In this document: in pieces, positions 1-64,000 of the stretch | Position numbering within the stretch: the first letter of the stretch is position 1 | How the letters are laid out: each line of letters begins with the position of its first letter | Assembly (NCBI RefSeq): GCF_040703125.1 | Contig: NZ_CP160035.1 | Span: forward strand, 3,143,501 to 3,207,500 | Reading direction: 5' to 3' | DNA: 64,000 nucleotides | From: Flavobacterium ovatum | GTDB lineage: Bacteria; Bacteroidota; Bacteroidia; Flavobacteriales; Flavobacteriaceae | Translations under genes and position numbers: made by a program | The notes under the pieces: model-generated | The model's database searches: none | Told to the model about the DNA's origin: nothing | Seen by the model: only the letters and a program-made list of their open reading frames with translations

Positions 1-37
1 CTTTTCGGCCTCTTTTATACTTTATATACTGTTACTA

Positions 38-520
38 TTAAAAGAAACGACTATGCCAACTGTCCATTGCTTCCACTTCCCAAGATTCATTGAATTCTTG
101 AACATTATTGATCAGGTTATTGAAGACAATCGTATTTTCGGTAACTGATTTGTCTTTAACCATTTTCTTAAAATCAATTAATGGTTTATGTGCAATGTGT
201 TCCCCTTGCTTGAAGGTTACGTTCATTTTGTCTAACAAGTCAACGTTGTATTTTTTCTCTAAGCTTTGAATAAATACTACTGAGGAATCAATAGAACAAC
301 CAGTTGCAGCTTGTACTTCTGGATTCACTGCTAATATGATGAATCTATTGTATTTTAATTGGTACGAAGATTCTAAACTAGTTCCGTGAGCAGCCCAACC
401 TTCTAGAAATGCTAGCAAATCTGTTTCTATATCCGCCATCTCTGCATCCGAAAACTTTCTATTGGATTGGTAAATCCAAATTCTAGATTCTTCGGGTAAA
501 TTTTCAAAAGGTACGTACAT
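38..520 (-). CDS. Conserved hypothetical protein (often mislabelled ABC transporter ATPase)
   Basis: A 160-residue soluble protein with no signal peptide or membrane segment. It has no Walker A or B motif, so the 'ABC transporter ATPase' label that I recall for such short flavobacterial proteins would not be justified by its sequence. It is acidic and has tryptophans near both ends (GWAAHG around residue 42, SWEVEAMDSW near the C-terminus). It is the last gene of a minus-strand run that contains two Fe-S proteins, separated from the nearest one by about 180 bp. I recognise the family only as a conserved Bacteroidetes hypothetical and assign no function. Confidence 0.75.
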   Translation of the reverse strand: MYVPFENLPEESRIWIYQSNRKFSDAEMADIETDLLAFLEGWAAHGTSLESSYQLKYNRFIILAVNPEVQAATGCSIDSSVVFIQSLEKKYNVDLLDKMNVTFKQGEHIAHKPLIDFKKMVKDKSVTENTIVFNNLINNVQEFNESWEVEAMDSWHSRFF

Positions 521-701
521 GGTATTTCTCTATTATTTATTACTCATCTCATAATTCAAAATTATTTGATGAATGGATTTAGATTTATTTTAGATTTATG
601 ATTATCGAATGGAGATTCCTGATTTAGAAAGACTCATCATTCTATTAACTAGCTAGTTAAAGTGAAACTTCTTCAATAATGATTCTGTACTGATAACTAA
701 A

Positions 702-1493
702 TTACAAATCCTGTGCATTGGCAATCAACTCAGCAATATCCATCACTTTTACATCACCTTCTTTTTCTTTATTCTTTATTCCGTCTGTCATCATGGTGTT
801 GCAAAAAGGACAACCTGTGGCTATGATTTCTGGAGTAGTTTCTAAGGCGTCTTCGGTTCTTAACACATTCACCTCTTTGTCTCCAGGTTCTGCATCTTTG
901 AACATTTGAGCACCACCTGCACCACAGCATAATCCATTGGCTCGAGAACGTTTCATTTCGACCAATTCAGAATCTAACTTTTGAATTAAATCTCTTGGTG
1001 CTTCATATACTTTATTAGCTCTTCCTAAATAGCAAGGGTCGTGAAAAGTAATTCGTTTTCCTTTGAACTGTCCTCCTTCGATGGTTAATCTTCCATCGTC
1101 TAATAATGATTTTAAGAACTCTGTATGATGTACTACTTCGTATTGACCACCGAGTTCAGGATATTCATTTTTCAAAGTATTAAAACAATGCGGACAAGCC
1201 GTCACTATTTTTTTAGCTTCATAAGCATTTAAAACTTCAATGTTCATCATTGCTTGCATTTGGAACAAAAACTCATTCCCTGCTCTTTTTGCTGGATCTC
1301 CAGTACAACTTTCTTCTGTACCCAAAACCGCAAAAGGAACATTGGCACGATTTAGAATTCGAACAAACGCTTTGGTTATTTTTTTGGCTCTATCATCAAA
1401 ACTACCTGCGCAACCTACCCAAAACAAAACCTCTGGTTGTTTTCCTTGAGCTAGCATTTCTGCCATTGTGGGTACTATTAAAACTTCTGACAT
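702..1493 (-). CDS. (Fe-S)-binding protein with two CCG domains (HdrB/LutA-like)
   Basis: This 263-residue cytoplasmic protein carries the paired cysteine-rich CCG domains known from heterodisulfide reductase subunit B, LutA and GlpC. The first set is C28, C63 and CPHC at 100-103. The second is C154, CCG at 189-191 and CPFC at 228-231. In the family these cysteines bind an unusual Fe-S cluster and take part in disulfide or quinone-linked electron transfer. The upstream gene on the same strand encodes a membrane 4Fe-4S protein, so the two probably form one complex resembling split HdrB and HdrC/E-like subunits. A 50-bp perfect palindrome separates them. The electron donor and acceptor cannot be read from the sequence. 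Confidence 0.9.
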   Translation of the reverse strand: MSEVLIVPTMAEMLAQGKQPEVLFWVGCAGSFDDRAKKITKAFVRILNRANVPFAVLGTEESCTGDPAKRAGNEFLFQMQAMMNIEVLNAYEAKKIVTACPHCFNTLKNEYPELGGQYEVVHHTEFLKSLLDDGRLTIEGGQFKGKRITFHDPCYLGRANKVYEAPRDLIQKLDSELVEMKRSRANGLCCGAGGAQMFKDAEPGDKEVNVLRTEDALETTPEIIATGCPFCNTMMTDGIKNKEKEGDVKVMDIAELIANAQDL

Positions 1494-1500
1494 TGTTTTT

Positions 1501-1550
1501 TGTTTAATCGGTTAATCGGTTAAACGTTTAACCGATTAACCGATTAAACA
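1501..1550. repeat. 50-bp perfect palindrome between the two Fe-S genes
   Basis: Positions 1501-1525 and 1526-1550 are exact reverse complements with no spacer, centred on AAACGTTT. Each arm is built from tandem copies of the unit GGTTAATC or its complement. In RNA it would form a hairpin of about 23 bp with a tiny loop. It lies wholly in the 71-bp gap between two minus-strand genes that probably share a transcript, so RNA processing or partial termination is possible. A REP-like mobile palindrome is the alternative. Confidence 0.9.
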
Positions 1551-1564
1551 TTTAAACTTTTCAA

Positions 1565-2866
1565 CTATATTTCGTTCTTCCAATTCAATCGATCTTGTTG
1601 ATTGTATTGCCAAGGAGCACCGTTATTTTCAACATTGGTCATCATTGCATTCAATGGCATAGGAGCCGCGCTTTGTTCCATTACTAAATAACGACGCATA
1701 TCTATGATAATTGACAATGGACTAATACTTATTGGACATTCTTCCACACAAGCATTACATGAGGTACACGCCCATAATTCCTCAGGAGTGATGTAATCGT
1801 TTAATAAGGATTTATTATCCGGAATAAAAAGGCCTTTGTTGGTATCAATATTCTTCCCTACTTCTTCCAAACGGTCTCTAGTGTCCATCATAATTTTACG
1901 AGGAGACAACTTTTTCCCTGTTTGATTTGCAGGACAAACGGAAGTACATCTTCCACATTCGGTACAAGTATAAGCGTTTAATAATTGTACCCAATTCAAA
2001 TCTTGCACATCGCTGGCTCCAAATTTAACATGAACATCTCCTTCTGGAGGTGTTGCATATGGATCAGCATTAGGGTCCATCATTAGCTTAACTTCCTTGG
2101 TTACGGCTTCTAGGTTATCCAATTGCCCTAACGGATTCAAATCTGCAAAATAGGTATTAGGAAATGCTAATAAAATATGAAGATGTTTTGAAAAATATAA
2201 ATAATTCAAGAAAATTAGTATTCCAGAAATGTGCAACCACCATGCTGTTCTTTCGATTAGATGAAGAGAATTATCAGAAATACCAGTAAAGATTGGCGCT
2301 ATAAATTGTGAAATTACATTTCCAGAGTTACTCAATTGAAAATGAACATCGGTGGCATTCATCACTAAGAAAAGTGTCATCAAGACCATTTCAAAATAAA
2401 GAATATAATTGGCATCATTTTTAGGAAAACCTTTTAGATCAGGATTGATAAAACGTTTTAGTTTGATAACATTTCTTCTAATCCAAAAGACAGTCACTGC
2501 TACTAAAACAAGAAAAGCTAATATTTCAAAAGATCCGATTAAAACACCATAGAGAGTTCCTAAAGAAGAAAAGATTCTATGTGTTCCAAATAATCCATCA
2601 ATGATTATTTCTAACAATTCGATATTGATAATAACAAAACCTACATAAACAATGATGTGAAGGATTCCCGCAATAGGTCTTTTGACCATTTTTGACTGAC
2701 CTAAAGCAATCATTGCCATGTTTTTCCAACGAATATTAGAATTATCGGTACGGTCAACAGCTTTACCTAGATTGATATTTCGGCTTATTTTTTTTATATT
2801 GATAAAAAAATAACCAAAACCAAGCACGAGTAATACCGCAAAAATTATATTATCTAAATAGTTCAT
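1565..2866 (-). CDS. Membrane-bound 4Fe-4S oxidoreductase (HdrE/HdrC-like fusion)
   Basis: A 433-residue protein with about five to six N-terminal membrane helices (roughly residues 5-25, 66-90, 103-128, 152-172, 209-230). A cytoplasmic ferredoxin-type domain follows, with two 4Fe-4S motifs: C301/C304/C307/C311 and C367/C370/C373/C377. The layout resembles fused NarI-like and HdrC-like modules that link membrane quinones to a CCG-domain partner, and that partner is the next gene downstream. The start codon lies one base from the end of the upstream mlaD-like gene, so the genes are likely co-transcribed. The role as a quinone-linked electron-transfer unit is inferred from family and neighbourhood. 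Confidence 0.88.
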   Translation of the reverse strand: MNYLDNIIFAVLLVLGFGYFFINIKKISRNINLGKAVDRTDNSNIRWKNMAMIALGQSKMVKRPIAGILHIIVYVGFVIINIELLEIIIDGLFGTHRIFSSLGTLYGVLIGSFEILAFLVLVAVTVFWIRRNVIKLKRFINPDLKGFPKNDANYILYFEMVLMTLFLVMNATDVHFQLSNSGNVISQFIAPIFTGISDNSLHLIERTAWWLHISGILIFLNYLYFSKHLHILLAFPNTYFADLNPLGQLDNLEAVTKEVKLMMDPNADPYATPPEGDVHVKFGASDVQDLNWVQLLNAYTCTECGRCTSVCPANQTGKKLSPRKIMMDTRDRLEEVGKNIDTNKGLFIPDNKSLLNDYITPEELWACTSCNACVEECPISISPLSIIIDMRRYLVMEQSAAPMPLNAMMTNVENNGAPWQYNQQDRLNWKNEI

Positions 2867-2867
2867 A

Positions 2868-3836
2868 CTATTCGTTTTTATTAATGGAAAGAGTATCTTT
2901 TACAGGAGCTTTATAAGGTTTATTCTTTTTTCCAAAAAGAGAAACATTTACATATCGAGTAGGGTTTAACCTTAGATCTTGTAAAAGCAATTCTAACTCT
3001 TTGGACGATTTAGAGAAATTCGTGTATAAAGCTTCATCTTTAAACAATTTACCCATGGTCCCTTTTCCTGATTCTAAACCAGTCATTATACCATTAACTT
3101 TTCCTAATGTTGAATTTAAACTTTTAATGGTTTTACCAATATTAGCCTTATTGATTGAATCGGAAATTTTAGAAAAATCGTCGGAAATTTTATTAAAGTT
3201 TGTTACCATTCCTTTAATTTGACCTTTATTATCATCTAAAATAGTATTCACGTTAGCAGAAGCTTTGTGAAATTGTTCCATAGTTTCACTTAATTCAGCT
3301 AAACTTTTCTTCAAGTCATCCTGTCCTTTTTTGTCTAAAACATTATTAAGTCCCGAAATTAATTGATCTGCATTAATTAACAATTTCTCAATTTTAACTT
3401 GTAGCGGAACTAATTGATCGCCAATTTTTTGTGTAAGACCTAATCGAACGTTCCCATTGAATTTGTCACCAGACTCTGCTAAAATTTTATCTTCAAAATT
3501 TGGCTCAATAGCAATTTGCTTTCCTCCTATAAATCCGGGTTCATATATAACTGCTGAACTTGATTTAGATATAGGGAAATCGGTTTTAACCTGAAATTCT
3601 ACTAACAATTTCCCTGTAATAGGATTGATAGAAATTTTATTTATTTTTCCGATCACTAGTCCATTCAAAGTAATAGGTGCTGACTTTGCTAAGCCTTCTA
3701 CATTTTCATATTCTACATAGAAAGTCTTGTAACTAGTAAACAGATCTCTCCCTTTTAAGAAACTGTATCCCCAAATAAATAATAAAATAGATGCAATTAC
3801 TAAGATTGCCGTTTTAATCTCTCTTGTTAATTTCAA
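2868..3836 (-). CDS. MlaD family (MCE domain) lipid-transport protein
   Basis: A 322-residue protein with one N-terminal membrane anchor (about residues 7-25) and then an MCE domain (about 38-120, containing the VEGLAKSAPITLNG stretch and a GFIGGKQIAI strand). The C-terminal half is predicted helical with heptad-like spacing, as in MlaD proteins that form periplasmic hexamers and pass phospholipids between membranes. It sits between an amidase gene and the membrane Fe-S protein on the same strand. No Mla ATPase or permease gene lies beside it. The substrate is not visible, and the symbol mlaD would be over-specific. Confidence 0.88.
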   Translation of the reverse strand: MKLTREIKTAILVIASILLFIWGYSFLKGRDLFTSYKTFYVEYENVEGLAKSAPITLNGLVIGKINKISINPITGKLLVEFQVKTDFPISKSSSAVIYEPGFIGGKQIAIEPNFEDKILAESGDKFNGNVRLGLTQKIGDQLVPLQVKIEKLLINADQLISGLNNVLDKKGQDDLKKSLAELSETMEQFHKASANVNTILDDNKGQIKGMVTNFNKISDDFSKISDSINKANIGKTIKSLNSTLGKVNGIMTGLESGKGTMGKLFKDEALYTNFSKSSKELELLLQDLRLNPTRYVNVSLFGKKNKPYKAPVKDTLSINKNE

Positions 3837-3885
3837 AATGTATGAATTTTGTACAAATTTAATATAAAATATTCAGAACCTAACT

Positions 3886-5046
3886 TTATTTAATAGCTTC
3901 TTGAACACTAACTTTTTTACCTCCTACAAAAGCAGTTATAAATGCAAACTCATAACCCTTTGACTTAGCCTCATCTAATAATTTTTTAGCCTCATTATAA
4001 TCTTTAGTATCCCCATACATATAACGGTATAAACTATCTTCATAATTCACTGAAATTTCATTTAAGCCTTTAAAATTTTTGGCAATTAAAGGAATTTTTT
4101 TACTTATCGCTGAGATTTGAACTTTAAAAACAGTATCGGCAGAAGATTGATTTACTCCAGCATTTGATTTAACGCCTTCTATAATTCTTGTTACTGGACT
4201 GGTGGTATCTTTTGCTACAGGTTTGTTCACCACCTTAGGAGCCGATTTCAGCGTTTCTACAGGCTCCGAACCATTACCATAATATTCATTTTTATACCTA
4301 ATAATTGCATTAGTAATAGACCTTGCAATTTCTCTTTGTCCGTTTTCAGAATCTAAATACACCCCTTCAGAAGGATTCGAAATAAAACCCGTTTCAATTA
4401 AAACCCTAGGCATATAAGCCTTATGAAGAACCATAAATGGGGCTTGCTTCACTCCTCCTCCTCGTATTATCTTTCCGATTTTATCAAATTCATCTTCTAT
4501 TTTACTTGCCAAAGAAATACTATTTTCTAAATATTCTTCTTGCATCAACATCATCCCAATCATAGTTTCAGGAGAATTAGGGTCAAATCCCTCATATTTT
4601 CTCTTATAATCTTTCTCTAAAGTAATAACAGAGTTTTCCTTTTTAGCCACTTCCATGTTTGAACTAATTTTATTCATACCCATTACATAGGTCTCAGTTC
4701 CAAGAGCAGCTGTGTTTTTGTTAGCATTACAATGAATAGAAACAAATATGCTAGCATTTTCTCTATTGGCAATATTAGCTCTTTCGACTAAATCAATAAA
4801 AACATCCGTTTTTCTGGTATAATTAACATTGATTCTTGGATATGCCTCAAGCATTTCTCCAACTTTAAGGACAATTGCTAAAGCAACATTTTTCTCTACA
4901 CGTCCACTATAAACAGCCCCAAAATCATGACCACCATGGCCTGCATCTAATGTCACTTTAAAGATATTAGATTGACTATAAGCTGATAATGATGAAACTA
5001 TTACAAGAAATGTAAAAATTACTTTAATTTTATTCAAAACGTTCAT
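3886..5046 (-). CDS. N-acetylmuramoyl-L-alanine amidase (Amidase_3) with C-terminal SPOR-like region
   Basis: A periplasmic peptidoglycan amidase of 386 residues that cleaves the bond between MurNAc and the stem peptide. A signal peptide covers about residues 1-25. The Amidase_3 zinc site is visible: H37 in DAGHGG, E51 in VEKN, H105 in SIHCNAN, and the catalytic glutamate E218 in LIETGF. After a Pro/Thr/Ser-rich linker (about 255-300), the last 80 residues look like a SPOR-type repeat (FKVQIS, then GYEFAFITAF), which would bind denuded glycan at division sites. The gene diverges from lptD across a 135-bp gap and heads the minus-strand envelope cluster. Confidence 0.92.
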   Translation of the reverse strand: MNVLNKIKVIFTFLVIVSSLSAYSQSNIFKVTLDAGHGGHDFGAVYSGRVEKNVALAIVLKVGEMLEAYPRINVNYTRKTDVFIDLVERANIANRENASIFVSIHCNANKNTAALGTETYVMGMNKISSNMEVAKKENSVITLEKDYKRKYEGFDPNSPETMIGMMLMQEEYLENSISLASKIEDEFDKIGKIIRGGGVKQAPFMVLHKAYMPRVLIETGFISNPSEGVYLDSENGQREIARSITNAIIRYKNEYYGNGSEPVETLKSAPKVVNKPVAKDTTSPVTRIIEGVKSNAGVNQSSADTVFKVQISAISKKIPLIAKNFKGLNEISVNYEDSLYRYMYGDTKDYNEAKKLLDEAKSKGYEFAFITAFVGGKKVSVQEAIK

Positions 5047-5123
5047 AAATTATAAAGTTAATTTAATTAAAAAGCTATCGTTATAATTTGGGCAATTGAT
5101 TATTTTTGGAAAAAAATAATATG

Positions 5124-5131
5124 TAAGTTTG
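5124..5131 (+). promoter_or_regulatory. Candidate Bacteroidetes -7 element for lptD
   Basis: TAAGTTTG matches the Bacteroidetes -7 consensus TAnnTTTG and lies about 50 bp before the lptD start. A TTTG at 5105-5108 could serve as the -33 element, but the spacing of 15 bp is shorter than the usual 17-23 bp. Weak evidence. Confidence 0.3.
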
Positions 5132-5181
5132 CCACTTCAAATAGCGAGCCATAATTTTTTACAAAAATAGTATTTAAACCT

Positions 5182-7872
5182 TTGCAGACAAACTTATTTA
5201 ATATCGTTTTATTATCATTTATCCTTACACTTGGATATAATAATTTATACTCTCAAGATTTGCCAAAAAAGCCAAGGGCTATTCCTATTATAAAACAAGC
5301 AGATACTGTACCAAAAACTACTATTAAAGACAAATCAGTAATAACTAAAGTTTCTGATACCCTAAAAAAAAGGGATACTATCAAAACACAAAAACCTTTT
5401 TTAGACGGAATTGTAAAATACAAAGCCAATAAATACGCTAAAATTGATCAGAAAAAAAAATTGATCACCCTTTACGATCAAGCTGAACTTTACTATCAAG
5501 ATATAGAACTGAAATCGGGCATCATCGTTTTAAACTATGAAAAAAATGAAGTTTATGCTGGTAGAATTAAAGACTCAACGGGTAAATTTACACAATATCC
5601 TAATTTCAAACAGGGCGAAAATGTTATTGAACCTGACTCCATTCGCTTTAACTTTAAATCAAAAAAGGCTTTAATTTGGAATTCAAGAACGGAACAAGGA
5701 GAATTTAAAGTAAAAGCTAGTATTACCAAAAAAGAAAATGATTCGGTTTATTTTCTAAAAGGCGCTCGATTTACCACTTCAACTAACGTGGATAACCCTG
5801 AATATTACTTCCAAACCAGTAAAGTGAAATTTATACCTGGAAAAAAAGTAATTACTGGGATGACACATATGGTTATTGCCAATGTTCCTACGCCAATAGC
5901 ATTTCCCTTTGCTTATTTCCCAATGAGCAAAGAAACTAATGTTTCAGGAGTAATACTACCTAGTTACAACGACTCTAATACCCGAGGTTTTTCATTGCAA
6001 AATGGAGGATATTATTTTGCGTTAAGCGATAACTATGACTTAACTGCTATTGGAGACTACTATACTAATGGTAGTTATGGATTGCGATTTGAGTCTGCTT
6101 ATGCCAAGCGCTACCAATTTAGAGGGAATTTCAATTTTAGATATGAAAATTTAATTTCTAGCGAAAGAGGTTATCCAGATTATTCAAAACAAAAAATTTA
6201 CAACATTCAATGGTCTCACTCTAGAGATACAAAAGCAAATCCTAATTCTAGCTTTTCTGCCTCAGTCAACCTTGGTAGTAGTAAATATTTTAACCAATCT
6301 ATCAATCAATCTAATATTGGCTCTAGACTAAACAACACTTTAAGTTCATCTGTTTCGTACTCAAAAACATTCAACAGTGTTCCTGAGGTTAGAATGTCTC
6401 TTACAGCAACACATTCACAAAACACACAGACAGAAACTATAGATATGACATTACCTACACTACAATTAAGTGTAGATAGAATCTATCCGTTTGCGGGTAA
6501 AAATGACACTAAAAAAGGGTTTATCAAGAATATCAACCTGCAATACAATTTGAACGGAAAAAATAGTTTTACCACTACTGATTCTTTATTTTTTAAACCA
6601 CAAATGTTTGACAATGCTAAAATAGGAGCACAACACAGTATCCCTCTTAGTACAAACTTTAAGTTATTCAAATATTTCAGTGCTTCCACTTCTGCAAATT
6701 ATGAAGAAGTTTGGTATGCCAAAACAATCAAAAAAAGTTATGACACTGACCAAAGTGCAGTTGTTAGCGAGCTTCAAAATGGTTTTGATGCCTATAGAAC
6801 CTACTCCTTTTCATCAAGCTTAGGGACTACAATTTATGGTACTTTTAATTTTGGTGAAGATAAAAAAATAAAATCGCTAAGACACGTCATGCGTCCTTCA
6901 CTTTCCTATAGTTATACTCCTAGTTTTGAAAAATACTATGATACCTACGCAACAGATGCTACCGGGACTACCGCACAATATTCAAGATTTGAAGACGGTA
7001 TATATGGCGCTCCTGGACTCACAAAATCAAGCAATCTAGGTTTCAGTTTAAGCAACACTTTTGAAGCCAAAGTAACAGACAGAGATAGCACTAAAACTGA
7101 AGCTAAAAAGATAATGTTACTTAATAATCTAAATTTATCTACCAGTTACGACTTAAATGCAGATGGAGTAACTAGTTTAGCTTGGTCTCCTGTAAGAGTT
7201 AGCGGTGGAACGCAATTATTTAAAGATAAAATGATTGTTAATTTTGGTACTACACTTGACCCCTACGCTATTGACAATTCAGGAAATAGAATTAACACTT
7301 TTAATATTGATAACGGTGGTAGTTTATTCAGAATGACAAGTGCTAATATGACTATCAATTATTCGCTTTCTAGTAAGGATAGCGATAAGAATGACAAAGA
7401 AAAGGATTCTCAAACTCAAAGAAATGGTGGAAGGGAGGATGATCTTTTTGGTTCAGCTTCTGACCTTGGCAATAACAAAAAGAGTCTTTTTGATGGTAGT
7501 GAAGAAAAAGGTGAGGATGTCGTGTCTGAATTTTTTAAATCTAAAATACCATGGGACATGACTTTTGCCTATTCCTTAACTTATAGCAATACGAATCGAG
7601 AAAAAACGTTTTCTGGAAATTCATTAATGATTTCTGCTAATACTGATTTGACACCAAAGTGGAAAATTGGAATTTCTACAGGTTATGATTTTGTTCAAAA
7701 AGGAGTTACCTACACACAATTACGCTTAGAGAGAGACTTGTCGAGCTGGAGAATGAGTGTTAACTGGACACCATTTGGAACTAATGCTAATTGGAATTTC
7801 TTTATTGGAATAAAATCAGGAATCCTTAGCGACATTAAGTGGGACAAGAATAGTACTACTACAACACGTTAA
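5182..7872 (+). CDS. lptD: LPS-assembly outer membrane protein LptD
   Basis: An 896-residue outer-membrane protein that should insert lipopolysaccharide into the outer leaflet. The start is a TTG codon at 5182: the frame is closed by a TAA at 5152, no ATG lies between, and residues 5-24 form a good signal peptide ending in LYSQ. Residues about 85-210 resemble the periplasmic OstA/LptA-like jellyroll (YKANKYAKIDQKKK, then LYDQAELYYQDIELKSG). The remainder is aromatic-rich beta-barrel sequence typical of Bacteroidetes LptD, with a charged, low-complexity loop around residues 733-775. It diverges from the amidase gene, linking LPS export to envelope remodelling in this locus. Confidence 0.88.
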   Translation: MQTNLFNIVLLSFILTLGYNNLYSQDLPKKPRAIPIIKQADTVPKTTIKDKSVITKVSDTLKKRDTIKTQKPFLDGIVKYKANKYAKIDQKKKLITLYDQAELYYQDIELKSGIIVLNYEKNEVYAGRIKDSTGKFTQYPNFKQGENVIEPDSIRFNFKSKKALIWNSRTEQGEFKVKASITKKENDSVYFLKGARFTTSTNVDNPEYYFQTSKVKFIPGKKVITGMTHMVIANVPTPIAFPFAYFPMSKETNVSGVILPSYNDSNTRGFSLQNGGYYFALSDNYDLTAIGDYYTNGSYGLRFESAYAKRYQFRGNFNFRYENLISSERGYPDYSKQKIYNIQWSHSRDTKANPNSSFSASVNLGSSKYFNQSINQSNIGSRLNNTLSSSVSYSKTFNSVPEVRMSLTATHSQNTQTETIDMTLPTLQLSVDRIYPFAGKNDTKKGFIKNINLQYNLNGKNSFTTTDSLFFKPQMFDNAKIGAQHSIPLSTNFKLFKYFSASTSANYEEVWYAKTIKKSYDTDQSAVVSELQNGFDAYRTYSFSSSLGTTIYGTFNFGEDKKIKSLRHVMRPSLSYSYTPSFEKYYDTYATDATGTTAQYSRFEDGIYGAPGLTKSSNLGFSLSNTFEAKVTDRDSTKTEAKKIMLLNNLNLSTSYDLNADGVTSLAWSPVRVSGGTQLFKDKMIVNFGTTLDPYAIDNSGNRINTFNIDNGGSLFRMTSANMTINYSLSSKDSDKNDKEKDSQTQRNGGREDDLFGSASDLGNNKKSLFDGSEEKGEDVVSEFFKSKIPWDMTFAYSLTYSNTNREKTFSGNSLMISANTDLTPKWKIGISTGYDFVQKGVTYTQLRLERDLSSWRMSVNWTPFGTNANWNFFIGIKSGILSDIKWDKNSTTTTR

Positions 7873-7951
7873 TAAATATATTTTTTTATCTTTAACACAC
7901 TATTTTAGTAAAAAAAATGATTGCCATTTATTTCTTAAAAATACTTTCATT

Positions 7952-8332
7952 ATGAAAACAATAATTTTCACAGCAGAAGCTCCTGCACCAATTGGACCTT
8001 ATAGTCAAGGCATATTACATAATGATACTTTGTACATTTCAGGTCAAATTGCCATTAACCCAGAAACTGGTGATATAACTACCAATAGTATAGAAGTAGA
8101 AACCATACAAGTAATGGAGAACTTAAAAGCGATACTTAAAGCTGCAAATATGACCTTTGAAAATGTTGTAAAAGCTACTATTTTCATCACTAATATGAAT
8201 GATTTTGGGAGCATCAATACAGTATACGGTTCTTATCTAAATGAAAAAACCGCTCCAGCTCGTGAAACGGTTCAAGTGGCAGGTTTGCCAAAAAATGTAA
8301 ATGTTGAAATTTCTATGATTGCAATGCTATAG
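7952..8332 (+). CDS. ridA: RidA family reactive imine/enamine deaminase
   Basis: A 126-residue cytoplasmic protein of the usual RidA length. The family forms trimers that hydrolyse 2-aminoacrylate and related enamines or imines released by PLP enzymes. Signature features are visible: APIGPYSQG at 13-20, ISGQI near 29-33, the substrate-carboxylate arginine R104 in PARETV, and E119 in the NVEISMIA C-terminal strand. The gene ends 20 bp inside the convergent mgsA gene, so the two 3' ends overlap in antisense. Confidence 0.95.
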   Translation: MKTIIFTAEAPAPIGPYSQGILHNDTLYISGQIAINPETGDITTNSIEVETIQVMENLKAILKAANMTFENVVKATIFITNMNDFGSINTVYGSYLNEKTAPARETVQVAGLPKNVNVEISMIAML

Positions 8333-8693
8333 TAATTGCATTCAATAACAACTGTGCCGAAGCTTCATTGGTTGCAATAGGCACATTGTGCACATCACAT
8401 ACTCTAAGCAACATATTGATATCTACTTCGTGTGCATGACTTGCTAAAGGGTCTTTAAAAAACAAAACCATTTTAGTTTTTCCCTCCGCTACTCTTGCGG
8501 CAATTTGAGCATCCCCACCCAATGGCCCAGAGAGCATTTTTTTAACTTTAAAACCAGCTTTTTCAGCCTTACCACCAGTAGTCCCTGTAGCGATGATTCT
8601 AATTTTCTCCGTTTGTAAAATTTTAATATTTTTATTCAAAAACTGAACCATATCTACTTTTTTACCATCGTGTGCTATTATTGCTATTTCCAT
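8313..8693 (-). CDS. mgsA: Methylglyoxal synthase
   Basis: Converts dihydroxyacetone phosphate to methylglyoxal, the bypass of lower glycolysis. The 126-residue protein aligns by eye with Escherichia coli MgsA: H8-D9 at the N-terminus, TGTTGG at 37-41, and GPLGGD with catalytic D61 (E. coli D71). The FFKDPL block gives D81, followed by H88 and D91, equivalent to D91, H98 and D101 of E. coli. It sits just upstream of the kinase, gapA and pfkA genes, so this minus-strand stretch groups several triose-phosphate enzymes. Its 3' end overlaps ridA by 20 bp. Confidence 0.95.
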   Translation of the reverse strand: MEIAIIAHDGKKVDMVQFLNKNIKILQTEKIRIIATGTTGGKAEKAGFKVKKMLSGPLGGDAQIAARVAEGKTKMVLFFKDPLASHAHEVDINMLLRVCDVHNVPIATNEASAQLLLNAITIALQS

Positions 8694-8698
8694 AAAAA

Positions 8699-9553
8699 TT
8701 ATTTATTTTCAGAATGATGTGCGATTAAACCATCTATTGGTCTTCTTAGTACATTCCCTAATTGAAGTCCGTATTTATCAAAAGTAATTTGTAATTCTTC
8801 TCTCAAATAGTAGGCAATAGAACCTACGAAATGAACGGGAACTTCTTTGCAATTATCGTACTGTTTTACATAATTTTTCACAAAAGATTTCATTCCTTTG
8901 AAAATAATTTTTTTACAAAACTCGGTGTCTTTATGCTGAATTAAGAATTTAGCAAATGTCGCCATATAAGCATTAGGGTTTGGTTCTTTGTATAATTTTG
9001 CCTTTAAAAAATCTGGCTCTAAATTATATTCTTTTTCAAATTCAACCGCTAATTCTTTAGGCATTTTATTGAAATAATATTTACGTATTAATTCTTTTCC
9101 AAAAACATTACCACTACAATCATCCATGATAATATAGCCTAAAGACTGTACTTTTTGATGTAATATTTTACCATCAAAATAACTACAATTAGATCCAGTA
9201 CCAAGGATACATACTATTGCTTTCTCATCTTTAGGAGTCGTTGCATATACTGCTGCATAGGTATCTTCTTCAACTACAACTGTGGTAGCATTAGAAAAAT
9301 ATTCCTTGAAAATTGTTGAAAGTGAACTTTTCATTCTATCTGTTCCACAACCAGCTCCATAAAAATACAAATGTGTTGCTTTATCTTTATTTTGCTCAAT
9401 ATCAAAACGATCATTAATACGTTCAATTATGACTTCCTTACTTAGTACCTCTGGATTCAAACCTAAAGTTTGTGTGGTAAATAAAACTTTACCTTCATCA
9501 TCAATCGCAATCCAATCTGCTTTGGTTGAACCACTATCCACTAATAATCTCAT
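8699..9553 (-). CDS. BadF/BcrA-type ATPase, N-acetylglucosamine kinase-like
   Basis: A 284-residue member of the ASKHA sugar-kinase superfamily. Phosphate-1 motif DSGSTKADW occurs at residues 6-14, and the phosphate-2 region ILGTGSNCSYF around 117-127 is followed by GYIIMDD. This pattern matches the BadF/BadG ATPase family, whose Bacteroidetes members are usually annotated as N-acetylglucosamine kinases. Start-to-stop spacing to mgsA is only 5 bp, so the two are probably co-transcribed, while a terminator separates it from gapA. The sugar substrate is inferred from the family and not proven. Confidence 0.8.
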   Translation of the reverse strand: MRLLVDSGSTKADWIAIDDEGKVLFTTQTLGLNPEVLSKEVIIERINDRFDIEQNKDKATHLYFYGAGCGTDRMKSSLSTIFKEYFSNATTVVVEEDTYAAVYATTPKDEKAIVCILGTGSNCSYFDGKILHQKVQSLGYIIMDDCSGNVFGKELIRKYYFNKMPKELAVEFEKEYNLEPDFLKAKLYKEPNPNAYMATFAKFLIQHKDTEFCKKIIFKGMKSFVKNYVKQYDNCKEVPVHFVGSIAYYLREELQITFDKYGLQLGNVLRRPIDGLIAHHSENK

Positions 9554-9614
9554 GCGTTTTGGTTTTTTATGGTTATTATATTTTTATGAAAGATAATTTA
9601 TTTATTGAATATAA

Positions 9615-9650
9615 AAAAATCCCGTTAATTGTTAAAAAAACGGGATTTTT
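9615..9650 (-). terminator. Intrinsic terminator downstream of gapA
   Basis: A 12-bp perfect stem (9615-9626 with 9639-9650) built on TCCCGTT/AACGGGA, with a 12-nt loop and T-runs on both strands. It lies between the gapA stop and the start of the next minus-strand gene, so it should end the pfkA-gapA transcript. Confidence 0.85.
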
Positions 9651-9673
9651 ATTATAAAATTTCAATCAATTGA

Positions 9674-10693
<1,020 letters not shown>

Positions 10694-10722
10694 TTATTAT
10701 TGTTTATTTTTTTTCTTATGTA

Positions 10723-11709
10723 TTATGTTGACATAATATCTGAAACGCGTAATAATTCAATATCAATTTCTGATTTTGATTTAATAGCTTGTTCCAATGG
10801 TGTCAACTCCACTTTATTATTTTGTAAACCTACCATGTAGTTTGATTTACCTTCCATTAAAGACTCTACAGCCTTCACACCTAAACGGCTCGCCAAAACT
10901 CTGTCAAAACATGAAGGAGAACCTCCTCTTTGCATGTGACCTAAAACAGATACTCTTACATCATATTCAGGCAAATTAGCCTCAACATAATCTTTTAGTT
11001 CAAAAACCGTTTTACCAATTTTATCCCCTTCAGCAATTACAACAATACTAGATGATTTACCTGATGCTTTACTCTTTTTCAAAGACTCTAAAAGTCTATC
11101 TAAACCTAATTTTTCTTCAGGAATCAATATTTCTTCAGCTCCAGCTCCAATTCCTGCATTTAATGCAATATGACCAGCATCTCTACCCATAACCTCTACA
11201 AAGAATAGACGGTTGTGAGAAATAGCGGTATCTCTAATTTTATCAATACATTCTACAACAGTATTTAAAGCAGTATCATAACCAAGTGTATGACTTGTAC
11301 CAAAAATATCGTTATCAATTGTTCCTGGAATTCCAATTATTGGAAAATTATACTCTGAATTAAAAAGTAATCCTCCTGTAAAGGTTCCGTCTCCTCCAAT
11401 TACTACCAAAGCATCAATACCAGCTTTTAGCAATTGTTCGTGTGCTTTTTTACGACCTTCTGTTGTTCTAAATTCAGTTGAACGTGCTGATTTTAAAATA
11501 GTACCTCCTTTATTCACAATATTATTTACTGAACGTGGACCCATTTCGGCAAAATCACCTTCAATCATTCCTTGGTAACCTCTATAAATACCTACACACT
11601 CAATTTTATGATAAGCACAAGTTCTAACAACAGAACGAATAGCAGCATTCATTCCAGGTGAATCACCACCTGAAGTCAAAACTCCTATTTTATTAATCTT
11701 ATTTGACAT
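10723..11709 (-). CDS. pfkA: ATP-dependent 6-phosphofructokinase
   Basis: The committed step of glycolysis: phosphorylation of fructose-6-phosphate. I use the ATG at 11709 (328 residues, MSNKINKIGV) because it gives the normal family length. The open frame reaches 11757, but the extra 16 residues are not PfkA-like. Motifs: TSGGDSPGMNAAIR at 12-25, GGDGT at 105-109, PGTIDND at 128-134 with catalytic D132, and GHMQRGGSP near 250. G at 11033 inside this gene is the left breakpoint of the 18.47-kb duplicated block. This copy spans the breakpoint and is intact. Confidence 0.96.
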   Translation of the reverse strand: MSNKINKIGVLTSGGDSPGMNAAIRSVVRTCAYHKIECVGIYRGYQGMIEGDFAEMGPRSVNNIVNKGGTILKSARSTEFRTTEGRKKAHEQLLKAGIDALVVIGGDGTFTGGLLFNSEYNFPIIGIPGTIDNDIFGTSHTLGYDTALNTVVECIDKIRDTAISHNRLFFVEVMGRDAGHIALNAGIGAGAEEILIPEEKLGLDRLLESLKKSKASGKSSSIVVIAEGDKIGKTVFELKDYVEANLPEYDVRVSVLGHMQRGGSPSCFDRVLASRLGVKAVESLMEGKSNYMVGLQNNKVELTPLEQAIKSKSEIDIELLRVSDIMST

Positions 11710-11942
11710 TGTTTTTAGTTTAAGTCGTAAATTTAAGAAACATATCGCACTTTTCAACCTTATGAAATACTAAATTACTCAACCTCAGTAAATTCAAACG
11801 TTTTCGTTAATAAGTTTTCAAAAAAACAAAAAAAAATCAGTTTAACTAACATAAATCTATTTTTTTCATGTTTAACTAACAATTAATCATAATTTGAAAA
11901 TTTTTAAATAAAAACAACAATCCTGAATTTTCTATCTACAAC

Positions 11943-14900
11943 TTATTCTTCATCAGGTACAATTGCCTCCCTATTGGGTTTTGATTCTACTGGTTTTGGT
12001 TCTTTTTGTTTAGAAAAATTAATGTATTCAGGTGCTAAATTTGAATCTTGAAACTGGTCAATGTATTGAATTGTTGAATTTGACTTTTGATTTTTAAATA
12101 TTTTATTTACCAATTCTCGGAACGTATCAAAATCCACCTCATAAGAAACCCCTAATCCTTGCGTATAACCAATACCTTGTCCTATATAGTTAACATCATT
12201 TTCACGATTAAAGATTCGTAAGTTTAAAGTACCGTCATCATTGACTCTGTATTGTACTTCTAAGTCACCTACAACTGCTGATTCATTGATTCCTCCAAAT
12301 GGAACCCCTACTTTACCATTAATAGTAAATCTTTCATTTATTTTTGAAGAAATAGTAGCTACTACTCTACCATCAGTTTCTTGACCAATACGTTTGTCAG
12401 CTGATACATAATTAAAACCAACTTTAAATTTATCATCATCAGTTCTTATAATCCCTCCTAACAAACTAGAAGCCGTTTCAAACAAACTTCCTGAAAAATC
12501 AGATTGATTCACTCCTTCTGAACTTAAAAAACCTCCTGAAGATAGTAAATACAACGCTTGAGTTTGTCTAACATCCTTATCATATAACTTATATTGAATT
12601 TCAGATTTCAACACATTACTAACGGTAGGGAACTCAATATTAAAATCAGGTTCGGGACTAGCTAAATCTCCCTTAATACCAATAATCACATTCACGGGTA
12701 CTTTTCTATTAAAAGAAGAATTTTCTAAAAGTACCGCCGGATTCGCAATGGTTTTATATACGGCTTCTAAATTCAACTGAGCACGCATTGGATTTCCTTC
12801 CCAAGAAATAGATCCTCCTTTTTTTACATCAAATTTCTTATCAATAAGACCTCCATATTTGAAATTATAAGAACCTTCATAGGCTTGAAAATTCCCCCAC
12901 ATATTGAATTTCCCTAAAGTATTAATTTTGAATAATAACGACCCGTACCCCTTACCTTTCATTCCGTGTCCTGAATTTCGGTCTAAAATCACTTCTACTT
13001 CTGCATCAGGTGTTATATCTAAATCAAACTCTAACTCTAATCCTTTATAATTTCTAGAATTATCTAAAATCCCTTTCTTGATATTACTTTTTTCTTTTGC
13101 ACTTAAAAAATGTAATAGACTATTATCACCAAGGCTTTCTGCTTGATTTATTGGGATTTTCAAAGCAGACCCCTTCTCTGACTTAGCTTCCACTTTTATA
13201 AACAAACCGTTTGTAGGTCCTGTAATACTAGCATTTCCGTCAATAAATGCAGTTCCATAATATGCTGCATCTTCACTATCTTGAGTATCTAGAACTAACA
13301 ATCGTTTGGAATTGATAGCTAAATCTAATTTCCAATCCATAAATTTATCATGCTGAATACTTCCTCTCAATACTCCTTTAGTACCAAATTTAGAATCTGT
13401 GAGTATATTATTTCTTAACAGGAAGCTCTCGTCTAATAAGTCCACTATAGAACCCTCCGCCAATTTATAATCAACATTTAAGTATGGAATTGTTAGTCCT
13501 GCTCCATCTACAAAAAGTCGTCCACTAATTTTAGGCTGATTAACCGTTCCTCCTATATGTGAATTCCCTGAAACAAATCCTCTTATATTTGATAAAACAC
13601 TACCTCCAAGGGAACTTAAAATTCCTAGATTAAATTTATCCAATTTTAAATCCAAATCTAAGGCCGCTTCTTTACCTACAATTGTAAAATTTCCTTTTGC
13701 GTTGAACGATTCTAGATTTTTATTCTCCAAATAGGAATCAATTGAAAATTTTTCCAGGTTTTGGTCTCCTTCAATTTCAAACTTTAAAACCCCTAAATCA
13801 GTTTCGTTAATATTCAAATGATCTATTACCAATGCGGCTGTAGGTTTATATACCGTATTATTTTGAAAAAAATTAACTTCTCCATTTAAATTTCCCTTAA
13901 AAACAAACTTATCATCAGCAGGAGTAATCTTAAACAAATCAACATCTTTAAAACTCAATTTTAAATCTTTGTTGGTTTTACCGCCTGTTTTTCCTTTTAG
14001 AATAATTTCCTGATTTTCATGTGATAAAATAATATTATTGATAGAAAAATTCTTCAATAGCTTATCAAAGACAATTTGATTATCTGCTGTCTCTTTTTCG
14101 TTCAAAAACCATAGATTGTCTTTAATTTTTAATTCAGATTTGCTAATCCCTACAACATTTTCATTTTCCTTATTGATAGTATGGTATAAATTCAAATTGA
14201 AATAATCTTCTCCTTTTGACCCTCCTTTAAACTCTGACCTAAAAAACAAGGTATCTTTATTGGTCACGTTTATCAAACTAAAATCGCGTATTTTATAATA
14301 TTTAGTTTTAATACTATCTAATTCTAAATAAGCATTATACAAAGGATTTTTGTTATCTATTGCAATTCTAATATTATCAAATGTATTATCATCCGCAACA
14401 ATCTTAGGTGAATTAAAATTAAGTTTAAATTCCTGAGAATCTGATTTAATACTCCCCTTAATAACCGTATTTGATCCAATCGTTATATTTGGATAAAATA
14501 TTTCGATGATTTTATTATATACTGAAAAATTAAATTTTAAAAATTGTCCCTTATTAACTGGCTCCGGTTTAAAGTTGGTGTACAAGCTACCGATCGAGTT
14601 CCTAACTAAAACCCCTAACTCACTAAATTTAAACCTCCCTACAATTTCACCTTCAACAATGTCCGGAGAATTTAAGGTAATTGTTCTAATTTTACCTGCA
14701 TCAAAATTAGAATTGATTGAAAAGTCATTGAACGTATAAATATCTTTTTCATTCTGATAAGAGGTGTTTTTAAAATATACATTTCCCTGTAAATTTTCAA
14801 TCGTATTACCATCAACTTGAACAATAACATCCCCTTTAAAATTAGAAATAGTATCATTTACAAAATTCAATTTATGAAAATCAGCATTTCTAACATCTAT

Positions 14901-16373
14901 ATGAAAGTCATATTTACTGTCTTTTTTACTTAAATCGACCAAACCATCAAAATCCATATTTAGATTAGGATCGTCAACATTTACTTTACCTCTATAATAG
15001 GGGGGCTTAAAATTACCATTTACGGCTATATTTCTATAGTTATACTTATTATAATAAATCTTAGAAACTACTCCTTTTACACCCGTATCTAAATATTTTT
15101 TGGTAAAACCAACGCCTTCAATCTCTACATCCATGGTCACTTTACCTAAATCTTTCTCATCAAGAAAAATCCCTAAGTCAAAATCTTTGGTCACTACATT
15201 TCCATTGTATGAAGCTTTATCTATAAAGTCAATTTGATTGATACTCAAGTCTGACTTCACATCTCCGATGTCTGTAATCATTGAAAAATCAGCGTCCAAA
15301 TCGGTGGCGCTCCACTGGATATTACCTTTAATATTGAAGTTTCCAATTCTTTTTAATTCAATAGGTAGTTTTTTTCCTAAAACATTCGGAATCAATTGAA
15401 CTAAATTGTCATAGGAAGAAGATAATTTACTAAGATTAGCATCCATCAAAAAGCGTTGATGCTGTTTCCCCCAAATATTTTTGAAATTGATTGCTCCAAA
15501 TAACCTTGTATTCTTAGAGTCGTATAAACTCAAATTATTCAAGGTCAAGTTATTCAAGGTTCCTTTTACTTTTGTCGCCAAATTAAAAGACAAATCTTTA
15601 CCTAAATCATTGTAAAAAGGTCGAATGTCATTTGACGAAACTAATGACGGATATATTGTACCTTCAAATTTTACTTTGTCGTTGAAATCTGCAAAATCAG
15701 TAATTTTATAACTCAGTACGATATCTGCTTTAATCATGGACTCTTTGGTTTTGATGTCCAAATTCTTGAGTACTATTTGCTTTTTGGTATAACTAAATTT
15801 TGTATTTAATTCAGACACATATACTCCACGATGATCCAAAAACGACATTTTTTTTATTACGGAAGTAACTTCTGGCCCGTATAACTTGAAGTTTATTAAT
15901 AGGGCATTTAACTTGGTAAAATCAACATCTTTGGGAGCTACTCTATTTTCGTCGCTCAAAATAAAATGACTATTTACAATTGTTGCAACATCAGCCTCAA
16001 AAAGAGTATGTTTTCCTGTAGAAGGTTTTCCGTCATCAAAAGATTTTATAAATACATCAATATTAGTATCGTCTTCGTTCTTATAGGTTTTTAAATTAAA
16101 TAATAGGTTTTCTAATCTGATATCACCAAACATCAAATCACCATCTAATAACTTTTTGACATCTAAAATATTTGTATTAAGGATTTCACTGTAAATCAAA
16201 GTATCTTTATGATGGTCTCTAATTAAAACCTCTCTCAATTTAACACCTCCAAAAATATTTATTTTAGCGGTCCCCACATTGATATCAACCCCAAAATCAT
16301 TATTTAAGTTCTGGGTAACATAATGTGCAATTTTAGTTTGAACGAAAGAAGTTGAAAGAGCAATTCCTAACAA
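11943..16373 (-). CDS. TamB-like translocation/assembly (AsmA/DUF490) protein
   Basis: A very large protein (at least 1476 residues) of the TamB type, which bridges inner and outer membranes as a long beta-taco and moves lipids or helps outer-membrane protein assembly. The C-terminal TamB/DUF490 domain (about residues 1090-1440) is recognisable, for example by LLFKINTLGKFNMWGNF and the LEAVYKT strand. The start is uncertain. TTG at 16373 is the only canonical start codon nearby, but the frame stays open to a TAG at 16455-16457, and the added codons encode a basic patch and a hydrophobic anchor (KKIKKYIKIFLS, then LIIGLILLLLLG). A real TamB needs such an anchor, so a non-canonical ATT/ATC start upstream is likely. 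Divergent from tsaD. Confidence 0.88.
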   Translation of the reverse strand: MLGIALSTSFVQTKIAHYVTQNLNNDFGVDINVGTAKINIFGGVKLREVLIRDHHKDTLIYSEILNTNILDVKKLLDGDLMFGDIRLENLLFNLKTYKNEDDTNIDVFIKSFDDGKPSTGKHTLFEADVATIVNSHFILSDENRVAPKDVDFTKLNALLINFKLYGPEVTSVIKKMSFLDHRGVYVSELNTKFSYTKKQIVLKNLDIKTKESMIKADIVLSYKITDFADFNDKVKFEGTIYPSLVSSNDIRPFYNDLGKDLSFNLATKVKGTLNNLTLNNLSLYDSKNTRLFGAINFKNIWGKQHQRFLMDANLSKLSSSYDNLVQLIPNVLGKKLPIELKRIGNFNIKGNIQWSATDLDADFSMITDIGDVKSDLSINQIDFIDKASYNGNVVTKDFDLGIFLDEKDLGKVTMDVEIEGVGFTKKYLDTGVKGVVSKIYYNKYNYRNIAVNGNFKPPYYRGKVNVDDPNLNMDFDGLVDLSKKDSKYDFHIDVRNADFHKLNFVNDTISNFKGDVIVQVDGNTIENLQGNVYFKNTSYQNEKDIYTFNDFSINSNFDAGKIRTITLNSPDIVEGEIVGRFKFSELGVLVRNSIGSLYTNFKPEPVNKGQFLKFNFSVYNKIIEIFYPNITIGSNTVIKGSIKSDSQEFKLNFNSPKIVADDNTFDNIRIAIDNKNPLYNAYLELDSIKTKYYKIRDFSLINVTNKDTLFFRSEFKGGSKGEDYFNLNLYHTINKENENVVGISKSELKIKDNLWFLNEKETADNQIVFDKLLKNFSINNIILSHENQEIILKGKTGGKTNKDLKLSFKDVDLFKITPADDKFVFKGNLNGEVNFFQNNTVYKPTAALVIDHLNINETDLGVLKFEIEGDQNLEKFSIDSYLENKNLESFNAKGNFTIVGKEAALDLDLKLDKFNLGILSSLGGSVLSNIRGFVSGNSHIGGTVNQPKISGRLFVDGAGLTIPYLNVDYKLAEGSIVDLLDESFLLRNNILTDSKFGTKGVLRGSIQHDKFMDWKLDLAINSKRLLVLDTQDSEDAAYYGTAFIDGNASITGPTNGLFIKVEAKSEKGSALKIPINQAESLGDNSLLHFLSAKEKSNIKKGILDNSRNYKGLELEFDLDITPDAEVEVILDRNSGHGMKGKGYGSLLFKINTLGKFNMWGNFQAYEGSYNFKYGGLIDKKFDVKKGGSISWEGNPMRAQLNLEAVYKTIANPAVLLENSSFNRKVPVNVIIGIKGDLASPEPDFNIEFPTVSNVLKSEIQYKLYDKDVRQTQALYLLSSGGFLSSEGVNQSDFSGSLFETASSLLGGIIRTDDDKFKVGFNYVSADKRIGQETDGRVVATISSKINERFTINGKVGVPFGGINESAVVGDLEVQYRVNDDGTLNLRIFNRENDVNYIGQGIGYTQGLGVSYEVDFDTFRELVNKIFKNQKSNSTIQYIDQFQDSNLAPEYINFSKQKEPKPVESKPNREAIVPDEE

Positions 16374-16499
16374 TAGTAAGAGGAGAATTAACCCAATAAT
16401 TAAACTTAAAAATATTTTAATGTACTTTTTGATCTTCTTGATTTTTAATTTTTTCTAAAAACAGGATATTGCACAAAGAAAGAGTCTTTCCTTTCGCAA

Positions 16500-16540
16500 A
16501 AATTCTTTAATTTTGGCTGCGCCGTAAAATTAAAGAATTT
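16500..16540. promoter_or_regulatory. 15-bp perfect inverted repeat between tamB and tsaD
   Basis: Arms 16500-16514 and 16526-16540 are exact reverse complements (AAATTCTTTAATTTT) around an 11-nt GC-rich spacer. The left arm contains TAATTTTG (16508-16515), a match to the Bacteroidetes -7 consensus TAnnTTTG pointing toward tsaD, with TTTC 17 bp upstream as a poor -33. It may be an operator over a divergent promoter or simply a hairpin leader. Confidence 0.55.
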
Positions 16541-16583
16541 AAAATTCGGTTTGTCAAATATAATTCAAAATTTGTGCCTTTTT

Positions 16584-17606
16584 ATGCAAAATCCCGAGGT
16601 TTTTATTCTTGCCATCGAAAGTTCCTGTGATGATACTGCTGCCGCTGTTTTAAATAACGATAAAGTATTGTCAAATGTTGTTGCTAATCAGCTAATTCAT
16701 TCACAATATGGAGGTGTAGTACCTGAACTAGCTTCGAGAGCACACCAACAAAATATTGTTCCCGTAATTGATGCCGCTCTTAAAAAAGCCAATATTCAAA
16801 AAGAACAACTCAGTGCCATTGCTTTTACCCAAGGTCCAGGACTTATGGGTTCACTACTCGTGGGGAGTTCTTTTGCGAAGTCAATGGCTAGTGCATTAAA
16901 CATCCCTTTGATTGCCGTAAATCATATGCATGCACATATTTTAGCCCATTTTATTGATGAAGAAGGCTATGACAAACCAGAATTTCCGTTTTTAGCCTTA
17001 ACCATTAGTGGTGGACATACTCAAATTGTGAGAGTTGAAGGTTTTTTTGATATGACCATAATTGGCGAAACAACTGATGATGCGGTTGGAGAAGCATTTG
17101 ATAAAACTGCAAAAATATTAGGACTTCCCTATCCTGGTGGTCCATTAGTTGATAAAAATGCACAATTAGGAAATCCAATAGCTTTTAAGTTTACCAAGCC
17201 TAAAGTTCCGGGATTGGATTTTAGTTTTTCTGGTCTCAAAACGGCTATTTTGTATTTTATCCAAAAGAAAAAACTTGAGAACGAAAATTTCATTGACGAA
17301 AACATCAATGATATTTGTGCTTCGGTTCAACATACTATCATCGAGATTTTGATGGACAAACTAAAATTAGCTGTCAAAGAAACTGGCATCAATAAAATAG
17401 CAATTGGCGGCGGCGTTTCTGCTAATTCAGGTATTAGAAAAACGCTAAAAGAAGGCGAACAAAAATACGGGTGGAAAACCTATATCCCCAAATTTGAATA
17501 CACCACAGATAATGCTGCAATGATAGGAATTGTAGGTTATCAAAAATATTTAACACAACAATTTGAAACCGCTACAGTTGTTTCAAAAGCACGAATCCAA
17601 TTTTAA
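16584..17606 (+). CDS. tsaD: tRNA threonylcarbamoyladenosine transferase TsaD
   Basis: Transfers the threonylcarbamoyl group to A37 of ANN-decoding tRNAs, working with TsaB and TsaE. I choose the ATG at 16584 (340 residues, MQNPEVFILAIESS). The frame extends to a TTG at 16551, but the extra residues are not part of the family. Motifs: AIESSCDDT near the N-terminus, the metal-binding H114-x3-H118 in NHMHAHILAH, LTISGGHTQ near 139-147, GGVSAN around 280, and TDNAAMIG near the C-terminus. It is 3 bp upstream of rsmE on the same strand. Confidence 0.95.
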   Translation: MQNPEVFILAIESSCDDTAAAVLNNDKVLSNVVANQLIHSQYGGVVPELASRAHQQNIVPVIDAALKKANIQKEQLSAIAFTQGPGLMGSLLVGSSFAKSMASALNIPLIAVNHMHAHILAHFIDEEGYDKPEFPFLALTISGGHTQIVRVEGFFDMTIIGETTDDAVGEAFDKTAKILGLPYPGGPLVDKNAQLGNPIAFKFTKPKVPGLDFSFSGLKTAILYFIQKKKLENENFIDENINDICASVQHTIIEILMDKLKLAVKETGINKIAIGGGVSANSGIRKTLKEGEQKYGWKTYIPKFEYTTDNAAMIGIVGYQKYLTQQFETATVVSKARIQF

Positions 17607-17609
17607 GCT

Positions 17610-18320
17610 ATGCAATTATTTTACAATATTGACCTAAACGAATCTACAGAAAGCTTTTCTTTTGACAAAGAAGAAAGCAGGCACATCATTAAAGTATTGC
17701 GGAAAAAAGATGGTGATATACTACACGTTACCAATGGATTAGGACTTTTATTTGAAACTAAAATTAATTTGGCCTCCGATAATAAATGTACGGTTGATAT
17801 TTTATCTTTCACAAAAAAAGAACCTTCTAAATATCATTTGCATTTGGCAGTAGCCCCTACCAAAATGAACGATCGATTTGAATGGTTTTTGGAAAAAGCA
17901 ACTGAAATAGGTATTCATGAAATTACACCAATTATTTGTGATCGTTCTGAAAGAAAAGTGATCAATCAAGATCGTTATGAGAAAATAATCTTATCGGCTT
18001 TAAAACAAGCTAACGAGCTTTATTTACCCAAATTAAACCCTGCCATTTCATTTAAAGATTTTGTTGGTCAAACAGAAAAAAAAGGCCTTCAATTAATTGC
18101 TCATTGCGAAGAAACGGATAAAAAAACACTTAAATCTATTTTGAAACCAAATGAAGATGTCACCATGCTGATAGGACCTGAGGGAGATTTTTCAGATAAA
18201 GAAATCCAACTAGCATTAGAGAATAACTTCCAAGCCGTATCTTTGGGAAATACTAGATTACGAACTGAAACAGCTGCAATGGTAGCCTGTCATAGTATTG
18301 CTTTTTTTAATGAGAATTAA
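17610..18320 (+). CDS. rsmE: 16S rRNA (uracil1498-N3)-methyltransferase
   Basis: A 236-residue SPOUT-class methyltransferase of the usual RsmE size, methylating U1498 of 16S rRNA. An N-terminal PUA-like domain (HIIKVLRKKDGD around 26-37) precedes the knotted SAM-binding domain. Its signatures are KATEIGIHEITP near 92-103, IGPEGDF around 192-198, and LGNTRLRTETA near 214-224. It is packed 3 bp after tsaD and 5 bp before the DUF4159 gene, forming a small translation/envelope operon. Confidence 0.95.
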   Translation: MQLFYNIDLNESTESFSFDKEESRHIIKVLRKKDGDILHVTNGLGLLFETKINLASDNKCTVDILSFTKKEPSKYHLHLAVAPTKMNDRFEWFLEKATEIGIHEITPIICDRSERKVINQDRYEKIILSALKQANELYLPKLNPAISFKDFVGQTEKKGLQLIAHCEETDKKTLKSILKPNEDVTMLIGPEGDFSDKEIQLALENNFQAVSLGNTRLRTETAAMVACHSIAFFNEN

Positions 18321-18325
18321 ATCAG

Positions 18326-18964
18326 ATGAAAAAAATCTATTTCGTTTTTCTTTTTCTGTCCTTGAACATTTTTGCTCAAGAAATTGCCTTATTGAAATAT
18401 AGTGGCGGTGGTGATTGGTATGCAAATCCCACTTCATTGCCTAATTTAATTCAATTTTGCAACACCAACATTAACACCACTTTAAAAACAAAACCAGCAA
18501 CTGTAGAACCAGGAAGCCCCAATCTTTTTACGTACCCATTTATTCATTTGACAGGTCATGGAAATGTGGTTTTTAGTGATGCCGAAGTAAAAAACCTTCA
18601 GGATTACTTAAACTCTGGTGGTTTTTTACACATTGACGATAATTATGGTTTAGACCAATATATTCGAAAAGAAATCAAAAAATTGTTTCCTAATACAGCC
18701 TTAATAGAAATTCCGGCAACGCATTTAATTTTTCAAAAGCCGTATGCTTTTCCGAATGGTTTACCTAAAATTCACGAACATGATGGCAAACGACCACAAG
18801 CTTTTGGAATATTTGTAAAAAGTAGATTAGTCTTACTATACACTTATGAGTGCGACTTAGGAGATGGTTGGGAAAATCCCGAAGTCAATAATGACCCACT
18901 TTCCGTTCGAGAAAAAGCGTTGAAAATGGGTGCCAATATTATACATTATATATTCAACAACTAG
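18326..18964 (+). CDS. Secreted DUF4159 family protein
   Basis: A 212-residue protein with a clear signal peptide (residues 1-17, ending FAQ). The rest matches DUF4159: LLKYSGGGDWYANP near the start, LTGHGNVVFS around 76-85, and GGFLHIDDNYG around 98-108. The latter resembles the glutamine-amidotransferase-like fold of the family. It is probably periplasmic. Function is unknown. It follows rsmE by 5 bp. Confidence 0.85.
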   Translation: MKKIYFVFLFLSLNIFAQEIALLKYSGGGDWYANPTSLPNLIQFCNTNINTTLKTKPATVEPGSPNLFTYPFIHLTGHGNVVFSDAEVKNLQDYLNSGGFLHIDDNYGLDQYIRKEIKKLFPNTALIEIPATHLIFQKPYAFPNGLPKIHEHDGKRPQAFGIFVKSRLVLLYTYECDLGDGWENPEVNNDPLSVREKALKMGANIIHYIFNN

Positions 18965-18968
18965 ACTA

Positions 18969-18995
18969 GACTAATTTAATTTTTAGTCGGTTTTT
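18969..18995 (+). terminator. Weak terminator-like hairpin after the DUF4159 gene
   Basis: GACTAA (18969-18974) pairs with TTAGTC (18983-18988) over an 8-nt loop and is followed by GGTTTTT. The stem is short and AT-rich, so this is only suggestive of termination before the AI-2E family gene. Confidence 0.35.
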
Positions 18996-19028
18996 AAACT
19001 ACATTTGAATCCATATCTATCCCTTTTT

Positions 19029-20120
19029 ATGATTACATCTAAAATAATTGCAAACGGAATTTTGAAAGCTATTGCTTTTTTAATCATCACATGTTTAGTA
19101 CTTTTCTTTTTGTACCAAATTCAGACCGTCATTCTCTATCTTGTAATTTCGTTAATCCTTTGTTTAATAGCCAATCCCTTTGTTTCTTTCTTAAAAAAAA
19201 GACTGAAATTTAATAATACCATGGCGACTGTTGCAACACTTATATTATTCATTTCATTACTTATAGGTTTTGTCCTTTTATTTGTACCACTAATCATATC
19301 ACAAGCAGAAAATTTATCCTTATTGGATACTAATTTACTCCAAAATCAATTTATTGTTATCGAAAAAAACATAGAGAATTATTTCAATATCAATCACATC
19401 AATTTAGAAGAACTATTGAAAGAATCAAACTTATCTTCTAAAATCAACTATAACTATTTTACAGATTTCATCAATTCAATCTTAAACCTCATTGCTAGTT
19501 TTGGAATGGGATTAGCGTCCGTTTTTTTTATCACTTTTTTCTTCCTGAAAGACCAATTACTATTTAAAGAAAAAGCTAAAATGATTCTTCCTGATGAGAA
19601 TGAAGATAAAATCTTAAATTCTATCGAAAAGACTAACCAACTATTAACACGTTATTTTATTGGTTTATTGATCCAATTGACAGCTGTATTTGTCATGTAT
19701 TTGATTGTTCTTTTAATCTTTAATTCAAAAAATGCTTTTATCATTGCGTTTTTATGTGCCTTACTAAATATCATACCTTATATAGGACCAATCATAGGAA
19801 CTGTTTTAGCTGCTATTCTAACTTTAATTGGCGGAATAGGGACTGATTTTAGAACTGAAATGCTTCCTACGACGATTTATATTGTTATTGGTTTTTTAAT
19901 CGTTCAAGTGATTGATAACAACATCAACCAACCGATTATTTTCTCAAAAAGTGTCAAATCTCATCCTTTAGAAATTTTCTTAGTAATCCTTATTAGTGGA
20001 ATTACATTTGGTGTTTTTGGAATGGTAGTGGCAATTCCTATTTATACAATATTGAAAGTAGTATTGAAAGAATTCTTTCCTAAGAATAAAATAGTCTCTG
20101 TTTTAACCGAAAATATTTAG
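19029..20120 (+). CDS. AI-2E family transporter (PerM/YdiK-like permease)
   Basis: An integral membrane protein of 363 residues from the ATG at 19029. A TTG at 19005 would add eight residues. It has the family plan: two to three N-terminal helices, a polar extracytoplasmic segment (about 85-145), then four to five helices with the conserved NIIPYIGPIIG motif and a C-terminal VVAIPIYTILKVVLKEFF. Members have been linked to autoinducer-2 export or ion/proton exchange, and the substrate here is unknown. It ends 2 bp before the next gene. Confidence 0.9.
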   Translation: MITSKIIANGILKAIAFLIITCLVLFFLYQIQTVILYLVISLILCLIANPFVSFLKKRLKFNNTMATVATLILFISLLIGFVLLFVPLIISQAENLSLLDTNLLQNQFIVIEKNIENYFNINHINLEELLKESNLSSKINYNYFTDFINSILNLIASFGMGLASVFFITFFFLKDQLLFKEKAKMILPDENEDKILNSIEKTNQLLTRYFIGLLIQLTAVFVMYLIVLLIFNSKNAFIIAFLCALLNIIPYIGPIIGTVLAAILTLIGGIGTDFRTEMLPTTIYIVIGFLIVQVIDNNINQPIIFSKSVKSHPLEIFLVILISGITFGVFGMVVAIPIYTILKVVLKEFFPKNKIVSVLTENI

Positions 20121-20122
20121 CT

Positions 20123-21304
20123 TTGAATACCTCTATTTTAGCACCTAAAATTCAGCATTTTATAAACCAAAACATTGGTGTTTCTTTGTCTAAATTAGCG
20201 TTGCAAAAGAATCCATTTCCAGAAATAGAATGGATTGACATTTTAAAACAAATGGAAGCAAAATCAAAAGCTAAGGACAAATTACCAACTTGGTTTCAAA
20301 CGAAAGACATCCTCTACCCTACTAAAATTTCGGTAGAGCAAACATCCTCTGAAAAGACAGCGTATTACAAATCGAGTTTAATATCCGGAGAAAGTCTCAT
20401 CGATTTGACTGGAGGTTATGGCGTTGATGATTTTTATTTTGCTAAAAAAATAAAAAAAGTAGTTCATTGTGAAATCAATGAAGAACTTTCAAACCTTGTC
20501 AAACACAATTTGGAGCAACTAAAGGTTTCAAACATTCAATGTTATATAGGAGATAGTAGAGAAACATTGATAGATCTCCACCAAAAATGGGATTGGATAT
20601 ACATTGATCCTTCGAGACGAAATGATGCCAAAGGCAAAGTTTTTATGCTTCAAGATTGTTTACCGAATGTTCCTGAAAACTTGGATTTTTATTTCACCCA
20701 TTCTGACAAAATCCTGATTAAAACAGCACCTTTGCTAGACATAAGCTCAGCTTTATCCGAATTAAAAAATGTAAAAACTATTCATATTATTGCATTGGAG
20801 AATGAGGTAAAAGAATTGTTGTGGGAAATACATAAAGACTACCAAGGCGATATTTCTATAAAAACGGTTAATCTCATCAAAGATAAAACAGAAACGTTTG
20901 AATTTATTTTGGGAGAAAATACAAATTCACCTCTTTTTGGAACTCCAAAAAAATATATTTATGAGCCTAACAGTGCTGTCATGAAATCAGGTGGATTTGA
21001 TGAAGTCGCATTGCATTTTAATTTAGAAAAACTTCACAAGCACTCCCATTTATATACTTCAGAAGAACGCATTGACTTCCCGGGTCGTGTATTTGAGATC
21101 CATAAAATCATACCTTATAACAAAGGAGAACTAAAAGCGACATTAGAAAACACCAAAGCCAATATTACCACCCGAAATTTTCCAGAAACGGTAGAGAATA
21201 TTCGGAAGAAATGGAAAATAAAAGATGGAGGAGATACCTATTGTTTTTTTACAACCATTGAAAATAACGATAAAATAGTTTTAATTTGCAACAAAACACA
21301 ATAA
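20123..21304 (+). CDS. Class I SAM-dependent methyltransferase with THUMP-like domain
   Basis: A 393-residue protein with a Rossmann methyltransferase core. Motif I is LIDLTGGYGVDDFYFA (about 92-107), the acidic end of strand 2 is HCEIN, and the motif IV region is WIYIDPSRR near 158-166. The C-terminal third (VFEIHKIIPYNKGELKATL, then NITTRNFPE) matches the THUMP-like domain of a Bacteroidetes family thought to act on RNA. The start is a TTG at 20123, two bases after the previous stop. An upstream stop excludes any earlier start and no ATG lies nearby. The substrate is unknown. Confidence 0.85.
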   Translation: MNTSILAPKIQHFINQNIGVSLSKLALQKNPFPEIEWIDILKQMEAKSKAKDKLPTWFQTKDILYPTKISVEQTSSEKTAYYKSSLISGESLIDLTGGYGVDDFYFAKKIKKVVHCEINEELSNLVKHNLEQLKVSNIQCYIGDSRETLIDLHQKWDWIYIDPSRRNDAKGKVFMLQDCLPNVPENLDFYFTHSDKILIKTAPLLDISSALSELKNVKTIHIIALENEVKELLWEIHKDYQGDISIKTVNLIKDKTETFEFILGENTNSPLFGTPKKYIYEPNSAVMKSGGFDEVALHFNLEKLHKHSHLYTSEERIDFPGRVFEIHKIIPYNKGELKATLENTKANITTRNFPETVENIRKKWKIKDGGDTYCFFTTIENNDKIVLICNKTQ

Positions 21305-21312
21305 CCATAACC

Positions 21313-21879
21313 ATGAAAAATACCATCCTCGCCTTTTTATTAATCGCAAGCTTTCCCGTTTTTTCCCAAAAAGATTGTGAATACAGTGCTAATGTAAAAG
21401 ATTCTTTAGGAGTCTATAAATTAACAAAAGAATATTTAGTCTCTGAGAAAAACTTCGCTGGAAAATCGGAATACATCTTTTGTTCTTTGGTTTCTAATGA
21501 TGGATTTCCTGCTTTGAATGTACAGTTGATTCAAAAAAGTAAAGAATTTTTATCTGCAAATTGTTTTGATAAAAGTTCCAAATTATATTTACAATTACAA
21601 AACGGAAAAATCGTCACACTTTTACATGTTAACAAAGAAAGTTGCGGATCATTAATCAGAAACGACGAAGGATTTGATAACAGAGTGACAATGGGAACCT
21701 TTATGTTTGTTAAAGGAGCAATCGAAGAACTTAAAAGTTCACCTGTAAATTTGATGCGAATTAAATTCTTAACCAGTACAGATGATTTTATAGTTAAAAA
21801 AGAAATTACTTCAGAGATGAACCAAAAAGTTTATTTCCCTGAAACTTATTTTATGGATTACTTAAAATGTATTGACTAA
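21313..21879 (+). CDS. Secreted hypothetical protein
   Basis: 188 residues from the ATG at 21313; an alternative ATG at 21286 lies inside the upstream gene. A signal peptide is clear (residues 1-19, ending VFSQ). The mature part contains four cysteines and no membrane segment. I do not recognise the family. It follows the methyltransferase gene closely (start 9 bp after its stop) and converges on the next minus-strand gene. Confidence 0.75.
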   Translation: MKNTILAFLLIASFPVFSQKDCEYSANVKDSLGVYKLTKEYLVSEKNFAGKSEYIFCSLVSNDGFPALNVQLIQKSKEFLSANCFDKSSKLYLQLQNGKIVTLLHVNKESCGSLIRNDEGFDNRVTMGTFMFVKGAIEELKSSPVNLMRIKFLTSTDDFIVKKEITSEMNQKVYFPETYFMDYLKCID

Positions 21880-21976
21880 GACTTTATATAGACCTGCAAT
21901 CCTTAATTTTAGGATAAATAAAATCTTTATTCTGAATTAAAATACGGCTTTACACAAAAGTATAATTCATTCACTT

Positions 21977-22840
21977 CTAGTTTTTTCCCATAACATATTT
22001 GTTAATCATATACTGTGTTATGGGTTTCAATGGTTTATCATTTTCTGGATGATATCCAGGATTATTATAAAATTCCAATTCATTTCCTTTTTTGCAATAC
22101 CACACTATCGGCTTATTATGTTTAAAAAAAGTCGTGCTATCGCAAACTTGAATTTTTCTAAAATTGAGCATATTCTCATCTAAAGGTATTTTAGAATATA
22201 AATTCAATACCCCCACTTTATTCTCTTCACAAGTTACCATTTCATAATGGTCATTCTGCCACTGCATACACTTCTCTTTTGGCAAAAGAAAAAATCCCAC
22301 ACCACAAATTACAAAAGTGATCAGTACAGCAATACTTATTTGTTTATAAAAAAACCTATTCCCATTTAGCTCTACACTTGACGCAGCCTTTAGTACCTCA
22401 ATAACATTCTTTTCCTGATTTTTTATTTCATTATTTACAAGACCATCACTTTCTATTTGATTTTCACTCCTCAAATGATTTTCTGCTTTAGAAAATTTTA
22501 AATAAGGTCTTGGTTCAAAACCTACCAAAATTGCGGTAATATTCACTGCTTCCATATCTACTAAATCGGTCTCCCCTTTCAAGAAAGTCTCTATAGGTCT
22601 AAATTTATCCGTCAAATCCTTTAATTTATTGAAAGACGTAGGACTAAACTCAAAGCCGCAGAAAGAGGCAAAACTCATTAAATCATCCTTCTTGGAATTG
22701 TCCTTAAACAATTCAAAACACAAATTCCTCAATTTGGCACGTGACGGATTAAATAAGAAAGTAGAATAATTCCCATATTTCTCAAGCTCATATTGAACTT
22801 TTATGGCTTTTTTATAATCCTCTAAAGTGTTTTTTTTCAT
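21977..22840 (-). CDS. Hypothetical single-pass membrane protein
   Basis: 287 residues from the ATG at 22840; the frame reaches an ATG at 22885, but the MKKNTLEDYKKAIK start is more natural. The N-terminal ~165 residues are cytoplasmic and mostly helical (YGNYSTFLFNPSRAKLRNLC, then a segment with four to five predicted helices). One membrane helix lies near residues 167-185, followed by about 95 extracytoplasmic residues with three cysteines. The shape suggests a membrane-anchored sensor or regulator, but I recognise no domain. I assign no function. Confidence 0.7.
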   Translation of the reverse strand: MKKNTLEDYKKAIKVQYELEKYGNYSTFLFNPSRAKLRNLCFELFKDNSKKDDLMSFASFCGFEFSPTSFNKLKDLTDKFRPIETFLKGETDLVDMEAVNITAILVGFEPRPYLKFSKAENHLRSENQIESDGLVNNEIKNQEKNVIEVLKAASSVELNGNRFFYKQISIAVLITFVICGVGFFLLPKEKCMQWQNDHYEMVTCEENKVGVLNLYSKIPLDENMLNFRKIQVCDSTTFFKHNKPIVWYCKKGNELEFYNNPGYHPENDKPLKPITQYMINKYVMGKN

Positions 22841-22935
22841 GCGTAGATAATATTTTTTTATAGGAATATCGAATTCGCATTTCATTATTAGTGTTTGCGA
22901 CCAAATCTAGACCATGTTCATTTCATAAGCGAATC

Positions 22936-22978
22936 GGAATTTTCAGGAATCCAAAGGAATTCTAGGAATCTTAGGAAT
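22936..22978. repeat. Five GGAAT repeats at 9-10 bp spacing
   Basis: GGAAT occurs at 22936, 22946, 22956, 22965 and 22974. The spacing is close to one helical turn, so all five face the same side of DNA. They lie in the 409-bp gap (22841-23249) upstream of a small secreted peptide gene. The rest of this gap holds no recognisable gene; its 97-codon open frame looks accidental. Confidence 0.6.
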
Positions 22979-23249
22979 TCCCTGCTATTATCACTTCAAA
23001 ACCTGCTGTTCTTTGCATCAGAATTTGTTGCTGTTCTATTTCGCGATAAGAACAAATGTACAAAACAACTTCTAAAAAAGTGTTGCTATACAGAACTGAA
23101 TTATTATTCCGGGAAGTATAATAAAACCGCTCTGTACCAGCGCACTTCACTTCCCAAAAAACTAGTAATCAATACCGTTAGGCCTTGAAAATTATTCGAT
23201 TCTCATTATCGAACGGCCCAACCTATGTCCAATTTTTAAACTTAAAATC

Positions 23250-23471
23250 ATGAGAAAATTATTTTTTATTGCCGTTTTATCCGTGTCAAGCTTAGTTAAT
23301 GCATCAAATGTTGTATTGAGTACAACAACAACTTTAAAACCAATACTAACCTCCAAAAACAATGAAAAACATGTCGAAAAAGAGAGCTGTATTAGTGTCC
23401 TATTTATAGCAAACGATGGTCCTGGAGATGGTGATATTATTATTTATCCTCCAAAAAGAAAAACAATATAG
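23250..23471 (+). CDS. Small secreted peptide precursor
   Basis: A 73-residue ORF with a good signal peptide (residues 1-18, cleavage after VNA). The mature peptide of about 55 residues is polar, has one cysteine and ends in a basic PPKRK tail. A GPGDGD stretch near residues 58-63 might bind metal. It sits 47 bp upstream of a membrane histidine kinase whose sensor faces the periplasm, which makes a ligand or co-sensor role thinkable but unproven. Confidence 0.6.
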   Translation: MRKLFFIAVLSVSSLVNASNVVLSTTTTLKPILTSKNNEKHVEKESCISVLFIANDGPGDGDIIIYPPKRKTI

Positions 23472-23517
23472 ACACATAGTCTAAAATTATTATTATTTTC
23501 GGGGAAAGTTACAGCTA

Positions 23518-25239
23518 ATGCAACGTTCCCCGATTATTATACTTTTCTTATTTTTATTTCTGTTGCCTTTTGTCTGTTGTCAAAAGGAGGCAAAAACTAT
23601 AGAAAAAAACTTTTCTCCTAGCGCAAAATACCAACTTGCTGCAAAATTATCAGCATCGGCTGACTCCTACTTTAAAACAGCAAAATTTGATAGTGCTTTT
23701 TTTAATTACAATAAATCCAAAGAACTTTTTAAAGAAGAAAAAGACAGTACCTTCACCGCTTACAACTTAATAAAACTGGCTAAAATTCAGCAAATATTTG
23801 GCGATTACACTAGTTGTGAAGAAACACTTACTGAAGCTTTAGACTATTCAAAAGATAAGCCCGAATACCTACTAGCCATTCATAACCTATTAGGAATTAC
23901 TTCCAAAGAATTGAAAAATTATGAAGACGCTATTATTTATTATAAAATTGTTTTAAATAAGATACAACAGGAGCATTTGAAAGTTATACCATTGAATAAC
24001 ATTGCTTCTGTTTATATTGAACAAAAAAAATATTCCCAAGCCATACTACTATTAGAACCTAGTTTACAAACTGATATACTAGACAGCCATCCCAAAACAA
24101 AAGCTATTCTGATGGATAATTTAGGTTTTGCATACTCTAAAAATGGTGAATCAAAAAAAGGATTGTCTTTGATGAACAAAGCATTAGCCATTCGTGTTCA
24201 AACCAACGATTCCTACGGAAACATCTCCAGTTATTTGCATTTAGCCGATTATTATCAGGATATTGATTCTCAAAAGTCAAATAAAAATGCTGTCTTAGCA
24301 TACCAAAAAGCGACTCAAACTAAAAGTATAGATGAACAGCTACAAGCGCTTTCATTCTTAATGCTAAATAATCCCCAAAAAGGACAAAATTCTTCTGCAC
24401 AATTATTTGTAAACCTAAATGACAGTATCAAAAAAGTGCGCAATAATGCCAAAAATCAATTTGCCAAAATCAAATACGACGCGAGTAAAGCCACATTAGA
24501 AAACATCAAATACAAAGAAGAAAGATCCGAGATTGCACTTCAACTTCAAACCAAAAAAAATCAAACTTATTTATTTGGATTTGGCTTCCTGCTACTACTC
24601 ATTACCATTATATTTTTGGTGCATTATTTCAAAAATAAAAACAAACAAGCACGCTTACAAGCAAGTTACTCTACGGAAACTCGTATTTCCAAAAAACTTC
24701 ATGATGAACTCGCTAATGATGTTTTCTATGCCATGACTTTTGCCGAAACTCAGGATTTACAAAATCCACTCAAGAAAGAAACCTTATTGGATAATTTGGA
24801 TAAAATTTACAAGCGAACCCGAAATATTTCCAAAGAGAATAGTCCAATTGATACCGGCGAAAACTTTGTTTTTAATTTAAAACAAATGCTCAATAGCTAC
24901 AAATCAAATACGGTTGAAGTTATCATAAAAACCCAAAACCCTATCGATTGGTCCCAAATAGAGGACAATAAAAAAATCGCAATTCAAAGAGTTTTACAAG
25001 AATTGATGGTAAATATGAAAAAATATAGCCAAGCAAATTTTGTTGTAATTGGCTTCGATTCCAACCAAAACAGCCTGTTAATAGACTATTCAGACAACGG
25101 GATTGGCTTCTCCGAAAAATTAATTTTGAAAAATGGTTTGCAAAATGCGGAAAACCGTATTCATGCTATCAATGGACTTCTTACTTTTGACACACAAACC
25201 CATAAAGGATTTAAGGCTAAAATTATAATTCCTAACTAA
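23518..25239 (+). CDS. TPR-domain sensor histidine kinase (HisKA_3/NarL class)
   Basis: A 573-residue kinase. The N-terminus is a signal or lipoprotein-like sequence (LLPFVCCQK; cysteines 20-21). A periplasmic helical array of TPR-type repeats follows at about 35-285, then a coiled linker, and one membrane helix at about 350-369. The cytoplasmic part has the phospho-acceptor H395 in KKLHDEL and a HATPase_c domain with the N box (ELMVNMKKYS, about 491-500) and G1 box DNGIGF. This is the Bacteroidetes TPR-kinase layout. A matching response regulator follows 9 bp later. The signal is unknown. Confidence 0.9.
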   Translation: MQRSPIIILFLFLFLLPFVCCQKEAKTIEKNFSPSAKYQLAAKLSASADSYFKTAKFDSAFFNYNKSKELFKEEKDSTFTAYNLIKLAKIQQIFGDYTSCEETLTEALDYSKDKPEYLLAIHNLLGITSKELKNYEDAIIYYKIVLNKIQQEHLKVIPLNNIASVYIEQKKYSQAILLLEPSLQTDILDSHPKTKAILMDNLGFAYSKNGESKKGLSLMNKALAIRVQTNDSYGNISSYLHLADYYQDIDSQKSNKNAVLAYQKATQTKSIDEQLQALSFLMLNNPQKGQNSSAQLFVNLNDSIKKVRNNAKNQFAKIKYDASKATLENIKYKEERSEIALQLQTKKNQTYLFGFGFLLLLITIIFLVHYFKNKNKQARLQASYSTETRISKKLHDELANDVFYAMTFAETQDLQNPLKKETLLDNLDKIYKRTRNISKENSPIDTGENFVFNLKQMLNSYKSNTVEVIIKTQNPIDWSQIEDNKKIAIQRVLQELMVNMKKYSQANFVVIGFDSNQNSLLIDYSDNGIGFSEKLILKNGLQNAENRIHAINGLLTFDTQTHKGFKAKIIIPN

Positions 25240-25248
25240 TACTGTTTT

Positions 25249-25917
25249 ATGTTTACAAAAGTTTTAATTGCAGATGATATTGATTTCAATGATGTAGGTG
25301 CCGCCCAAATTCTAAACGAATTAGAGGTACTCGAAGTACAATATGCCAAATATTGTGACGAAGCCTTGCTGAAAATAAAAAAAGCACATCAAGATAATAA
25401 TCCGTTTCAATTGCTCATCTCCGATTTGTCTTTCAAGGCAGATCATCAAGTCAACAAACTAAACTCAGGTGAGGAATTGATTCAAGCAGTCAAAGAACTC
25501 TTTCCAGAGATTAAAATAATTGCATTTTCTATCGAAGATCGTCCACATAAAATAAAAGGACTTTTTGATGATCTCAATATCGATGGCTATGTACTAAAAG
25601 GTCGCAATACTATTTATGATCTTAAAGTAGCAGTTCAAAAAACTTTTAACAATGAACCCGATAACATTTCGCCTGAATTGTTATACCTCATGCAAGACAA
25701 AACCACCAGCGAAATCAACCAATACGATATTGTACTCCTCAAAAAACTCTCTTTGGGCATCAGCCAAGAAGGTATGGAAGCCGTTTTAAAACAAGAAGGC
25801 ATCACTCCAAATAGCAAGAGCTCCATCGAGAAACACATCAATAAACTCAAAATATACTTTAAGGCCAACAACGCCACCCATCTAGTAGCCATTGCCAAAG
25901 ATTTAGGCGTCATATAA
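25249..25917 (+). CDS. LuxR/NarL-like response regulator
   Basis: A 222-residue regulator with a receiver domain: acidic D9-D10, phospho-acceptor D59 in LLISDLSF, and K near 116 in YVLKGRN. The C-terminal part (about 160-222) is a divergent HTH region (LLKKLSLGISQEGM, then SIEKHINKLK) with the spacing of NarL-type DNA-binding domains. It partners the TPR kinase just upstream. The paired dyad motifs some 470 and 860 bp downstream, flanking a lipopeptide ORF, are candidate targets. That link is inference. Confidence 0.88.
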   Translation: MFTKVLIADDIDFNDVGAAQILNELEVLEVQYAKYCDEALLKIKKAHQDNNPFQLLISDLSFKADHQVNKLNSGEELIQAVKELFPEIKIIAFSIEDRPHKIKGLFDDLNIDGYVLKGRNTIYDLKVAVQKTFNNEPDNISPELLYLMQDKTTSEINQYDIVLLKKLSLGISQEGMEAVLKQEGITPNSKSSIEKHINKLKIYFKANNATHLVAIAKDLGVI

Positions 25918-25940
25918 ATTTCCGTTTATAATTGCCATAC

Positions 25941-25965
25941 AAAAGCTTCCTTCGGGGAGCTTTTT
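25941..25965 (+). terminator. Intrinsic terminator after the two-component genes
   Basis: AAAAGCTTCC pairs with GGGAGCTTTT over a UUCG tetraloop (one wobble) and is followed by a T-run and TTGTTGTTT. A classic stable hairpin 24 bp after the response-regulator stop. Confidence 0.85.
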
Positions 25966-26003
25966 GTTGTTTATACCCTAAGTTAATTTAAGATAGCTTA
26001 AGT

Positions 26004-26119
26004 ATTTTGGGCGTGCCCCGCCAAAAAAAGCGGGTCGGGCTAAACGTTACAAGTCCTCAACAAGTTCCGCTATCGCTACACTTGTTTGTGGGCTTTCCTC
26101 TTTTATCCCTCACGCAAAA
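26004..26119 (+). repeat. Dispersed intergenic repeat, copy A
   Basis: About 116 bp beginning TTTTGGGCGTGCCCCG and ending ATCCCTCACGCAAAAC, GC-richer than its surroundings, with internal hairpins. The same terminal sequences recur in the opposite orientation at 59738-59862 with a different middle. It lies in the 1.09-kb stretch 25918-27004, which otherwise holds only a terminator, two dyads and a 46-codon ORF. A 90-codon frame across it is not a gene. Confidence 0.75.
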
Positions 26120-26379
26120 CAGCATTCAGCTAAACGATTTTGAATTTATAACAACGATTTTTAAATCGTACATGAAAGAGCAAATTGACAAAACATTTCA
26201 TTATTTGTTTAGCATAAATAAGTGTATTGGTTTCCTAAAATCCCCTCTGACATCAAAAAATGTTAATCAAATAGCTTAAATCTATCACCTAAAAGGTATT
26301 TCCCGCATACGCTCAACACTTAAGTCAATGATTAACACAGAAAACAATTCCCAAAATTAACTTTTTCACATTTTTTTAC

Positions 26380-26408
26380 TGTGGTTACGGTTTACCGTAA
26401 GGAAATCG
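26380..26408. promoter_or_regulatory. Dyad motif TTACGG-N4-CCGTAA, copy 1
   Basis: TGTGGTTACGGTTTACCGTAAGG with dyad arms at 26385-26390 and 26395-26400. A near-identical element occurs at 26772. It lies 83 bp before a short lipopeptide ORF, a plausible operator for a LuxR-type regulator. Confidence 0.5.
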
Positions 26409-26490
26409 TTTTTTATGAAGGTAATTTTACCAAAAATCAAGTCGTCATATTAAAATGAAGACGAGCTTATATCCTTAAAAACAAAATAAA

Positions 26491-26631
26491 ATGAGAATTT
26501 TTAAAAATCTAGTTGTCATAACTGCTTTAGTATTTTCTACTGTTATATTAATAAACTGTGAAGGAAGAAAAGGTAAAATTAATGCTTCAATCATAGAAAC
26601 TTCTATTTCCCCTCCAGTTCCAAACAAGTAA
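26491..26631 (+). CDS. Putative 46-residue lipopeptide
   Basis: ATG at 26491 to TAA at 26631. The peptide has a basic start (MRIFKN), a hydrophobic segment of about 16 residues, and then LINC followed by EGRKGK, which resembles a lipobox with an atypical Asn before the cysteine. The 23-residue tail ends in PPVPNK. It is bracketed by two copies of a dyad motif and followed by two hairpins, which supports expression as a monocistronic unit. No family recognised. Confidence 0.5.
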   Translation: MRIFKNLVVITALVFSTVILINCEGRKGKINASIIETSISPPVPNK

Positions 26632-26696
26632 ATTTTATAATTCATTCACAAAAAAATTAATTACCTACCTATTCACGATTTCAAATCCTTTTACTT

Positions 26697-26747
26697 AAAT
26701 GAAGTTCATAAAACTTCATTTATAAAAGCTTCAAAAGTGGAAGCTTT
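26697..26747 (+). terminator. Tandem hairpins after the lipopeptide ORF
   Basis: Two perfect hairpins in a row: 26697-26706 with 26712-26721 (AAATGAAGTT arms) and 26725-26732 with 26740-26747 (AAAGCTTC arms). The second is followed by a T-rich run, as in an intrinsic terminator. Confidence 0.6.
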
Positions 26748-26771
26748 CTGGTTTTTCTGGTATTTAGTTTT

Positions 26772-26800
26772 TGTGATTACGGTTTCCCGTAAGGGAATGA
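26772..26800. promoter_or_regulatory. Dyad motif TTACGG-N4-CCGTAA, copy 2
   Basis: TGTGATTACGGTTTCCCGTAAGG, matching the element at 26380 in all but a few bases, with dyad arms at 26777-26782 and 26787-26792. It lies about 200 bp upstream of the HTH gene. Confidence 0.5.
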
Positions 26801-26901
26801 ATATTTATGGGGGTAGGTTTGGAGAATAATAAAACAGAGGCACTTTTCAGCAAATACACACCCTATGTTTCTAAACAAAATTAATTCTAGTAAAAAAATT
26901 T

Positions 26902-26964
26902 CAGTGATGATCAAATTGAATGCTAGTGAATTAAATAATTTTCGCAAACCAATTCTGATCACTG
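26902..26964. promoter_or_regulatory. Imperfect inverted repeat upstream of the HTH gene
   Basis: CAGTGATGATCAAATTG (26902-26918) faces CAATTCTGATCACTG (26950-26964), reverse complements apart from a small bulge and one mismatch. It ends 40 bp before the HTH regulator start, a natural place for an autoregulatory operator of the operon. Confidence 0.4.
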
Positions 26965-27004
26965 CATTCTAGTTGCAGTAACGAACAGTATAATTGTAAT
27001 CTAA

Positions 27005-27223
27005 ATGGATATTAGAATCATTATAAGAATACACAATTGCATAAAGAGCAGTTTAACTGGTACTCCTGGTGAACTTAGTCAAAGACTGGAAGTTTCTGAG
27101 CGCACTTTATACAATTATATTTCTTTTATGAAGAACGACTTAAAAGCACCTATACAATTTTGTAAGATTAAAAGAACCTATGAGTATAAAGGAGAGTGTT
27201 ATTTAAAATTTGAGCATAAATAA
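27005..27223 (+). CDS. Small HTH DNA-binding protein (left copy)
   Basis: A 72-residue protein that is almost entirely one winged-helix/HTH domain. The helix-turn-helix is visible at about 19-43 (TGTPGELSQRLEVSERTLYNYI), of the HTH_11/DeoR-like type found as stand-alone small proteins in Bacteroidetes. It starts the Ter-type operon, 6 bp before a lipoprotein gene, and probably regulates it. In this left copy the operon is cut off at 29504. Confidence 0.75.
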   Translation: MDIRIIIRIHNCIKSSLTGTPGELSQRLEVSERTLYNYISFMKNDLKAPIQFCKIKRTYEYKGECYLKFEHK

Positions 27224-27229
27224 AATATT

Positions 27230-27640
27230 ATGGGTATTAATTTACAGAAGAAGCTAATTATAAAATTAAGATCAAAATTGATTTGTTTGCTTTTTATTTT
27301 AAGCCTTTCATCATGTCAATCTTTCAAGAAAGATAATTTTTTGAACAGCTTTGAATCATTTGTTAACGATGTTGAATTGAATAGTAAAAATTACAATAAA
27401 AAAGAATGGGCAGATTCAGATAAAGAATATTATGCTTATGTCGAAATAAAATATCCTGAATTTAGAGAGACCATGACTGATGCGGAAATAAATACGACAA
27501 ATGTATTAATAGGGAAATATCAGGCGCTAAAAATCAAATCAGAGATATTGAATATTAAACAAGGTTTAAATGATATTTTGGATCAAGCATCATCTTTTGC
27601 AAATGAAATCGTATCTGACACAACTTCAAATAATAAATAA
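27230..27640 (+). CDS. Small lipoprotein, possibly DUF6565-like (left copy)
   Basis: 136 residues. A signal sequence with lipobox LSSC puts the lipidated cysteine at position 29. The mature part is charged and helical: SFESFVNDVELNSKNYN, then WADSDKEYYAYVEIKYPEF. It resembles short Bacteroidetes lipoproteins grouped as DUF6565, though I am not certain of that family name. It probably faces the periplasm. It is second in the Ter-type operon, with 6-bp and 14-bp gaps to its neighbours. Confidence 0.7.
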   Translation: MGINLQKKLIIKLRSKLICLLFILSLSSCQSFKKDNFLNSFESFVNDVELNSKNYNKKEWADSDKEYYAYVEIKYPEFRETMTDAEINTTNVLIGKYQALKIKSEILNIKQGLNDILDQASSFANEIVSDTTSNNK

Positions 27641-27654
27641 TTTTAATAATAACC

Positions 27655-29208
27655 ATGAAAAATTTCATAAAAATCAGCTTACCAATAGTCACTTTATTTT
27701 GTCTACAAGGTTGTTGTAAAAAAGAAGATTCAAGTGCTTGGTCAAAATATAAGCCTCTAAACGAGATTGAAAAACATATTGAGGGATATTATGGTGCTTC
27801 ATTAGGAGGAGAAGCTAATCCTAAAACGGGTAATACAGCTGTGTTTGTAGACTTTTCAGACGGATTGATTCAGGCCTATAATAATAATCCTTCAAATGCT
27901 ATTATCATTCAAGCAATTACAAACAAACTTGTTAGTCCAGATATAGAGTGGTTTGCTTTGGGAAACTCAAAAATTACAAAGCTTGATTTAGCAAGTAATC
28001 AAATTTACAATAAAGTTACAGATCCCAAAGAATATAAAGATATAATGGCTCCAATTAAGGGTGCTCTGCAAAAAATAACATCTTCAAATAATGATGCATT
28101 ATTAATTACCGATTTTGAAGAATATACAGGTGATGGCAAAGAGCAATTCGAGAATTATCCTAAAGAATATTTTACAAATTGGTTGGCAAAGGGAAATTCA
28201 ATTACATTTTTCTATACTGATTACTCGGAAATAAACAAAAAATCTGGAATTACTACTTCAAAACATCTCTATTATACAGTGTTTACTCACGGGAAGGCAA
28301 CAGAAACAAGTATGGTTTCACAAATAAGAAATGCTTTAAAAGGAAGGGTAACAACTAAGATATTTGAATTAAATAATAGTCCATATACTATTTCAAATGA
28401 CTATGGAGGTAAAGATAAAACCGGAATAGCTAATAACACTTTATCACAAGTGGCAACAACTATTTTAAATGCATCTGCAGATAAGAATTTACCTTATGAA
28501 GTAATCGGTGTAGAAAATAATTGGGATGATGGTTTAGATAAATATGTTCAAAATATAATTCAAAAAGAAAAAGGACTTTTTATGAATAAATTACTATTGA
28601 ATGCATCTGATCAATCTTCTTATAAATTAAAAAAGATAGCTGTAAAGGTTTATGATGTTTCCGATGATTTTGAAAAATATGCCCGTTGCAACAAAGCTAA
28701 AAATCATATTCCAGTTCTTACCAAAAATGACAAAAAGGATTTGGTTTGGGATGAAAAATCAAAAAATGACCCAATTACTGTTGAATGCTACCAACCTAAC
28801 GAGAAAACAATTGTACCCAACTACCTTTACAAATCAAAGGATTCAACTGCTAATGAATGGTCTGAAGTATTTGATGTTGATAGTGGAATATTCAATAGTC
28901 ATTTAAAAAACGATCCAAAAAAAATCGAGCTAAAATTGATCTTTCATAAGAATTATAAAAAAGATAATTTTAAAAAAGAGGATGCATTAATTAGAATTGA
29001 TTACATAATTGAAGATGTTACTTTCAATGATACAAATCCCCAATTAAATGATTTTCAATGGACTTCCAGTACTGTAAGGGGAAATATTAATACTTCTCTA
29101 TCAGAAGCTATACGAAACACTCTTCAAGATCCAAAAGTAAATCCAAAAAGCAAAATATTATATTCTTATTTCATAAAATTTGGAAATACTACCTCGACAA
29201 GTAATTAA
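27655..29208 (+). CDS. Lipoprotein with vWA-like domain (left copy)
   Basis: A 517-residue lipoprotein with lipobox LQGC (Cys20). Residues about 60-250 look like a von Willebrand A fold: a hydrophobic strand leading into D66-F-S68-D-G70, close to the DxSxS metal motif, and later ALLITDFEEY with D153 at the place of the third MIDAS aspartate. The C-terminal half (about 290-517) is beta-rich and unrecognised. The vWA assignment is mine from motif pattern only. It belongs to the operon encoding tubulin-like, Hsp70-like and TerD proteins, where a surface or periplasmic vWA lipoprotein could be the adhesion or sensing end. Confidence 0.72.
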   Translation: MKNFIKISLPIVTLFCLQGCCKKEDSSAWSKYKPLNEIEKHIEGYYGASLGGEANPKTGNTAVFVDFSDGLIQAYNNNPSNAIIIQAITNKLVSPDIEWFALGNSKITKLDLASNQIYNKVTDPKEYKDIMAPIKGALQKITSSNNDALLITDFEEYTGDGKEQFENYPKEYFTNWLAKGNSITFFYTDYSEINKKSGITTSKHLYYTVFTHGKATETSMVSQIRNALKGRVTTKIFELNNSPYTISNDYGGKDKTGIANNTLSQVATTILNASADKNLPYEVIGVENNWDDGLDKYVQNIIQKEKGLFMNKLLLNASDQSSYKLKKIAVKVYDVSDDFEKYARCNKAKNHIPVLTKNDKKDLVWDEKSKNDPITVECYQPNEKTIVPNYLYKSKDSTANEWSEVFDVDSGIFNSHLKNDPKKIELKLIFHKNYKKDNFKKEDALIRIDYIIEDVTFNDTNPQLNDFQWTSSTVRGNINTSLSEAIRNTLQDPKVNPKSKILYSYFIKFGNTTSTSN

Positions 29209-29235
29209 TCAAAAAAAACAATAAATTTTAACATT

Positions 29236-29523
29236 ATGACAGCATACTTTATTTCAGCAATTTTTGCAGGAGCAATGATACTTCTAGCAGCATTTATCTC
29301 AAATTCTATCAAGTTTGAAGGAGGTAGCAATCCAACTGACCCTGGTAAAAGAAAAATGTGGTTTTGGATTATGGCTATAATTAATCCTATAGTTTGTTAT
29401 ACTATTGGATGGCTAGTGTTGGCTCCAAATGCAGAGAGTAAACAAATGCAATTTGATGAATATATGGCTGTGCTACCTATTGCAACAGTTGTAGGTTTCT
29501 TTATGCAATTACAACAATACTAG
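29236..29523 (+). pseudogene. Truncated three-TM protein gene, chimeric at the duplication join
   Basis: The first 89 codons equal those of the intact 111-codon gene at 47709. After base 29504 the frame runs into antisense pfkA sequence, giving the six foreign residues MQLQQY before a stop. The third membrane helix is lost. If the duplication is an assembly artefact, this gene does not exist. Confidence 0.85.
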
Positions 29524-30182
29524 ATGATTTACCTGATGCTTTACTCTTTTTCAAAGACTCTAAAAGTCTATCTAAACCTAATTTTTCTTCAGGAATCAAT
29601 ATTTCTTCAGCTCCAGCTCCAATTCCTGCATTTAATGCAATATGACCAGCATCTCTACCCATAACCTCTACAAAGAATAGACGGTTGTGAGAAATAGCGG
29701 TATCTCTAATTTTATCAATACATTCTACAACAGTAATTTAAAGCAGTATCATAACCAAGTGTATGACTTGTACCAAAAATATCGTTATCAATTGTTCCTG
29801 GAATTCCAATTATTGGAAAATTATACTCTGAATTAAAAAGTAATCCTCCTGTAAAGGTTCCGTCTCCTCCAATTACTACCAAAGCATCAATACCAGCTTT
29901 TAGCAATTGTTCGTGTGCTTTTTTACGACCTTCTGTTGTTCTAAATTCAGTTGAACGTGCTGATTTTAAAATAGTACCTCCTTTATTCACAATATTATTT
30001 ACTGAACGTGGACCCATTTCGGCAAAATCACCTTCAATCATTCCTTGGTAACCTCTATAAATACCTACACACTCAATTTTATGATAAGCACAAGTTCTAA
30101 CAACAGAACGAATAGCAGCATTCATTCCAGGTGAATCACCACCTGAAGTCAAAACTCCTATTTTATTAATCTTATTTGACAT
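29505..30182 (-). pseudogene. pfkA: 5' fragment of pfkA with a frameshift
   Basis: This is the N-terminal part of 6-phosphofructokinase, identical to the intact gene (start at 11709) down to codon ~149. An extra A at 29735/29736 then shifts the frame, giving NYCCRMY and a stop. The remaining pfkA sequence continues out of frame to 29505, where it is cut by the duplication join. The catalytic GGDG and PGTIDND motifs are present, but the fructose-6-phosphate site is lost, so it is not functional. Confidence 0.9.
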
Positions 30183-30415
30183 TGTTTTTAGTTTAAGTCG
30201 TAAATTTAAGAAACATATCGCACTTTTCAACCTTATGAAATACTAAATTACTCAACCTCAGTAAATTCAAACGTTTTCGTTAATAAGTTTTCAAAAAAAC
30301 AAAAAAAAATCAGTTTAACTAACATAAATCTATTTTTTTCATGTTTAACTAACAATTAATCATAATTTGAAAATTTTTAAATAAAAACAACAATCCTGAA
30401 TTTTCTATCTACAAC

Positions 30416-33400
30416 TTATTCTTCATCAGGTACAATTGCCTCCCTATTGGGTTTTGATTCTACTGGTTTTGGTTCTTTTTGTTTAGAAAAATTAATGTAT
30501 TCAGGTGCTAAATTTGAATCTTGAAACTGGTCAATGTATTGAATTGTTGAATTTGACTTTTGATTTTTAAATATTTTATTTACCAATTCTCGGAACGTAT
30601 CAAAATCCACCTCATAAGAAACCCCTAATCCTTGCGTATAACCAATACCTTGTCCTATATAGTTAACATCATTTTCACGATTAAAGATTCGTAAGTTTAA
30701 AGTACCGTCATCATTGACTCTGTATTGTACTTCTAAGTCACCTACAACTGCTGATTCATTGATTCCTCCAAATGGAACCCCTACTTTACCATTAATAGTA
30801 AATCTTTCATTTATTTTTGAAGAAATAGTAGCTACTACTCTACCATCAGTTTCTTGACCAATACGTTTGTCAGCTGATACATAATTAAAACCAACTTTAA
30901 ATTTATCATCATCAGTTCTTATAATCCCTCCTAACAAACTAGAAGCCGTTTCAAACAAACTTCCTGAAAAATCAGATTGATTCACTCCTTCTGAACTTAA
31001 AAAACCTCCTGAAGATAGTAAATACAACGCTTGAGTTTGTCTAACATCCTTATCATATAACTTATATTGAATTTCAGATTTCAACACATTACTAACGGTA
31101 GGGAACTCAATATTAAAATCAGGTTCGGGACTAGCTAAATCTCCCTTAATACCAATAATCACATTCACGGGTACTTTTCTATTAAAAGAAGAATTTTCTA
31201 AAAGTACCGCCGGATTCGCAATGGTTTTATATACGGCTTCTAAATTCAACTGAGCACGCATTGGATTTCCTTCCCAAGAAATAGATCCTCCTTTTTTTAC
31301 ATCAAATTTCTTATCAATAAGACCTCCATATTTGAAATTATAAGAACCTTCATAGGCTTGAAAATTCCCCCACATATTGAATTTCCCTAAAGTATTAATT
31401 TTGAATAATAACGACCCGTACCCCTTACCTTTCATTCCGTGTCCTGAATTTCGGTCTAAAATCACTTCTACTTCTGCATCAGGTGTTATATCTAAATCAA
31501 ACTCTAACTCTAATCCTTTATAATTTCTAGAATTATCTAAAATCCCTTTCTTGATATTACTTTTTTCTTTTGCACTTAAAAAATGTAATAGACTATTATC
31601 ACCAAGGCTTTCTGCTTGATTTATTGGGATTTTCAAAGCAGACCCCTTCTCTGACTTAGCTTCCACTTTTATAAACAAACCGTTTGTAGGTCCTGTAATA
31701 CTAGCATTTCCGTCAATAAATGCAGTTCCATAATATGCTGCATCTTCACTATCTTGAGTATCTAGAACTAACAATCGTTTGGAATTGATAGCTAAATCTA
31801 ATTTCCAATCCATAAATTTATCATGCTGAATACTTCCTCTCAATACTCCTTTAGTACCAAATTTAGAATCTGTGAGTATATTATTTCTTAACAGGAAGCT
31901 CTCGTCTAATAAGTCCACTATAGAACCCTCCGCCAATTTATAATCAACATTTAAGTATGGAATTGTTAGTCCTGCTCCATCTACAAAAAGTCGTCCACTA
32001 ATTTTAGGCTGATTAACCGTTCCTCCTATATGTGAATTCCCTGAAACAAATCCTCTTATATTTGATAAAACACTACCTCCAAGGGAACTTAAAATTCCTA
32101 GATTAAATTTATCCAATTTTAAATCCAAATCTAAGGCCGCTTCTTTACCTACAATTGTAAAATTTCCTTTTGCGTTGAACGATTCTAGATTTTTATTCTC
32201 CAAATAGGAATCAATTGAAAATTTTTCCAGGTTTTGGTCTCCTTCAATTTCAAACTTTAAAACCCCTAAATCAGTTTCGTTAATATTCAAATGATCTATT
32301 ACCAATGCGGCTGTAGGTTTATATACCGTATTATTTTGAAAAAAATTAACTTCTCCATTTAAATTTCCCTTAAAAACAAACTTATCATCAGCAGGAGTAA
32401 TCTTAAACAAATCAACATCTTTAAAACTCAATTTTAAATCTTTGTTGGTTTTACCGCCTGTTTTTCCTTTTAGAATAATTTCCTGATTTTCATGTGATAA
32501 AATAATATTATTGATAGAAAAATTCTTCAATAGCTTATCAAAGACAATTTGATTATCTGCTGTCTCTTTTTCGTTCAAAAACCATAGATTGTCTTTAATT
32601 TTTAATTCAGATTTGCTAATCCCTACAACATTTTCATTTTCCTTATTGATAGTATGGTATAAATTCAAATTGAAATAATCTTCTCCTTTTGACCCTCCTT
32701 TAAACTCTGACCTAAAAAACAAGGTATCTTTATTGGTCACGTTTATCAAACTAAAATCGCGTATTTTATAATATTTAGTTTTAATACTATCTAATTCTAA
32801 ATAAGCATTATACAAAGGATTTTTGTTATCTATTGCAATTCTAATATTATCAAATGTATTATCATCCGCAACAATCTTAGGTGAATTAAAATTAAGTTTA
32901 AATTCCTGAGAATCTGATTTAATACTCCCCTTAATAACCGTATTTGATCCAATCGTTATATTTGGATAAAATATTTCGATGATTTTATTATATACTGAAA
33001 AATTAAATTTTAAAAATTGTCCCTTATTAACTGGCTCCGGTTTAAAGTTGGTGTACAAGCTACCGATCGAGTTCCTAACTAAAACCCCTAACTCACTAAA
33101 TTTAAACCTCCCTACAATTTCACCTTCAACAATGTCCGGAGAATTTAAGGTAATTGTTCTAATTTTACCTGCATCAAAATTAGAATTGATTGAAAAGTCA
33201 TTGAACGTATAAATATCTTTTTCATTCTGATAAGAGGTGTTTTTAAAATATACATTTCCCTGTAAATTTTCAATCGTATTACCATCAACTTGAACAATAA
33301 CATCCCCTTTAAAATTAGAAATAGTATCATTTACAAAATTCAATTTATGAAAATCAGCATTTCTAACATCTATATGAAAGTCATATTTACTGTCTTTTTT

Positions 33401-34846
33401 ACTTAAATCGACCAAACCATCAAAATCCATATTTAGATTAGGATCGTCAACATTTACTTTACCTCTATAATAGGGGGGCTTAAAATTACCATTTACGGCT
33501 ATATTTCTATAGTTATACTTATTATAATAAATCTTAGAAACTACTCCTTTTACACCCGTATCTAAATATTTTTTGGTAAAACCAACGCCTTCAATCTCTA
33601 CATCCATGGTCACTTTACCTAAATCTTTCTCATCAAGAAAAATCCCTAAGTCAAAATCTTTGGTCACTACATTTCCATTGTATGAAGCTTTATCTATAAA
33701 GTCAATTTGATTGATACTCAAGTCTGACTTCACATCTCCGATGTCTGTAATCATTGAAAAATCAGCGTCCAAATCGGTGGCGCTCCACTGGATATTACCT
33801 TTAATATTGAAGTTTCCAATTCTTTTTAATTCAATAGGTAGTTTTTTTCCTAAAACATTCGGAATCAATTGAACTAAATTGTCATAGGAAGAAGATAATT
33901 TACTAAGATTAGCATCCATCAAAAAGCGTTGATGCTGTTTCCCCCAAATATTTTTGAAATTGATTGCTCCAAATAACCTTGTATTCTTAGAGTCGTATAA
34001 ACTCAAATTATTCAAGGTCAAGTTATTCAAGGTTCCTTTTACTTTTGTCGCCAAATTAAAAGACAAATCTTTACCTAAATCATTGTAAAAAGGTCGAATG
34101 TCATTTGACGAAACTAATGACGGATATATTGTACCTTCAAATTTTACTTTGTCGTTGAAATCTGCAAAATCAGTAATTTTATAACTCAGTACGATATCTG
34201 CTTTAATCATGGACTCTTTGGTTTTGATGTCCAAATTCTTGAGTACTATTTGCTTTTTGGTATAACTAAATTTTGTATTTAATTCAGACACATATACTCC
34301 ACGATGATCCAAAAACGACATTTTTTTTATTACGGAAGTAACTTCTGGCCCGTATAACTTGAAGTTTATTAATAGGGCATTTAACTTGGTAAAATCAACA
34401 TCTTTGGGAGCTACTCTATTTTCGTCGCTCAAAATAAAATGACTATTTACAATTGTTGCAACATCAGCCTCAAAAAGAGTATGTTTTCCTGTAGAAGGTT
34501 TTCCGTCATCAAAAGATTTTATAAATACATCAATATTAGTATCGTCTTCGTTCTTATAGGTTTTTAAATTAAATAATAGGTTTTCTAATCTGATATCACC
34601 AAACATCAAATCACCATCTAATAACTTTTTGACATCTAAAATATTTGTATTAAGGATTTCACTGTAAATCAAAGTATCTTTATGATGGTCTCTAATTAAA
34701 ACCTCTCTCAATTTAACACCTCCAAAAATATTTATTTTAGCGGTCCCCACATTGATATCAACCCCAAAATCATTATTTAAGTTCTGGGTAACATAATGTG
34801 CAATTTTAGTTTGAACGAAAGAAGTTGAAAGAGCAATTCCTAACAA
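30416..34846 (-). CDS. TamB-like protein (right copy)
   Basis: Protein identical to the left copy at 11943-16373, including the problem at its start: TTG at 34846 is the only canonical start, while the open frame extends upstream to 34927 through a basic, hydrophobic anchor sequence. A real cell with both copies would carry two doses of this very large envelope protein. Confidence 0.86.
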   Translation of the reverse strand: MLGIALSTSFVQTKIAHYVTQNLNNDFGVDINVGTAKINIFGGVKLREVLIRDHHKDTLIYSEILNTNILDVKKLLDGDLMFGDIRLENLLFNLKTYKNEDDTNIDVFIKSFDDGKPSTGKHTLFEADVATIVNSHFILSDENRVAPKDVDFTKLNALLINFKLYGPEVTSVIKKMSFLDHRGVYVSELNTKFSYTKKQIVLKNLDIKTKESMIKADIVLSYKITDFADFNDKVKFEGTIYPSLVSSNDIRPFYNDLGKDLSFNLATKVKGTLNNLTLNNLSLYDSKNTRLFGAINFKNIWGKQHQRFLMDANLSKLSSSYDNLVQLIPNVLGKKLPIELKRIGNFNIKGNIQWSATDLDADFSMITDIGDVKSDLSINQIDFIDKASYNGNVVTKDFDLGIFLDEKDLGKVTMDVEIEGVGFTKKYLDTGVKGVVSKIYYNKYNYRNIAVNGNFKPPYYRGKVNVDDPNLNMDFDGLVDLSKKDSKYDFHIDVRNADFHKLNFVNDTISNFKGDVIVQVDGNTIENLQGNVYFKNTSYQNEKDIYTFNDFSINSNFDAGKIRTITLNSPDIVEGEIVGRFKFSELGVLVRNSIGSLYTNFKPEPVNKGQFLKFNFSVYNKIIEIFYPNITIGSNTVIKGSIKSDSQEFKLNFNSPKIVADDNTFDNIRIAIDNKNPLYNAYLELDSIKTKYYKIRDFSLINVTNKDTLFFRSEFKGGSKGEDYFNLNLYHTINKENENVVGISKSELKIKDNLWFLNEKETADNQIVFDKLLKNFSINNIILSHENQEIILKGKTGGKTNKDLKLSFKDVDLFKITPADDKFVFKGNLNGEVNFFQNNTVYKPTAALVIDHLNINETDLGVLKFEIEGDQNLEKFSIDSYLENKNLESFNAKGNFTIVGKEAALDLDLKLDKFNLGILSSLGGSVLSNIRGFVSGNSHIGGTVNQPKISGRLFVDGAGLTIPYLNVDYKLAEGSIVDLLDESFLLRNNILTDSKFGTKGVLRGSIQHDKFMDWKLDLAINSKRLLVLDTQDSEDAAYYGTAFIDGNASITGPTNGLFIKVEAKSEKGSALKIPINQAESLGDNSLLHFLSAKEKSNIKKGILDNSRNYKGLELEFDLDITPDAEVEVILDRNSGHGMKGKGYGSLLFKINTLGKFNMWGNFQAYEGSYNFKYGGLIDKKFDVKKGGSISWEGNPMRAQLNLEAVYKTIANPAVLLENSSFNRKVPVNVIIGIKGDLASPEPDFNIEFPTVSNVLKSEIQYKLYDKDVRQTQALYLLSSGGFLSSEGVNQSDFSGSLFETASSLLGGIIRTDDDKFKVGFNYVSADKRIGQETDGRVVATISSKINERFTINGKVGVPFGGINESAVVGDLEVQYRVNDDGTLNLRIFNRENDVNYIGQGIGYTQGLGVSYEVDFDTFRELVNKIFKNQKSNSTIQYIDQFQDSNLAPEYINFSKQKEPKPVESKPNREAIVPDEE

Positions 34847-34972
34847 TAGTAAGAGGAGAATTAACCCAATAATTAAACTTAAAAATATTTTAATGTACTT
34901 TTTGATCTTCTTGATTTTTAATTTTTTCTAAAAACAGGATATTGCACAAAGAAAGAGTCTTTCCTTTCGCAA

Positions 34973-35013
34973 AAATTCTTTAATTTTGGCTGCGCCGTAA
35001 AATTAAAGAATTT
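34973..35013. promoter_or_regulatory. 15-bp perfect inverted repeat (right copy)
   Basis: Second copy of the dyad between tamB and tsaD (arms 34973-34987 and 34999-35013), again overlapping a TAATTTTG -7-like box toward tsaD. Confidence 0.55.
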
Positions 35014-35056
35014 AAAATTCGGTTTGTCAAATATAATTCAAAATTTGTGCCTTTTT

Positions 35057-36079
35057 ATGCAAAATCCCGAGGTTTTTATTCTTGCCATCGAAAGTTCCTG
35101 TGATGATACTGCTGCCGCTGTTTTAAATAACGATAAAGTATTGTCAAATGTTGTTGCTAATCAGCTAATTCATTCACAATATGGAGGTGTAGTACCTGAA
35201 CTAGCTTCGAGAGCACACCAACAAAATATTGTTCCCGTAATTGATGCCGCTCTTAAAAAAGCCAATATTCAAAAAGAACAACTCAGTGCCATTGCTTTTA
35301 CCCAAGGTCCAGGACTTATGGGTTCACTACTCGTGGGGAGTTCTTTTGCGAAGTCAATGGCTAGTGCATTAAACATCCCTTTGATTGCCGTAAATCATAT
35401 GCATGCACATATTTTAGCCCATTTTATTGATGAAGAAGGCTATGACAAACCAGAATTTCCGTTTTTAGCCTTAACCATTAGTGGTGGACATACTCAAATT
35501 GTGAGAGTTGAAGGTTTTTTTGATATGACCATAATTGGCGAAACAACTGATGATGCGGTTGGAGAAGCATTTGATAAAACTGCAAAAATATTAGGACTTC
35601 CCTATCCTGGTGGTCCATTAGTTGATAAAAATGCACAATTAGGAAATCCAATAGCTTTTAAGTTTACCAAGCCTAAAGTTCCGGGATTGGATTTTAGTTT
35701 TTCTGGTCTCAAAACGGCTATTTTGTATTTTATCCAAAAGAAAAAACTTGAGAACGAAAATTTCATTGACGAAAACATCAATGATATTTGTGCTTCGGTT
35801 CAACATACTATCATCGAGATTTTGATGGACAAACTAAAATTAGCTGTCAAAGAAACTGGCATCAATAAAATAGCAATTGGCGGCGGCGTTTCTGCTAATT
35901 CAGGTATTAGAAAAACGCTAAAAGAAGGCGAACAAAAATACGGGTGGAAAACCTATATCCCCAAATTTGAATACACCACAGATAATGCTGCAATGATAGG
36001 AATTGTAGGTTATCAAAAATATTTAACACAACAATTTGAAACCGCTACAGTTGTTTCAAAAGCACGAATCCAATTTTAA
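35057..36079 (+). CDS. tsaD: TsaD (right copy)
   Basis: Identical to the TsaD at 16584-17606, with all metal and nucleotide motifs intact. TsaD is normally single copy in bacteria, so two identical copies 18 kb apart argue for a very recent duplication or an assembly artefact. Confidence 0.94.
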   Translation: MQNPEVFILAIESSCDDTAAAVLNNDKVLSNVVANQLIHSQYGGVVPELASRAHQQNIVPVIDAALKKANIQKEQLSAIAFTQGPGLMGSLLVGSSFAKSMASALNIPLIAVNHMHAHILAHFIDEEGYDKPEFPFLALTISGGHTQIVRVEGFFDMTIIGETTDDAVGEAFDKTAKILGLPYPGGPLVDKNAQLGNPIAFKFTKPKVPGLDFSFSGLKTAILYFIQKKKLENENFIDENINDICASVQHTIIEILMDKLKLAVKETGINKIAIGGGVSANSGIRKTLKEGEQKYGWKTYIPKFEYTTDNAAMIGIVGYQKYLTQQFETATVVSKARIQF

Positions 36080-36082
36080 GCT

Positions 36083-36793
36083 ATGCAATTATTTTACAAT
36101 ATTGACCTAAACGAATCTACAGAAAGCTTTTCTTTTGACAAAGAAGAAAGCAGGCACATCATTAAAGTATTGCGGAAAAAAGATGGTGATATACTACACG
36201 TTACCAATGGATTAGGACTTTTATTTGAAACTAAAATTAATTTGGCCTCCGATAATAAATGTACGGTTGATATTTTATCTTTCACAAAAAAAGAACCTTC
36301 TAAATATCATTTGCATTTGGCAGTAGCCCCTACCAAAATGAACGATCGATTTGAATGGTTTTTGGAAAAAGCAACTGAAATAGGTATTCATGAAATTACA
36401 CCAATTATTTGTGATCGTTCTGAAAGAAAAGTGATCAATCAAGATCGTTATGAGAAAATAATCTTATCGGCTTTAAAACAAGCTAACGAGCTTTATTTAC
36501 CCAAATTAAACCCTGCCATTTCATTTAAAGATTTTGTTGGTCAAACAGAAAAAAAAGGCCTTCAATTAATTGCTCATTGCGAAGAAACGGATAAAAAAAC
36601 ACTTAAATCTATTTTGAAACCAAATGAAGATGTCACCATGCTGATAGGACCTGAGGGAGATTTTTCAGATAAAGAAATCCAACTAGCATTAGAGAATAAC
36701 TTCCAAGCCGTATCTTTGGGAAATACTAGATTACGAACTGAAACAGCTGCAATGGTAGCCTGTCATAGTATTGCTTTTTTTAATGAGAATTAA
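36083..36793 (+). CDS. rsmE: RsmE (right copy)
   Basis: Identical to the 16S rRNA U1498 methyltransferase at 17610-18320, including IGPEGDF and the LGNTRLRTETA knot motif. Same 3-bp spacing to tsaD. Confidence 0.94.
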   Translation: MQLFYNIDLNESTESFSFDKEESRHIIKVLRKKDGDILHVTNGLGLLFETKINLASDNKCTVDILSFTKKEPSKYHLHLAVAPTKMNDRFEWFLEKATEIGIHEITPIICDRSERKVINQDRYEKIILSALKQANELYLPKLNPAISFKDFVGQTEKKGLQLIAHCEETDKKTLKSILKPNEDVTMLIGPEGDFSDKEIQLALENNFQAVSLGNTRLRTETAAMVACHSIAFFNEN

Positions 36794-36798
36794 ATCAG

Positions 36799-37437
36799 AT
36801 GAAAAAAATCTATTTCGTTTTTCTTTTTCTGTCCTTGAACATTTTTGCTCAAGAAATTGCCTTATTGAAATATAGTGGCGGTGGTGATTGGTATGCAAAT
36901 CCCACTTCATTGCCTAATTTAATTCAATTTTGCAACACCAACATTAACACCACTTTAAAAACAAAACCAGCAACTGTAGAACCAGGAAGCCCCAATCTTT
37001 TTACGTACCCATTTATTCATTTGACAGGTCATGGAAATGTGGTTTTTAGTGATGCCGAAGTAAAAAACCTTCAGGATTACTTAAACTCTGGTGGTTTTTT
37101 ACACATTGACGATAATTATGGTTTAGACCAATATATTCGAAAAGAAATCAAAAAATTGTTTCCTAATACAGCCTTAATAGAAATTCCGGCAACGCATTTA
37201 ATTTTTCAAAAGCCGTATGCTTTTCCGAATGGTTTACCTAAAATTCACGAACATGATGGCAAACGACCACAAGCTTTTGGAATATTTGTAAAAAGTAGAT
37301 TAGTCTTACTATACACTTATGAGTGCGACTTAGGAGATGGTTGGGAAAATCCCGAAGTCAATAATGACCCACTTTCCGTTCGAGAAAAAGCGTTGAAAAT
37401 GGGTGCCAATATTATACATTATATATTCAACAACTAG
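36799..37437 (+). CDS. Secreted DUF4159 protein (right copy)
   Basis: Identical to 18326-18964: signal peptide, then the DUF4159 domain with GGGDWY and LHIDDNYG motifs. Confidence 0.84.
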   Translation: MKKIYFVFLFLSLNIFAQEIALLKYSGGGDWYANPTSLPNLIQFCNTNINTTLKTKPATVEPGSPNLFTYPFIHLTGHGNVVFSDAEVKNLQDYLNSGGFLHIDDNYGLDQYIRKEIKKLFPNTALIEIPATHLIFQKPYAFPNGLPKIHEHDGKRPQAFGIFVKSRLVLLYTYECDLGDGWENPEVNNDPLSVREKALKMGANIIHYIFNN

Positions 37438-37441
37438 ACTA

Positions 37442-37468
37442 GACTAATTTAATTTTTAGTCGGTTTTT
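37442..37468 (+). terminator. Weak terminator-like hairpin (right copy)
   Basis: GACTAA/TTAGTC stem followed by GGTTTTT, same as at 18969. Weak. Confidence 0.33.
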
Positions 37469-37501
37469 AAACTACATTTGAATCCATATCTATCCCTTTT
37501 T

Positions 37502-38593
37502 ATGATTACATCTAAAATAATTGCAAACGGAATTTTGAAAGCTATTGCTTTTTTAATCATCACATGTTTAGTACTTTTCTTTTTGTACCAAATTCAGACC
37601 GTCATTCTCTATCTTGTAATTTCGTTAATCCTTTGTTTAATAGCCAATCCCTTTGTTTCTTTCTTAAAAAAAAGACTGAAATTTAATAATACCATGGCGA
37701 CTGTTGCAACACTTATATTATTCATTTCATTACTTATAGGTTTTGTCCTTTTATTTGTACCACTAATCATATCACAAGCAGAAAATTTATCCTTATTGGA
37801 TACTAATTTACTCCAAAATCAATTTATTGTTATCGAAAAAAACATAGAGAATTATTTCAATATCAATCACATCAATTTAGAAGAACTATTGAAAGAATCA
37901 AACTTATCTTCTAAAATCAACTATAACTATTTTACAGATTTCATCAATTCAATCTTAAACCTCATTGCTAGTTTTGGAATGGGATTAGCGTCCGTTTTTT
38001 TTATCACTTTTTTCTTCCTGAAAGACCAATTACTATTTAAAGAAAAAGCTAAAATGATTCTTCCTGATGAGAATGAAGATAAAATCTTAAATTCTATCGA
38101 AAAGACTAACCAACTATTAACACGTTATTTTATTGGTTTATTGATCCAATTGACAGCTGTATTTGTCATGTATTTGATTGTTCTTTTAATCTTTAATTCA
38201 AAAAATGCTTTTATCATTGCGTTTTTATGTGCCTTACTAAATATCATACCTTATATAGGACCAATCATAGGAACTGTTTTAGCTGCTATTCTAACTTTAA
38301 TTGGCGGAATAGGGACTGATTTTAGAACTGAAATGCTTCCTACGACGATTTATATTGTTATTGGTTTTTTAATCGTTCAAGTGATTGATAACAACATCAA
38401 CCAACCGATTATTTTCTCAAAAAGTGTCAAATCTCATCCTTTAGAAATTTTCTTAGTAATCCTTATTAGTGGAATTACATTTGGTGTTTTTGGAATGGTA
38501 GTGGCAATTCCTATTTATACAATATTGAAAGTAGTATTGAAAGAATTCTTTCCTAAGAATAAAATAGTCTCTGTTTTAACCGAAAATATTTAG
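37502..38593 (+). CDS. AI-2E family transporter (right copy)
   Basis: Identical to 19029-20120; multi-pass permease with the NIIPYIGPIIG motif. ATG at 37502 preferred over TTG at 37478. Confidence 0.88.
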   Translation: MITSKIIANGILKAIAFLIITCLVLFFLYQIQTVILYLVISLILCLIANPFVSFLKKRLKFNNTMATVATLILFISLLIGFVLLFVPLIISQAENLSLLDTNLLQNQFIVIEKNIENYFNINHINLEELLKESNLSSKINYNYFTDFINSILNLIASFGMGLASVFFITFFFLKDQLLFKEKAKMILPDENEDKILNSIEKTNQLLTRYFIGLLIQLTAVFVMYLIVLLIFNSKNAFIIAFLCALLNIIPYIGPIIGTVLAAILTLIGGIGTDFRTEMLPTTIYIVIGFLIVQVIDNNINQPIIFSKSVKSHPLEIFLVILISGITFGVFGMVVAIPIYTILKVVLKEFFPKNKIVSVLTENI

Positions 38594-38595
38594 CT

Positions 38596-39777
38596 TTGAA
38601 TACCTCTATTTTAGCACCTAAAATTCAGCATTTTATAAACCAAAACATTGGTGTTTCTTTGTCTAAATTAGCGTTGCAAAAGAATCCATTTCCAGAAATA
38701 GAATGGATTGACATTTTAAAACAAATGGAAGCAAAATCAAAAGCTAAGGACAAATTACCAACTTGGTTTCAAACGAAAGACATCCTCTACCCTACTAAAA
38801 TTTCGGTAGAGCAAACATCCTCTGAAAAGACAGCGTATTACAAATCGAGTTTAATATCCGGAGAAAGTCTCATCGATTTGACTGGAGGTTATGGCGTTGA
38901 TGATTTTTATTTTGCTAAAAAAATAAAAAAAGTAGTTCATTGTGAAATCAATGAAGAACTTTCAAACCTTGTCAAACACAATTTGGAGCAACTAAAGGTT
39001 TCAAACATTCAATGTTATATAGGAGATAGTAGAGAAACATTGATAGATCTCCACCAAAAATGGGATTGGATATACATTGATCCTTCGAGACGAAATGATG
39101 CCAAAGGCAAAGTTTTTATGCTTCAAGATTGTTTACCGAATGTTCCTGAAAACTTGGATTTTTATTTCACCCATTCTGACAAAATCCTGATTAAAACAGC
39201 ACCTTTGCTAGACATAAGCTCAGCTTTATCCGAATTAAAAAATGTAAAAACTATTCATATTATTGCATTGGAGAATGAGGTAAAAGAATTGTTGTGGGAA
39301 ATACATAAAGACTACCAAGGCGATATTTCTATAAAAACGGTTAATCTCATCAAAGATAAAACAGAAACGTTTGAATTTATTTTGGGAGAAAATACAAATT
39401 CACCTCTTTTTGGAACTCCAAAAAAATATATTTATGAGCCTAACAGTGCTGTCATGAAATCAGGTGGATTTGATGAAGTCGCATTGCATTTTAATTTAGA
39501 AAAACTTCACAAGCACTCCCATTTATATACTTCAGAAGAACGCATTGACTTCCCGGGTCGTGTATTTGAGATCCATAAAATCATACCTTATAACAAAGGA
39601 GAACTAAAAGCGACATTAGAAAACACCAAAGCCAATATTACCACCCGAAATTTTCCAGAAACGGTAGAGAATATTCGGAAGAAATGGAAAATAAAAGATG
39701 GAGGAGATACCTATTGTTTTTTTACAACCATTGAAAATAACGATAAAATAGTTTTAATTTGCAACAAAACACAATAA
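38596..39777 (+). CDS. THUMP-like SAM-dependent methyltransferase (right copy)
   Basis: Identical to 20123-21304, with TTG start two bases after the permease stop and the motif I LTGGYGVDD. Confidence 0.84.
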   Translation: MNTSILAPKIQHFINQNIGVSLSKLALQKNPFPEIEWIDILKQMEAKSKAKDKLPTWFQTKDILYPTKISVEQTSSEKTAYYKSSLISGESLIDLTGGYGVDDFYFAKKIKKVVHCEINEELSNLVKHNLEQLKVSNIQCYIGDSRETLIDLHQKWDWIYIDPSRRNDAKGKVFMLQDCLPNVPENLDFYFTHSDKILIKTAPLLDISSALSELKNVKTIHIIALENEVKELLWEIHKDYQGDISIKTVNLIKDKTETFEFILGENTNSPLFGTPKKYIYEPNSAVMKSGGFDEVALHFNLEKLHKHSHLYTSEERIDFPGRVFEIHKIIPYNKGELKATLENTKANITTRNFPETVENIRKKWKIKDGGDTYCFFTTIENNDKIVLICNKTQ

Positions 39778-39785
39778 CCATAACC

Positions 39786-40352
39786 ATGAAAAATACCATC
39801 CTCGCCTTTTTATTAATCGCAAGCTTTCCCGTTTTTTCCCAAAAAGATTGTGAATACAGTGCTAATGTAAAAGATTCTTTAGGAGTCTATAAATTAACAA
39901 AAGAATATTTAGTCTCTGAGAAAAACTTCGCTGGAAAATCGGAATACATCTTTTGTTCTTTGGTTTCTAATGATGGATTTCCTGCTTTGAATGTACAGTT
40001 GATTCAAAAAAGTAAAGAATTTTTATCTGCAAATTGTTTTGATAAAAGTTCCAAATTATATTTACAATTACAAAACGGAAAAATCGTCACACTTTTACAT
40101 GTTAACAAAGAAAGTTGCGGATCATTAATCAGAAACGACGAAGGATTTGATAACAGAGTGACAATGGGAACCTTTATGTTTGTTAAAGGAGCAATCGAAG
40201 AACTTAAAAGTTCACCTGTAAATTTGATGCGAATTAAATTCTTAACCAGTACAGATGATTTTATAGTTAAAAAAGAAATTACTTCAGAGATGAACCAAAA
40301 AGTTTATTTCCCTGAAACTTATTTTATGGATTACTTAAAATGTATTGACTAA
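39786..40352 (+). CDS. Secreted hypothetical protein (right copy)
   Basis: Identical to 21313-21879; signal peptide ending VFSQ and a mature domain of unknown function. Confidence 0.74.
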   Translation: MKNTILAFLLIASFPVFSQKDCEYSANVKDSLGVYKLTKEYLVSEKNFAGKSEYIFCSLVSNDGFPALNVQLIQKSKEFLSANCFDKSSKLYLQLQNGKIVTLLHVNKESCGSLIRNDEGFDNRVTMGTFMFVKGAIEELKSSPVNLMRIKFLTSTDDFIVKKEITSEMNQKVYFPETYFMDYLKCID

Positions 40353-40449
40353 GACTTTATATAGACCTGCAATCCTTAATTTTAGGATAAATAAAATCTT
40401 TATTCTGAATTAAAATACGGCTTTACACAAAAGTATAATTCATTCACTT

Positions 40450-41313
40450 CTAGTTTTTTCCCATAACATATTTGTTAATCATATACTGTGTTATGGGTTT
40501 CAATGGTTTATCATTTTCTGGATGATATCCAGGATTATTATAAAATTCCAATTCATTTCCTTTTTTGCAATACCACACTATCGGCTTATTATGTTTAAAA
40601 AAAGTCGTGCTATCGCAAACTTGAATTTTTCTAAAATTGAGCATATTCTCATCTAAAGGTATTTTAGAATATAAATTCAATACCCCCACTTTATTCTCTT
40701 CACAAGTTACCATTTCATAATGGTCATTCTGCCACTGCATACACTTCTCTTTTGGCAAAAGAAAAAATCCCACACCACAAATTACAAAAGTGATCAGTAC
40801 AGCAATACTTATTTGTTTATAAAAAAACCTATTCCCATTTAGCTCTACACTTGACGCAGCCTTTAGTACCTCAATAACATTCTTTTCCTGATTTTTTATT
40901 TCATTATTTACAAGACCATCACTTTCTATTTGATTTTCACTCCTCAAATGATTTTCTGCTTTAGAAAATTTTAAATAAGGTCTTGGTTCAAAACCTACCA
41001 AAATTGCGGTAATATTCACTGCTTCCATATCTACTAAATCGGTCTCCCCTTTCAAGAAAGTCTCTATAGGTCTAAATTTATCCGTCAAATCCTTTAATTT
41101 ATTGAAAGACGTAGGACTAAACTCAAAGCCGCAGAAAGAGGCAAAACTCATTAAATCATCCTTCTTGGAATTGTCCTTAAACAATTCAAAACACAAATTC
41201 CTCAATTTGGCACGTGACGGATTAAATAAGAAAGTAGAATAATTCCCATATTTCTCAAGCTCATATTGAACTTTTATGGCTTTTTTATAATCCTCTAAAG
41301 TGTTTTTTTTCAT
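40450..41313 (-). CDS. Hypothetical single-pass membrane protein (right copy)
   Basis: Identical to 21977-22840. ATG at 41313 preferred; the frame reaches an ATG at 41358. Cytoplasmic helical domain, one membrane helix, short extracytoplasmic tail. Confidence 0.7.
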   Translation of the reverse strand: MKKNTLEDYKKAIKVQYELEKYGNYSTFLFNPSRAKLRNLCFELFKDNSKKDDLMSFASFCGFEFSPTSFNKLKDLTDKFRPIETFLKGETDLVDMEAVNITAILVGFEPRPYLKFSKAENHLRSENQIESDGLVNNEIKNQEKNVIEVLKAASSVELNGNRFFYKQISIAVLITFVICGVGFFLLPKEKCMQWQNDHYEMVTCEENKVGVLNLYSKIPLDENMLNFRKIQVCDSTTFFKHNKPIVWYCKKGNELEFYNNPGYHPENDKPLKPITQYMINKYVMGKN

Positions 41314-41408
41314 GCGTAGATAATATTTTTTTATAGGAATATCGAATTCGCATTTCATTATTAGTGTTTGCGACCAAATCTAGACCATGTTCATTTCATA
41401 AGCGAATC

Positions 41409-41451
41409 GGAATTTTCAGGAATCCAAAGGAATTCTAGGAATCTTAGGAAT
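41409..41451. repeat. GGAAT phased repeats (right copy)
   Basis: Same five GGAAT boxes at 9-10 bp spacing as at 22936. The surrounding gap (41314-41722) holds no recognisable gene. Confidence 0.58.
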
Positions 41452-41722
41452 TCCCTGCTATTATCACTTCAAAACCTGCTGTTCTTTGCATCAGAATTTG
41501 TTGCTGTTCTATTTCGCGATAAGAACAAATGTACAAAACAACTTCTAAAAAAGTGTTGCTATACAGAACTGAATTATTATTCCGGGAAGTATAATAAAAC
41601 CGCTCTGTACCAGCGCACTTCACTTCCCAAAAAACTAGTAATCAATACCGTTAGGCCTTGAAAATTATTCGATTCTCATTATCGAACGGCCCAACCTATG
41701 TCCAATTTTTAAACTTAAAATC

Positions 41723-41944
41723 ATGAGAAAATTATTTTTTATTGCCGTTTTATCCGTGTCAAGCTTAGTTAATGCATCAAATGTTGTATTGAGTACAACA
41801 ACAACTTTAAAACCAATACTAACCTCCAAAAACAATGAAAAACATGTCGAAAAAGAGAGCTGTATTAGTGTCCTATTTATAGCAAACGATGGTCCTGGAG
41901 ATGGTGATATTATTATTTATCCTCCAAAAAGAAAAACAATATAG
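41723..41944 (+). CDS. Small secreted peptide precursor (right copy)
   Basis: Identical to 23250-23471: 73 residues with signal peptide, 47 bp before the TPR kinase gene. Confidence 0.6.
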   Translation: MRKLFFIAVLSVSSLVNASNVVLSTTTTLKPILTSKNNEKHVEKESCISVLFIANDGPGDGDIIIYPPKRKTI

Positions 41945-41990
41945 ACACATAGTCTAAAATTATTATTATTTTCGGGGAAAGTTACAGCTA

Positions 41991-43712
41991 ATGCAACGTT
42001 CCCCGATTATTATACTTTTCTTATTTTTATTTCTGTTGCCTTTTGTCTGTTGTCAAAAGGAGGCAAAAACTATAGAAAAAAACTTTTCTCCTAGCGCAAA
42101 ATACCAACTTGCTGCAAAATTATCAGCATCGGCTGACTCCTACTTTAAAACAGCAAAATTTGATAGTGCTTTTTTTAATTACAATAAATCCAAAGAACTT
42201 TTTAAAGAAGAAAAAGACAGTACCTTCACCGCTTACAACTTAATAAAACTGGCTAAAATTCAGCAAATATTTGGCGATTACACTAGTTGTGAAGAAACAC
42301 TTACTGAAGCTTTAGACTATTCAAAAGATAAGCCCGAATACCTACTAGCCATTCATAACCTATTAGGAATTACTTCCAAAGAATTGAAAAATTATGAAGA
42401 CGCTATTATTTATTATAAAATTGTTTTAAATAAGATACAACAGGAGCATTTGAAAGTTATACCATTGAATAACATTGCTTCTGTTTATATTGAACAAAAA
42501 AAATATTCCCAAGCCATACTACTATTAGAACCTAGTTTACAAACTGATATACTAGACAGCCATCCCAAAACAAAAGCTATTCTGATGGATAATTTAGGTT
42601 TTGCATACTCTAAAAATGGTGAATCAAAAAAAGGATTGTCTTTGATGAACAAAGCATTAGCCATTCGTGTTCAAACCAACGATTCCTACGGAAACATCTC
42701 CAGTTATTTGCATTTAGCCGATTATTATCAGGATATTGATTCTCAAAAGTCAAATAAAAATGCTGTCTTAGCATACCAAAAAGCGACTCAAACTAAAAGT
42801 ATAGATGAACAGCTACAAGCGCTTTCATTCTTAATGCTAAATAATCCCCAAAAAGGACAAAATTCTTCTGCACAATTATTTGTAAACCTAAATGACAGTA
42901 TCAAAAAAGTGCGCAATAATGCCAAAAATCAATTTGCCAAAATCAAATACGACGCGAGTAAAGCCACATTAGAAAACATCAAATACAAAGAAGAAAGATC
43001 CGAGATTGCACTTCAACTTCAAACCAAAAAAAATCAAACTTATTTATTTGGATTTGGCTTCCTGCTACTACTCATTACCATTATATTTTTGGTGCATTAT
43101 TTCAAAAATAAAAACAAACAAGCACGCTTACAAGCAAGTTACTCTACGGAAACTCGTATTTCCAAAAAACTTCATGATGAACTCGCTAATGATGTTTTCT
43201 ATGCCATGACTTTTGCCGAAACTCAGGATTTACAAAATCCACTCAAGAAAGAAACCTTATTGGATAATTTGGATAAAATTTACAAGCGAACCCGAAATAT
43301 TTCCAAAGAGAATAGTCCAATTGATACCGGCGAAAACTTTGTTTTTAATTTAAAACAAATGCTCAATAGCTACAAATCAAATACGGTTGAAGTTATCATA
43401 AAAACCCAAAACCCTATCGATTGGTCCCAAATAGAGGACAATAAAAAAATCGCAATTCAAAGAGTTTTACAAGAATTGATGGTAAATATGAAAAAATATA
43501 GCCAAGCAAATTTTGTTGTAATTGGCTTCGATTCCAACCAAAACAGCCTGTTAATAGACTATTCAGACAACGGGATTGGCTTCTCCGAAAAATTAATTTT
43601 GAAAAATGGTTTGCAAAATGCGGAAAACCGTATTCATGCTATCAATGGACTTCTTACTTTTGACACACAAACCCATAAAGGATTTAAGGCTAAAATTATA
43701 ATTCCTAACTAA
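41991..43712 (+). CDS. TPR-domain sensor histidine kinase (right copy)
   Basis: Identical to 23518-25239, with H395, N box and DNGIGF intact. Confidence 0.89.
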   Translation: MQRSPIIILFLFLFLLPFVCCQKEAKTIEKNFSPSAKYQLAAKLSASADSYFKTAKFDSAFFNYNKSKELFKEEKDSTFTAYNLIKLAKIQQIFGDYTSCEETLTEALDYSKDKPEYLLAIHNLLGITSKELKNYEDAIIYYKIVLNKIQQEHLKVIPLNNIASVYIEQKKYSQAILLLEPSLQTDILDSHPKTKAILMDNLGFAYSKNGESKKGLSLMNKALAIRVQTNDSYGNISSYLHLADYYQDIDSQKSNKNAVLAYQKATQTKSIDEQLQALSFLMLNNPQKGQNSSAQLFVNLNDSIKKVRNNAKNQFAKIKYDASKATLENIKYKEERSEIALQLQTKKNQTYLFGFGFLLLLITIIFLVHYFKNKNKQARLQASYSTETRISKKLHDELANDVFYAMTFAETQDLQNPLKKETLLDNLDKIYKRTRNISKENSPIDTGENFVFNLKQMLNSYKSNTVEVIIKTQNPIDWSQIEDNKKIAIQRVLQELMVNMKKYSQANFVVIGFDSNQNSLLIDYSDNGIGFSEKLILKNGLQNAENRIHAINGLLTFDTQTHKGFKAKIIIPN

Positions 43713-43721
43713 TACTGTTTT

Positions 43722-44390
43722 ATGTTTACAAAAGTTTTAATTGCAGATGATATTGATTTCAATGATGTAGGTGCCGCCCAAATTCTAAACGAATTAGAGG
43801 TACTCGAAGTACAATATGCCAAATATTGTGACGAAGCCTTGCTGAAAATAAAAAAAGCACATCAAGATAATAATCCGTTTCAATTGCTCATCTCCGATTT
43901 GTCTTTCAAGGCAGATCATCAAGTCAACAAACTAAACTCAGGTGAGGAATTGATTCAAGCAGTCAAAGAACTCTTTCCAGAGATTAAAATAATTGCATTT
44001 TCTATCGAAGATCGTCCACATAAAATAAAAGGACTTTTTGATGATCTCAATATCGATGGCTATGTACTAAAAGGTCGCAATACTATTTATGATCTTAAAG
44101 TAGCAGTTCAAAAAACTTTTAACAATGAACCCGATAACATTTCGCCTGAATTGTTATACCTCATGCAAGACAAAACCACCAGCGAAATCAACCAATACGA
44201 TATTGTACTCCTCAAAAAACTCTCTTTGGGCATCAGCCAAGAAGGTATGGAAGCCGTTTTAAAACAAGAAGGCATCACTCCAAATAGCAAGAGCTCCATC
44301 GAGAAACACATCAATAAACTCAAAATATACTTTAAGGCCAACAACGCCACCCATCTAGTAGCCATTGCCAAAGATTTAGGCGTCATATAA
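43722..44390 (+). CDS. LuxR/NarL-like response regulator (right copy)
   Basis: Identical to 25249-25917, with phospho-acceptor D59. Confidence 0.87.
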   Translation: MFTKVLIADDIDFNDVGAAQILNELEVLEVQYAKYCDEALLKIKKAHQDNNPFQLLISDLSFKADHQVNKLNSGEELIQAVKELFPEIKIIAFSIEDRPHKIKGLFDDLNIDGYVLKGRNTIYDLKVAVQKTFNNEPDNISPELLYLMQDKTTSEINQYDIVLLKKLSLGISQEGMEAVLKQEGITPNSKSSIEKHINKLKIYFKANNATHLVAIAKDLGVI

Positions 44391-44413
44391 ATTTCCGTTT
44401 ATAATTGCCATAC

Positions 44414-44438
44414 AAAAGCTTCCTTCGGGGAGCTTTTT
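44414..44438 (+). terminator. Intrinsic terminator after two-component genes (right copy)
   Basis: UUCG-capped hairpin plus T-run, same as at 25941. Confidence 0.84.
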
Positions 44439-44476
44439 GTTGTTTATACCCTAAGTTAATTTAAGATAGCTTAAGT

Positions 44477-44592
44477 ATTTTGGGCGTGCCCCGCCAAAAA
44501 AAGCGGGTCGGGCTAAACGTTACAAGTCCTCAACAAGTTCCGCTATCGCTACACTTGTTTGTGGGCTTTCCTCTTTTATCCCTCACGCAAAA
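44477..44592 (+). repeat. Dispersed intergenic repeat, duplicated copy A
   Basis: Same element as 26004-26119. It lies in the gene-poor stretch 44391-45477, which otherwise contains only the terminator, two dyads and the lipopeptide ORF. Confidence 0.73.
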
Positions 44593-44852
44593 CAGCATTC
44601 AGCTAAACGATTTTGAATTTATAACAACGATTTTTAAATCGTACATGAAAGAGCAAATTGACAAAACATTTCATTATTTGTTTAGCATAAATAAGTGTAT
44701 TGGTTTCCTAAAATCCCCTCTGACATCAAAAAATGTTAATCAAATAGCTTAAATCTATCACCTAAAAGGTATTTCCCGCATACGCTCAACACTTAAGTCA
44801 ATGATTAACACAGAAAACAATTCCCAAAATTAACTTTTTCACATTTTTTTAC

Positions 44853-44881
44853 TGTGGTTACGGTTTACCGTAAGGAAATCG
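44853..44881. promoter_or_regulatory. Dyad motif TTACGG-N4-CCGTAA, copy 1 (right unit)
   Basis: Same as 26380-26408, 83 bp before the lipopeptide ORF. Confidence 0.48.
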
Positions 44882-44963
44882 TTTTTTATGAAGGTAATTT
44901 TACCAAAAATCAAGTCGTCATATTAAAATGAAGACGAGCTTATATCCTTAAAAACAAAATAAA

Positions 44964-45104
44964 ATGAGAATTTTTAAAAATCTAGTTGTCATAACTGCTT
45001 TAGTATTTTCTACTGTTATATTAATAAACTGTGAAGGAAGAAAAGGTAAAATTAATGCTTCAATCATAGAAACTTCTATTTCCCCTCCAGTTCCAAACAA
45101 GTAA
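44964..45104 (+). CDS. Putative 46-residue lipopeptide (right copy)
   Basis: Identical to 26491-26631; hydrophobic N-terminus with LINC lipobox-like motif and a short tail ending PPVPNK. Confidence 0.48.
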   Translation: MRIFKNLVVITALVFSTVILINCEGRKGKINASIIETSISPPVPNK

Positions 45105-45169
45105 ATTTTATAATTCATTCACAAAAAAATTAATTACCTACCTATTCACGATTTCAAATCCTTTTACTT

Positions 45170-45220
45170 AAATGAAGTTCATAAAACTTCATTTATAAAA
45201 GCTTCAAAAGTGGAAGCTTT
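45170..45220 (+). terminator. Tandem hairpins (right copy)
   Basis: Same two perfect hairpins as 26697-26747. Confidence 0.58.
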
Positions 45221-45244
45221 CTGGTTTTTCTGGTATTTAGTTTT

Positions 45245-45273
45245 TGTGATTACGGTTTCCCGTAAGGGAATGA
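45245..45273. promoter_or_regulatory. Dyad motif TTACGG-N4-CCGTAA, copy 2 (right unit)
   Basis: Same as 26772-26800, about 200 bp upstream of the complete Ter-type operon. Confidence 0.48.
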
Positions 45274-45374
45274 ATATTTATGGGGGTAGGTTTGGAGAAT
45301 AATAAAACAGAGGCACTTTTCAGCAAATACACACCCTATGTTTCTAAACAAAATTAATTCTAGTAAAAAAATTT

Positions 45375-45437
45375 CAGTGATGATCAAATTGAATGCTAGT
45401 GAATTAAATAATTTTCGCAAACCAATTCTGATCACTG
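45375..45437. promoter_or_regulatory. Imperfect inverted repeat upstream of the complete operon
   Basis: Same dyad as 26902-26964 (arms CAGTGATGATCAAATTG / CAATTCTGATCACTG), ending 40 bp before the HTH start. Candidate operator of the ten-gene operon. Confidence 0.4.
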
Positions 45438-45477
45438 CATTCTAGTTGCAGTAACGAACAGTATAATTGTAATCTAA

Positions 45478-45696
45478 ATGGATATTAGAATCATTATAAG
45501 AATACACAATTGCATAAAGAGCAGTTTAACTGGTACTCCTGGTGAACTTAGTCAAAGACTGGAAGTTTCTGAGCGCACTTTATACAATTATATTTCTTTT
45601 ATGAAGAACGACTTAAAAGCACCTATACAATTTTGTAAGATTAAAAGAACCTATGAGTATAAAGGAGAGTGTTATTTAAAATTTGAGCATAAATAA
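45478..45696 (+). CDS. Small HTH regulator, first gene of the complete Ter-type operon
   Basis: Identical to 27005-27223: a 72-residue stand-alone HTH protein (helix-turn-helix about 19-43). This copy leads the complete gene series: lipoprotein, vWA-like lipoprotein, TM protein, tubulin-like, Hsp70-like, second Hsp70-like, TerD, TerD, OmpA. All are on the plus strand with gaps of 6, 14, 27, 18, 10, 6, 129, 23 and 19 bp. Its place next to an inverted repeat suggests an autoregulating switch. Confidence 0.76.
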   Translation: MDIRIIIRIHNCIKSSLTGTPGELSQRLEVSERTLYNYISFMKNDLKAPIQFCKIKRTYEYKGECYLKFEHK

Positions 45697-45702
45697 AATA
45701 TT

Positions 45703-46113
45703 ATGGGTATTAATTTACAGAAGAAGCTAATTATAAAATTAAGATCAAAATTGATTTGTTTGCTTTTTATTTTAAGCCTTTCATCATGTCAATCTTTCAA
45801 GAAAGATAATTTTTTGAACAGCTTTGAATCATTTGTTAACGATGTTGAATTGAATAGTAAAAATTACAATAAAAAAGAATGGGCAGATTCAGATAAAGAA
45901 TATTATGCTTATGTCGAAATAAAATATCCTGAATTTAGAGAGACCATGACTGATGCGGAAATAAATACGACAAATGTATTAATAGGGAAATATCAGGCGC
46001 TAAAAATCAAATCAGAGATATTGAATATTAAACAAGGTTTAAATGATATTTTGGATCAAGCATCATCTTTTGCAAATGAAATCGTATCTGACACAACTTC
46101 AAATAATAAATAA
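45703..46113 (+). CDS. Small lipoprotein, possibly DUF6565-like (complete operon)
   Basis: Identical to 27230-27640: 136 residues, lipidated Cys29, helical mature part. In this copy it is followed by the full set of operon partners. Confidence 0.7.
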   Translation: MGINLQKKLIIKLRSKLICLLFILSLSSCQSFKKDNFLNSFESFVNDVELNSKNYNKKEWADSDKEYYAYVEIKYPEFRETMTDAEINTTNVLIGKYQALKIKSEILNIKQGLNDILDQASSFANEIVSDTTSNNK

Positions 46114-46127
46114 TTTTAATAATAACC

Positions 46128-47681
46128 ATGAAAAATTTCATAAAAATCAGCTTACCAATAGTCACTTTATTTTGTCTACAAGGTTGTTGTAAAAAAGAAG
46201 ATTCAAGTGCTTGGTCAAAATATAAGCCTCTAAACGAGATTGAAAAACATATTGAGGGATATTATGGTGCTTCATTAGGAGGAGAAGCTAATCCTAAAAC
46301 GGGTAATACAGCTGTGTTTGTAGACTTTTCAGACGGATTGATTCAGGCCTATAATAATAATCCTTCAAATGCTATTATCATTCAAGCAATTACAAACAAA
46401 CTTGTTAGTCCAGATATAGAGTGGTTTGCTTTGGGAAACTCAAAAATTACAAAGCTTGATTTAGCAAGTAATCAAATTTACAATAAAGTTACAGATCCCA
46501 AAGAATATAAAGATATAATGGCTCCAATTAAGGGTGCTCTGCAAAAAATAACATCTTCAAATAATGATGCATTATTAATTACCGATTTTGAAGAATATAC
46601 AGGTGATGGCAAAGAGCAATTCGAGAATTATCCTAAAGAATATTTTACAAATTGGTTGGCAAAGGGAAATTCAATTACATTTTTCTATACTGATTACTCG
46701 GAAATAAACAAAAAATCTGGAATTACTACTTCAAAACATCTCTATTATACAGTGTTTACTCACGGGAAGGCAACAGAAACAAGTATGGTTTCACAAATAA
46801 GAAATGCTTTAAAAGGAAGGGTAACAACTAAGATATTTGAATTAAATAATAGTCCATATACTATTTCAAATGACTATGGAGGTAAAGATAAAACCGGAAT
46901 AGCTAATAACACTTTATCACAAGTGGCAACAACTATTTTAAATGCATCTGCAGATAAGAATTTACCTTATGAAGTAATCGGTGTAGAAAATAATTGGGAT
47001 GATGGTTTAGATAAATATGTTCAAAATATAATTCAAAAAGAAAAAGGACTTTTTATGAATAAATTACTATTGAATGCATCTGATCAATCTTCTTATAAAT
47101 TAAAAAAGATAGCTGTAAAGGTTTATGATGTTTCCGATGATTTTGAAAAATATGCCCGTTGCAACAAAGCTAAAAATCATATTCCAGTTCTTACCAAAAA
47201 TGACAAAAAGGATTTGGTTTGGGATGAAAAATCAAAAAATGACCCAATTACTGTTGAATGCTACCAACCTAACGAGAAAACAATTGTACCCAACTACCTT
47301 TACAAATCAAAGGATTCAACTGCTAATGAATGGTCTGAAGTATTTGATGTTGATAGTGGAATATTCAATAGTCATTTAAAAAACGATCCAAAAAAAATCG
47401 AGCTAAAATTGATCTTTCATAAGAATTATAAAAAAGATAATTTTAAAAAAGAGGATGCATTAATTAGAATTGATTACATAATTGAAGATGTTACTTTCAA
47501 TGATACAAATCCCCAATTAAATGATTTTCAATGGACTTCCAGTACTGTAAGGGGAAATATTAATACTTCTCTATCAGAAGCTATACGAAACACTCTTCAA
47601 GATCCAAAAGTAAATCCAAAAAGCAAAATATTATATTCTTATTTCATAAAATTTGGAAATACTACCTCGACAAGTAATTAA
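46128..47681 (+). CDS. Lipoprotein with vWA-like domain (complete operon)
   Basis: Identical to 27655-29208: lipobox Cys20, vWA-like D66-x-S68-x-G70 and D153. It is followed 27 bp later by the intact three-TM gene, which could link this envelope lipoprotein to the cytoplasmic tubulin- and actin-like partners. Confidence 0.72.
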   Translation: MKNFIKISLPIVTLFCLQGCCKKEDSSAWSKYKPLNEIEKHIEGYYGASLGGEANPKTGNTAVFVDFSDGLIQAYNNNPSNAIIIQAITNKLVSPDIEWFALGNSKITKLDLASNQIYNKVTDPKEYKDIMAPIKGALQKITSSNNDALLITDFEEYTGDGKEQFENYPKEYFTNWLAKGNSITFFYTDYSEINKKSGITTSKHLYYTVFTHGKATETSMVSQIRNALKGRVTTKIFELNNSPYTISNDYGGKDKTGIANNTLSQVATTILNASADKNLPYEVIGVENNWDDGLDKYVQNIIQKEKGLFMNKLLLNASDQSSYKLKKIAVKVYDVSDDFEKYARCNKAKNHIPVLTKNDKKDLVWDEKSKNDPITVECYQPNEKTIVPNYLYKSKDSTANEWSEVFDVDSGIFNSHLKNDPKKIELKLIFHKNYKKDNFKKEDALIRIDYIIEDVTFNDTNPQLNDFQWTSSTVRGNINTSLSEAIRNTLQDPKVNPKSKILYSYFIKFGNTTSTSN

Positions 47682-47708
47682 TCAAAAAAAACAATAAATT
47701 TTAACATT

Positions 47709-48044
47709 ATGACAGCATACTTTATTTCAGCAATTTTTGCAGGAGCAATGATACTTCTAGCAGCATTTATCTCAAATTCTATCAAGTTTGAAGGAGGTAG
47801 CAATCCAACTGACCCTGGTAAAAGAAAAATGTGGTTTTGGATTATGGCTATAATTAATCCTATAGTTTGTTATACTATTGGATGGCTAGTGTTGGCTCCA
47901 AATGCAGAGAGTAAACAAATGCAATTTGATGAATATATGGCTGTGCTACCTATTGCAACAGTTGTAGGTTTCTTTATATACATTATTGCCGGGTTTATAC
48001 TAAGTAAAATTTTTATAAACGGTAAAGTAGGAAACTGGTTTTAA
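47709..48044 (+). CDS. Small three-TM membrane protein (intact)
   Basis: 111 residues with predicted membrane helices at about 4-22, 41-62 and 79-103. A short loop contains GGSNPTDPGKRK and another contains NAESKQMQFDEY. No family recognised. It lies between the lipoprotein genes and the tubulin-like gene, and is the only multi-pass protein of the operon, so an inner-membrane anchor for the complex is a fair guess. Base 47977, in codon 90, is where the duplicated block ends. Confidence 0.75.
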   Translation: MTAYFISAIFAGAMILLAAFISNSIKFEGGSNPTDPGKRKMWFWIMAIINPIVCYTIGWLVLAPNAESKQMQFDEYMAVLPIATVVGFFIYIIAGFILSKIFINGKVGNWF

Positions 48045-48062
48045 TATTAAAAAAAGAAAAAA

Positions 48063-49718
48063 ATGAGTCAAGATAAATTATTTGTTATAGCTATTGGGGG
48101 CACAGGAATGCGTTGCCTAGAATCATTTACCCACTTATGCGGTATTGGGATGTTCGACAATCAGGAAATTGAAGTTCTTACTTTAGATACTGACCAAACT
48201 AATGGTAATAAAGCTAAAGCTGAAGAACTCATTCGACTATATAATCGAGTGAAAACTTTTGGCTCAAATGAAGGAGGCACACCTAATGCCAATACATTTT
48301 TTTCAGCAAAATTAAACCTGCATAGATATTGGACAAATTACGCAGGATCTGGTAGAGAAAATTATAAAAATCTATCAAAAATATCCACAGGTGTACCTGA
48401 GCAGCAGCAAAAAAACAAACTTATATCTGATTTATTTTTGGATACTGATTCTGTGCAAGAATTTGATTTAGCTCATGGTTATCGTGCCCAAACTCACTTG
48501 GGTTCAATGCTTATGTATCATGGTATAATCGAAGCAGCACGTAATATCGCTAAAGGTGTTAATGTTCAACCCGAAGAAAAGGATTTGAACTCTTTCATGT
48601 CCAAATTAGAACAAGTAGGAGCTAATGCAAGGGTGTTTATTTTAGGATCTGTTTTTGGAGGCACTGGCGCATCATCCATACCAGTTATTCCCAAAGCTCT
48701 TCAAGAATTTATCAAAATTAGGTCCGGAGGTAAATCAGATATTGACTTCTCAAAAGTAAAGTTTGGAGCAACTTTACTAACTGAATATTTTACATTTAAG
48801 AAACCTGATAATAATCAAAAATCAACAAAACGAGATAGTGTAATCGCAGATTCTTCATTCTTTCCTTTAAATAGTCAAGCCGCTTTACAATTTTATCAAG
48901 GTGACCCTACGGTAAAAAAGACTTATAAAACTTTATACCATATTGGTTGGCCCATAGTAAGTAAAAAAGTAGACGAAGAAGGTAAAGAAAAAACAGAAAC
49001 AGGCGGAGCAAATCAAAAAAACCCATGTCATATCACTGAGCTACTAAGTGCTTGTGCAGCTTATGATTTTTTCACACGTAAAAAAGGAATGGATGATTCA
49101 ACTGCAGATGCTGAGTATGTATACAAAGCAGTCGAATTTAAAAACAATTCTTTTAATTTTTCTTTTAATGACTTCGTTGGTAATGAAAATAAAGCTGGGG
49201 AAACTTTTGCCAATAGATTAGGAGCCTTTTTCTCATTGGCACATATATCTCTAACCGTAAATAAAGCTTCTACTGGGGATTCTGGAATAAGAGGTTTTAT
49301 TACTAGATGCGATCAACAAAAATTAACCCAATATAATTCTATTTCTGATGACGATTGTGATGATATAAATAACTATTTCAAACAATTTGCCTACACTTTT
49401 GAAAATGAAAAGTTTATTCCAGGTTGGCTGTATCAGATTAGAAATACGGTTGCTCCAGGAACATTTATGTTTGATAGTAAAGCTTTCCCTGACACCTCCA
49501 GTGAATTAAAAAAATTAGATGTAGGAACATTATTTAGTGATGCTAAATATCACTGGCCCAAGGGGAGAATTATGTCAGATCGGTATGACACTTTCGTTAA
49601 AGACCAGCTTATAAAACAAAATTACAAAGAAGAGCAAAAAGTATCGACTGTTAAAGAAAAATTTATGGCACACATTTATAATGCCATTACTGAATCTCAA
49701 GCAGAATTAACAAAATAA
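48063..49718 (+). CDS. Tubulin-like domain protein (Tubulin_2 type)
   Basis: A 551-residue cytoplasmic protein. Residues 8-17 (VIAIGGTGMR) and 190-205 (GSVFGGTGASSIP) match the two glycine-rich nucleotide loops of the FtsZ/tubulin fold. The second is the GGTG variant of the tubulin signature, and LTLDTDQTN at 39-47 fits the strand-3 ribose-contact region. Sequences of this kind are grouped as bacterial tubulin-like proteins (Pfam Tubulin_2). The C-terminal ~250 residues are unrecognised. Polymerisation is unknown. It sits 10 bp before a giant Hsp70/actin-like gene, so one operon carries both tubulin-like and actin-like NTPase folds. Confidence 0.82.
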   Translation: MSQDKLFVIAIGGTGMRCLESFTHLCGIGMFDNQEIEVLTLDTDQTNGNKAKAEELIRLYNRVKTFGSNEGGTPNANTFFSAKLNLHRYWTNYAGSGRENYKNLSKISTGVPEQQQKNKLISDLFLDTDSVQEFDLAHGYRAQTHLGSMLMYHGIIEAARNIAKGVNVQPEEKDLNSFMSKLEQVGANARVFILGSVFGGTGASSIPVIPKALQEFIKIRSGGKSDIDFSKVKFGATLLTEYFTFKKPDNNQKSTKRDSVIADSSFFPLNSQAALQFYQGDPTVKKTYKTLYHIGWPIVSKKVDEEGKEKTETGGANQKNPCHITELLSACAAYDFFTRKKGMDDSTADAEYVYKAVEFKNNSFNFSFNDFVGNENKAGETFANRLGAFFSLAHISLTVNKASTGDSGIRGFITRCDQQKLTQYNSISDDDCDDINNYFKQFAYTFENEKFIPGWLYQIRNTVAPGTFMFDSKAFPDTSSELKKLDVGTLFSDAKYHWPKGRIMSDRYDTFVKDQLIKQNYKEEQKVSTVKEKFMAHIYNAITESQAELTK

Positions 49719-49728
49719 ATTTAAAAAA

Positions 49729-52700
49729 ATGGCAGATAATCAAATAAAGGCACTTGCTATAAAAGTTCAGACCAAAGATGAACCAAGTGGTGTGCAATAT
49801 GCTTGGGACAAAATACCTCAAATACAGGTTTTTACAAAAAACATTGTTATTCCTGAAATTGCAGTTGATAAAGATGGAAATACATCAGTAGATATCGGAT
49901 CTATTGTATCTGGTATGCCCACCGTATACGCTAGAGCCAATTTGTTTAGAAATGCCTTGGATAACGTTACGGATATTAAAGCTGAGGCGACAGGCCTTAT
50001 GCTTTTCTACAAATCATTAATAAGTGAATGGAAAGGTTTTATAAGTTGCATTGCATTAAACTATAAAGATTTTGAAATAGAGAGAGTTCATTTGTCTTAC
50101 ACTGATGGTAAGACAATAATGGACACGGAAAATATTTATGAACCAATTGGTGCTTTTGGCAATGTGCTTTTTGAACGAAAACCTTTATGGTGTGACCAAT
50201 CCTTATCAAATAATGCCGACAAAATTCCATTTATAGATGTTATTAAGTTTAAGGGTGACGTAGTTGGGGGAACATCTCCTGATTCATTCCTATTCACTTC
50301 AGTATCATATAAAATAAAAGAGAAACTACCTTTTATTAACGTTACTAATGGCAAGTTTATAGATCCTTTACAATCTGATTTAAACTTTGAAGAACTTTCA
50401 AATATTTATGGATATGCTAAGCATATCCTAAATAATATTGAAAAATTCAGATACAACTATAATGGTTTAGAAGAGTATTTAAAACCAGATTACAGCAATT
50501 TATCAGGCTGCATCCAAAATTGGATGTCTGACATGATCAAATATCAAGAAACAAAAGGATACCCGAGGTTAGATAACCCTACTCCTCCAGAAGTTGGTTC
50601 AATTTTCCATTATCCTTTTAACCTTCTTTTTAATTATTCTACAGAATTGTATGGTTTAGACGGTCAAATTTCTAGTGATGCTACTGAGGGTAGCATTGCA
50701 TTTGATCCCAAAGACCTCTTGTTACCTGATACTACCGAAATTGCCCGAATAAGATTTGGAGGTGCAGAAATAAAAAATTATTTAAAATCAAAACCAATTC
50801 TATTATTAGAAGCAACAACCTTAGGCCAGCCAAACGACTATAGCTTTTTTACATTGCCGCTAACTCCATTAGCCTTAAATTTATTTGGTTCGCAGCTTGA
50901 TGCATTAGTTGGTTTAGATGACAATTCGAATGTAAAATCAAGAATAACAGCAATATATGATCCTAATGATAAAGATGGTGAAAAATTAACTGTTAAACTG
51001 AATCTGTATACTAAAACTGGGGCTTTAATAACAAAAGAATTAAAATACAATGTAAATCACGAGACTATCAAAGGTAAAGATATATTGATGTGGCCGAACT
51101 TTATTTCAAAACAATGGAATAGATATTTCCTTTATTCGGAGATCCCTCATAATGATATAAAATTTCAGGCAACTCCTTTCATTGGCGATGTTAATGACCC
51201 TTACTTTAGAATTATTTTAGATGAAAAAGGAGTTCCTGTTTATCTTGCTGATAAAGGAAAATCGACTTTACTTGCTGATAAAAACAGTAAAAATATTAAA
51301 TTTGAATTGCATGTTAGTTCAAATCCTGCTATCGCAGACAACGCCTACAAATACGAAATATACGAGAGTAATCAACCTTTTAAAGGAATAAAGTTTGCAT
51401 TCAATGGTATCGATTGTGGTTTTGGAATTATAAGATATCATGCTACTGATAATACAGTTTTACCACATAATATGCTTTCTATTACTAAAAATTTAATTGG
51501 AGCTAAATTAGGTGTAGATTTTGGAAGTACTAATTCATCTGTGGCTTATTATTCTGAAGGGACAAATTCCGTTTGCGATAATCTTATATTAAAGAACAGA
51601 AGGGTTTCTCTACTTTCTGATGATGCAAAAAATAATGATGAAAGACCAGCGGTTGAAGACGAAATTTTCTTTTTTCAAAATGATGAAATAATTACCAATT
51701 CAATAAAATCAGTTCTAACTATCCATGATACAAGAAGATTGGTAAATGAAGACAATATATCATCTGATTCTTTGGCTTCACAAATTGTAAAAGGAGGATT
51801 TCCCTGCTTTGAAAAAAACCTACCAATTGAAAGTGCTCAAAACAATTTATATACTTTAAATTATAATAGAGCTGGAAAAGCTGAAATAGTTTACAACATG
51901 AAATGGTCGACTCAAAGTATCGACAAAAGTTATAAAAAGGCATATTTAAGCTCTTTGCTGCTACATGTTTATGCTCAGCTTTTTATAGAAAATCATGAAC
52001 CAAAAACATTAAAATGGTCTTACCCGTCCTCAATGGGCAAAGATTTATTATCAACCTATCGCGGTATTTGGGATTCTTTAAAAGAAATTAACCCAATTAT
52101 AAGTGACTCCAAGCCATTAGTCATCTTTCCTCCTTCAGATCTTTCAGATCTTGGTGATACTTCTTCAGAAAACTCTTGGAGTAGCGAAGGGAATAAGGAA
52201 AATTCTAGCTGGGGACCATCTGATAGCGGCAATAACAGTTGGGGTACTGCACCAGAGTCTATACTAATGCCAGTGGATTCAGGCTGGGGTGATAGTAATA
52301 CGAAGCAAAATGTAAGTACAGTAGTTGATATTGCTACTGAAACTAGTCCAATCCGTTTTGATTTTAAAGAATTAGATAATGAAGAATCTTTAACTGAAGC
52401 TTGTGCTGTAGCAAATTATTTACTTAGACCTGGAAAAGGTATAGAATTAGGACCAGATGAATTAGTCCTTTGTTTTGATATCGGTGGAAGTACTACAGAT
52501 ATATCTGCATTATGTCAAATGAGTGGCGGAAAGGCGATGATTAAGCAAAATTCGATCCGATTTGCAGCGCAACGCGTTGCTGATGCAACTAGGTATTCAC
52601 CAAACTTCAAATCGGTGTTATTGAAAATGTGTGAAAGGAAAAAAATTAAAATTGAAGGATTAAATACTCCCAATAATAAATTTACAGAAAATACAGCACC

Positions 52701-53607
52701 CTATTATTTTGAACAAGTGGTAGATAGATTAGATGCGACTGATTTTGATGATTTTTATAGACTAATAGCTGCCGAATGTAAAGAGATGATGAGTGTAAAC
52801 TTATACGTCACGGGTATGATTATGTTTTACGCAGGCCAGCTAACGCAGAAATTAAGAACCGAAATTGTTAAATCTGAGGATGCTCCCGCAGCTGTTAAAG
52901 CTCTTGCGCCCAAAATAAGAATAGCATTTGCAGGTAAAGGAGCTAGGATTTTTGACTGGTTCAATGCTGTGAATCCAAAAGCCGCAAATGACTACTATAC
53001 ACAAATGTTCATTAGAGGTATTGGAGGTGAGGCTGTAGCAAGAATAACTATTAGACCTATAAGCATAAATCCGTTACAAATTATAGACATCAACGGACAA
53101 AAATCTGACAATAATGTAGATGTAAAATATGAAGTGTCAAAAGGTTTAGCAATTCCAACAGATCAAACAAGAATATTAGTCCCTAGAAATAAAACTGCAA
53201 TTGAAGTTTTAGGAGAAGAGAATTTTTGTATTGTAACTTCTACCGGAGAATTCAAATACCTAGAATCTTCTAATTCCATTACCAATGAAATGATGGAAAA
53301 TATAGGTGAGTCATTTATTTGTCTTCCTCCACAAGGTAAGCAACCTTGTCCTAGGTTCATGGATTTTGCTGATTTATTTTATAAAGTGTCCTCTTCAATG
53401 TTTGGACTGAAGATGAGCCAAAATGAATTTATGGCTGGCTTTCTTGATATGAATATAGTAAATTATATTAAAGGAGAATCAGAATTTATAGAAGCACAAA
53501 AGAGAAAAAAAGATCAGAAGAAATTTGACTACGTAATACCTATAATTATTTTAGAAGGTATGAAATTTTTTGAAAATCATTTGATGAAAGCAATTCGTAA
53601 TTCTTAA
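49729..53607 (+). CDS. Giant Hsp70/actin-like ATPase with long N-terminal domain
   Basis: 1292 residues, no signal peptide. The first ~590 residues form a unique, beta-rich region I cannot assign. An ASKHA nucleotidase follows: phosphate-1 LGVDFGST at 594-601, phosphate-2 DIGGSTTD at 917-924, and an adenosine-type FAGKG motif at 1067-1071. Between the two phosphate motifs is a low-complexity insert (about 808-870) with four Trp-Gly/Ser repeats such as SSWGPSDSG and NNSWG. The key catalytic signatures are intact, so ATP binding is likely. It resembles SrfB-type proteins in size and layout, but that name is only a guess. It lies between a tubulin-like and a second, degenerate Hsp70-like gene. 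Confidence 0.8.
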   Translation: MADNQIKALAIKVQTKDEPSGVQYAWDKIPQIQVFTKNIVIPEIAVDKDGNTSVDIGSIVSGMPTVYARANLFRNALDNVTDIKAEATGLMLFYKSLISEWKGFISCIALNYKDFEIERVHLSYTDGKTIMDTENIYEPIGAFGNVLFERKPLWCDQSLSNNADKIPFIDVIKFKGDVVGGTSPDSFLFTSVSYKIKEKLPFINVTNGKFIDPLQSDLNFEELSNIYGYAKHILNNIEKFRYNYNGLEEYLKPDYSNLSGCIQNWMSDMIKYQETKGYPRLDNPTPPEVGSIFHYPFNLLFNYSTELYGLDGQISSDATEGSIAFDPKDLLLPDTTEIARIRFGGAEIKNYLKSKPILLLEATTLGQPNDYSFFTLPLTPLALNLFGSQLDALVGLDDNSNVKSRITAIYDPNDKDGEKLTVKLNLYTKTGALITKELKYNVNHETIKGKDILMWPNFISKQWNRYFLYSEIPHNDIKFQATPFIGDVNDPYFRIILDEKGVPVYLADKGKSTLLADKNSKNIKFELHVSSNPAIADNAYKYEIYESNQPFKGIKFAFNGIDCGFGIIRYHATDNTVLPHNMLSITKNLIGAKLGVDFGSTNSSVAYYSEGTNSVCDNLILKNRRVSLLSDDAKNNDERPAVEDEIFFFQNDEIITNSIKSVLTIHDTRRLVNEDNISSDSLASQIVKGGFPCFEKNLPIESAQNNLYTLNYNRAGKAEIVYNMKWSTQSIDKSYKKAYLSSLLLHVYAQLFIENHEPKTLKWSYPSSMGKDLLSTYRGIWDSLKEINPIISDSKPLVIFPPSDLSDLGDTSSENSWSSEGNKENSSWGPSDSGNNSWGTAPESILMPVDSGWGDSNTKQNVSTVVDIATETSPIRFDFKELDNEESLTEACAVANYLLRPGKGIELGPDELVLCFDIGGSTTDISALCQMSGGKAMIKQNSIRFAAQRVADATRYSPNFKSVLLKMCERKKIKIEGLNTPNNKFTENTAPYYFEQVVDRLDATDFDDFYRLIAAECKEMMSVNLYVTGMIMFYAGQLTQKLRTEIVKSEDAPAAVKALAPKIRIAFAGKGARIFDWFNAVNPKAANDYYTQMFIRGIGGEAVARITIRPISINPLQIIDINGQKSDNNVDVKYEVSKGLAIPTDQTRILVPRNKTAIEVLGEENFCIVTSTGEFKYLESSNSITNEMMENIGESFICLPPQGKQPCPRFMDFADLFYKVSSSMFGLKMSQNEFMAGFLDMNIVNYIKGESEFIEAQKRKKDQKKFDYVIPIIILEGMKFFENHLMKAIRNS

Positions 53608-53613
53608 GTATAG

Positions 53614-54951
53614 ATGGCATTTTGTGTACTAATAAAAATTTCAAAGTATAAGGTTTCTTTTTGGTATCAATCAGAAAGAAACTCTTATGCACCATTAATA
53701 CTGAATGATTTAAACGAAATCCCATTATATTTTTATGTAAATGGAAATGATTTTATTTTTGGAAATACTGTAGCCAAAGATCGCTTTAATTCTAACCACC
53801 CAAATGCGTTCGGAAATTATTTTGAAATCATAAAAAACCCAACGCAACATTTTAATATTTATGGTAACGCAAAACCAGTTAAACAATTGCTTTATTATGG
53901 AATAGAGCAGTATTTATCTCATTTTATCAATGCTATTTTGTTTAAAAATGATTCCATTGAATCCTATAGACAAAATTTCCCCCTACGTTTTTGGTTTGAC
54001 ACAGATTTAGAAGAAAACGAAAAATCTTTAATCGAAAATCTGTTTTTAGAAGCAGGTTACGATAATGTTGAAAGAGTTAATTTTAACGAGTCTCTAATAG
54101 AAACATTAACCATTAATAGTGTTATAAACAGTAATATGTCTGTTTTACTACTTAATGGCATCGATAACAATTTATATCTAGAACTCTTTAAAAATATAAA
54201 AGAACCAGCGCAGGGCTTTTCAAAATTATTAGGTCAGGGTTCAGATCTAAGGATAAATATTTTAGCAGATATGATTCTTGAAGATATACTTGCGCAGAAC
54301 TCTTACCTAACTTTAAACAAGGAAAATGAAATCGCAACGCTACTCTCTATTTCATCTGAGTTATTAGAAAAAAGTACTACAATAATAAAAGGGAATGCAA
54401 CTTTAACTAATGGAAAACAATATTATTTTGAAGTAAATAAAATTAGCTTGAATGAAAGATTATTGTACTCATCAAATGACAGCATCATGTACGCTGCCAT
54501 CGATGATATATTAAACTCAAATAGCGTATCCATTAACAATACAATTATACTGTTAGGTAGTAAAGGAATAAATACTTCTTATTTATTGAAAAAATTACTA
54601 AGTAGATACCCAAATGTAAAAGGCGTAGAAACATCAAATAGTAATGATGCTATGAAATTAATTTTTTCTAAAATAGGCCAATCGGGATACGTAGCAATAA
54701 AAAATAAGGCCTTAAAAACCCCAATTATTAATATCCCACCCCCTAGCCAAAGTACTAAAACAGTTGTAAGTGCAAGTACAATAATAAATACGCCTCCAAT
54801 TATAAATGTGCCACCAAGAATAAAAACACCACCTGTAATAAAAACAGAAAAAAAGACAACTTTACCACCTCTTCCAGATATACCCAAGTTAATACTGACT
54901 ACTAAAAGTAGTAAATCACCTCCACCACCTCCACCAATTCCTAAGAAATAA
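53614..54951 (+). CDS. Degenerate Hsp70/actin-like protein with proline-rich tail
   Basis: 445 residues. The order of segments follows an Hsp70 nucleotidase domain: an N-terminal hairpin (VLIKISKYKVSFWY), IPLYFYVNGNDFIFGNTVAK, a central FPLRFWFDTDL-LFLEAGYDNVERVNFNESL that mirrors the Hsp70 'aGf..v..inEp' block, VLLLNGIDNNLYLELF at 177-192, and IILLGSKGIN at 321-330. Yet the DxGTT and DxGGGT phosphate loops are missing, so it probably does not hydrolyse ATP. Residues 369-445 are a tail of PP motifs ending in six prolines. It starts 6 bp after the giant Hsp70-like gene. The fold match is my reading of the pattern and needs structure prediction. Confidence 0.68.
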   Translation: MAFCVLIKISKYKVSFWYQSERNSYAPLILNDLNEIPLYFYVNGNDFIFGNTVAKDRFNSNHPNAFGNYFEIIKNPTQHFNIYGNAKPVKQLLYYGIEQYLSHFINAILFKNDSIESYRQNFPLRFWFDTDLEENEKSLIENLFLEAGYDNVERVNFNESLIETLTINSVINSNMSVLLLNGIDNNLYLELFKNIKEPAQGFSKLLGQGSDLRINILADMILEDILAQNSYLTLNKENEIATLLSISSELLEKSTTIIKGNATLTNGKQYYFEVNKISLNERLLYSSNDSIMYAAIDDILNSNSVSINNTIILLGSKGINTSYLLKKLLSRYPNVKGVETSNSNDAMKLIFSKIGQSGYVAIKNKALKTPIINIPPPSQSTKTVVSASTIINTPPIINVPPRIKTPPVIKTEKKTTLPPLPDIPKLILTTKSSKSPPPPPPIPKK

Positions 54952-55080
54952 AAAGGTTACAAATAAGGGAATAGGGATTTAGTATCAACCTATTGTCATT
55001 TGGAAATAGAGGTTGCTTTTAACACAAGTAAAAGTACTTCAAGTCAATGTCAAAACATAAACAATCTTAAAAAAAATATT

Positions 55081-55641
55081 ATGATAAATCTAGAAAAGAA
55101 AAAAACAATTAACCTAACAAAATCAGCTCCTTCACTAAGTAAAGTTAGAGTTGGTTTAAGTTGGGATGATGTACAAATTAATGGAAAATCACCCGATTGC
55201 GATGCTTCAGTTTTCATGCTTGGCGAAAACGGAAAAGTTCCTGCTGATGGATATTTTGTTTTTTTTAATAACCTTATTAGTGAAGACAATTCTATTACAC
55301 ACAATGGTGATAACAGAACGGGAGCTGGTGATGGTGACGATGAGACAATAGATATAAATCTTTCACAAGTAAGCCCATTATGTGTTCAAATGATCGTTAC
55401 AATTACAATACATAATATGGATGAGGGTTTTAATTTTGATACTGTAAGTAAACCGAGTGTTCGTATTTATAATAGTGCTAATAATTCGATTATTTGTCAG
55501 TATGAATTAAGTGAGAGTTTTTCTGGTTGTGACTCACTAATTATCGGACGCCTCTATAGAAAAGGGACAGATTGGGAGTTTGAAGCAATGGGTCAGGCAT
55601 TTGCAGGAGGGCTTGAGGCAACTGTAAATTTGTATTGTTAG
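55081..55641 (+). CDS. TerD domain protein 1
   Basis: 186 residues from the ATG at 55081. The open frame starts at 55000, but the first 27 residues do not fit the family. It has the TerD/CABP beta-sandwich: a shortened N-terminal hairpin (INLTKSAPSLSKVRVGLSWD), the conserved D41-A-S-V-F, ADGYFVFFNN, the acidic calcium loop around 76-88 (GDNRTGAGDGDDE), and the FEAMGQAFAGG end. TerD proteins bind calcium and occur in tellurite and stress resistance operons. Here the partners are cytoskeleton-like. A 129-bp gap precedes it, the largest in the operon, so an internal promoter is possible though none is obvious. Confidence 0.9.
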   Translation: MINLEKKKTINLTKSAPSLSKVRVGLSWDDVQINGKSPDCDASVFMLGENGKVPADGYFVFFNNLISEDNSITHNGDNRTGAGDGDDETIDINLSQVSPLCVQMIVTITIHNMDEGFNFDTVSKPSVRIYNSANNSIICQYELSESFSGCDSLIIGRLYRKGTDWEFEAMGQAFAGGLEATVNLYC

Positions 55642-55664
55642 TAATAAATTTAATATAAATAATT

Positions 55665-56318
55665 ATGAGTAGTTTTAATTTAAGTAAAGGTGAAAGATTT
55701 TCTCTTAGCAAGTCAGCACCAGGTTTATCAATTGCACGTATAGGAATGGGTTGGAATCCAAATGAAGAGCCAAATGGACCTGATTTTGATTTAGATGTTT
55801 CTGCATTTGCAATTAATAGCAACTATAAAATCCCATCTGACACTTATTTTGTTTTTTATGGTCAAGTTCGCATGGGAAATTGCATCGAAGATGAAACAGA
55901 AAAAGGTTTTTCTAGACCAATTACTGCGGATAAATCGATTTTGGGTGCTATTGATGACCCCGACGGAAGAAGAAGTGATGGAAATGATGATGAAGATATG
56001 ATTTTTGATTTGTCAAAAGTAAACTCTGATATTGAGCAAATAATCATCTGTGCTTCAATTTGTAAATATCCACATGATAATAAAAAAGATAAAAGGACAT
56101 TAGCTCAAAACTTTGGGATGGTCGATGACTGTTATATTAGGATAATAAATGAACAAACTGGAGAGGAAATTGTACGTTATGATTTAGCTAAGCAATTCAT
56201 TAATGAAGATGCCGTTGAATTTGGTCGTTTATTCCGAGTTGGAAATACATGGGAGTTTGAAGCCATGGGCAGAGCACATGACGGAGGTTTGCAAACACTT
56301 GTAGATATGTATACATAA
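55665..56318 (+). CDS. TerD domain protein 2
   Basis: 217 residues, typical TerD length. N-terminal hairpin FNLSKGERFSLSKSAPGLS, the hallmark FDLDVSAF at 41-48, SDTYFVFYGQ, an acidic calcium loop DDPDGRRSDGNDDED at about 97-111, and a C-terminal FEAMGRAHDGG. All predicted calcium ligands are present, unlike some degenerate paralogues. It is 23 bp after TerD 1 and 19 bp before the OmpA-domain gene. Its N-terminal FNLSK motif is echoed at the start of that OmpA protein. Confidence 0.93.
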   Translation: MSSFNLSKGERFSLSKSAPGLSIARIGMGWNPNEEPNGPDFDLDVSAFAINSNYKIPSDTYFVFYGQVRMGNCIEDETEKGFSRPITADKSILGAIDDPDGRRSDGNDDEDMIFDLSKVNSDIEQIIICASICKYPHDNKKDKRTLAQNFGMVDDCYIRIINEQTGEEIVRYDLAKQFINEDAVEFGRLFRVGNTWEFEAMGRAHDGGLQTLVDMYT

Positions 56319-56337
56319 TTAACTTAAAATTTATACA

Positions 56338-57120
56338 ATGGCATTCAACTTAAATAAAAGTGAAGAATCAAAGGGAAAATTTGATTTATCAAAAAATAAT
56401 ATTGAAGCAGCTGGAACTTATTCTGAACCAATAATCGAAAAACCTGGGAAATCAAAAAAATGGTTGTTTGTATTGGCTGGCTTAATCTTAATAGGTGGTG
56501 CTAGTGGGTATTTCTTATTAGCTTCAAAAGACTCTAAGAATATTACAAATGAGGCTACATCTATTTCTCCAATTAAATCGTTTCCTGATGAGGAAGGATT
56601 ATCTAATGCTACAGGTGAAGTAAAAGACAGTTCTAAAGGCTCTAATGAAAGTATTCCAAGTGATGATAACCTCAGAAATAGAAATTCTGAAGCAAAATCA
56701 CCCTCGAATAATGCAAAAACGGTTCTACCACAAACGAATGAAACTTCTGCAATCGGAGCAAATTCAAACAGTGGAAATTCTTCAAATGATTTACCATATA
56801 AAAATGGAGAATATTATAATATCTATCAATTTCCTTTTGGTGTAGCAAACTATACTTCTTCAAATGTTGAACTTGATAATTTAGTAAATGTATTAAGGAA
56901 AAATCCAGAATTAAAGATTTCAATAATTGCATATACTGACAACATTGGAGATGCGATTGTGAACCAAAAACTTTCTGTTAAAAGAGCAAAAGCTATTTTT
57001 AATTATATTGTTTCGAAAGGAATCATTGCTGAAAAAGTTTCCTATGAAGGAAAAGGTATTTCAACAAAATATGCAACTCAGGGCGAAAACCGAAGAGCAG
57101 AATTTATAATTAGAGGTTAA
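56338..57120 (+). CDS. Single-pass OmpA-domain protein with TerD-like N-terminal motif
   Basis: 260 residues. The cytoplasmic N-terminus (1-40) opens with MAFNLNKSEE and KFDLSK, which copies the start of TerD 2. A membrane helix spans about 41-62. A Ser/Asn/Glu-rich periplasmic linker runs to about 155, followed by an OmpA-like peptidoglycan-binding domain. In it, D201 in AYTDNIG, R216 in VKRAKA and R252 in NRRAEF match the diaminopimelate-binding residues of the family. The protein therefore ties the inner membrane to the wall, as MotB- and TssL-type proteins do. It is the last gene of the operon, ahead of a strong terminator. Confidence 0.87.
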   Translation: MAFNLNKSEESKGKFDLSKNNIEAAGTYSEPIIEKPGKSKKWLFVLAGLILIGGASGYFLLASKDSKNITNEATSISPIKSFPDEEGLSNATGEVKDSSKGSNESIPSDDNLRNRNSEAKSPSNNAKTVLPQTNETSAIGANSNSGNSSNDLPYKNGEYYNIYQFPFGVANYTSSNVELDNLVNVLRKNPELKISIIAYTDNIGDAIVNQKLSVKRAKAIFNYIVSKGIIAEKVSYEGKGISTKYATQGENRRAEFIIRG

Positions 57121-57134
57121 TAAATCACTTAATA

Positions 57135-57164
57135 AAGGAGTATCTGCAAAAACAGATACTCCTT
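57135..57164 (+). terminator. Terminator of the Ter-type operon
   Basis: A perfect 12-bp stem (57135-57146 with 57153-57164, AAGGAGTATCTG) over a 6-nt A-rich loop, 14 bp after the OmpA stop. The T-tract downstream is weak, but the hairpin is strong. Confidence 0.75.
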
Positions 57165-57385
57165 ATTGATTAATTTAGATCAAAAAAAAATCAGTAACGT
57201 ATCAACATTTACTGTAGGTCCGTTTGAAAAAAAGAAGCTCTTTGAATTATTTTAGTTATTTGTCCCAAAAATTAAAATTATTATTTTTTATTAATCATTA
57301 ACAATTGGTTCGTATTCAGCCTTCAATCCACAGCTAAATATACTTGTATTCGATTTAAATATAATTAATTTCAAAGCAGATATAA

Positions 57386-57393
57386 TAGATTTG
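57386..57393 (+). promoter_or_regulatory. Candidate -7 element for terC
   Basis: TAGATTTG matches TAnnTTTG, about 95 bp before the terC start, without a convincing -33 box. It lies in the 368-bp AT-rich gap 57121-57488, where apart from the terminator hairpin I see nothing else. Confidence 0.28.
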
Positions 57394-57488
57394 TTATCAA
57401 TTTATCTTAATTAATACTGGAGTAAAAAGATTAAAAGTGATAAAATATTTATCACTCATAATAATAAATAAAATAATAAATTCAACTA

Positions 57489-58487
57489 ATGAATCAACAT
57501 CCCATTTTCTCAGAACATCCCGGCTTGATTGCAGTATTTGCAGTAGCTATTATTATAATGCTATTATTAGATCTAGGCTTATTTAGTAAAAAAAGTCACG
57601 AAGTTTCAAATAAAGAAGCTATTTCTTGGTCTCTAGTATGGATATCATTGTCCATGTTATTTAGTGGTTTAGTATACTATTATGCGGGACCTACAAAATT
57701 TTATGAATTTCAATCAGCTTACTGGATTGAAAAGGCTCTATCAGTTGATAATTTATTTGTATTTATCTTAGTCTTTAAATTCTTTGATGTAGCTAATAAA
57801 AACAAACATAAAGTCTTGTTTTATGGAATTATAGGAGCATTAGTTTTAAGAGCAATTTTTATATTCTCGGGGGCTTTCTTAATAGAATTGACATATTTAA
57901 ATAAAATATTAGGCTACTTTGGAGTTTCTGGATTTACTTACAACATAAATATAATTATGACCTTGTTTGGTTTGTTTCTAGTATATGCAGGAATTAAATC
58001 CTGGTCAGCTGGCGACGAAGACGATAATGAAGATTACAATGATACTAGGGGCGCTAAAATGATACGAAGAATTTTCAATGTTAGTGATAAGTATGATGAC
58101 GATAAGTTTTTTACAATTCAAAATAGTAAAAAATTAGCAACTCCATTATTAGTTGTTGTAGCTGTAATTGAATTCACTGATTTGCTTTTTGCAGTAGATT
58201 CAATACCAGCAATTTTCGCCATTTCTAGCGACCCGTTTATTCTATATACATCTAATATCTTTGCAATTTTGGGACTTAGAGCCTTATTTTTCTTATTAGA
58301 TAATTTTATCCACTTATTTGGTAAATTGCAATATGGATTAGCATTAATTCTATCATTTATAGGTGTCAAAATGATTATTTCTCCTTTTTATCATATTGAC
58401 TCTGTATACTCATTGATTGTTATTGCTAGTGTTTTATCGATTTCAGTACTAGCTTCAATGATGTTTCCTGAACCTATTGAAGCCTAA
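57489..58487 (+). CDS. TerC/Alx family membrane protein
   Basis: A 332-residue integral membrane protein with about eight to nine helices. Both TerC signature segments are present: EKALSVDNLFVF at 81-92 and EFTDLLFAVDSIPAIFA at about 218-234, whose acidic residues are thought to handle a metal such as manganese. An acidic cytoplasmic loop (AGDEDDNEDYND, about 174-185) lies between them. It follows the TerD/OmpA operon but is separated from it by a strong hairpin and 368 bp, so it is probably expressed on its own. Its linkage to terD genes is the usual Ter-system context. Confidence 0.94.
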   Translation: MNQHPIFSEHPGLIAVFAVAIIIMLLLDLGLFSKKSHEVSNKEAISWSLVWISLSMLFSGLVYYYAGPTKFYEFQSAYWIEKALSVDNLFVFILVFKFFDVANKNKHKVLFYGIIGALVLRAIFIFSGAFLIELTYLNKILGYFGVSGFTYNINIIMTLFGLFLVYAGIKSWSAGDEDDNEDYNDTRGAKMIRRIFNVSDKYDDDKFFTIQNSKKLATPLLVVVAVIEFTDLLFAVDSIPAIFAISSDPFILYTSNIFAILGLRALFFLLDNFIHLFGKLQYGLALILSFIGVKMIISPFYHIDSVYSLIVIASVLSISVLASMMFPEPIEA

Positions 58488-58501
58488 ATTATCAAAAGCT
58501 G

Positions 58502-58530
58502 ACAATGGCCTCGGTACAACTGGCCATTGT
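58502..58530 (+). terminator. Hairpin downstream of terC
   Basis: ACAATGGCC (58502-58510) pairs perfectly with GGCCATTGT (58522-58530) across 11 nt, 15 bp after the terC stop. The downstream T-tract is short. Confidence 0.55.
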
Positions 58531-58545
58531 TATTAAGCAATTATT

Positions 58546-58842
58546 ATGGACAAATTAATAAAACTAACCCTCTTTATAATCCTACTCGGCTGCCTCCTTC
58601 CCTTACCCTACGGCTATTTTCAATTCGTTCGGTTTGCAGCCATGTTTGGATTTAGCTACTTAGCATACTCAGCCTCCTCACAAAAAAACAAAAATGAAGT
58701 TTTTATTTACATAGCCTTGGCACTTCTTTTTCAACCATTTATAAAAATAGCATTAGGAAGAACCATTTGGAATATTGTTGATGTAGTTGTTTCTATTGGC
58801 TTATTGAGTACTATTGTATTAAATCCAAAAAAGCAAAAATAG
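58546..58842 (+). CDS. Small membrane protein, DUF6804-like
   Basis: 98 residues with three to four predicted membrane helices (about 5-22, 27-43, 50-66, 74-91) and the motif ALLFQPFIKIALGRTIWNIVD. It resembles Bacteroidetes proteins grouped as DUF6804. Function unknown. It is 31 bp upstream of the EEP hydrolase gene. Confidence 0.75.
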   Translation: MDKLIKLTLFIILLGCLLPLPYGYFQFVRFAAMFGFSYLAYSASSQKNKNEVFIYIALALLFQPFIKIALGRTIWNIVDVVVSIGLLSTIVLNPKKQK

Positions 58843-58873
58843 AAACCTGCTTAAAATCACATCATAATACATA

Positions 58874-59707
58874 ATGAAATCACTTTTGAATAATTACAAA
58901 ACACAAATTCTAGGAATTATACTTTTTCTTCTCTCCTATTCTACTGTTTTATCCGCTCAAACCAAACTCCTGTCTTGGAACATAGAAAACTTGGGCAAAT
59001 CCAAATCGGATAGCGAAATCACTTTTATGGCGAATACTATAAAAGACTTTGATATTATTGCGATTCAGGAAGTGGTAGCGGGTTATGGAGGTTCGCAAGC
59101 GGTAGCGAAACTAGCCGATGAACTGAACAGAAAAGGAAATCATTGGGATTATACCATAAGCGAACCCACTTCGAGTAGCGCTTATAAAACGGAACGTTAT
59201 GCTTTTATTTGGAAAACCAATAAAGTGAAAAAATTAGGTTCGGCTTGGCTCGAAAAGAAATACCATTTGGAAATCGATCGTGAACCTTTTTATTGCACTT
59301 TTGAGGCAGAAAACAAGACCTTTACATTGGTGAATTTTCATGCGATTACCAAAAGCAAACAACCAGAAACAGAAATCAAATACTTCAAATTTTTACCTGC
59401 CGAATACCCAACACTGAACTTAATTTTTACGGGGGATTTCAATTGTCCGCAGTCGCATACGGTTTTTAATCCGTTGCGAAAAATGGGGTACGCTCCTATT
59501 CTTACCAACCAAAAAACGTCTTTGAAAAGAGATTGTATTTTGGACGAATGTTTGGCATCTGAGTATGACAACCTATTTTACAATTCGAATAAAGTGGTCA
59601 TTAAAAACGCTGGTGTTTTGTTTTTTTATAAAAAATTCAACTCTTTACAAGAAGCTCGTTCTATCTCGGATCATATTCCGATTTGGGCGGAGATTGAAAT
59701 GAACTGA
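58874..59707 (+). CDS. Secreted endonuclease/exonuclease/phosphatase family protein
   Basis: 277 residues with an N-terminal signal sequence (hydrophobic about 11-28, ending LSAQ). The EEP fold motifs are present in order: WNIEN at 35-39, AIQEVV with E66, NFHAITK, TGDFN, and a C-terminal SDHIPIW carrying the catalytic Asp-His. Members cleave nucleic acids or phosphodiesters, and an extracellular or periplasmic nuclease is the simplest reading. The exact substrate is not visible. Confidence 0.88.
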   Translation: MKSLLNNYKTQILGIILFLLSYSTVLSAQTKLLSWNIENLGKSKSDSEITFMANTIKDFDIIAIQEVVAGYGGSQAVAKLADELNRKGNHWDYTISEPTSSSAYKTERYAFIWKTNKVKKLGSAWLEKKYHLEIDREPFYCTFEAENKTFTLVNFHAITKSKQPETEIKYFKFLPAEYPTLNLIFTGDFNCPQSHTVFNPLRKMGYAPILTNQKTSLKRDCILDECLASEYDNLFYNSNKVVIKNAGVLFFYKKFNSLQEARSISDHIPIWAEIEMN

Positions 59708-59737
59708 TAAATTAATTGGTCTCCAATAGCATGTGTA

Positions 59738-59862
59738 GTTTGCGTGAAGGATAGCAGCGAAAATCCTTTTTTGGGGCTTTTTCTGCCCCAAAAAAGATTG
59801 TAGCATCCCGAAGCGTCGGGAGCCTGACCCGGAGTTTTTTACGGAGGGGCACGCCCAAATTT
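59738..59862 (-). repeat. Dispersed intergenic repeat, copy B (inverted)
   Basis: Read on the minus strand it begins TTTGGGCGTGCCCCTCCG and ends CTATCCTTCACGCAAAC, the same ends as the element at 26004. The middle differs and contains two strong hairpins (GGGGC/GCCCC with A/T flanks and CCCGA/TCGGG). It fills most of the convergent gap between the EEP and dipeptidase genes. Confidence 0.75.
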
Positions 59863-59898
59863 TCTTTATTCTATTTTAAGGTGCTTAAAAAAAACAAT

Positions 59899-60564
59899 TT
59901 ACTTCCCTTCGCAATCCCATTTTTCATTGGAAACTTTGTCGGTCAAGGCTGATTTTAAATTATAATGCCACCATTCCGAATCAAAGGAATTGAAGTATTT
60001 GGCGGTCATGATACTTTTAAGTAAGGCTCTGTTTTGTTTTACTTCGTCGGTTATCTTTTCGTAATTGTGACTGGCTTCGACACCAAAATGATCAAAAGGC
60101 GTTCCCATATCCAACTCTTTTCCGTTTTTATCCACGAGTGTAATATCCACTGCTCCTCCTCTATTGTGAATGCTCCCTTTGGCGGGATTGGCCACATATT
60201 GCGCATTGGAAACAATAGCCCACATTTTTTTTTGAATATCCAAAGGGCGGTAGCAATCAAACAACTGAATGTGATAGCCTTTTTTCATAAATTCTTTGTT
60301 GACTATAACCAAGGCTTTGACGGTTTTTAACCGTAAAAAACATTCGGCACAATCATAGACTTTCGCTTTCAAAAAATTGTCCTCCGTAGCATATTTCATA
60401 TTGTAAATAAAATCGGCACTATAATCTTTTAGATTTACAAAAGTAGTATCATTTTCTTGAGGAAGCGGATTTAGACTTTTTACACTTAGTGGTAAAGTCG
60501 ATTGACAAGACAACAATACGATCGAAACGATAAGTGGAATTATAAAACGGATAGAAATGTACAT
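59899..60564 (-). CDS. M15 family D-alanyl-D-alanine dipeptidase (VanX/DdpX-like lipoprotein)
   Basis: 221 residues with a lipoprotein signal (LLSC, Cys20). The M15D zinc site is intact: H133 and D140 in SIHNRGGAVD, and H200 in EWWH with catalytic E197. R106 in CYRP is the conserved oxyanion arginine. Such enzymes split D-Ala-D-Ala released from peptidoglycan and recycle it, and chromosomal copies do not imply vancomycin resistance. It lies downstream of the GH2 pseudogene, separated by a terminator hairpin. Confidence 0.9.
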   Translation of the reverse strand: MYISIRFIIPLIVSIVLLSCQSTLPLSVKSLNPLPQENDTTFVNLKDYSADFIYNMKYATEDNFLKAKVYDCAECFLRLKTVKALVIVNKEFMKKGYHIQLFDCYRPLDIQKKMWAIVSNAQYVANPAKGSIHNRGGAVDITLVDKNGKELDMGTPFDHFGVEASHNYEKITDEVKQNRALLKSIMTAKYFNSFDSEWWHYNLKSALTDKVSNEKWDCEGK

Positions 60565-60621
60565 TGTGTTTTTTTGAATAAAAATAAGTAATTATAATCC
60601 AAACGGTAAAACTATTATAAA

Positions 60622-60657
60622 AAAAAGAGGCTTTATCATGCGGTAAAACCTCTTTTT
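60622..60657 (-). terminator. Terminator of the GH2 gene
   Basis: AAAAAGAGG (60622-60630) pairs with CCTCTTTTT (60649-60657), with further weak pairing in the loop and T-runs on the minus strand. It lies 21 bp after the end of the GH2 frame. Confidence 0.7.
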
Positions 60658-60677
60658 GAAATCTAATCTAATAGATA

Positions 60678-63193
60678 CTAAAACCCTTTTGCTTTTGGAG
60701 TTTGTGTTCCACTTTCGTAACGCACATTTTCTTCACTATCTAATTCTTTGAAGTAATGGTAATATGAACCATATCCTCCATTTTTATTTTCTAGTTCCAA
60801 TCTTTCTATTTTCCATTCTTTAAAGCCTTTGGAAGCAGCATCTTGATCACCAATTAAGAAAAAGTAATCGTTTTTTGAAATTACTTTTCCATCTTTGTCT
60901 GTTAATTCTAAATTCACAGAAAACTTAGACTTTACTGTTTTTAATATTTTTTCATCTATAGAGAAAAAAGATTTAGCACTGTTTTCATCAATTGTATTTA
61001 CAGAGAAATTCTTGTTTAAAACGATGTTTCCAGAATCATCTTTCACTTCAAATTTCACTTTACAATCTTTGTATGACTTGTAGAAGTCATCAATAATCCA
61101 GATATTTCCTTTGAAAGCTTCGTTTTTATCCCAACGGCGTTTTTTGAATTCTAAATTCACTAAAAGTGGTTGATAGGCTTTTTGACAAAATAGTACGAAT
61201 TTTTAGGTTTGCGATAATTATCTACAATTGCCCATTTCATATCTGGTCCATAAGTAATGTAATGACAAAGTGCAATCCCACTTAAACTAGGTTTAACACG
61301 ACGGAAATGCTCAATTCCATTTTGGAAAATAATTCCTTGTGCATCTTGAGTAGCATTAACAAATTCTTCTAGGGAACCTTTCATTTCGCTACCAAATACA
61401 TCCCAGTTTTGCATGCGTAAACGAGTCAAATCGGCCCAATGGTGTCCCCAACTCAATCCTGGTGGCCACATTTCATTTTCTGTAATAAATTTCTTCAAAC
61501 TTTCAACCGAAGGAACCGAAGTGATTGCAAATTCTGGTACGATAGGAAAACCATTGGCTTTTGTTTGCAACCAATCTTCATGCAACCATTCTCCCATATC
61601 GTAAAAATATCTTAAGGCATGAATCGCTTCTTTTGGTTTGAAACCAGCTGCTTGTCCTACTGGATCGGTCATTGGAGAATCTGGAACGAAAGGTAAATCT
61701 ACATGTGCTTGATATGAATCTCCCTAACGCTCTAGGAAATCACGACCAAATTTAGGATCACGAGTTCTAAACATCATTTCTTCTCCACCTTCCATCATGA
61801 TTAATAAAGGATGGTTTCTACGGTCAATAACAACTTTTACACCTTCGTTAAAGATTTCAGCTAAGTTTTTCTCATCAGATGGAATATTCCCTGTACCTAA
61901 CGAAATCATATCTTGCCAAACGGTCATTCCCATTTCATCACAATATTGATAAAATTCTGGAACTTCAGGAGGATGCCATCCAAAAACACGAATGTTATTC
62001 ATATTCATTTCTTTGGCCAAACGAATCAATTCTCTATAATCGCTCATTTCTGTTCGTCCTACAAAAATATTTGGTGGACCTCCCCAACAAGCTGAACGAA
62101 TAAAGTGGAATTTACCATTGATATACGTAGAACGCGGGAATGTAACATCAACATCTTTCTTGAAACCTGGATTCCATTTGGAGGTCACTTCACGTATTCC
62201 AAATGTTGTCTCTTTTACATCTTGATTTATTTTTCCATCTTTAATCGAAATTTTCGATTGGTATAAGTTTTGATCTCCAAGATCCCAAGGCCACCATAAT
62301 TTAGGGTCTTTTATATATACATTTTGGCTCACTTTATGAGTCCCCTGTGCAATCGTCCTTTTAAAATCAAATCTCATTTCGCTCATTTTGAAGTTTTACC
62401 CATTTAGAGAACCTTCAAAAGTAATTTCTTTAGGCTGATTGGTCGTATTTTCAACCGTTATTTCCATATTTACATCAGCAGAACCATTTTTATTTAGTTT
62501 TGTATGTGCATATACATCCGTAAAAGGAACGTTACCAGTACGAACCATTTTTACGGGCCCTACAATACCGATTGGCGTAATATCCCTCCAATAGTCACCA
62601 AACCAAGGTGTTTTTTTACCAGCTACAAAAGCATTTACCTGCGGTGGCGTATCAAGTTTTACCACCAACATATTTCGTTCTTTAAGGAAATCCCATTTGT
62701 GAATTCTCAAATATTCGTTCACATTGAATGAAAATTTAGAAAAAACACCTTCATGTTTCCCTAAATAATGACCGTTTAACCATACTTCGCAACCATAATC
62801 TACACTTTCAAAAACAATATCAACCATTTGGTTTTCTACTCCTTCAGTAACACTAAATTGTAGTGCATACCACCACTCATATTGTTGTACCCATTGTGCT
62901 TTCACACTATTACGACCAAAATGTAGATCATCAATCACCCCTGCTTTCCATAAATCGATATAAACATCACCAGGAACTTTAGCATTATTCCATACTAACG
63001 TTTCAATATCTTCTGCAGGAAGTTTATGAAGTCCTTTTTTAATTCCTTCGCCCGGAAGCATCATTTTAAATCGCCACCTCATTCCGTTTAAATCCGTCAC
63101 CTGCTCATTTGTCTATTCCAAAGATAAAGTCGTGTTAGGCTGAGAAAATGTAAGAGTAACGGAGCCTAATGCTATAAAAATGGCAAAAAACAT
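60678..63193 (-). pseudogene. Broken GH2 beta-mannosidase-like gene
   Basis: A gene of about 839 codons encoding a secreted glycoside hydrolase family 2 enzyme. The start is ATG at 63193 with a signal peptide (MFFAIFIALGSVTL, then FSQ). It is disabled by three in-frame stops, TAG at 63113-63115, TAA at 62396-62398 and TAG at 61724-61726, and by a one-base loss in an A/T run at 61179-61183. The frame is restored after the shift to read AYQPLLVNLEF. The remaining sequence is good GH2: a jellyroll with WLNGHYLGKHEG, an Ig-like domain, a barrel with NNIRVFGWHPPE, and RNHPLLIMMEGGEE around the acid/base glutamate. Four separate lesions suggest real decay. Confidence 0.9.
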
Positions 63194-63411
63194 TCTAATT
63201 TTTTTTTTTATATAAACAATTTAGTTAGTTAATTAGATTTCAAATTTGTTAAAATAATTTATATTAAAAAAAATGTTTATATATAATCTTAAGTATATCT
63301 GGTTTTTAGTTTAAAATTAAACGCTTTTAACTTACAAAGAAACCCTCAAGGATATTTATTTGAAATACATTAAGGGGAACTACACTTATGTTAAATTATA
63401 TAAAAAAAAAT

Positions 63412-64000
63412 ATGGAAAAGGTACTTAAAATCAGTTCTGAATTACAAAAAGAGAAACTAACAGAGTTCTAACTTACTGATTTAGAAAATAAATAATAAAC
63501 TTCAACAAAGTGCTTCAGATACTTTTACACACAGTAAAATACTAACTTATAAGACAATGCAATGCCTATAAAGTCGTAAAAATTCTAACTAGGTTAATAA
63601 ATTTTAAAAAAGGTTTTTCTGTTTATACTGAATAGTAATCCTCAAGAAAAAATATTGAACTAGAGCTATATATGTATCTTTAATATATCCCTAAAATTTC
63701 ACTCTAAAAAAACTTTCTATAATACTCAATTCTGTAAAAAACAATGGAGAACTAGCCAAATGGCATGAAAAAGTAGATCAATCTGGATTTAAATCTTTCG
63801 GCACAATCTCTCGTACAATTACAAATCATTATCAGACCATATTAAATTATTTTGACAACAGAAGTACTAATGCCTCTGCAGAAATGAAATTCATGAACAC
63901 CTATTAATTAAAACAATAAAATGTGAATAATCATTCGATGCCAAAATAAAAGCATTCAGATCAAAATTCAGAGGTGTTAGAAATATAGAATACTTCCTGT
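63412..64000 (+). mobile_element. Degenerate ISL3-family transposase remnant, running off the window
   Basis: From about 63730 the sequence encodes the C-terminal part of an ISL3/ISAon1-type DDE transposase: GELAKWHEKVDQSGFKSF, then ILNYFDNRSTNASAE. After ASAE about 50 foreign or scrambled bases with stops follow. The frame resumes at 63932 with SFDAKIKAFRSKFRGVRN and reaches the window edge. Further left, a short frame at 63412 (MEKVLKISSELQKEK) resembles an earlier part of the same family, so the relic may span 63412-64000; its left limit is uncertain. No inverted repeats were found. The AT-rich gap 63194-63411 shows nothing. Confidence 0.75.

Follow-up and report, generated by a model that had tools for sequence, protein, structure and literature searches.

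A fixed tubulin- and Hsp70-like gene core with exchangeable tail modules in a Flavobacterium operon, and a short tag common to its TerD and OmpA-domain proteins

The window, i.e., the 64,000-nucleotide stretch of Flavobacterium ovatum DNA analysed here, contains at positions 45478..57120 a ten-gene operon in which a core of fixed gene order is followed by an end module that is exchanged for others in related loci. Here the end module consists of two TerD proteins and an OmpA-domain protein, whose parts are apparently linked by a short repeated tag common to the TerD proteins and this predicted wall anchor.

The operon and its genomic setting

The operon is real, and its gene order is no chance arrangement, recurring in each of the 80 loci that were retained after genomes had been scanned. 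All ten plus-strand genes delineated in the sequence-only reading (Table 1) are intact, opening with ATG and containing a single stop, and the spacing given there, 6-27 bp with one exception of 129 bp, agrees with the measured gaps of 6, 14, 27, 18, 10, 6, 129, 23 and 19 bp. The hairpin reported 3' of the last gene was also recovered; it lacks an immediate downstream T run and is absent from the terminator-scan list. Promoter-like matches occur at about the level expected by chance (69 observed versus 63.3 expected, sd 9.2), and no tRNA was found within the 64-kb window.

Table 1. Coordinates of the operon genes and associated features in the window
Feature	Position	Strand	Evidence
Truncated second copy of operon head	27005..29504	+	within tandem duplication
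HTH protein, 72 aa, first operon gene	45478..45696	+	HTH_11 6.7e-6, above cut-off
Lipoprotein, 136 aa, DUF6565, accessory	45703..46113	+	PF20203 8.4e-10, above cut-off
Lipoprotein, 517 aa, likely divergent vWA domain (residues ~56-229)	46128..47681	+	predicted structure
Membrane protein, 111 aa	47709..48044	+	hydrophobic stretches judged by eye
Tubulin/FtsZ-like protein, 551 aa	48063..49718	+	PF00091 3e-5, PF13809 7.8e-4
1292-aa protein, N-terminal region and predicted C-terminal Hsp70/actin-like ATPase part	49729..53607	+	motifs
445-aa protein, predicted Hsp70 nucleotide-binding-domain fold, degenerate phosphate loops	53614..54951	+	predicted structure
TerD 1, 186 aa, tags INLEK and INLTK	55081..55641	+	PF02342 3e-59, above cut-off
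TerD 2, 217 aa, tags FNLSK and FSLSK	55665..56318	+	PF02342 8.9e-47, above cut-off
OmpA-domain protein, 260 aa	56338..57120	+	PF00691 4.1e-13, above cut-off
Hairpin at operon end, 12 pairs	57135..57164	+	z -6.44 for folded 100-nt stretch
Membrane protein of the TerC family, 368 bp 3' of operon	57489..58487	+	PF03741 1.2e-46

As assembled, the window also harbors a near-perfect 18.5-kb tandem duplication (11033-29504 and 29505-47977, 99.995% identical), by which the operon head is present a second time as the genes for the HTH protein, the DUF6565 lipoprotein and the 517-aa lipoprotein, together with 269 bp from the start of the 111-aa gene. Across the 80 loci the first two genes of the operon are sporadic: the HTH profile is matched in only one locus, the nearest relative (L003), and the DUF6565 lipoprotein is present in 10. 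A TerC gene also lies 3' of the operon in two further loci of the same genus (L100 and L101).

A conserved core of five genes

The core comprises, in order, the vWA-like lipoprotein, the 111-aa membrane protein, the tubulin-like protein, the 1292-aa Hsp70/actin-like protein and the 445-aa protein. This order is kept in all 80 loci, with all five genes present in 68; the tubulin-like protein was the query of the scan and is by construction found in 80/80, while the 1292-aa and the 111-aa proteins are found in 79 and 78, respectively. Had the homologues been scattered without linkage, the operon as proposed would have lost its basis; the linkage is instead very strong. The second condition set against it, that the 551-aa and 1292-aa proteins lack tubulin and actin folds, was examined at the level of sequence.

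Inspection of the sequences supports the tubulin-like call originally made on the 551-aa protein, with its matches to PF00091 and Tubulin_2 (PF13809) both falling under the curated cut-offs (for Tubulin_2, 19.2 bits against 27). Two motifs, an N-terminal GGTG and an FGGTG, are invariant in 12 divergent members of the family and are near, though not exact, counterparts of the tubulin-type nucleotide loop GGGTG(S/T)G. Likewise, the 1292-aa protein is, as earlier proposed, predicted from its motifs to be Hsp70/actin-like, and its ATPase motifs are intact: in an alignment of 35 rows the signatures GxDFGxxN (residues 595-602) and FDxGxxTxD (residues 916-924), which we take to be the ASKHA phosphate-1 and phosphate-2 motifs, are invariant, and the motifs place the start of this part at about residue 585. 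A profile-profile comparison (hhalign) of the family with DnaK recovers the phosphate-1 region (E 0.0013, 18 columns). The Pfam HSP70 match is marginal (E 0.098), and a PDB sequence profile search with the alignment returned a single match, a mitochondrial Hsp70, at E 0.79.

The predicted structure of the 445-aa protein shows a second Hsp70-type fold in the operon, the model being of low confidence in the tail from about residue 360. As judged by eye, its alignment of 36 rows has no phosphate-loop consensus, and a single column is invariant; the protein is probably a dead ATPase. Profile comparison of this family with the 1292-aa family or DnaK gave no match, so that its kinship to either is one of fold. 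In one locus (L004), a genuine Hsp70 (PF00012 2.3e-87) is fused to a 445-aa homologue. The vWA-like character ascribed earlier to the 517-aa lipoprotein fared less well: the predicted structure and the MIDAS-like residues D66-x-S68-x-G70 weakly suggest a divergent vWA domain, with no Foldseek match to the structure at E<=0.001. PDB sequence profile searches with the 445-aa, 517-aa and tubulin alignments returned nothing significant.

Distribution is patchy: within the genus, 7 of the 397 genomes have a match, and within the phylum 14 of 392 do, 12 of these with a match that covers most of the protein. Close relatives of the tubulin-like protein are 72-85% identical across several families among the best 120 matches listed, a conservation above what defence genes would be expected to show. 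A PADLOC scan of the ten operon genes matched none of the five core genes to a defence family. In viral contigs, 68 pattern matches to tubulin relatives yielded no confirmed case; on plasmids, tubulins of 26-29% identity occur in five cyanobacterial records, none covering more than 80% of the query. An empty-site search revealed, by eye, no shared site; TerC, in 115 of 120 genomes, and the histidine kinase upstream, in 116, both proved to be widespread.

Exchangeable tail modules behind the core

The end of the operon is a swappable module behind the fixed core. A TerD-type tail, mostly with OmpA, is present in 52 of the 80 loci (50, plus two recognised by eye), and 14 carry instead a DO-GTPase with GAP1; no operon with both was encountered in the stretches checked (50 versus 14 operons). 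Two GTPase-type loci were scanned: in both, DO-GTPase2 exceeds its cut-off (8.9e-7 and 7.6e-8) and GAP1-N2 falls short of its own (1.4e-4 and 0.018). One locus of this type (L053) additionally contains a TIR gene. Purpose-built profiles found neither DO-GTPase nor GAP1 in the six frames of the window. Mapped onto the tubulin tree, the GTPase label requires four changes, at least three of which are forced by well-supported branches.

More distant core relatives often carry MotA/MotB proteins of the ZorA/ZorB kind. ZorB profiles match seven of the eight MotB-side candidates scanned (best 1.8e-27); of seven candidates on the MotA side, two lack a ZorA match. The ZorA and ZorB profiles also pick up coiled-coil proteins and others that resemble MotA/MotB. 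The likeness to Zorya concerns several of the distant relatives. The ten window genes include no ZorA, and the OmpA domain matches ZorB weakly (5.9e-5 in PADLOC), again with profiles that other MotB-like proteins also match.

A tag common to TerD proteins and the predicted wall anchor

TerD proteins form a calcium-binding family. Pfam bears out both the two TerD assignments and the OmpA assignment of the sequence-only reading, and TerD 1 aligns with the solved TerD structure 2kxt at E 7.6e-45. The OmpA protein has, by eye, one membrane segment and, in the N-terminal tail preceding it, the tags FNLNK and FDLSK. A matrix built from TerD alone recovers this TerD N-terminal motif in the cytoplasmic tails of 47 of 49 OmpA-labelled genes as against 12 of 511 others; 91 sites are observed versus a mean of 0.96 and a maximum of 4 in 1000 shufflings, and within the OmpA-labelled genes 88 sites lie before the first membrane segment and one after it. 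This is the test to trust, since the first tag regex was written after the tails had been seen. The regex count covered 51 OmpA-labelled genes, two of which were subsequently relabelled as GAP1 and GYF. A regex for the peptidoglycan-binding OmpA residues matched 3 of the 49 genes and is probably too strict.

As to the untagged OmpA-labelled genes, that of L030 is separate from the operon, and that of L037 displays, by eye, leucine-led versions of the motif.

In an independent sample of 28 OmpA homologues the first tag was present in only 13, a result that, taken alone, speaks against one tag for all. A second motif is used by 13 of the 28 and occurs in 119 of the 120 members listed of a TerD-like family. 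At one complete locus (L108), an OmpA anchor lies next to a TerD-like protein, both attached to the same core and both carrying the second motif; the tag has here switched together in anchor and partner. A search of 98 genomes for further loci of this dialect returned one, the L108 locus already known; in viral contigs the eight matches to its TerD-like protein were all unconfirmed, and phages and plasmids gave no match.

The tag may simply be a TerD-fold strand that was copied for reasons other than binding. More tentatively, and with somewhat less than an even chance in our estimation, the tandem five-residue tags of TerD, the OmpA tail and GYF adaptors might dock with one another to form a Ca2+-gated, wall-anchored sub-membrane array, the dialects co-evolving for specificity; this array would be one interchangeable output of a tubulin/Hsp70 platform common to several conflict systems.

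Functional predictions and alternative explanations

The envelope-spanning machine envisaged from the sequence, with NTPases anchored to membrane and wall, is a reasonable reading of the operon. We consider it about an even proposition that the operon encodes a mobile, modular, envelope-anchored system for stress or conflict that is switched by nucleotides and has its tagged TerD proteins assembling on the wall-anchored protein. The fixed core would couple the vWA-like lipoprotein and the membrane protein to a cytoplasmic platform, comprising the tubulin-like protein, the Hsp70/actin-like protein, whose ATPase motifs are intact, and the Hsp70-like pseudo-ATPase, and this platform would drive the exchangeable output module, here the two TerD proteins and the single-pass OmpA-domain wall anchor. 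Envelope damage or an invader could alter the lipoprotein or local Ca2+, upon which the nucleotide switches would load or release TerD; TerD would then assemble on the OmpA protein, beneath the inner membrane, via the short strand-like tag, and the resulting wall-anchored patch might seal the envelope or block entry. A nearby TerC or P-type cation ATPase would reset the ions.

The neighboring transporters also bear on a rather unlikely alternative, a non-immune system of housekeeping character for metal and envelope stress. TerD would then act as a buffer or sensor of Ca2+, metal transport would fall to TerC or the P-type ATPase, and the role of the core would be to strengthen the envelope under ionic or membrane stress. 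Cation transporters occur near 23 of 50 TerD operons (TerC near 15, P-type ATPase near eight; Pfam run on one of each) versus none of 14 GTPase operons, a comparison biased by the longer GTPase tail, which leaves less downstream sequence in view. In the part of the literature drawn on here, TerC proteins have a role in the metalation of exported enzymes, with Mn efflux activity in B. subtilis (PMC10550928), and the high sequence conservation is likewise in keeping with such a function. Against it, a core found in so few genomes of one genus is very patchy, and the exchange with DO-GTPase/GAP1 tails, one with a TIR gene, and with distant ZorAB-like modules suggests conflict.

The conflict or stress system preferred here has several published relatives, and these accounts (PMC2875224, PMC7159879) do not support the view that tubulin-like and Hsp70/actin-like proteins in operons of this kind, earlier thought an unusual pairing, lack precedent. 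In the sections concerned, Makarova and Koonin (2010) describe tubulin-like/vWA/OmpA operons (PMC2875224), and these FtsZ-like-1 or Tubulin_2 operons resemble the window in their divergent tubulin-like protein, vWA and OmpA-family neighbors and patchy spread, the vWA resemblance in the window being weak and from predicted structure. A GTPase gene, too, is found in some relatives. The published operons differ in that TerD and Hsp70 are not among the partners named in those sections (PMC2875224), and in the score of the window tubulin, which is below the Tubulin_2 cut-off. The shared gene set of tubulin-like, vWA-like and OmpA proteins (PMC2875224) would favor the cytoskeletal membrane-remodelling or vesicle function proposed for FtsZ-like-1 operons, with tubulin-like filaments at the membrane shaping the envelope and the rest acting as regulators; we hold this to be improbable, as that proposal was itself, in the passages at hand, built on gene context, with filament-forming elements of the family unrecognisable to its authors (PMC2875224), and as it leaves the TerD and GTPase tails unexplained.

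Kaur et al. (2020) describe, in the portions pertinent here, GTPase systems that include either tubulin or HSP70, two distinct themes of which the tubulin one is called restricted to firmicutes and actinobacteria (PMC7159879). The 14 relatives with DO-GTPase and GAP1 beside the tubulin/Hsp70-like core resemble these GAP1-N2 systems, and there is a vWA-like protein as well; the 14 loci differ in being titled as Bacteroidota groups, and in the window TerD-TerD-OmpA stands where DO-GTPase/GAP1 would. For Ter systems, sub-membrane structures against phage have been proposed in the sections relevant here, and TerD domains, a nearby TerC and, weakly, a vWA-like protein are shared with the window (PMC7824862). 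The window differs in its tubulin-like/Hsp70-like core and its OmpA anchor with TerD-type tags; other Ter components (TerB, TerF/TerY, TelA, PRTase/HAD enzymes) have no Pfam match among the ten operon genes. The least probable reading sees in the TerD-OmpA tail a separate Ter cassette, repeatedly inserted behind the core and not working with it. This would accord with the several exchanges of the tail, the presence of TerD in phages (183 of 50,697 records) and a TerD gene on the opposite strand beside the GTPase-type core of L075. Against it, in 52/52 loci TerD lies 3' of the 445-aa gene and is read in the same direction, starting within 250 bp in 47 and farther off, mostly behind a GYF-domain gene, in five.

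Implications

Through its swappable tail, one tubulin/Hsp70 core connects Ter proteins with GTPase/GAP1 conflict systems and with MotA/MotB-type (Zorya-like) modules, which suggests that a single switch may have all of these as alternative outputs. The function of TerD and the physical organisation of Ter components constitute a wider question, for which a tag that is shared by the components, and whose dialect is co-switched, offers a concrete rule of assembly.

Operon organization and the duplication at its head

The 4.25-Mb, single-contig genome containing the window encodes, in its ten-gene operon (table), an HTH protein, a DUF6565 lipoprotein, a 517-aa vWA-like lipoprotein, a 111-aa membrane protein, a 551-aa tubulin-like protein, a 1292-aa Hsp70/actin-like protein, a 445-aa protein, two TerD proteins and an OmpA protein. 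The genes are separated by gaps of, in order, 6, 14, 27, 18, 10, 6, 129, 23 and 19 bp, and the start of a TerC gene lies 368 bp beyond the end of the operon. Scores above the Pfam cut-off were obtained for HTH_11, DUF6565, both TerD proteins and OmpA; the Tubulin match in the 551-aa protein (3e-5) falls under it, the 517-aa and 445-aa proteins have zero Pfam matches and the 111-aa protein has weak matches only. A genome-wide search for TerD recovers two genes, both being the operon's own pair. Among named relatives, Flavobacterium sp. 28A is the closest at this locus, with 99% tubulin identity.

An 18.5-kb tandem direct duplication, with copies that are 99.995% identical and differ in length by one base, ends on the right inside the membrane gene of the operon and on the left inside a gene which we take to be pfkA-like. 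The duplication accounts for an extra copy of the 517-aa lipoprotein gene and for a truncated membrane gene; a close relative has a single copy of the lipoprotein gene. The duplication may have arisen by recent amplification or through an error in the assembly.

Coordinates of features in the window and, where a locus handle (L) is given, in related loci
Feature	Position	Strand	Remark
Operon	45478-57120	+	ten intact genes, ATG start in each
Hairpin, 12 pairs	57135-57164		3' of operon; z -6.44 for 100-nt stretch
Intact copy of presumed pfkA-like gene	10723-11757
First duplication copy	11033-29504		18,472 bp
Second duplication copy	29505-47977		18,473 bp
Extra lipoprotein gene and cut membrane gene	27655-29504
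445-aa homologue with Hsp70 fusion	L004:15553-18258
Protein at OmpA position	L038:18319-19569
TIR gene	L053:12980-13364
TerD pair and vWA-like genes	L075:2772-6009	-
OmpA anchor and 192-aa protein	L108:7016-8455

A conserved core with a patchy distribution

A scan of a species-genome collection with the tubulin yielded 174 relatives, of which the best 80 loci were retained; their titles name Bacteroidota groups with the sole exception of L056, which carries the title Saccharibacteria and has a tubulin identical to one from a Bacteroidales record. Iterated profiles found the five core genes in most of these loci (lipoprotein 76, membrane protein 78, tubulin 80, 1292-aa protein 79, 445-aa protein 72) and, outside the core, TerD in 53, OmpA in 50, the DUF6565 lipoprotein in 10, the HTH protein in one and TerC in 15. 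On recount, 68 loci contain five core genes, nine contain four and three contain three, many of the missing genes being at contig ends and frames being split or doubled in L041, L076, L078 and L082; core gene order is maintained in all 80.

The system is rare and patchy in distribution. It occurs in 7 of 397 genomes within the genus and in 14 of 392 genomes from the phylum. Of these 14 matches, 12 extend over the greater part of the protein, one of them broken by a stop codon, and the other two are short and sit within very long frames. In the tree of tubulins, the 28A sequence, used in place of that of the window, groups with a Prolixibacteraceae sequence, which suggests transfer between families.

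Exchangeable tails

Downstream of the 445-aa gene lie either TerD genes or two genes coding for about 400 aa and 600-880 aa. A Pfam scan of the latter pair in two loci (L045 and L063) matched DO-GTPase above cut-off (PF19993, 8.9e-7 and 7.6e-8; in L063 also PF19975, 5.9e-10) and GAP1 with every score under cut-off (GAP1-N2, 1.4e-4 and 0.018; GAP1-M, 0.0044); three-locus profiles then extend both genes to 14 loci. Across the 80 loci, 50 have a TerD tail, 14 a GTPase tail, none both and five neither, while eight are without the 445-aa gene and three stop at a contig edge. Two of the five (L042 and L080) carry TerD outside the tally rule, giving 52 TerD-tail loci, 46 of them with two TerD genes and OmpA. 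On the tubulin tree (68 loci) the GTPase label takes four changes, at least three forced by well-supported branches, though some long branches make parts unsure. Of the 50 TerD operons, 23 have a neighbouring TerC (15 loci) or P-type ATPase gene (8), as against none of the 14 GTPase operons, a comparison biased by the shorter visible flanks of the latter. The window's genus has both TerD-type loci with TerC (L100, L101) and loci of the MotB type (L102-L105).

Individual loci show further arrangements. In the GTPase-type operon of L053, a TIR gene (TIR_2, 1.4e-6) immediately follows the GAP1-type gene. In L004, a fusion protein combines the 445-aa homologue with a complete Hsp70 match (PF00012, 2.3e-87, residues 394-883) and the TerD tail is replaced, a 731-aa protein without a Pfam match coming after the fusion. 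In L075, a TerD pair and vWA-like genes, one of which on scanning matches PF00092 (2.8e-13), adjoin a GTPase-type core of the opposite strand.

A tag common to TerD and the OmpA anchor

The TerD proteins of these loci open with two short strand-like motifs, e.g., FNLSKGERFSLSK, the lysine of the first being kept in 99 of 99 proteins, and the same five-residue motif recurs in the OmpA anchor tail ahead of the membrane helix. A matrix built from TerD five-mers alone, when run on the other genes of the loci, places this tag in 47 of 49 OmpA-labelled genes at 91 sites, as compared with a mean of 0.96 and a maximum of 4 in 1000 shuffled OmpA tails; these counts are not independent events because the loci share kinship. 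Relative to the first membrane segment, 88 sites lie before and one after, with four genes having no such segment. Of the 7 GYF-labelled genes, 4 have the tag by the matrix and all 7 by eye; the matrix also finds it in 2 of 72 445-aa genes and in 12 of 511 other genes. Of these 12, the L038 and L040 genes belong to the operon and occupy the OmpA position. No 1292-aa, tubulin, membrane, lipoprotein, GTPase, GAP1, TerC or ATPase gene gave a site. OmpA-labelled genes are confined to TerD-tail loci; hence, the tag accompanies TerD, making TerD a more probable partner for it than the core.

GYF-labelled proteins start with a TerD-like tag in the TerD operons of L028, L033, L037, L040 and L080; those scanned in L028, L033, L040 and L080 match GYF_2, and three also DUF805. 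The L038 protein at the OmpA position combines bacterial TSP3 repeats with CW_7 and has three N-terminal tags by the matrix.

A protein search with the window OmpA gave 34 matches, which, after removal of the query, two sequences common to the loci set and three unrelated OmpA proteins, leave 28 independent homologues: the FxLxK tag is present in 13 of them, another repeated motif, LKxKVTLKRK, in a further 13, and two apparently lack their N-terminus. Among 6,917 ORFs of the loci gathered by then, none above 100 aa has this second motif within its first 25 residues. A phylum search, in which two of 395 genomes passed the strict limit, the genome of the window among them, led to L108, which has the same core as the window (tubulin 2.6e-134, 1292-aa 2.9e-179, 445-aa 1.2e-8). 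This core is followed by an OmpA anchor beginning MSDNVTLKRK and a 192-aa protein beginning MSEITLKRKVTLRDK, the second dialect (VTLKRK) being common to both. The 192-aa protein has no Pfam match; in profile alignment its family aligns with TerD at E 1.1e-5 (probability 82%) vs E 0.23 with the 445-aa family, and one source labels many of its relatives as involved in tellurium resistance. In the best 120 of its 215 matches, the second motif is present in 119 and the first in none. We read this, from the one locus in which the pair is complete, as the anchor and a TerD-like partner having apparently switched dialect together.

Distant cores

Among 14 loci of more distant tubulin relatives (28-32% identity), most follow the order of the core, with a gene resembling that of the lipoprotein, a small gene of membrane type, the tubulin gene and a gene for a protein of about 1150 aa; the first two were assigned from position, size and sequence by eye, without a profile match. 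The 1292-aa profile matches 9 of the 14 and the motif of its family is visible in 12; the 445-aa profile matches none. Nine encode a MotB-like protein whose membrane helix has an aspartate close to its beginning. In PADLOC scans, seven of eight MotB/OmpA-type candidates match ZorB profiles (7.4e-8 to 1.8e-27), and of seven MotA-side candidates those of L091, L094, L095, L102 and L105 match ZorA (5.7e-9 to 2.6e-5), partly over coiled-coil stretches, with those of L088 and L090 lacking a ZorA match. In two cyanobacterial plasmids typed as mobilizable (L096 and L097), a small, apparently hydrophobic protein precedes a related tubulin, which is followed by a protein of about 1100 aa matching the 1292-aa profile (3.2e-14 and 3.4e-13); existing annotation of the latter two genes is hypothetical or tubulin-like.

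Functional implications

Operons with tubulin-like, vWA and OmpA proteins were already described in 2010 (PMC2875224), and GTPase-centric systems with tubulin or with HSP70 in 2020 (PMC7159879); the available portions of the latter call the tubulin theme restricted to firmicutes and actinobacteria and mention TerD once, for another system. A 2023 paper leaves out the Tubulin_2 proteins, describing them as sparse and irregular (PMC9871819), and Jug phages of Bacteroides are reported to carry genes related to TerD and a P-type ATPase for calcium (PMC12363816). A literature search, judged on titles, abstracts and selected passages, retrieved no paper joining TerD with a tubulin-like core or describing the shared tag, which is not proof of absence.

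The interchangeable outputs belong to conflict systems that are either predicted or already established (Kaur et al. 2020, PMC7159879; Zorya), and sub-membrane anti-phage structures have been proposed for Ter components (PMC7824862). The main use of the system may be either defence or envelope stress. The system would be a switch anchored in the membrane and wall, with the nucleotide-binding proteins inside, the vWA-like lipoprotein on the outer side and an output that can be exchanged; the presence of cation transporters near the TerD output suggests that its signal may be Ca2+ or a metal.
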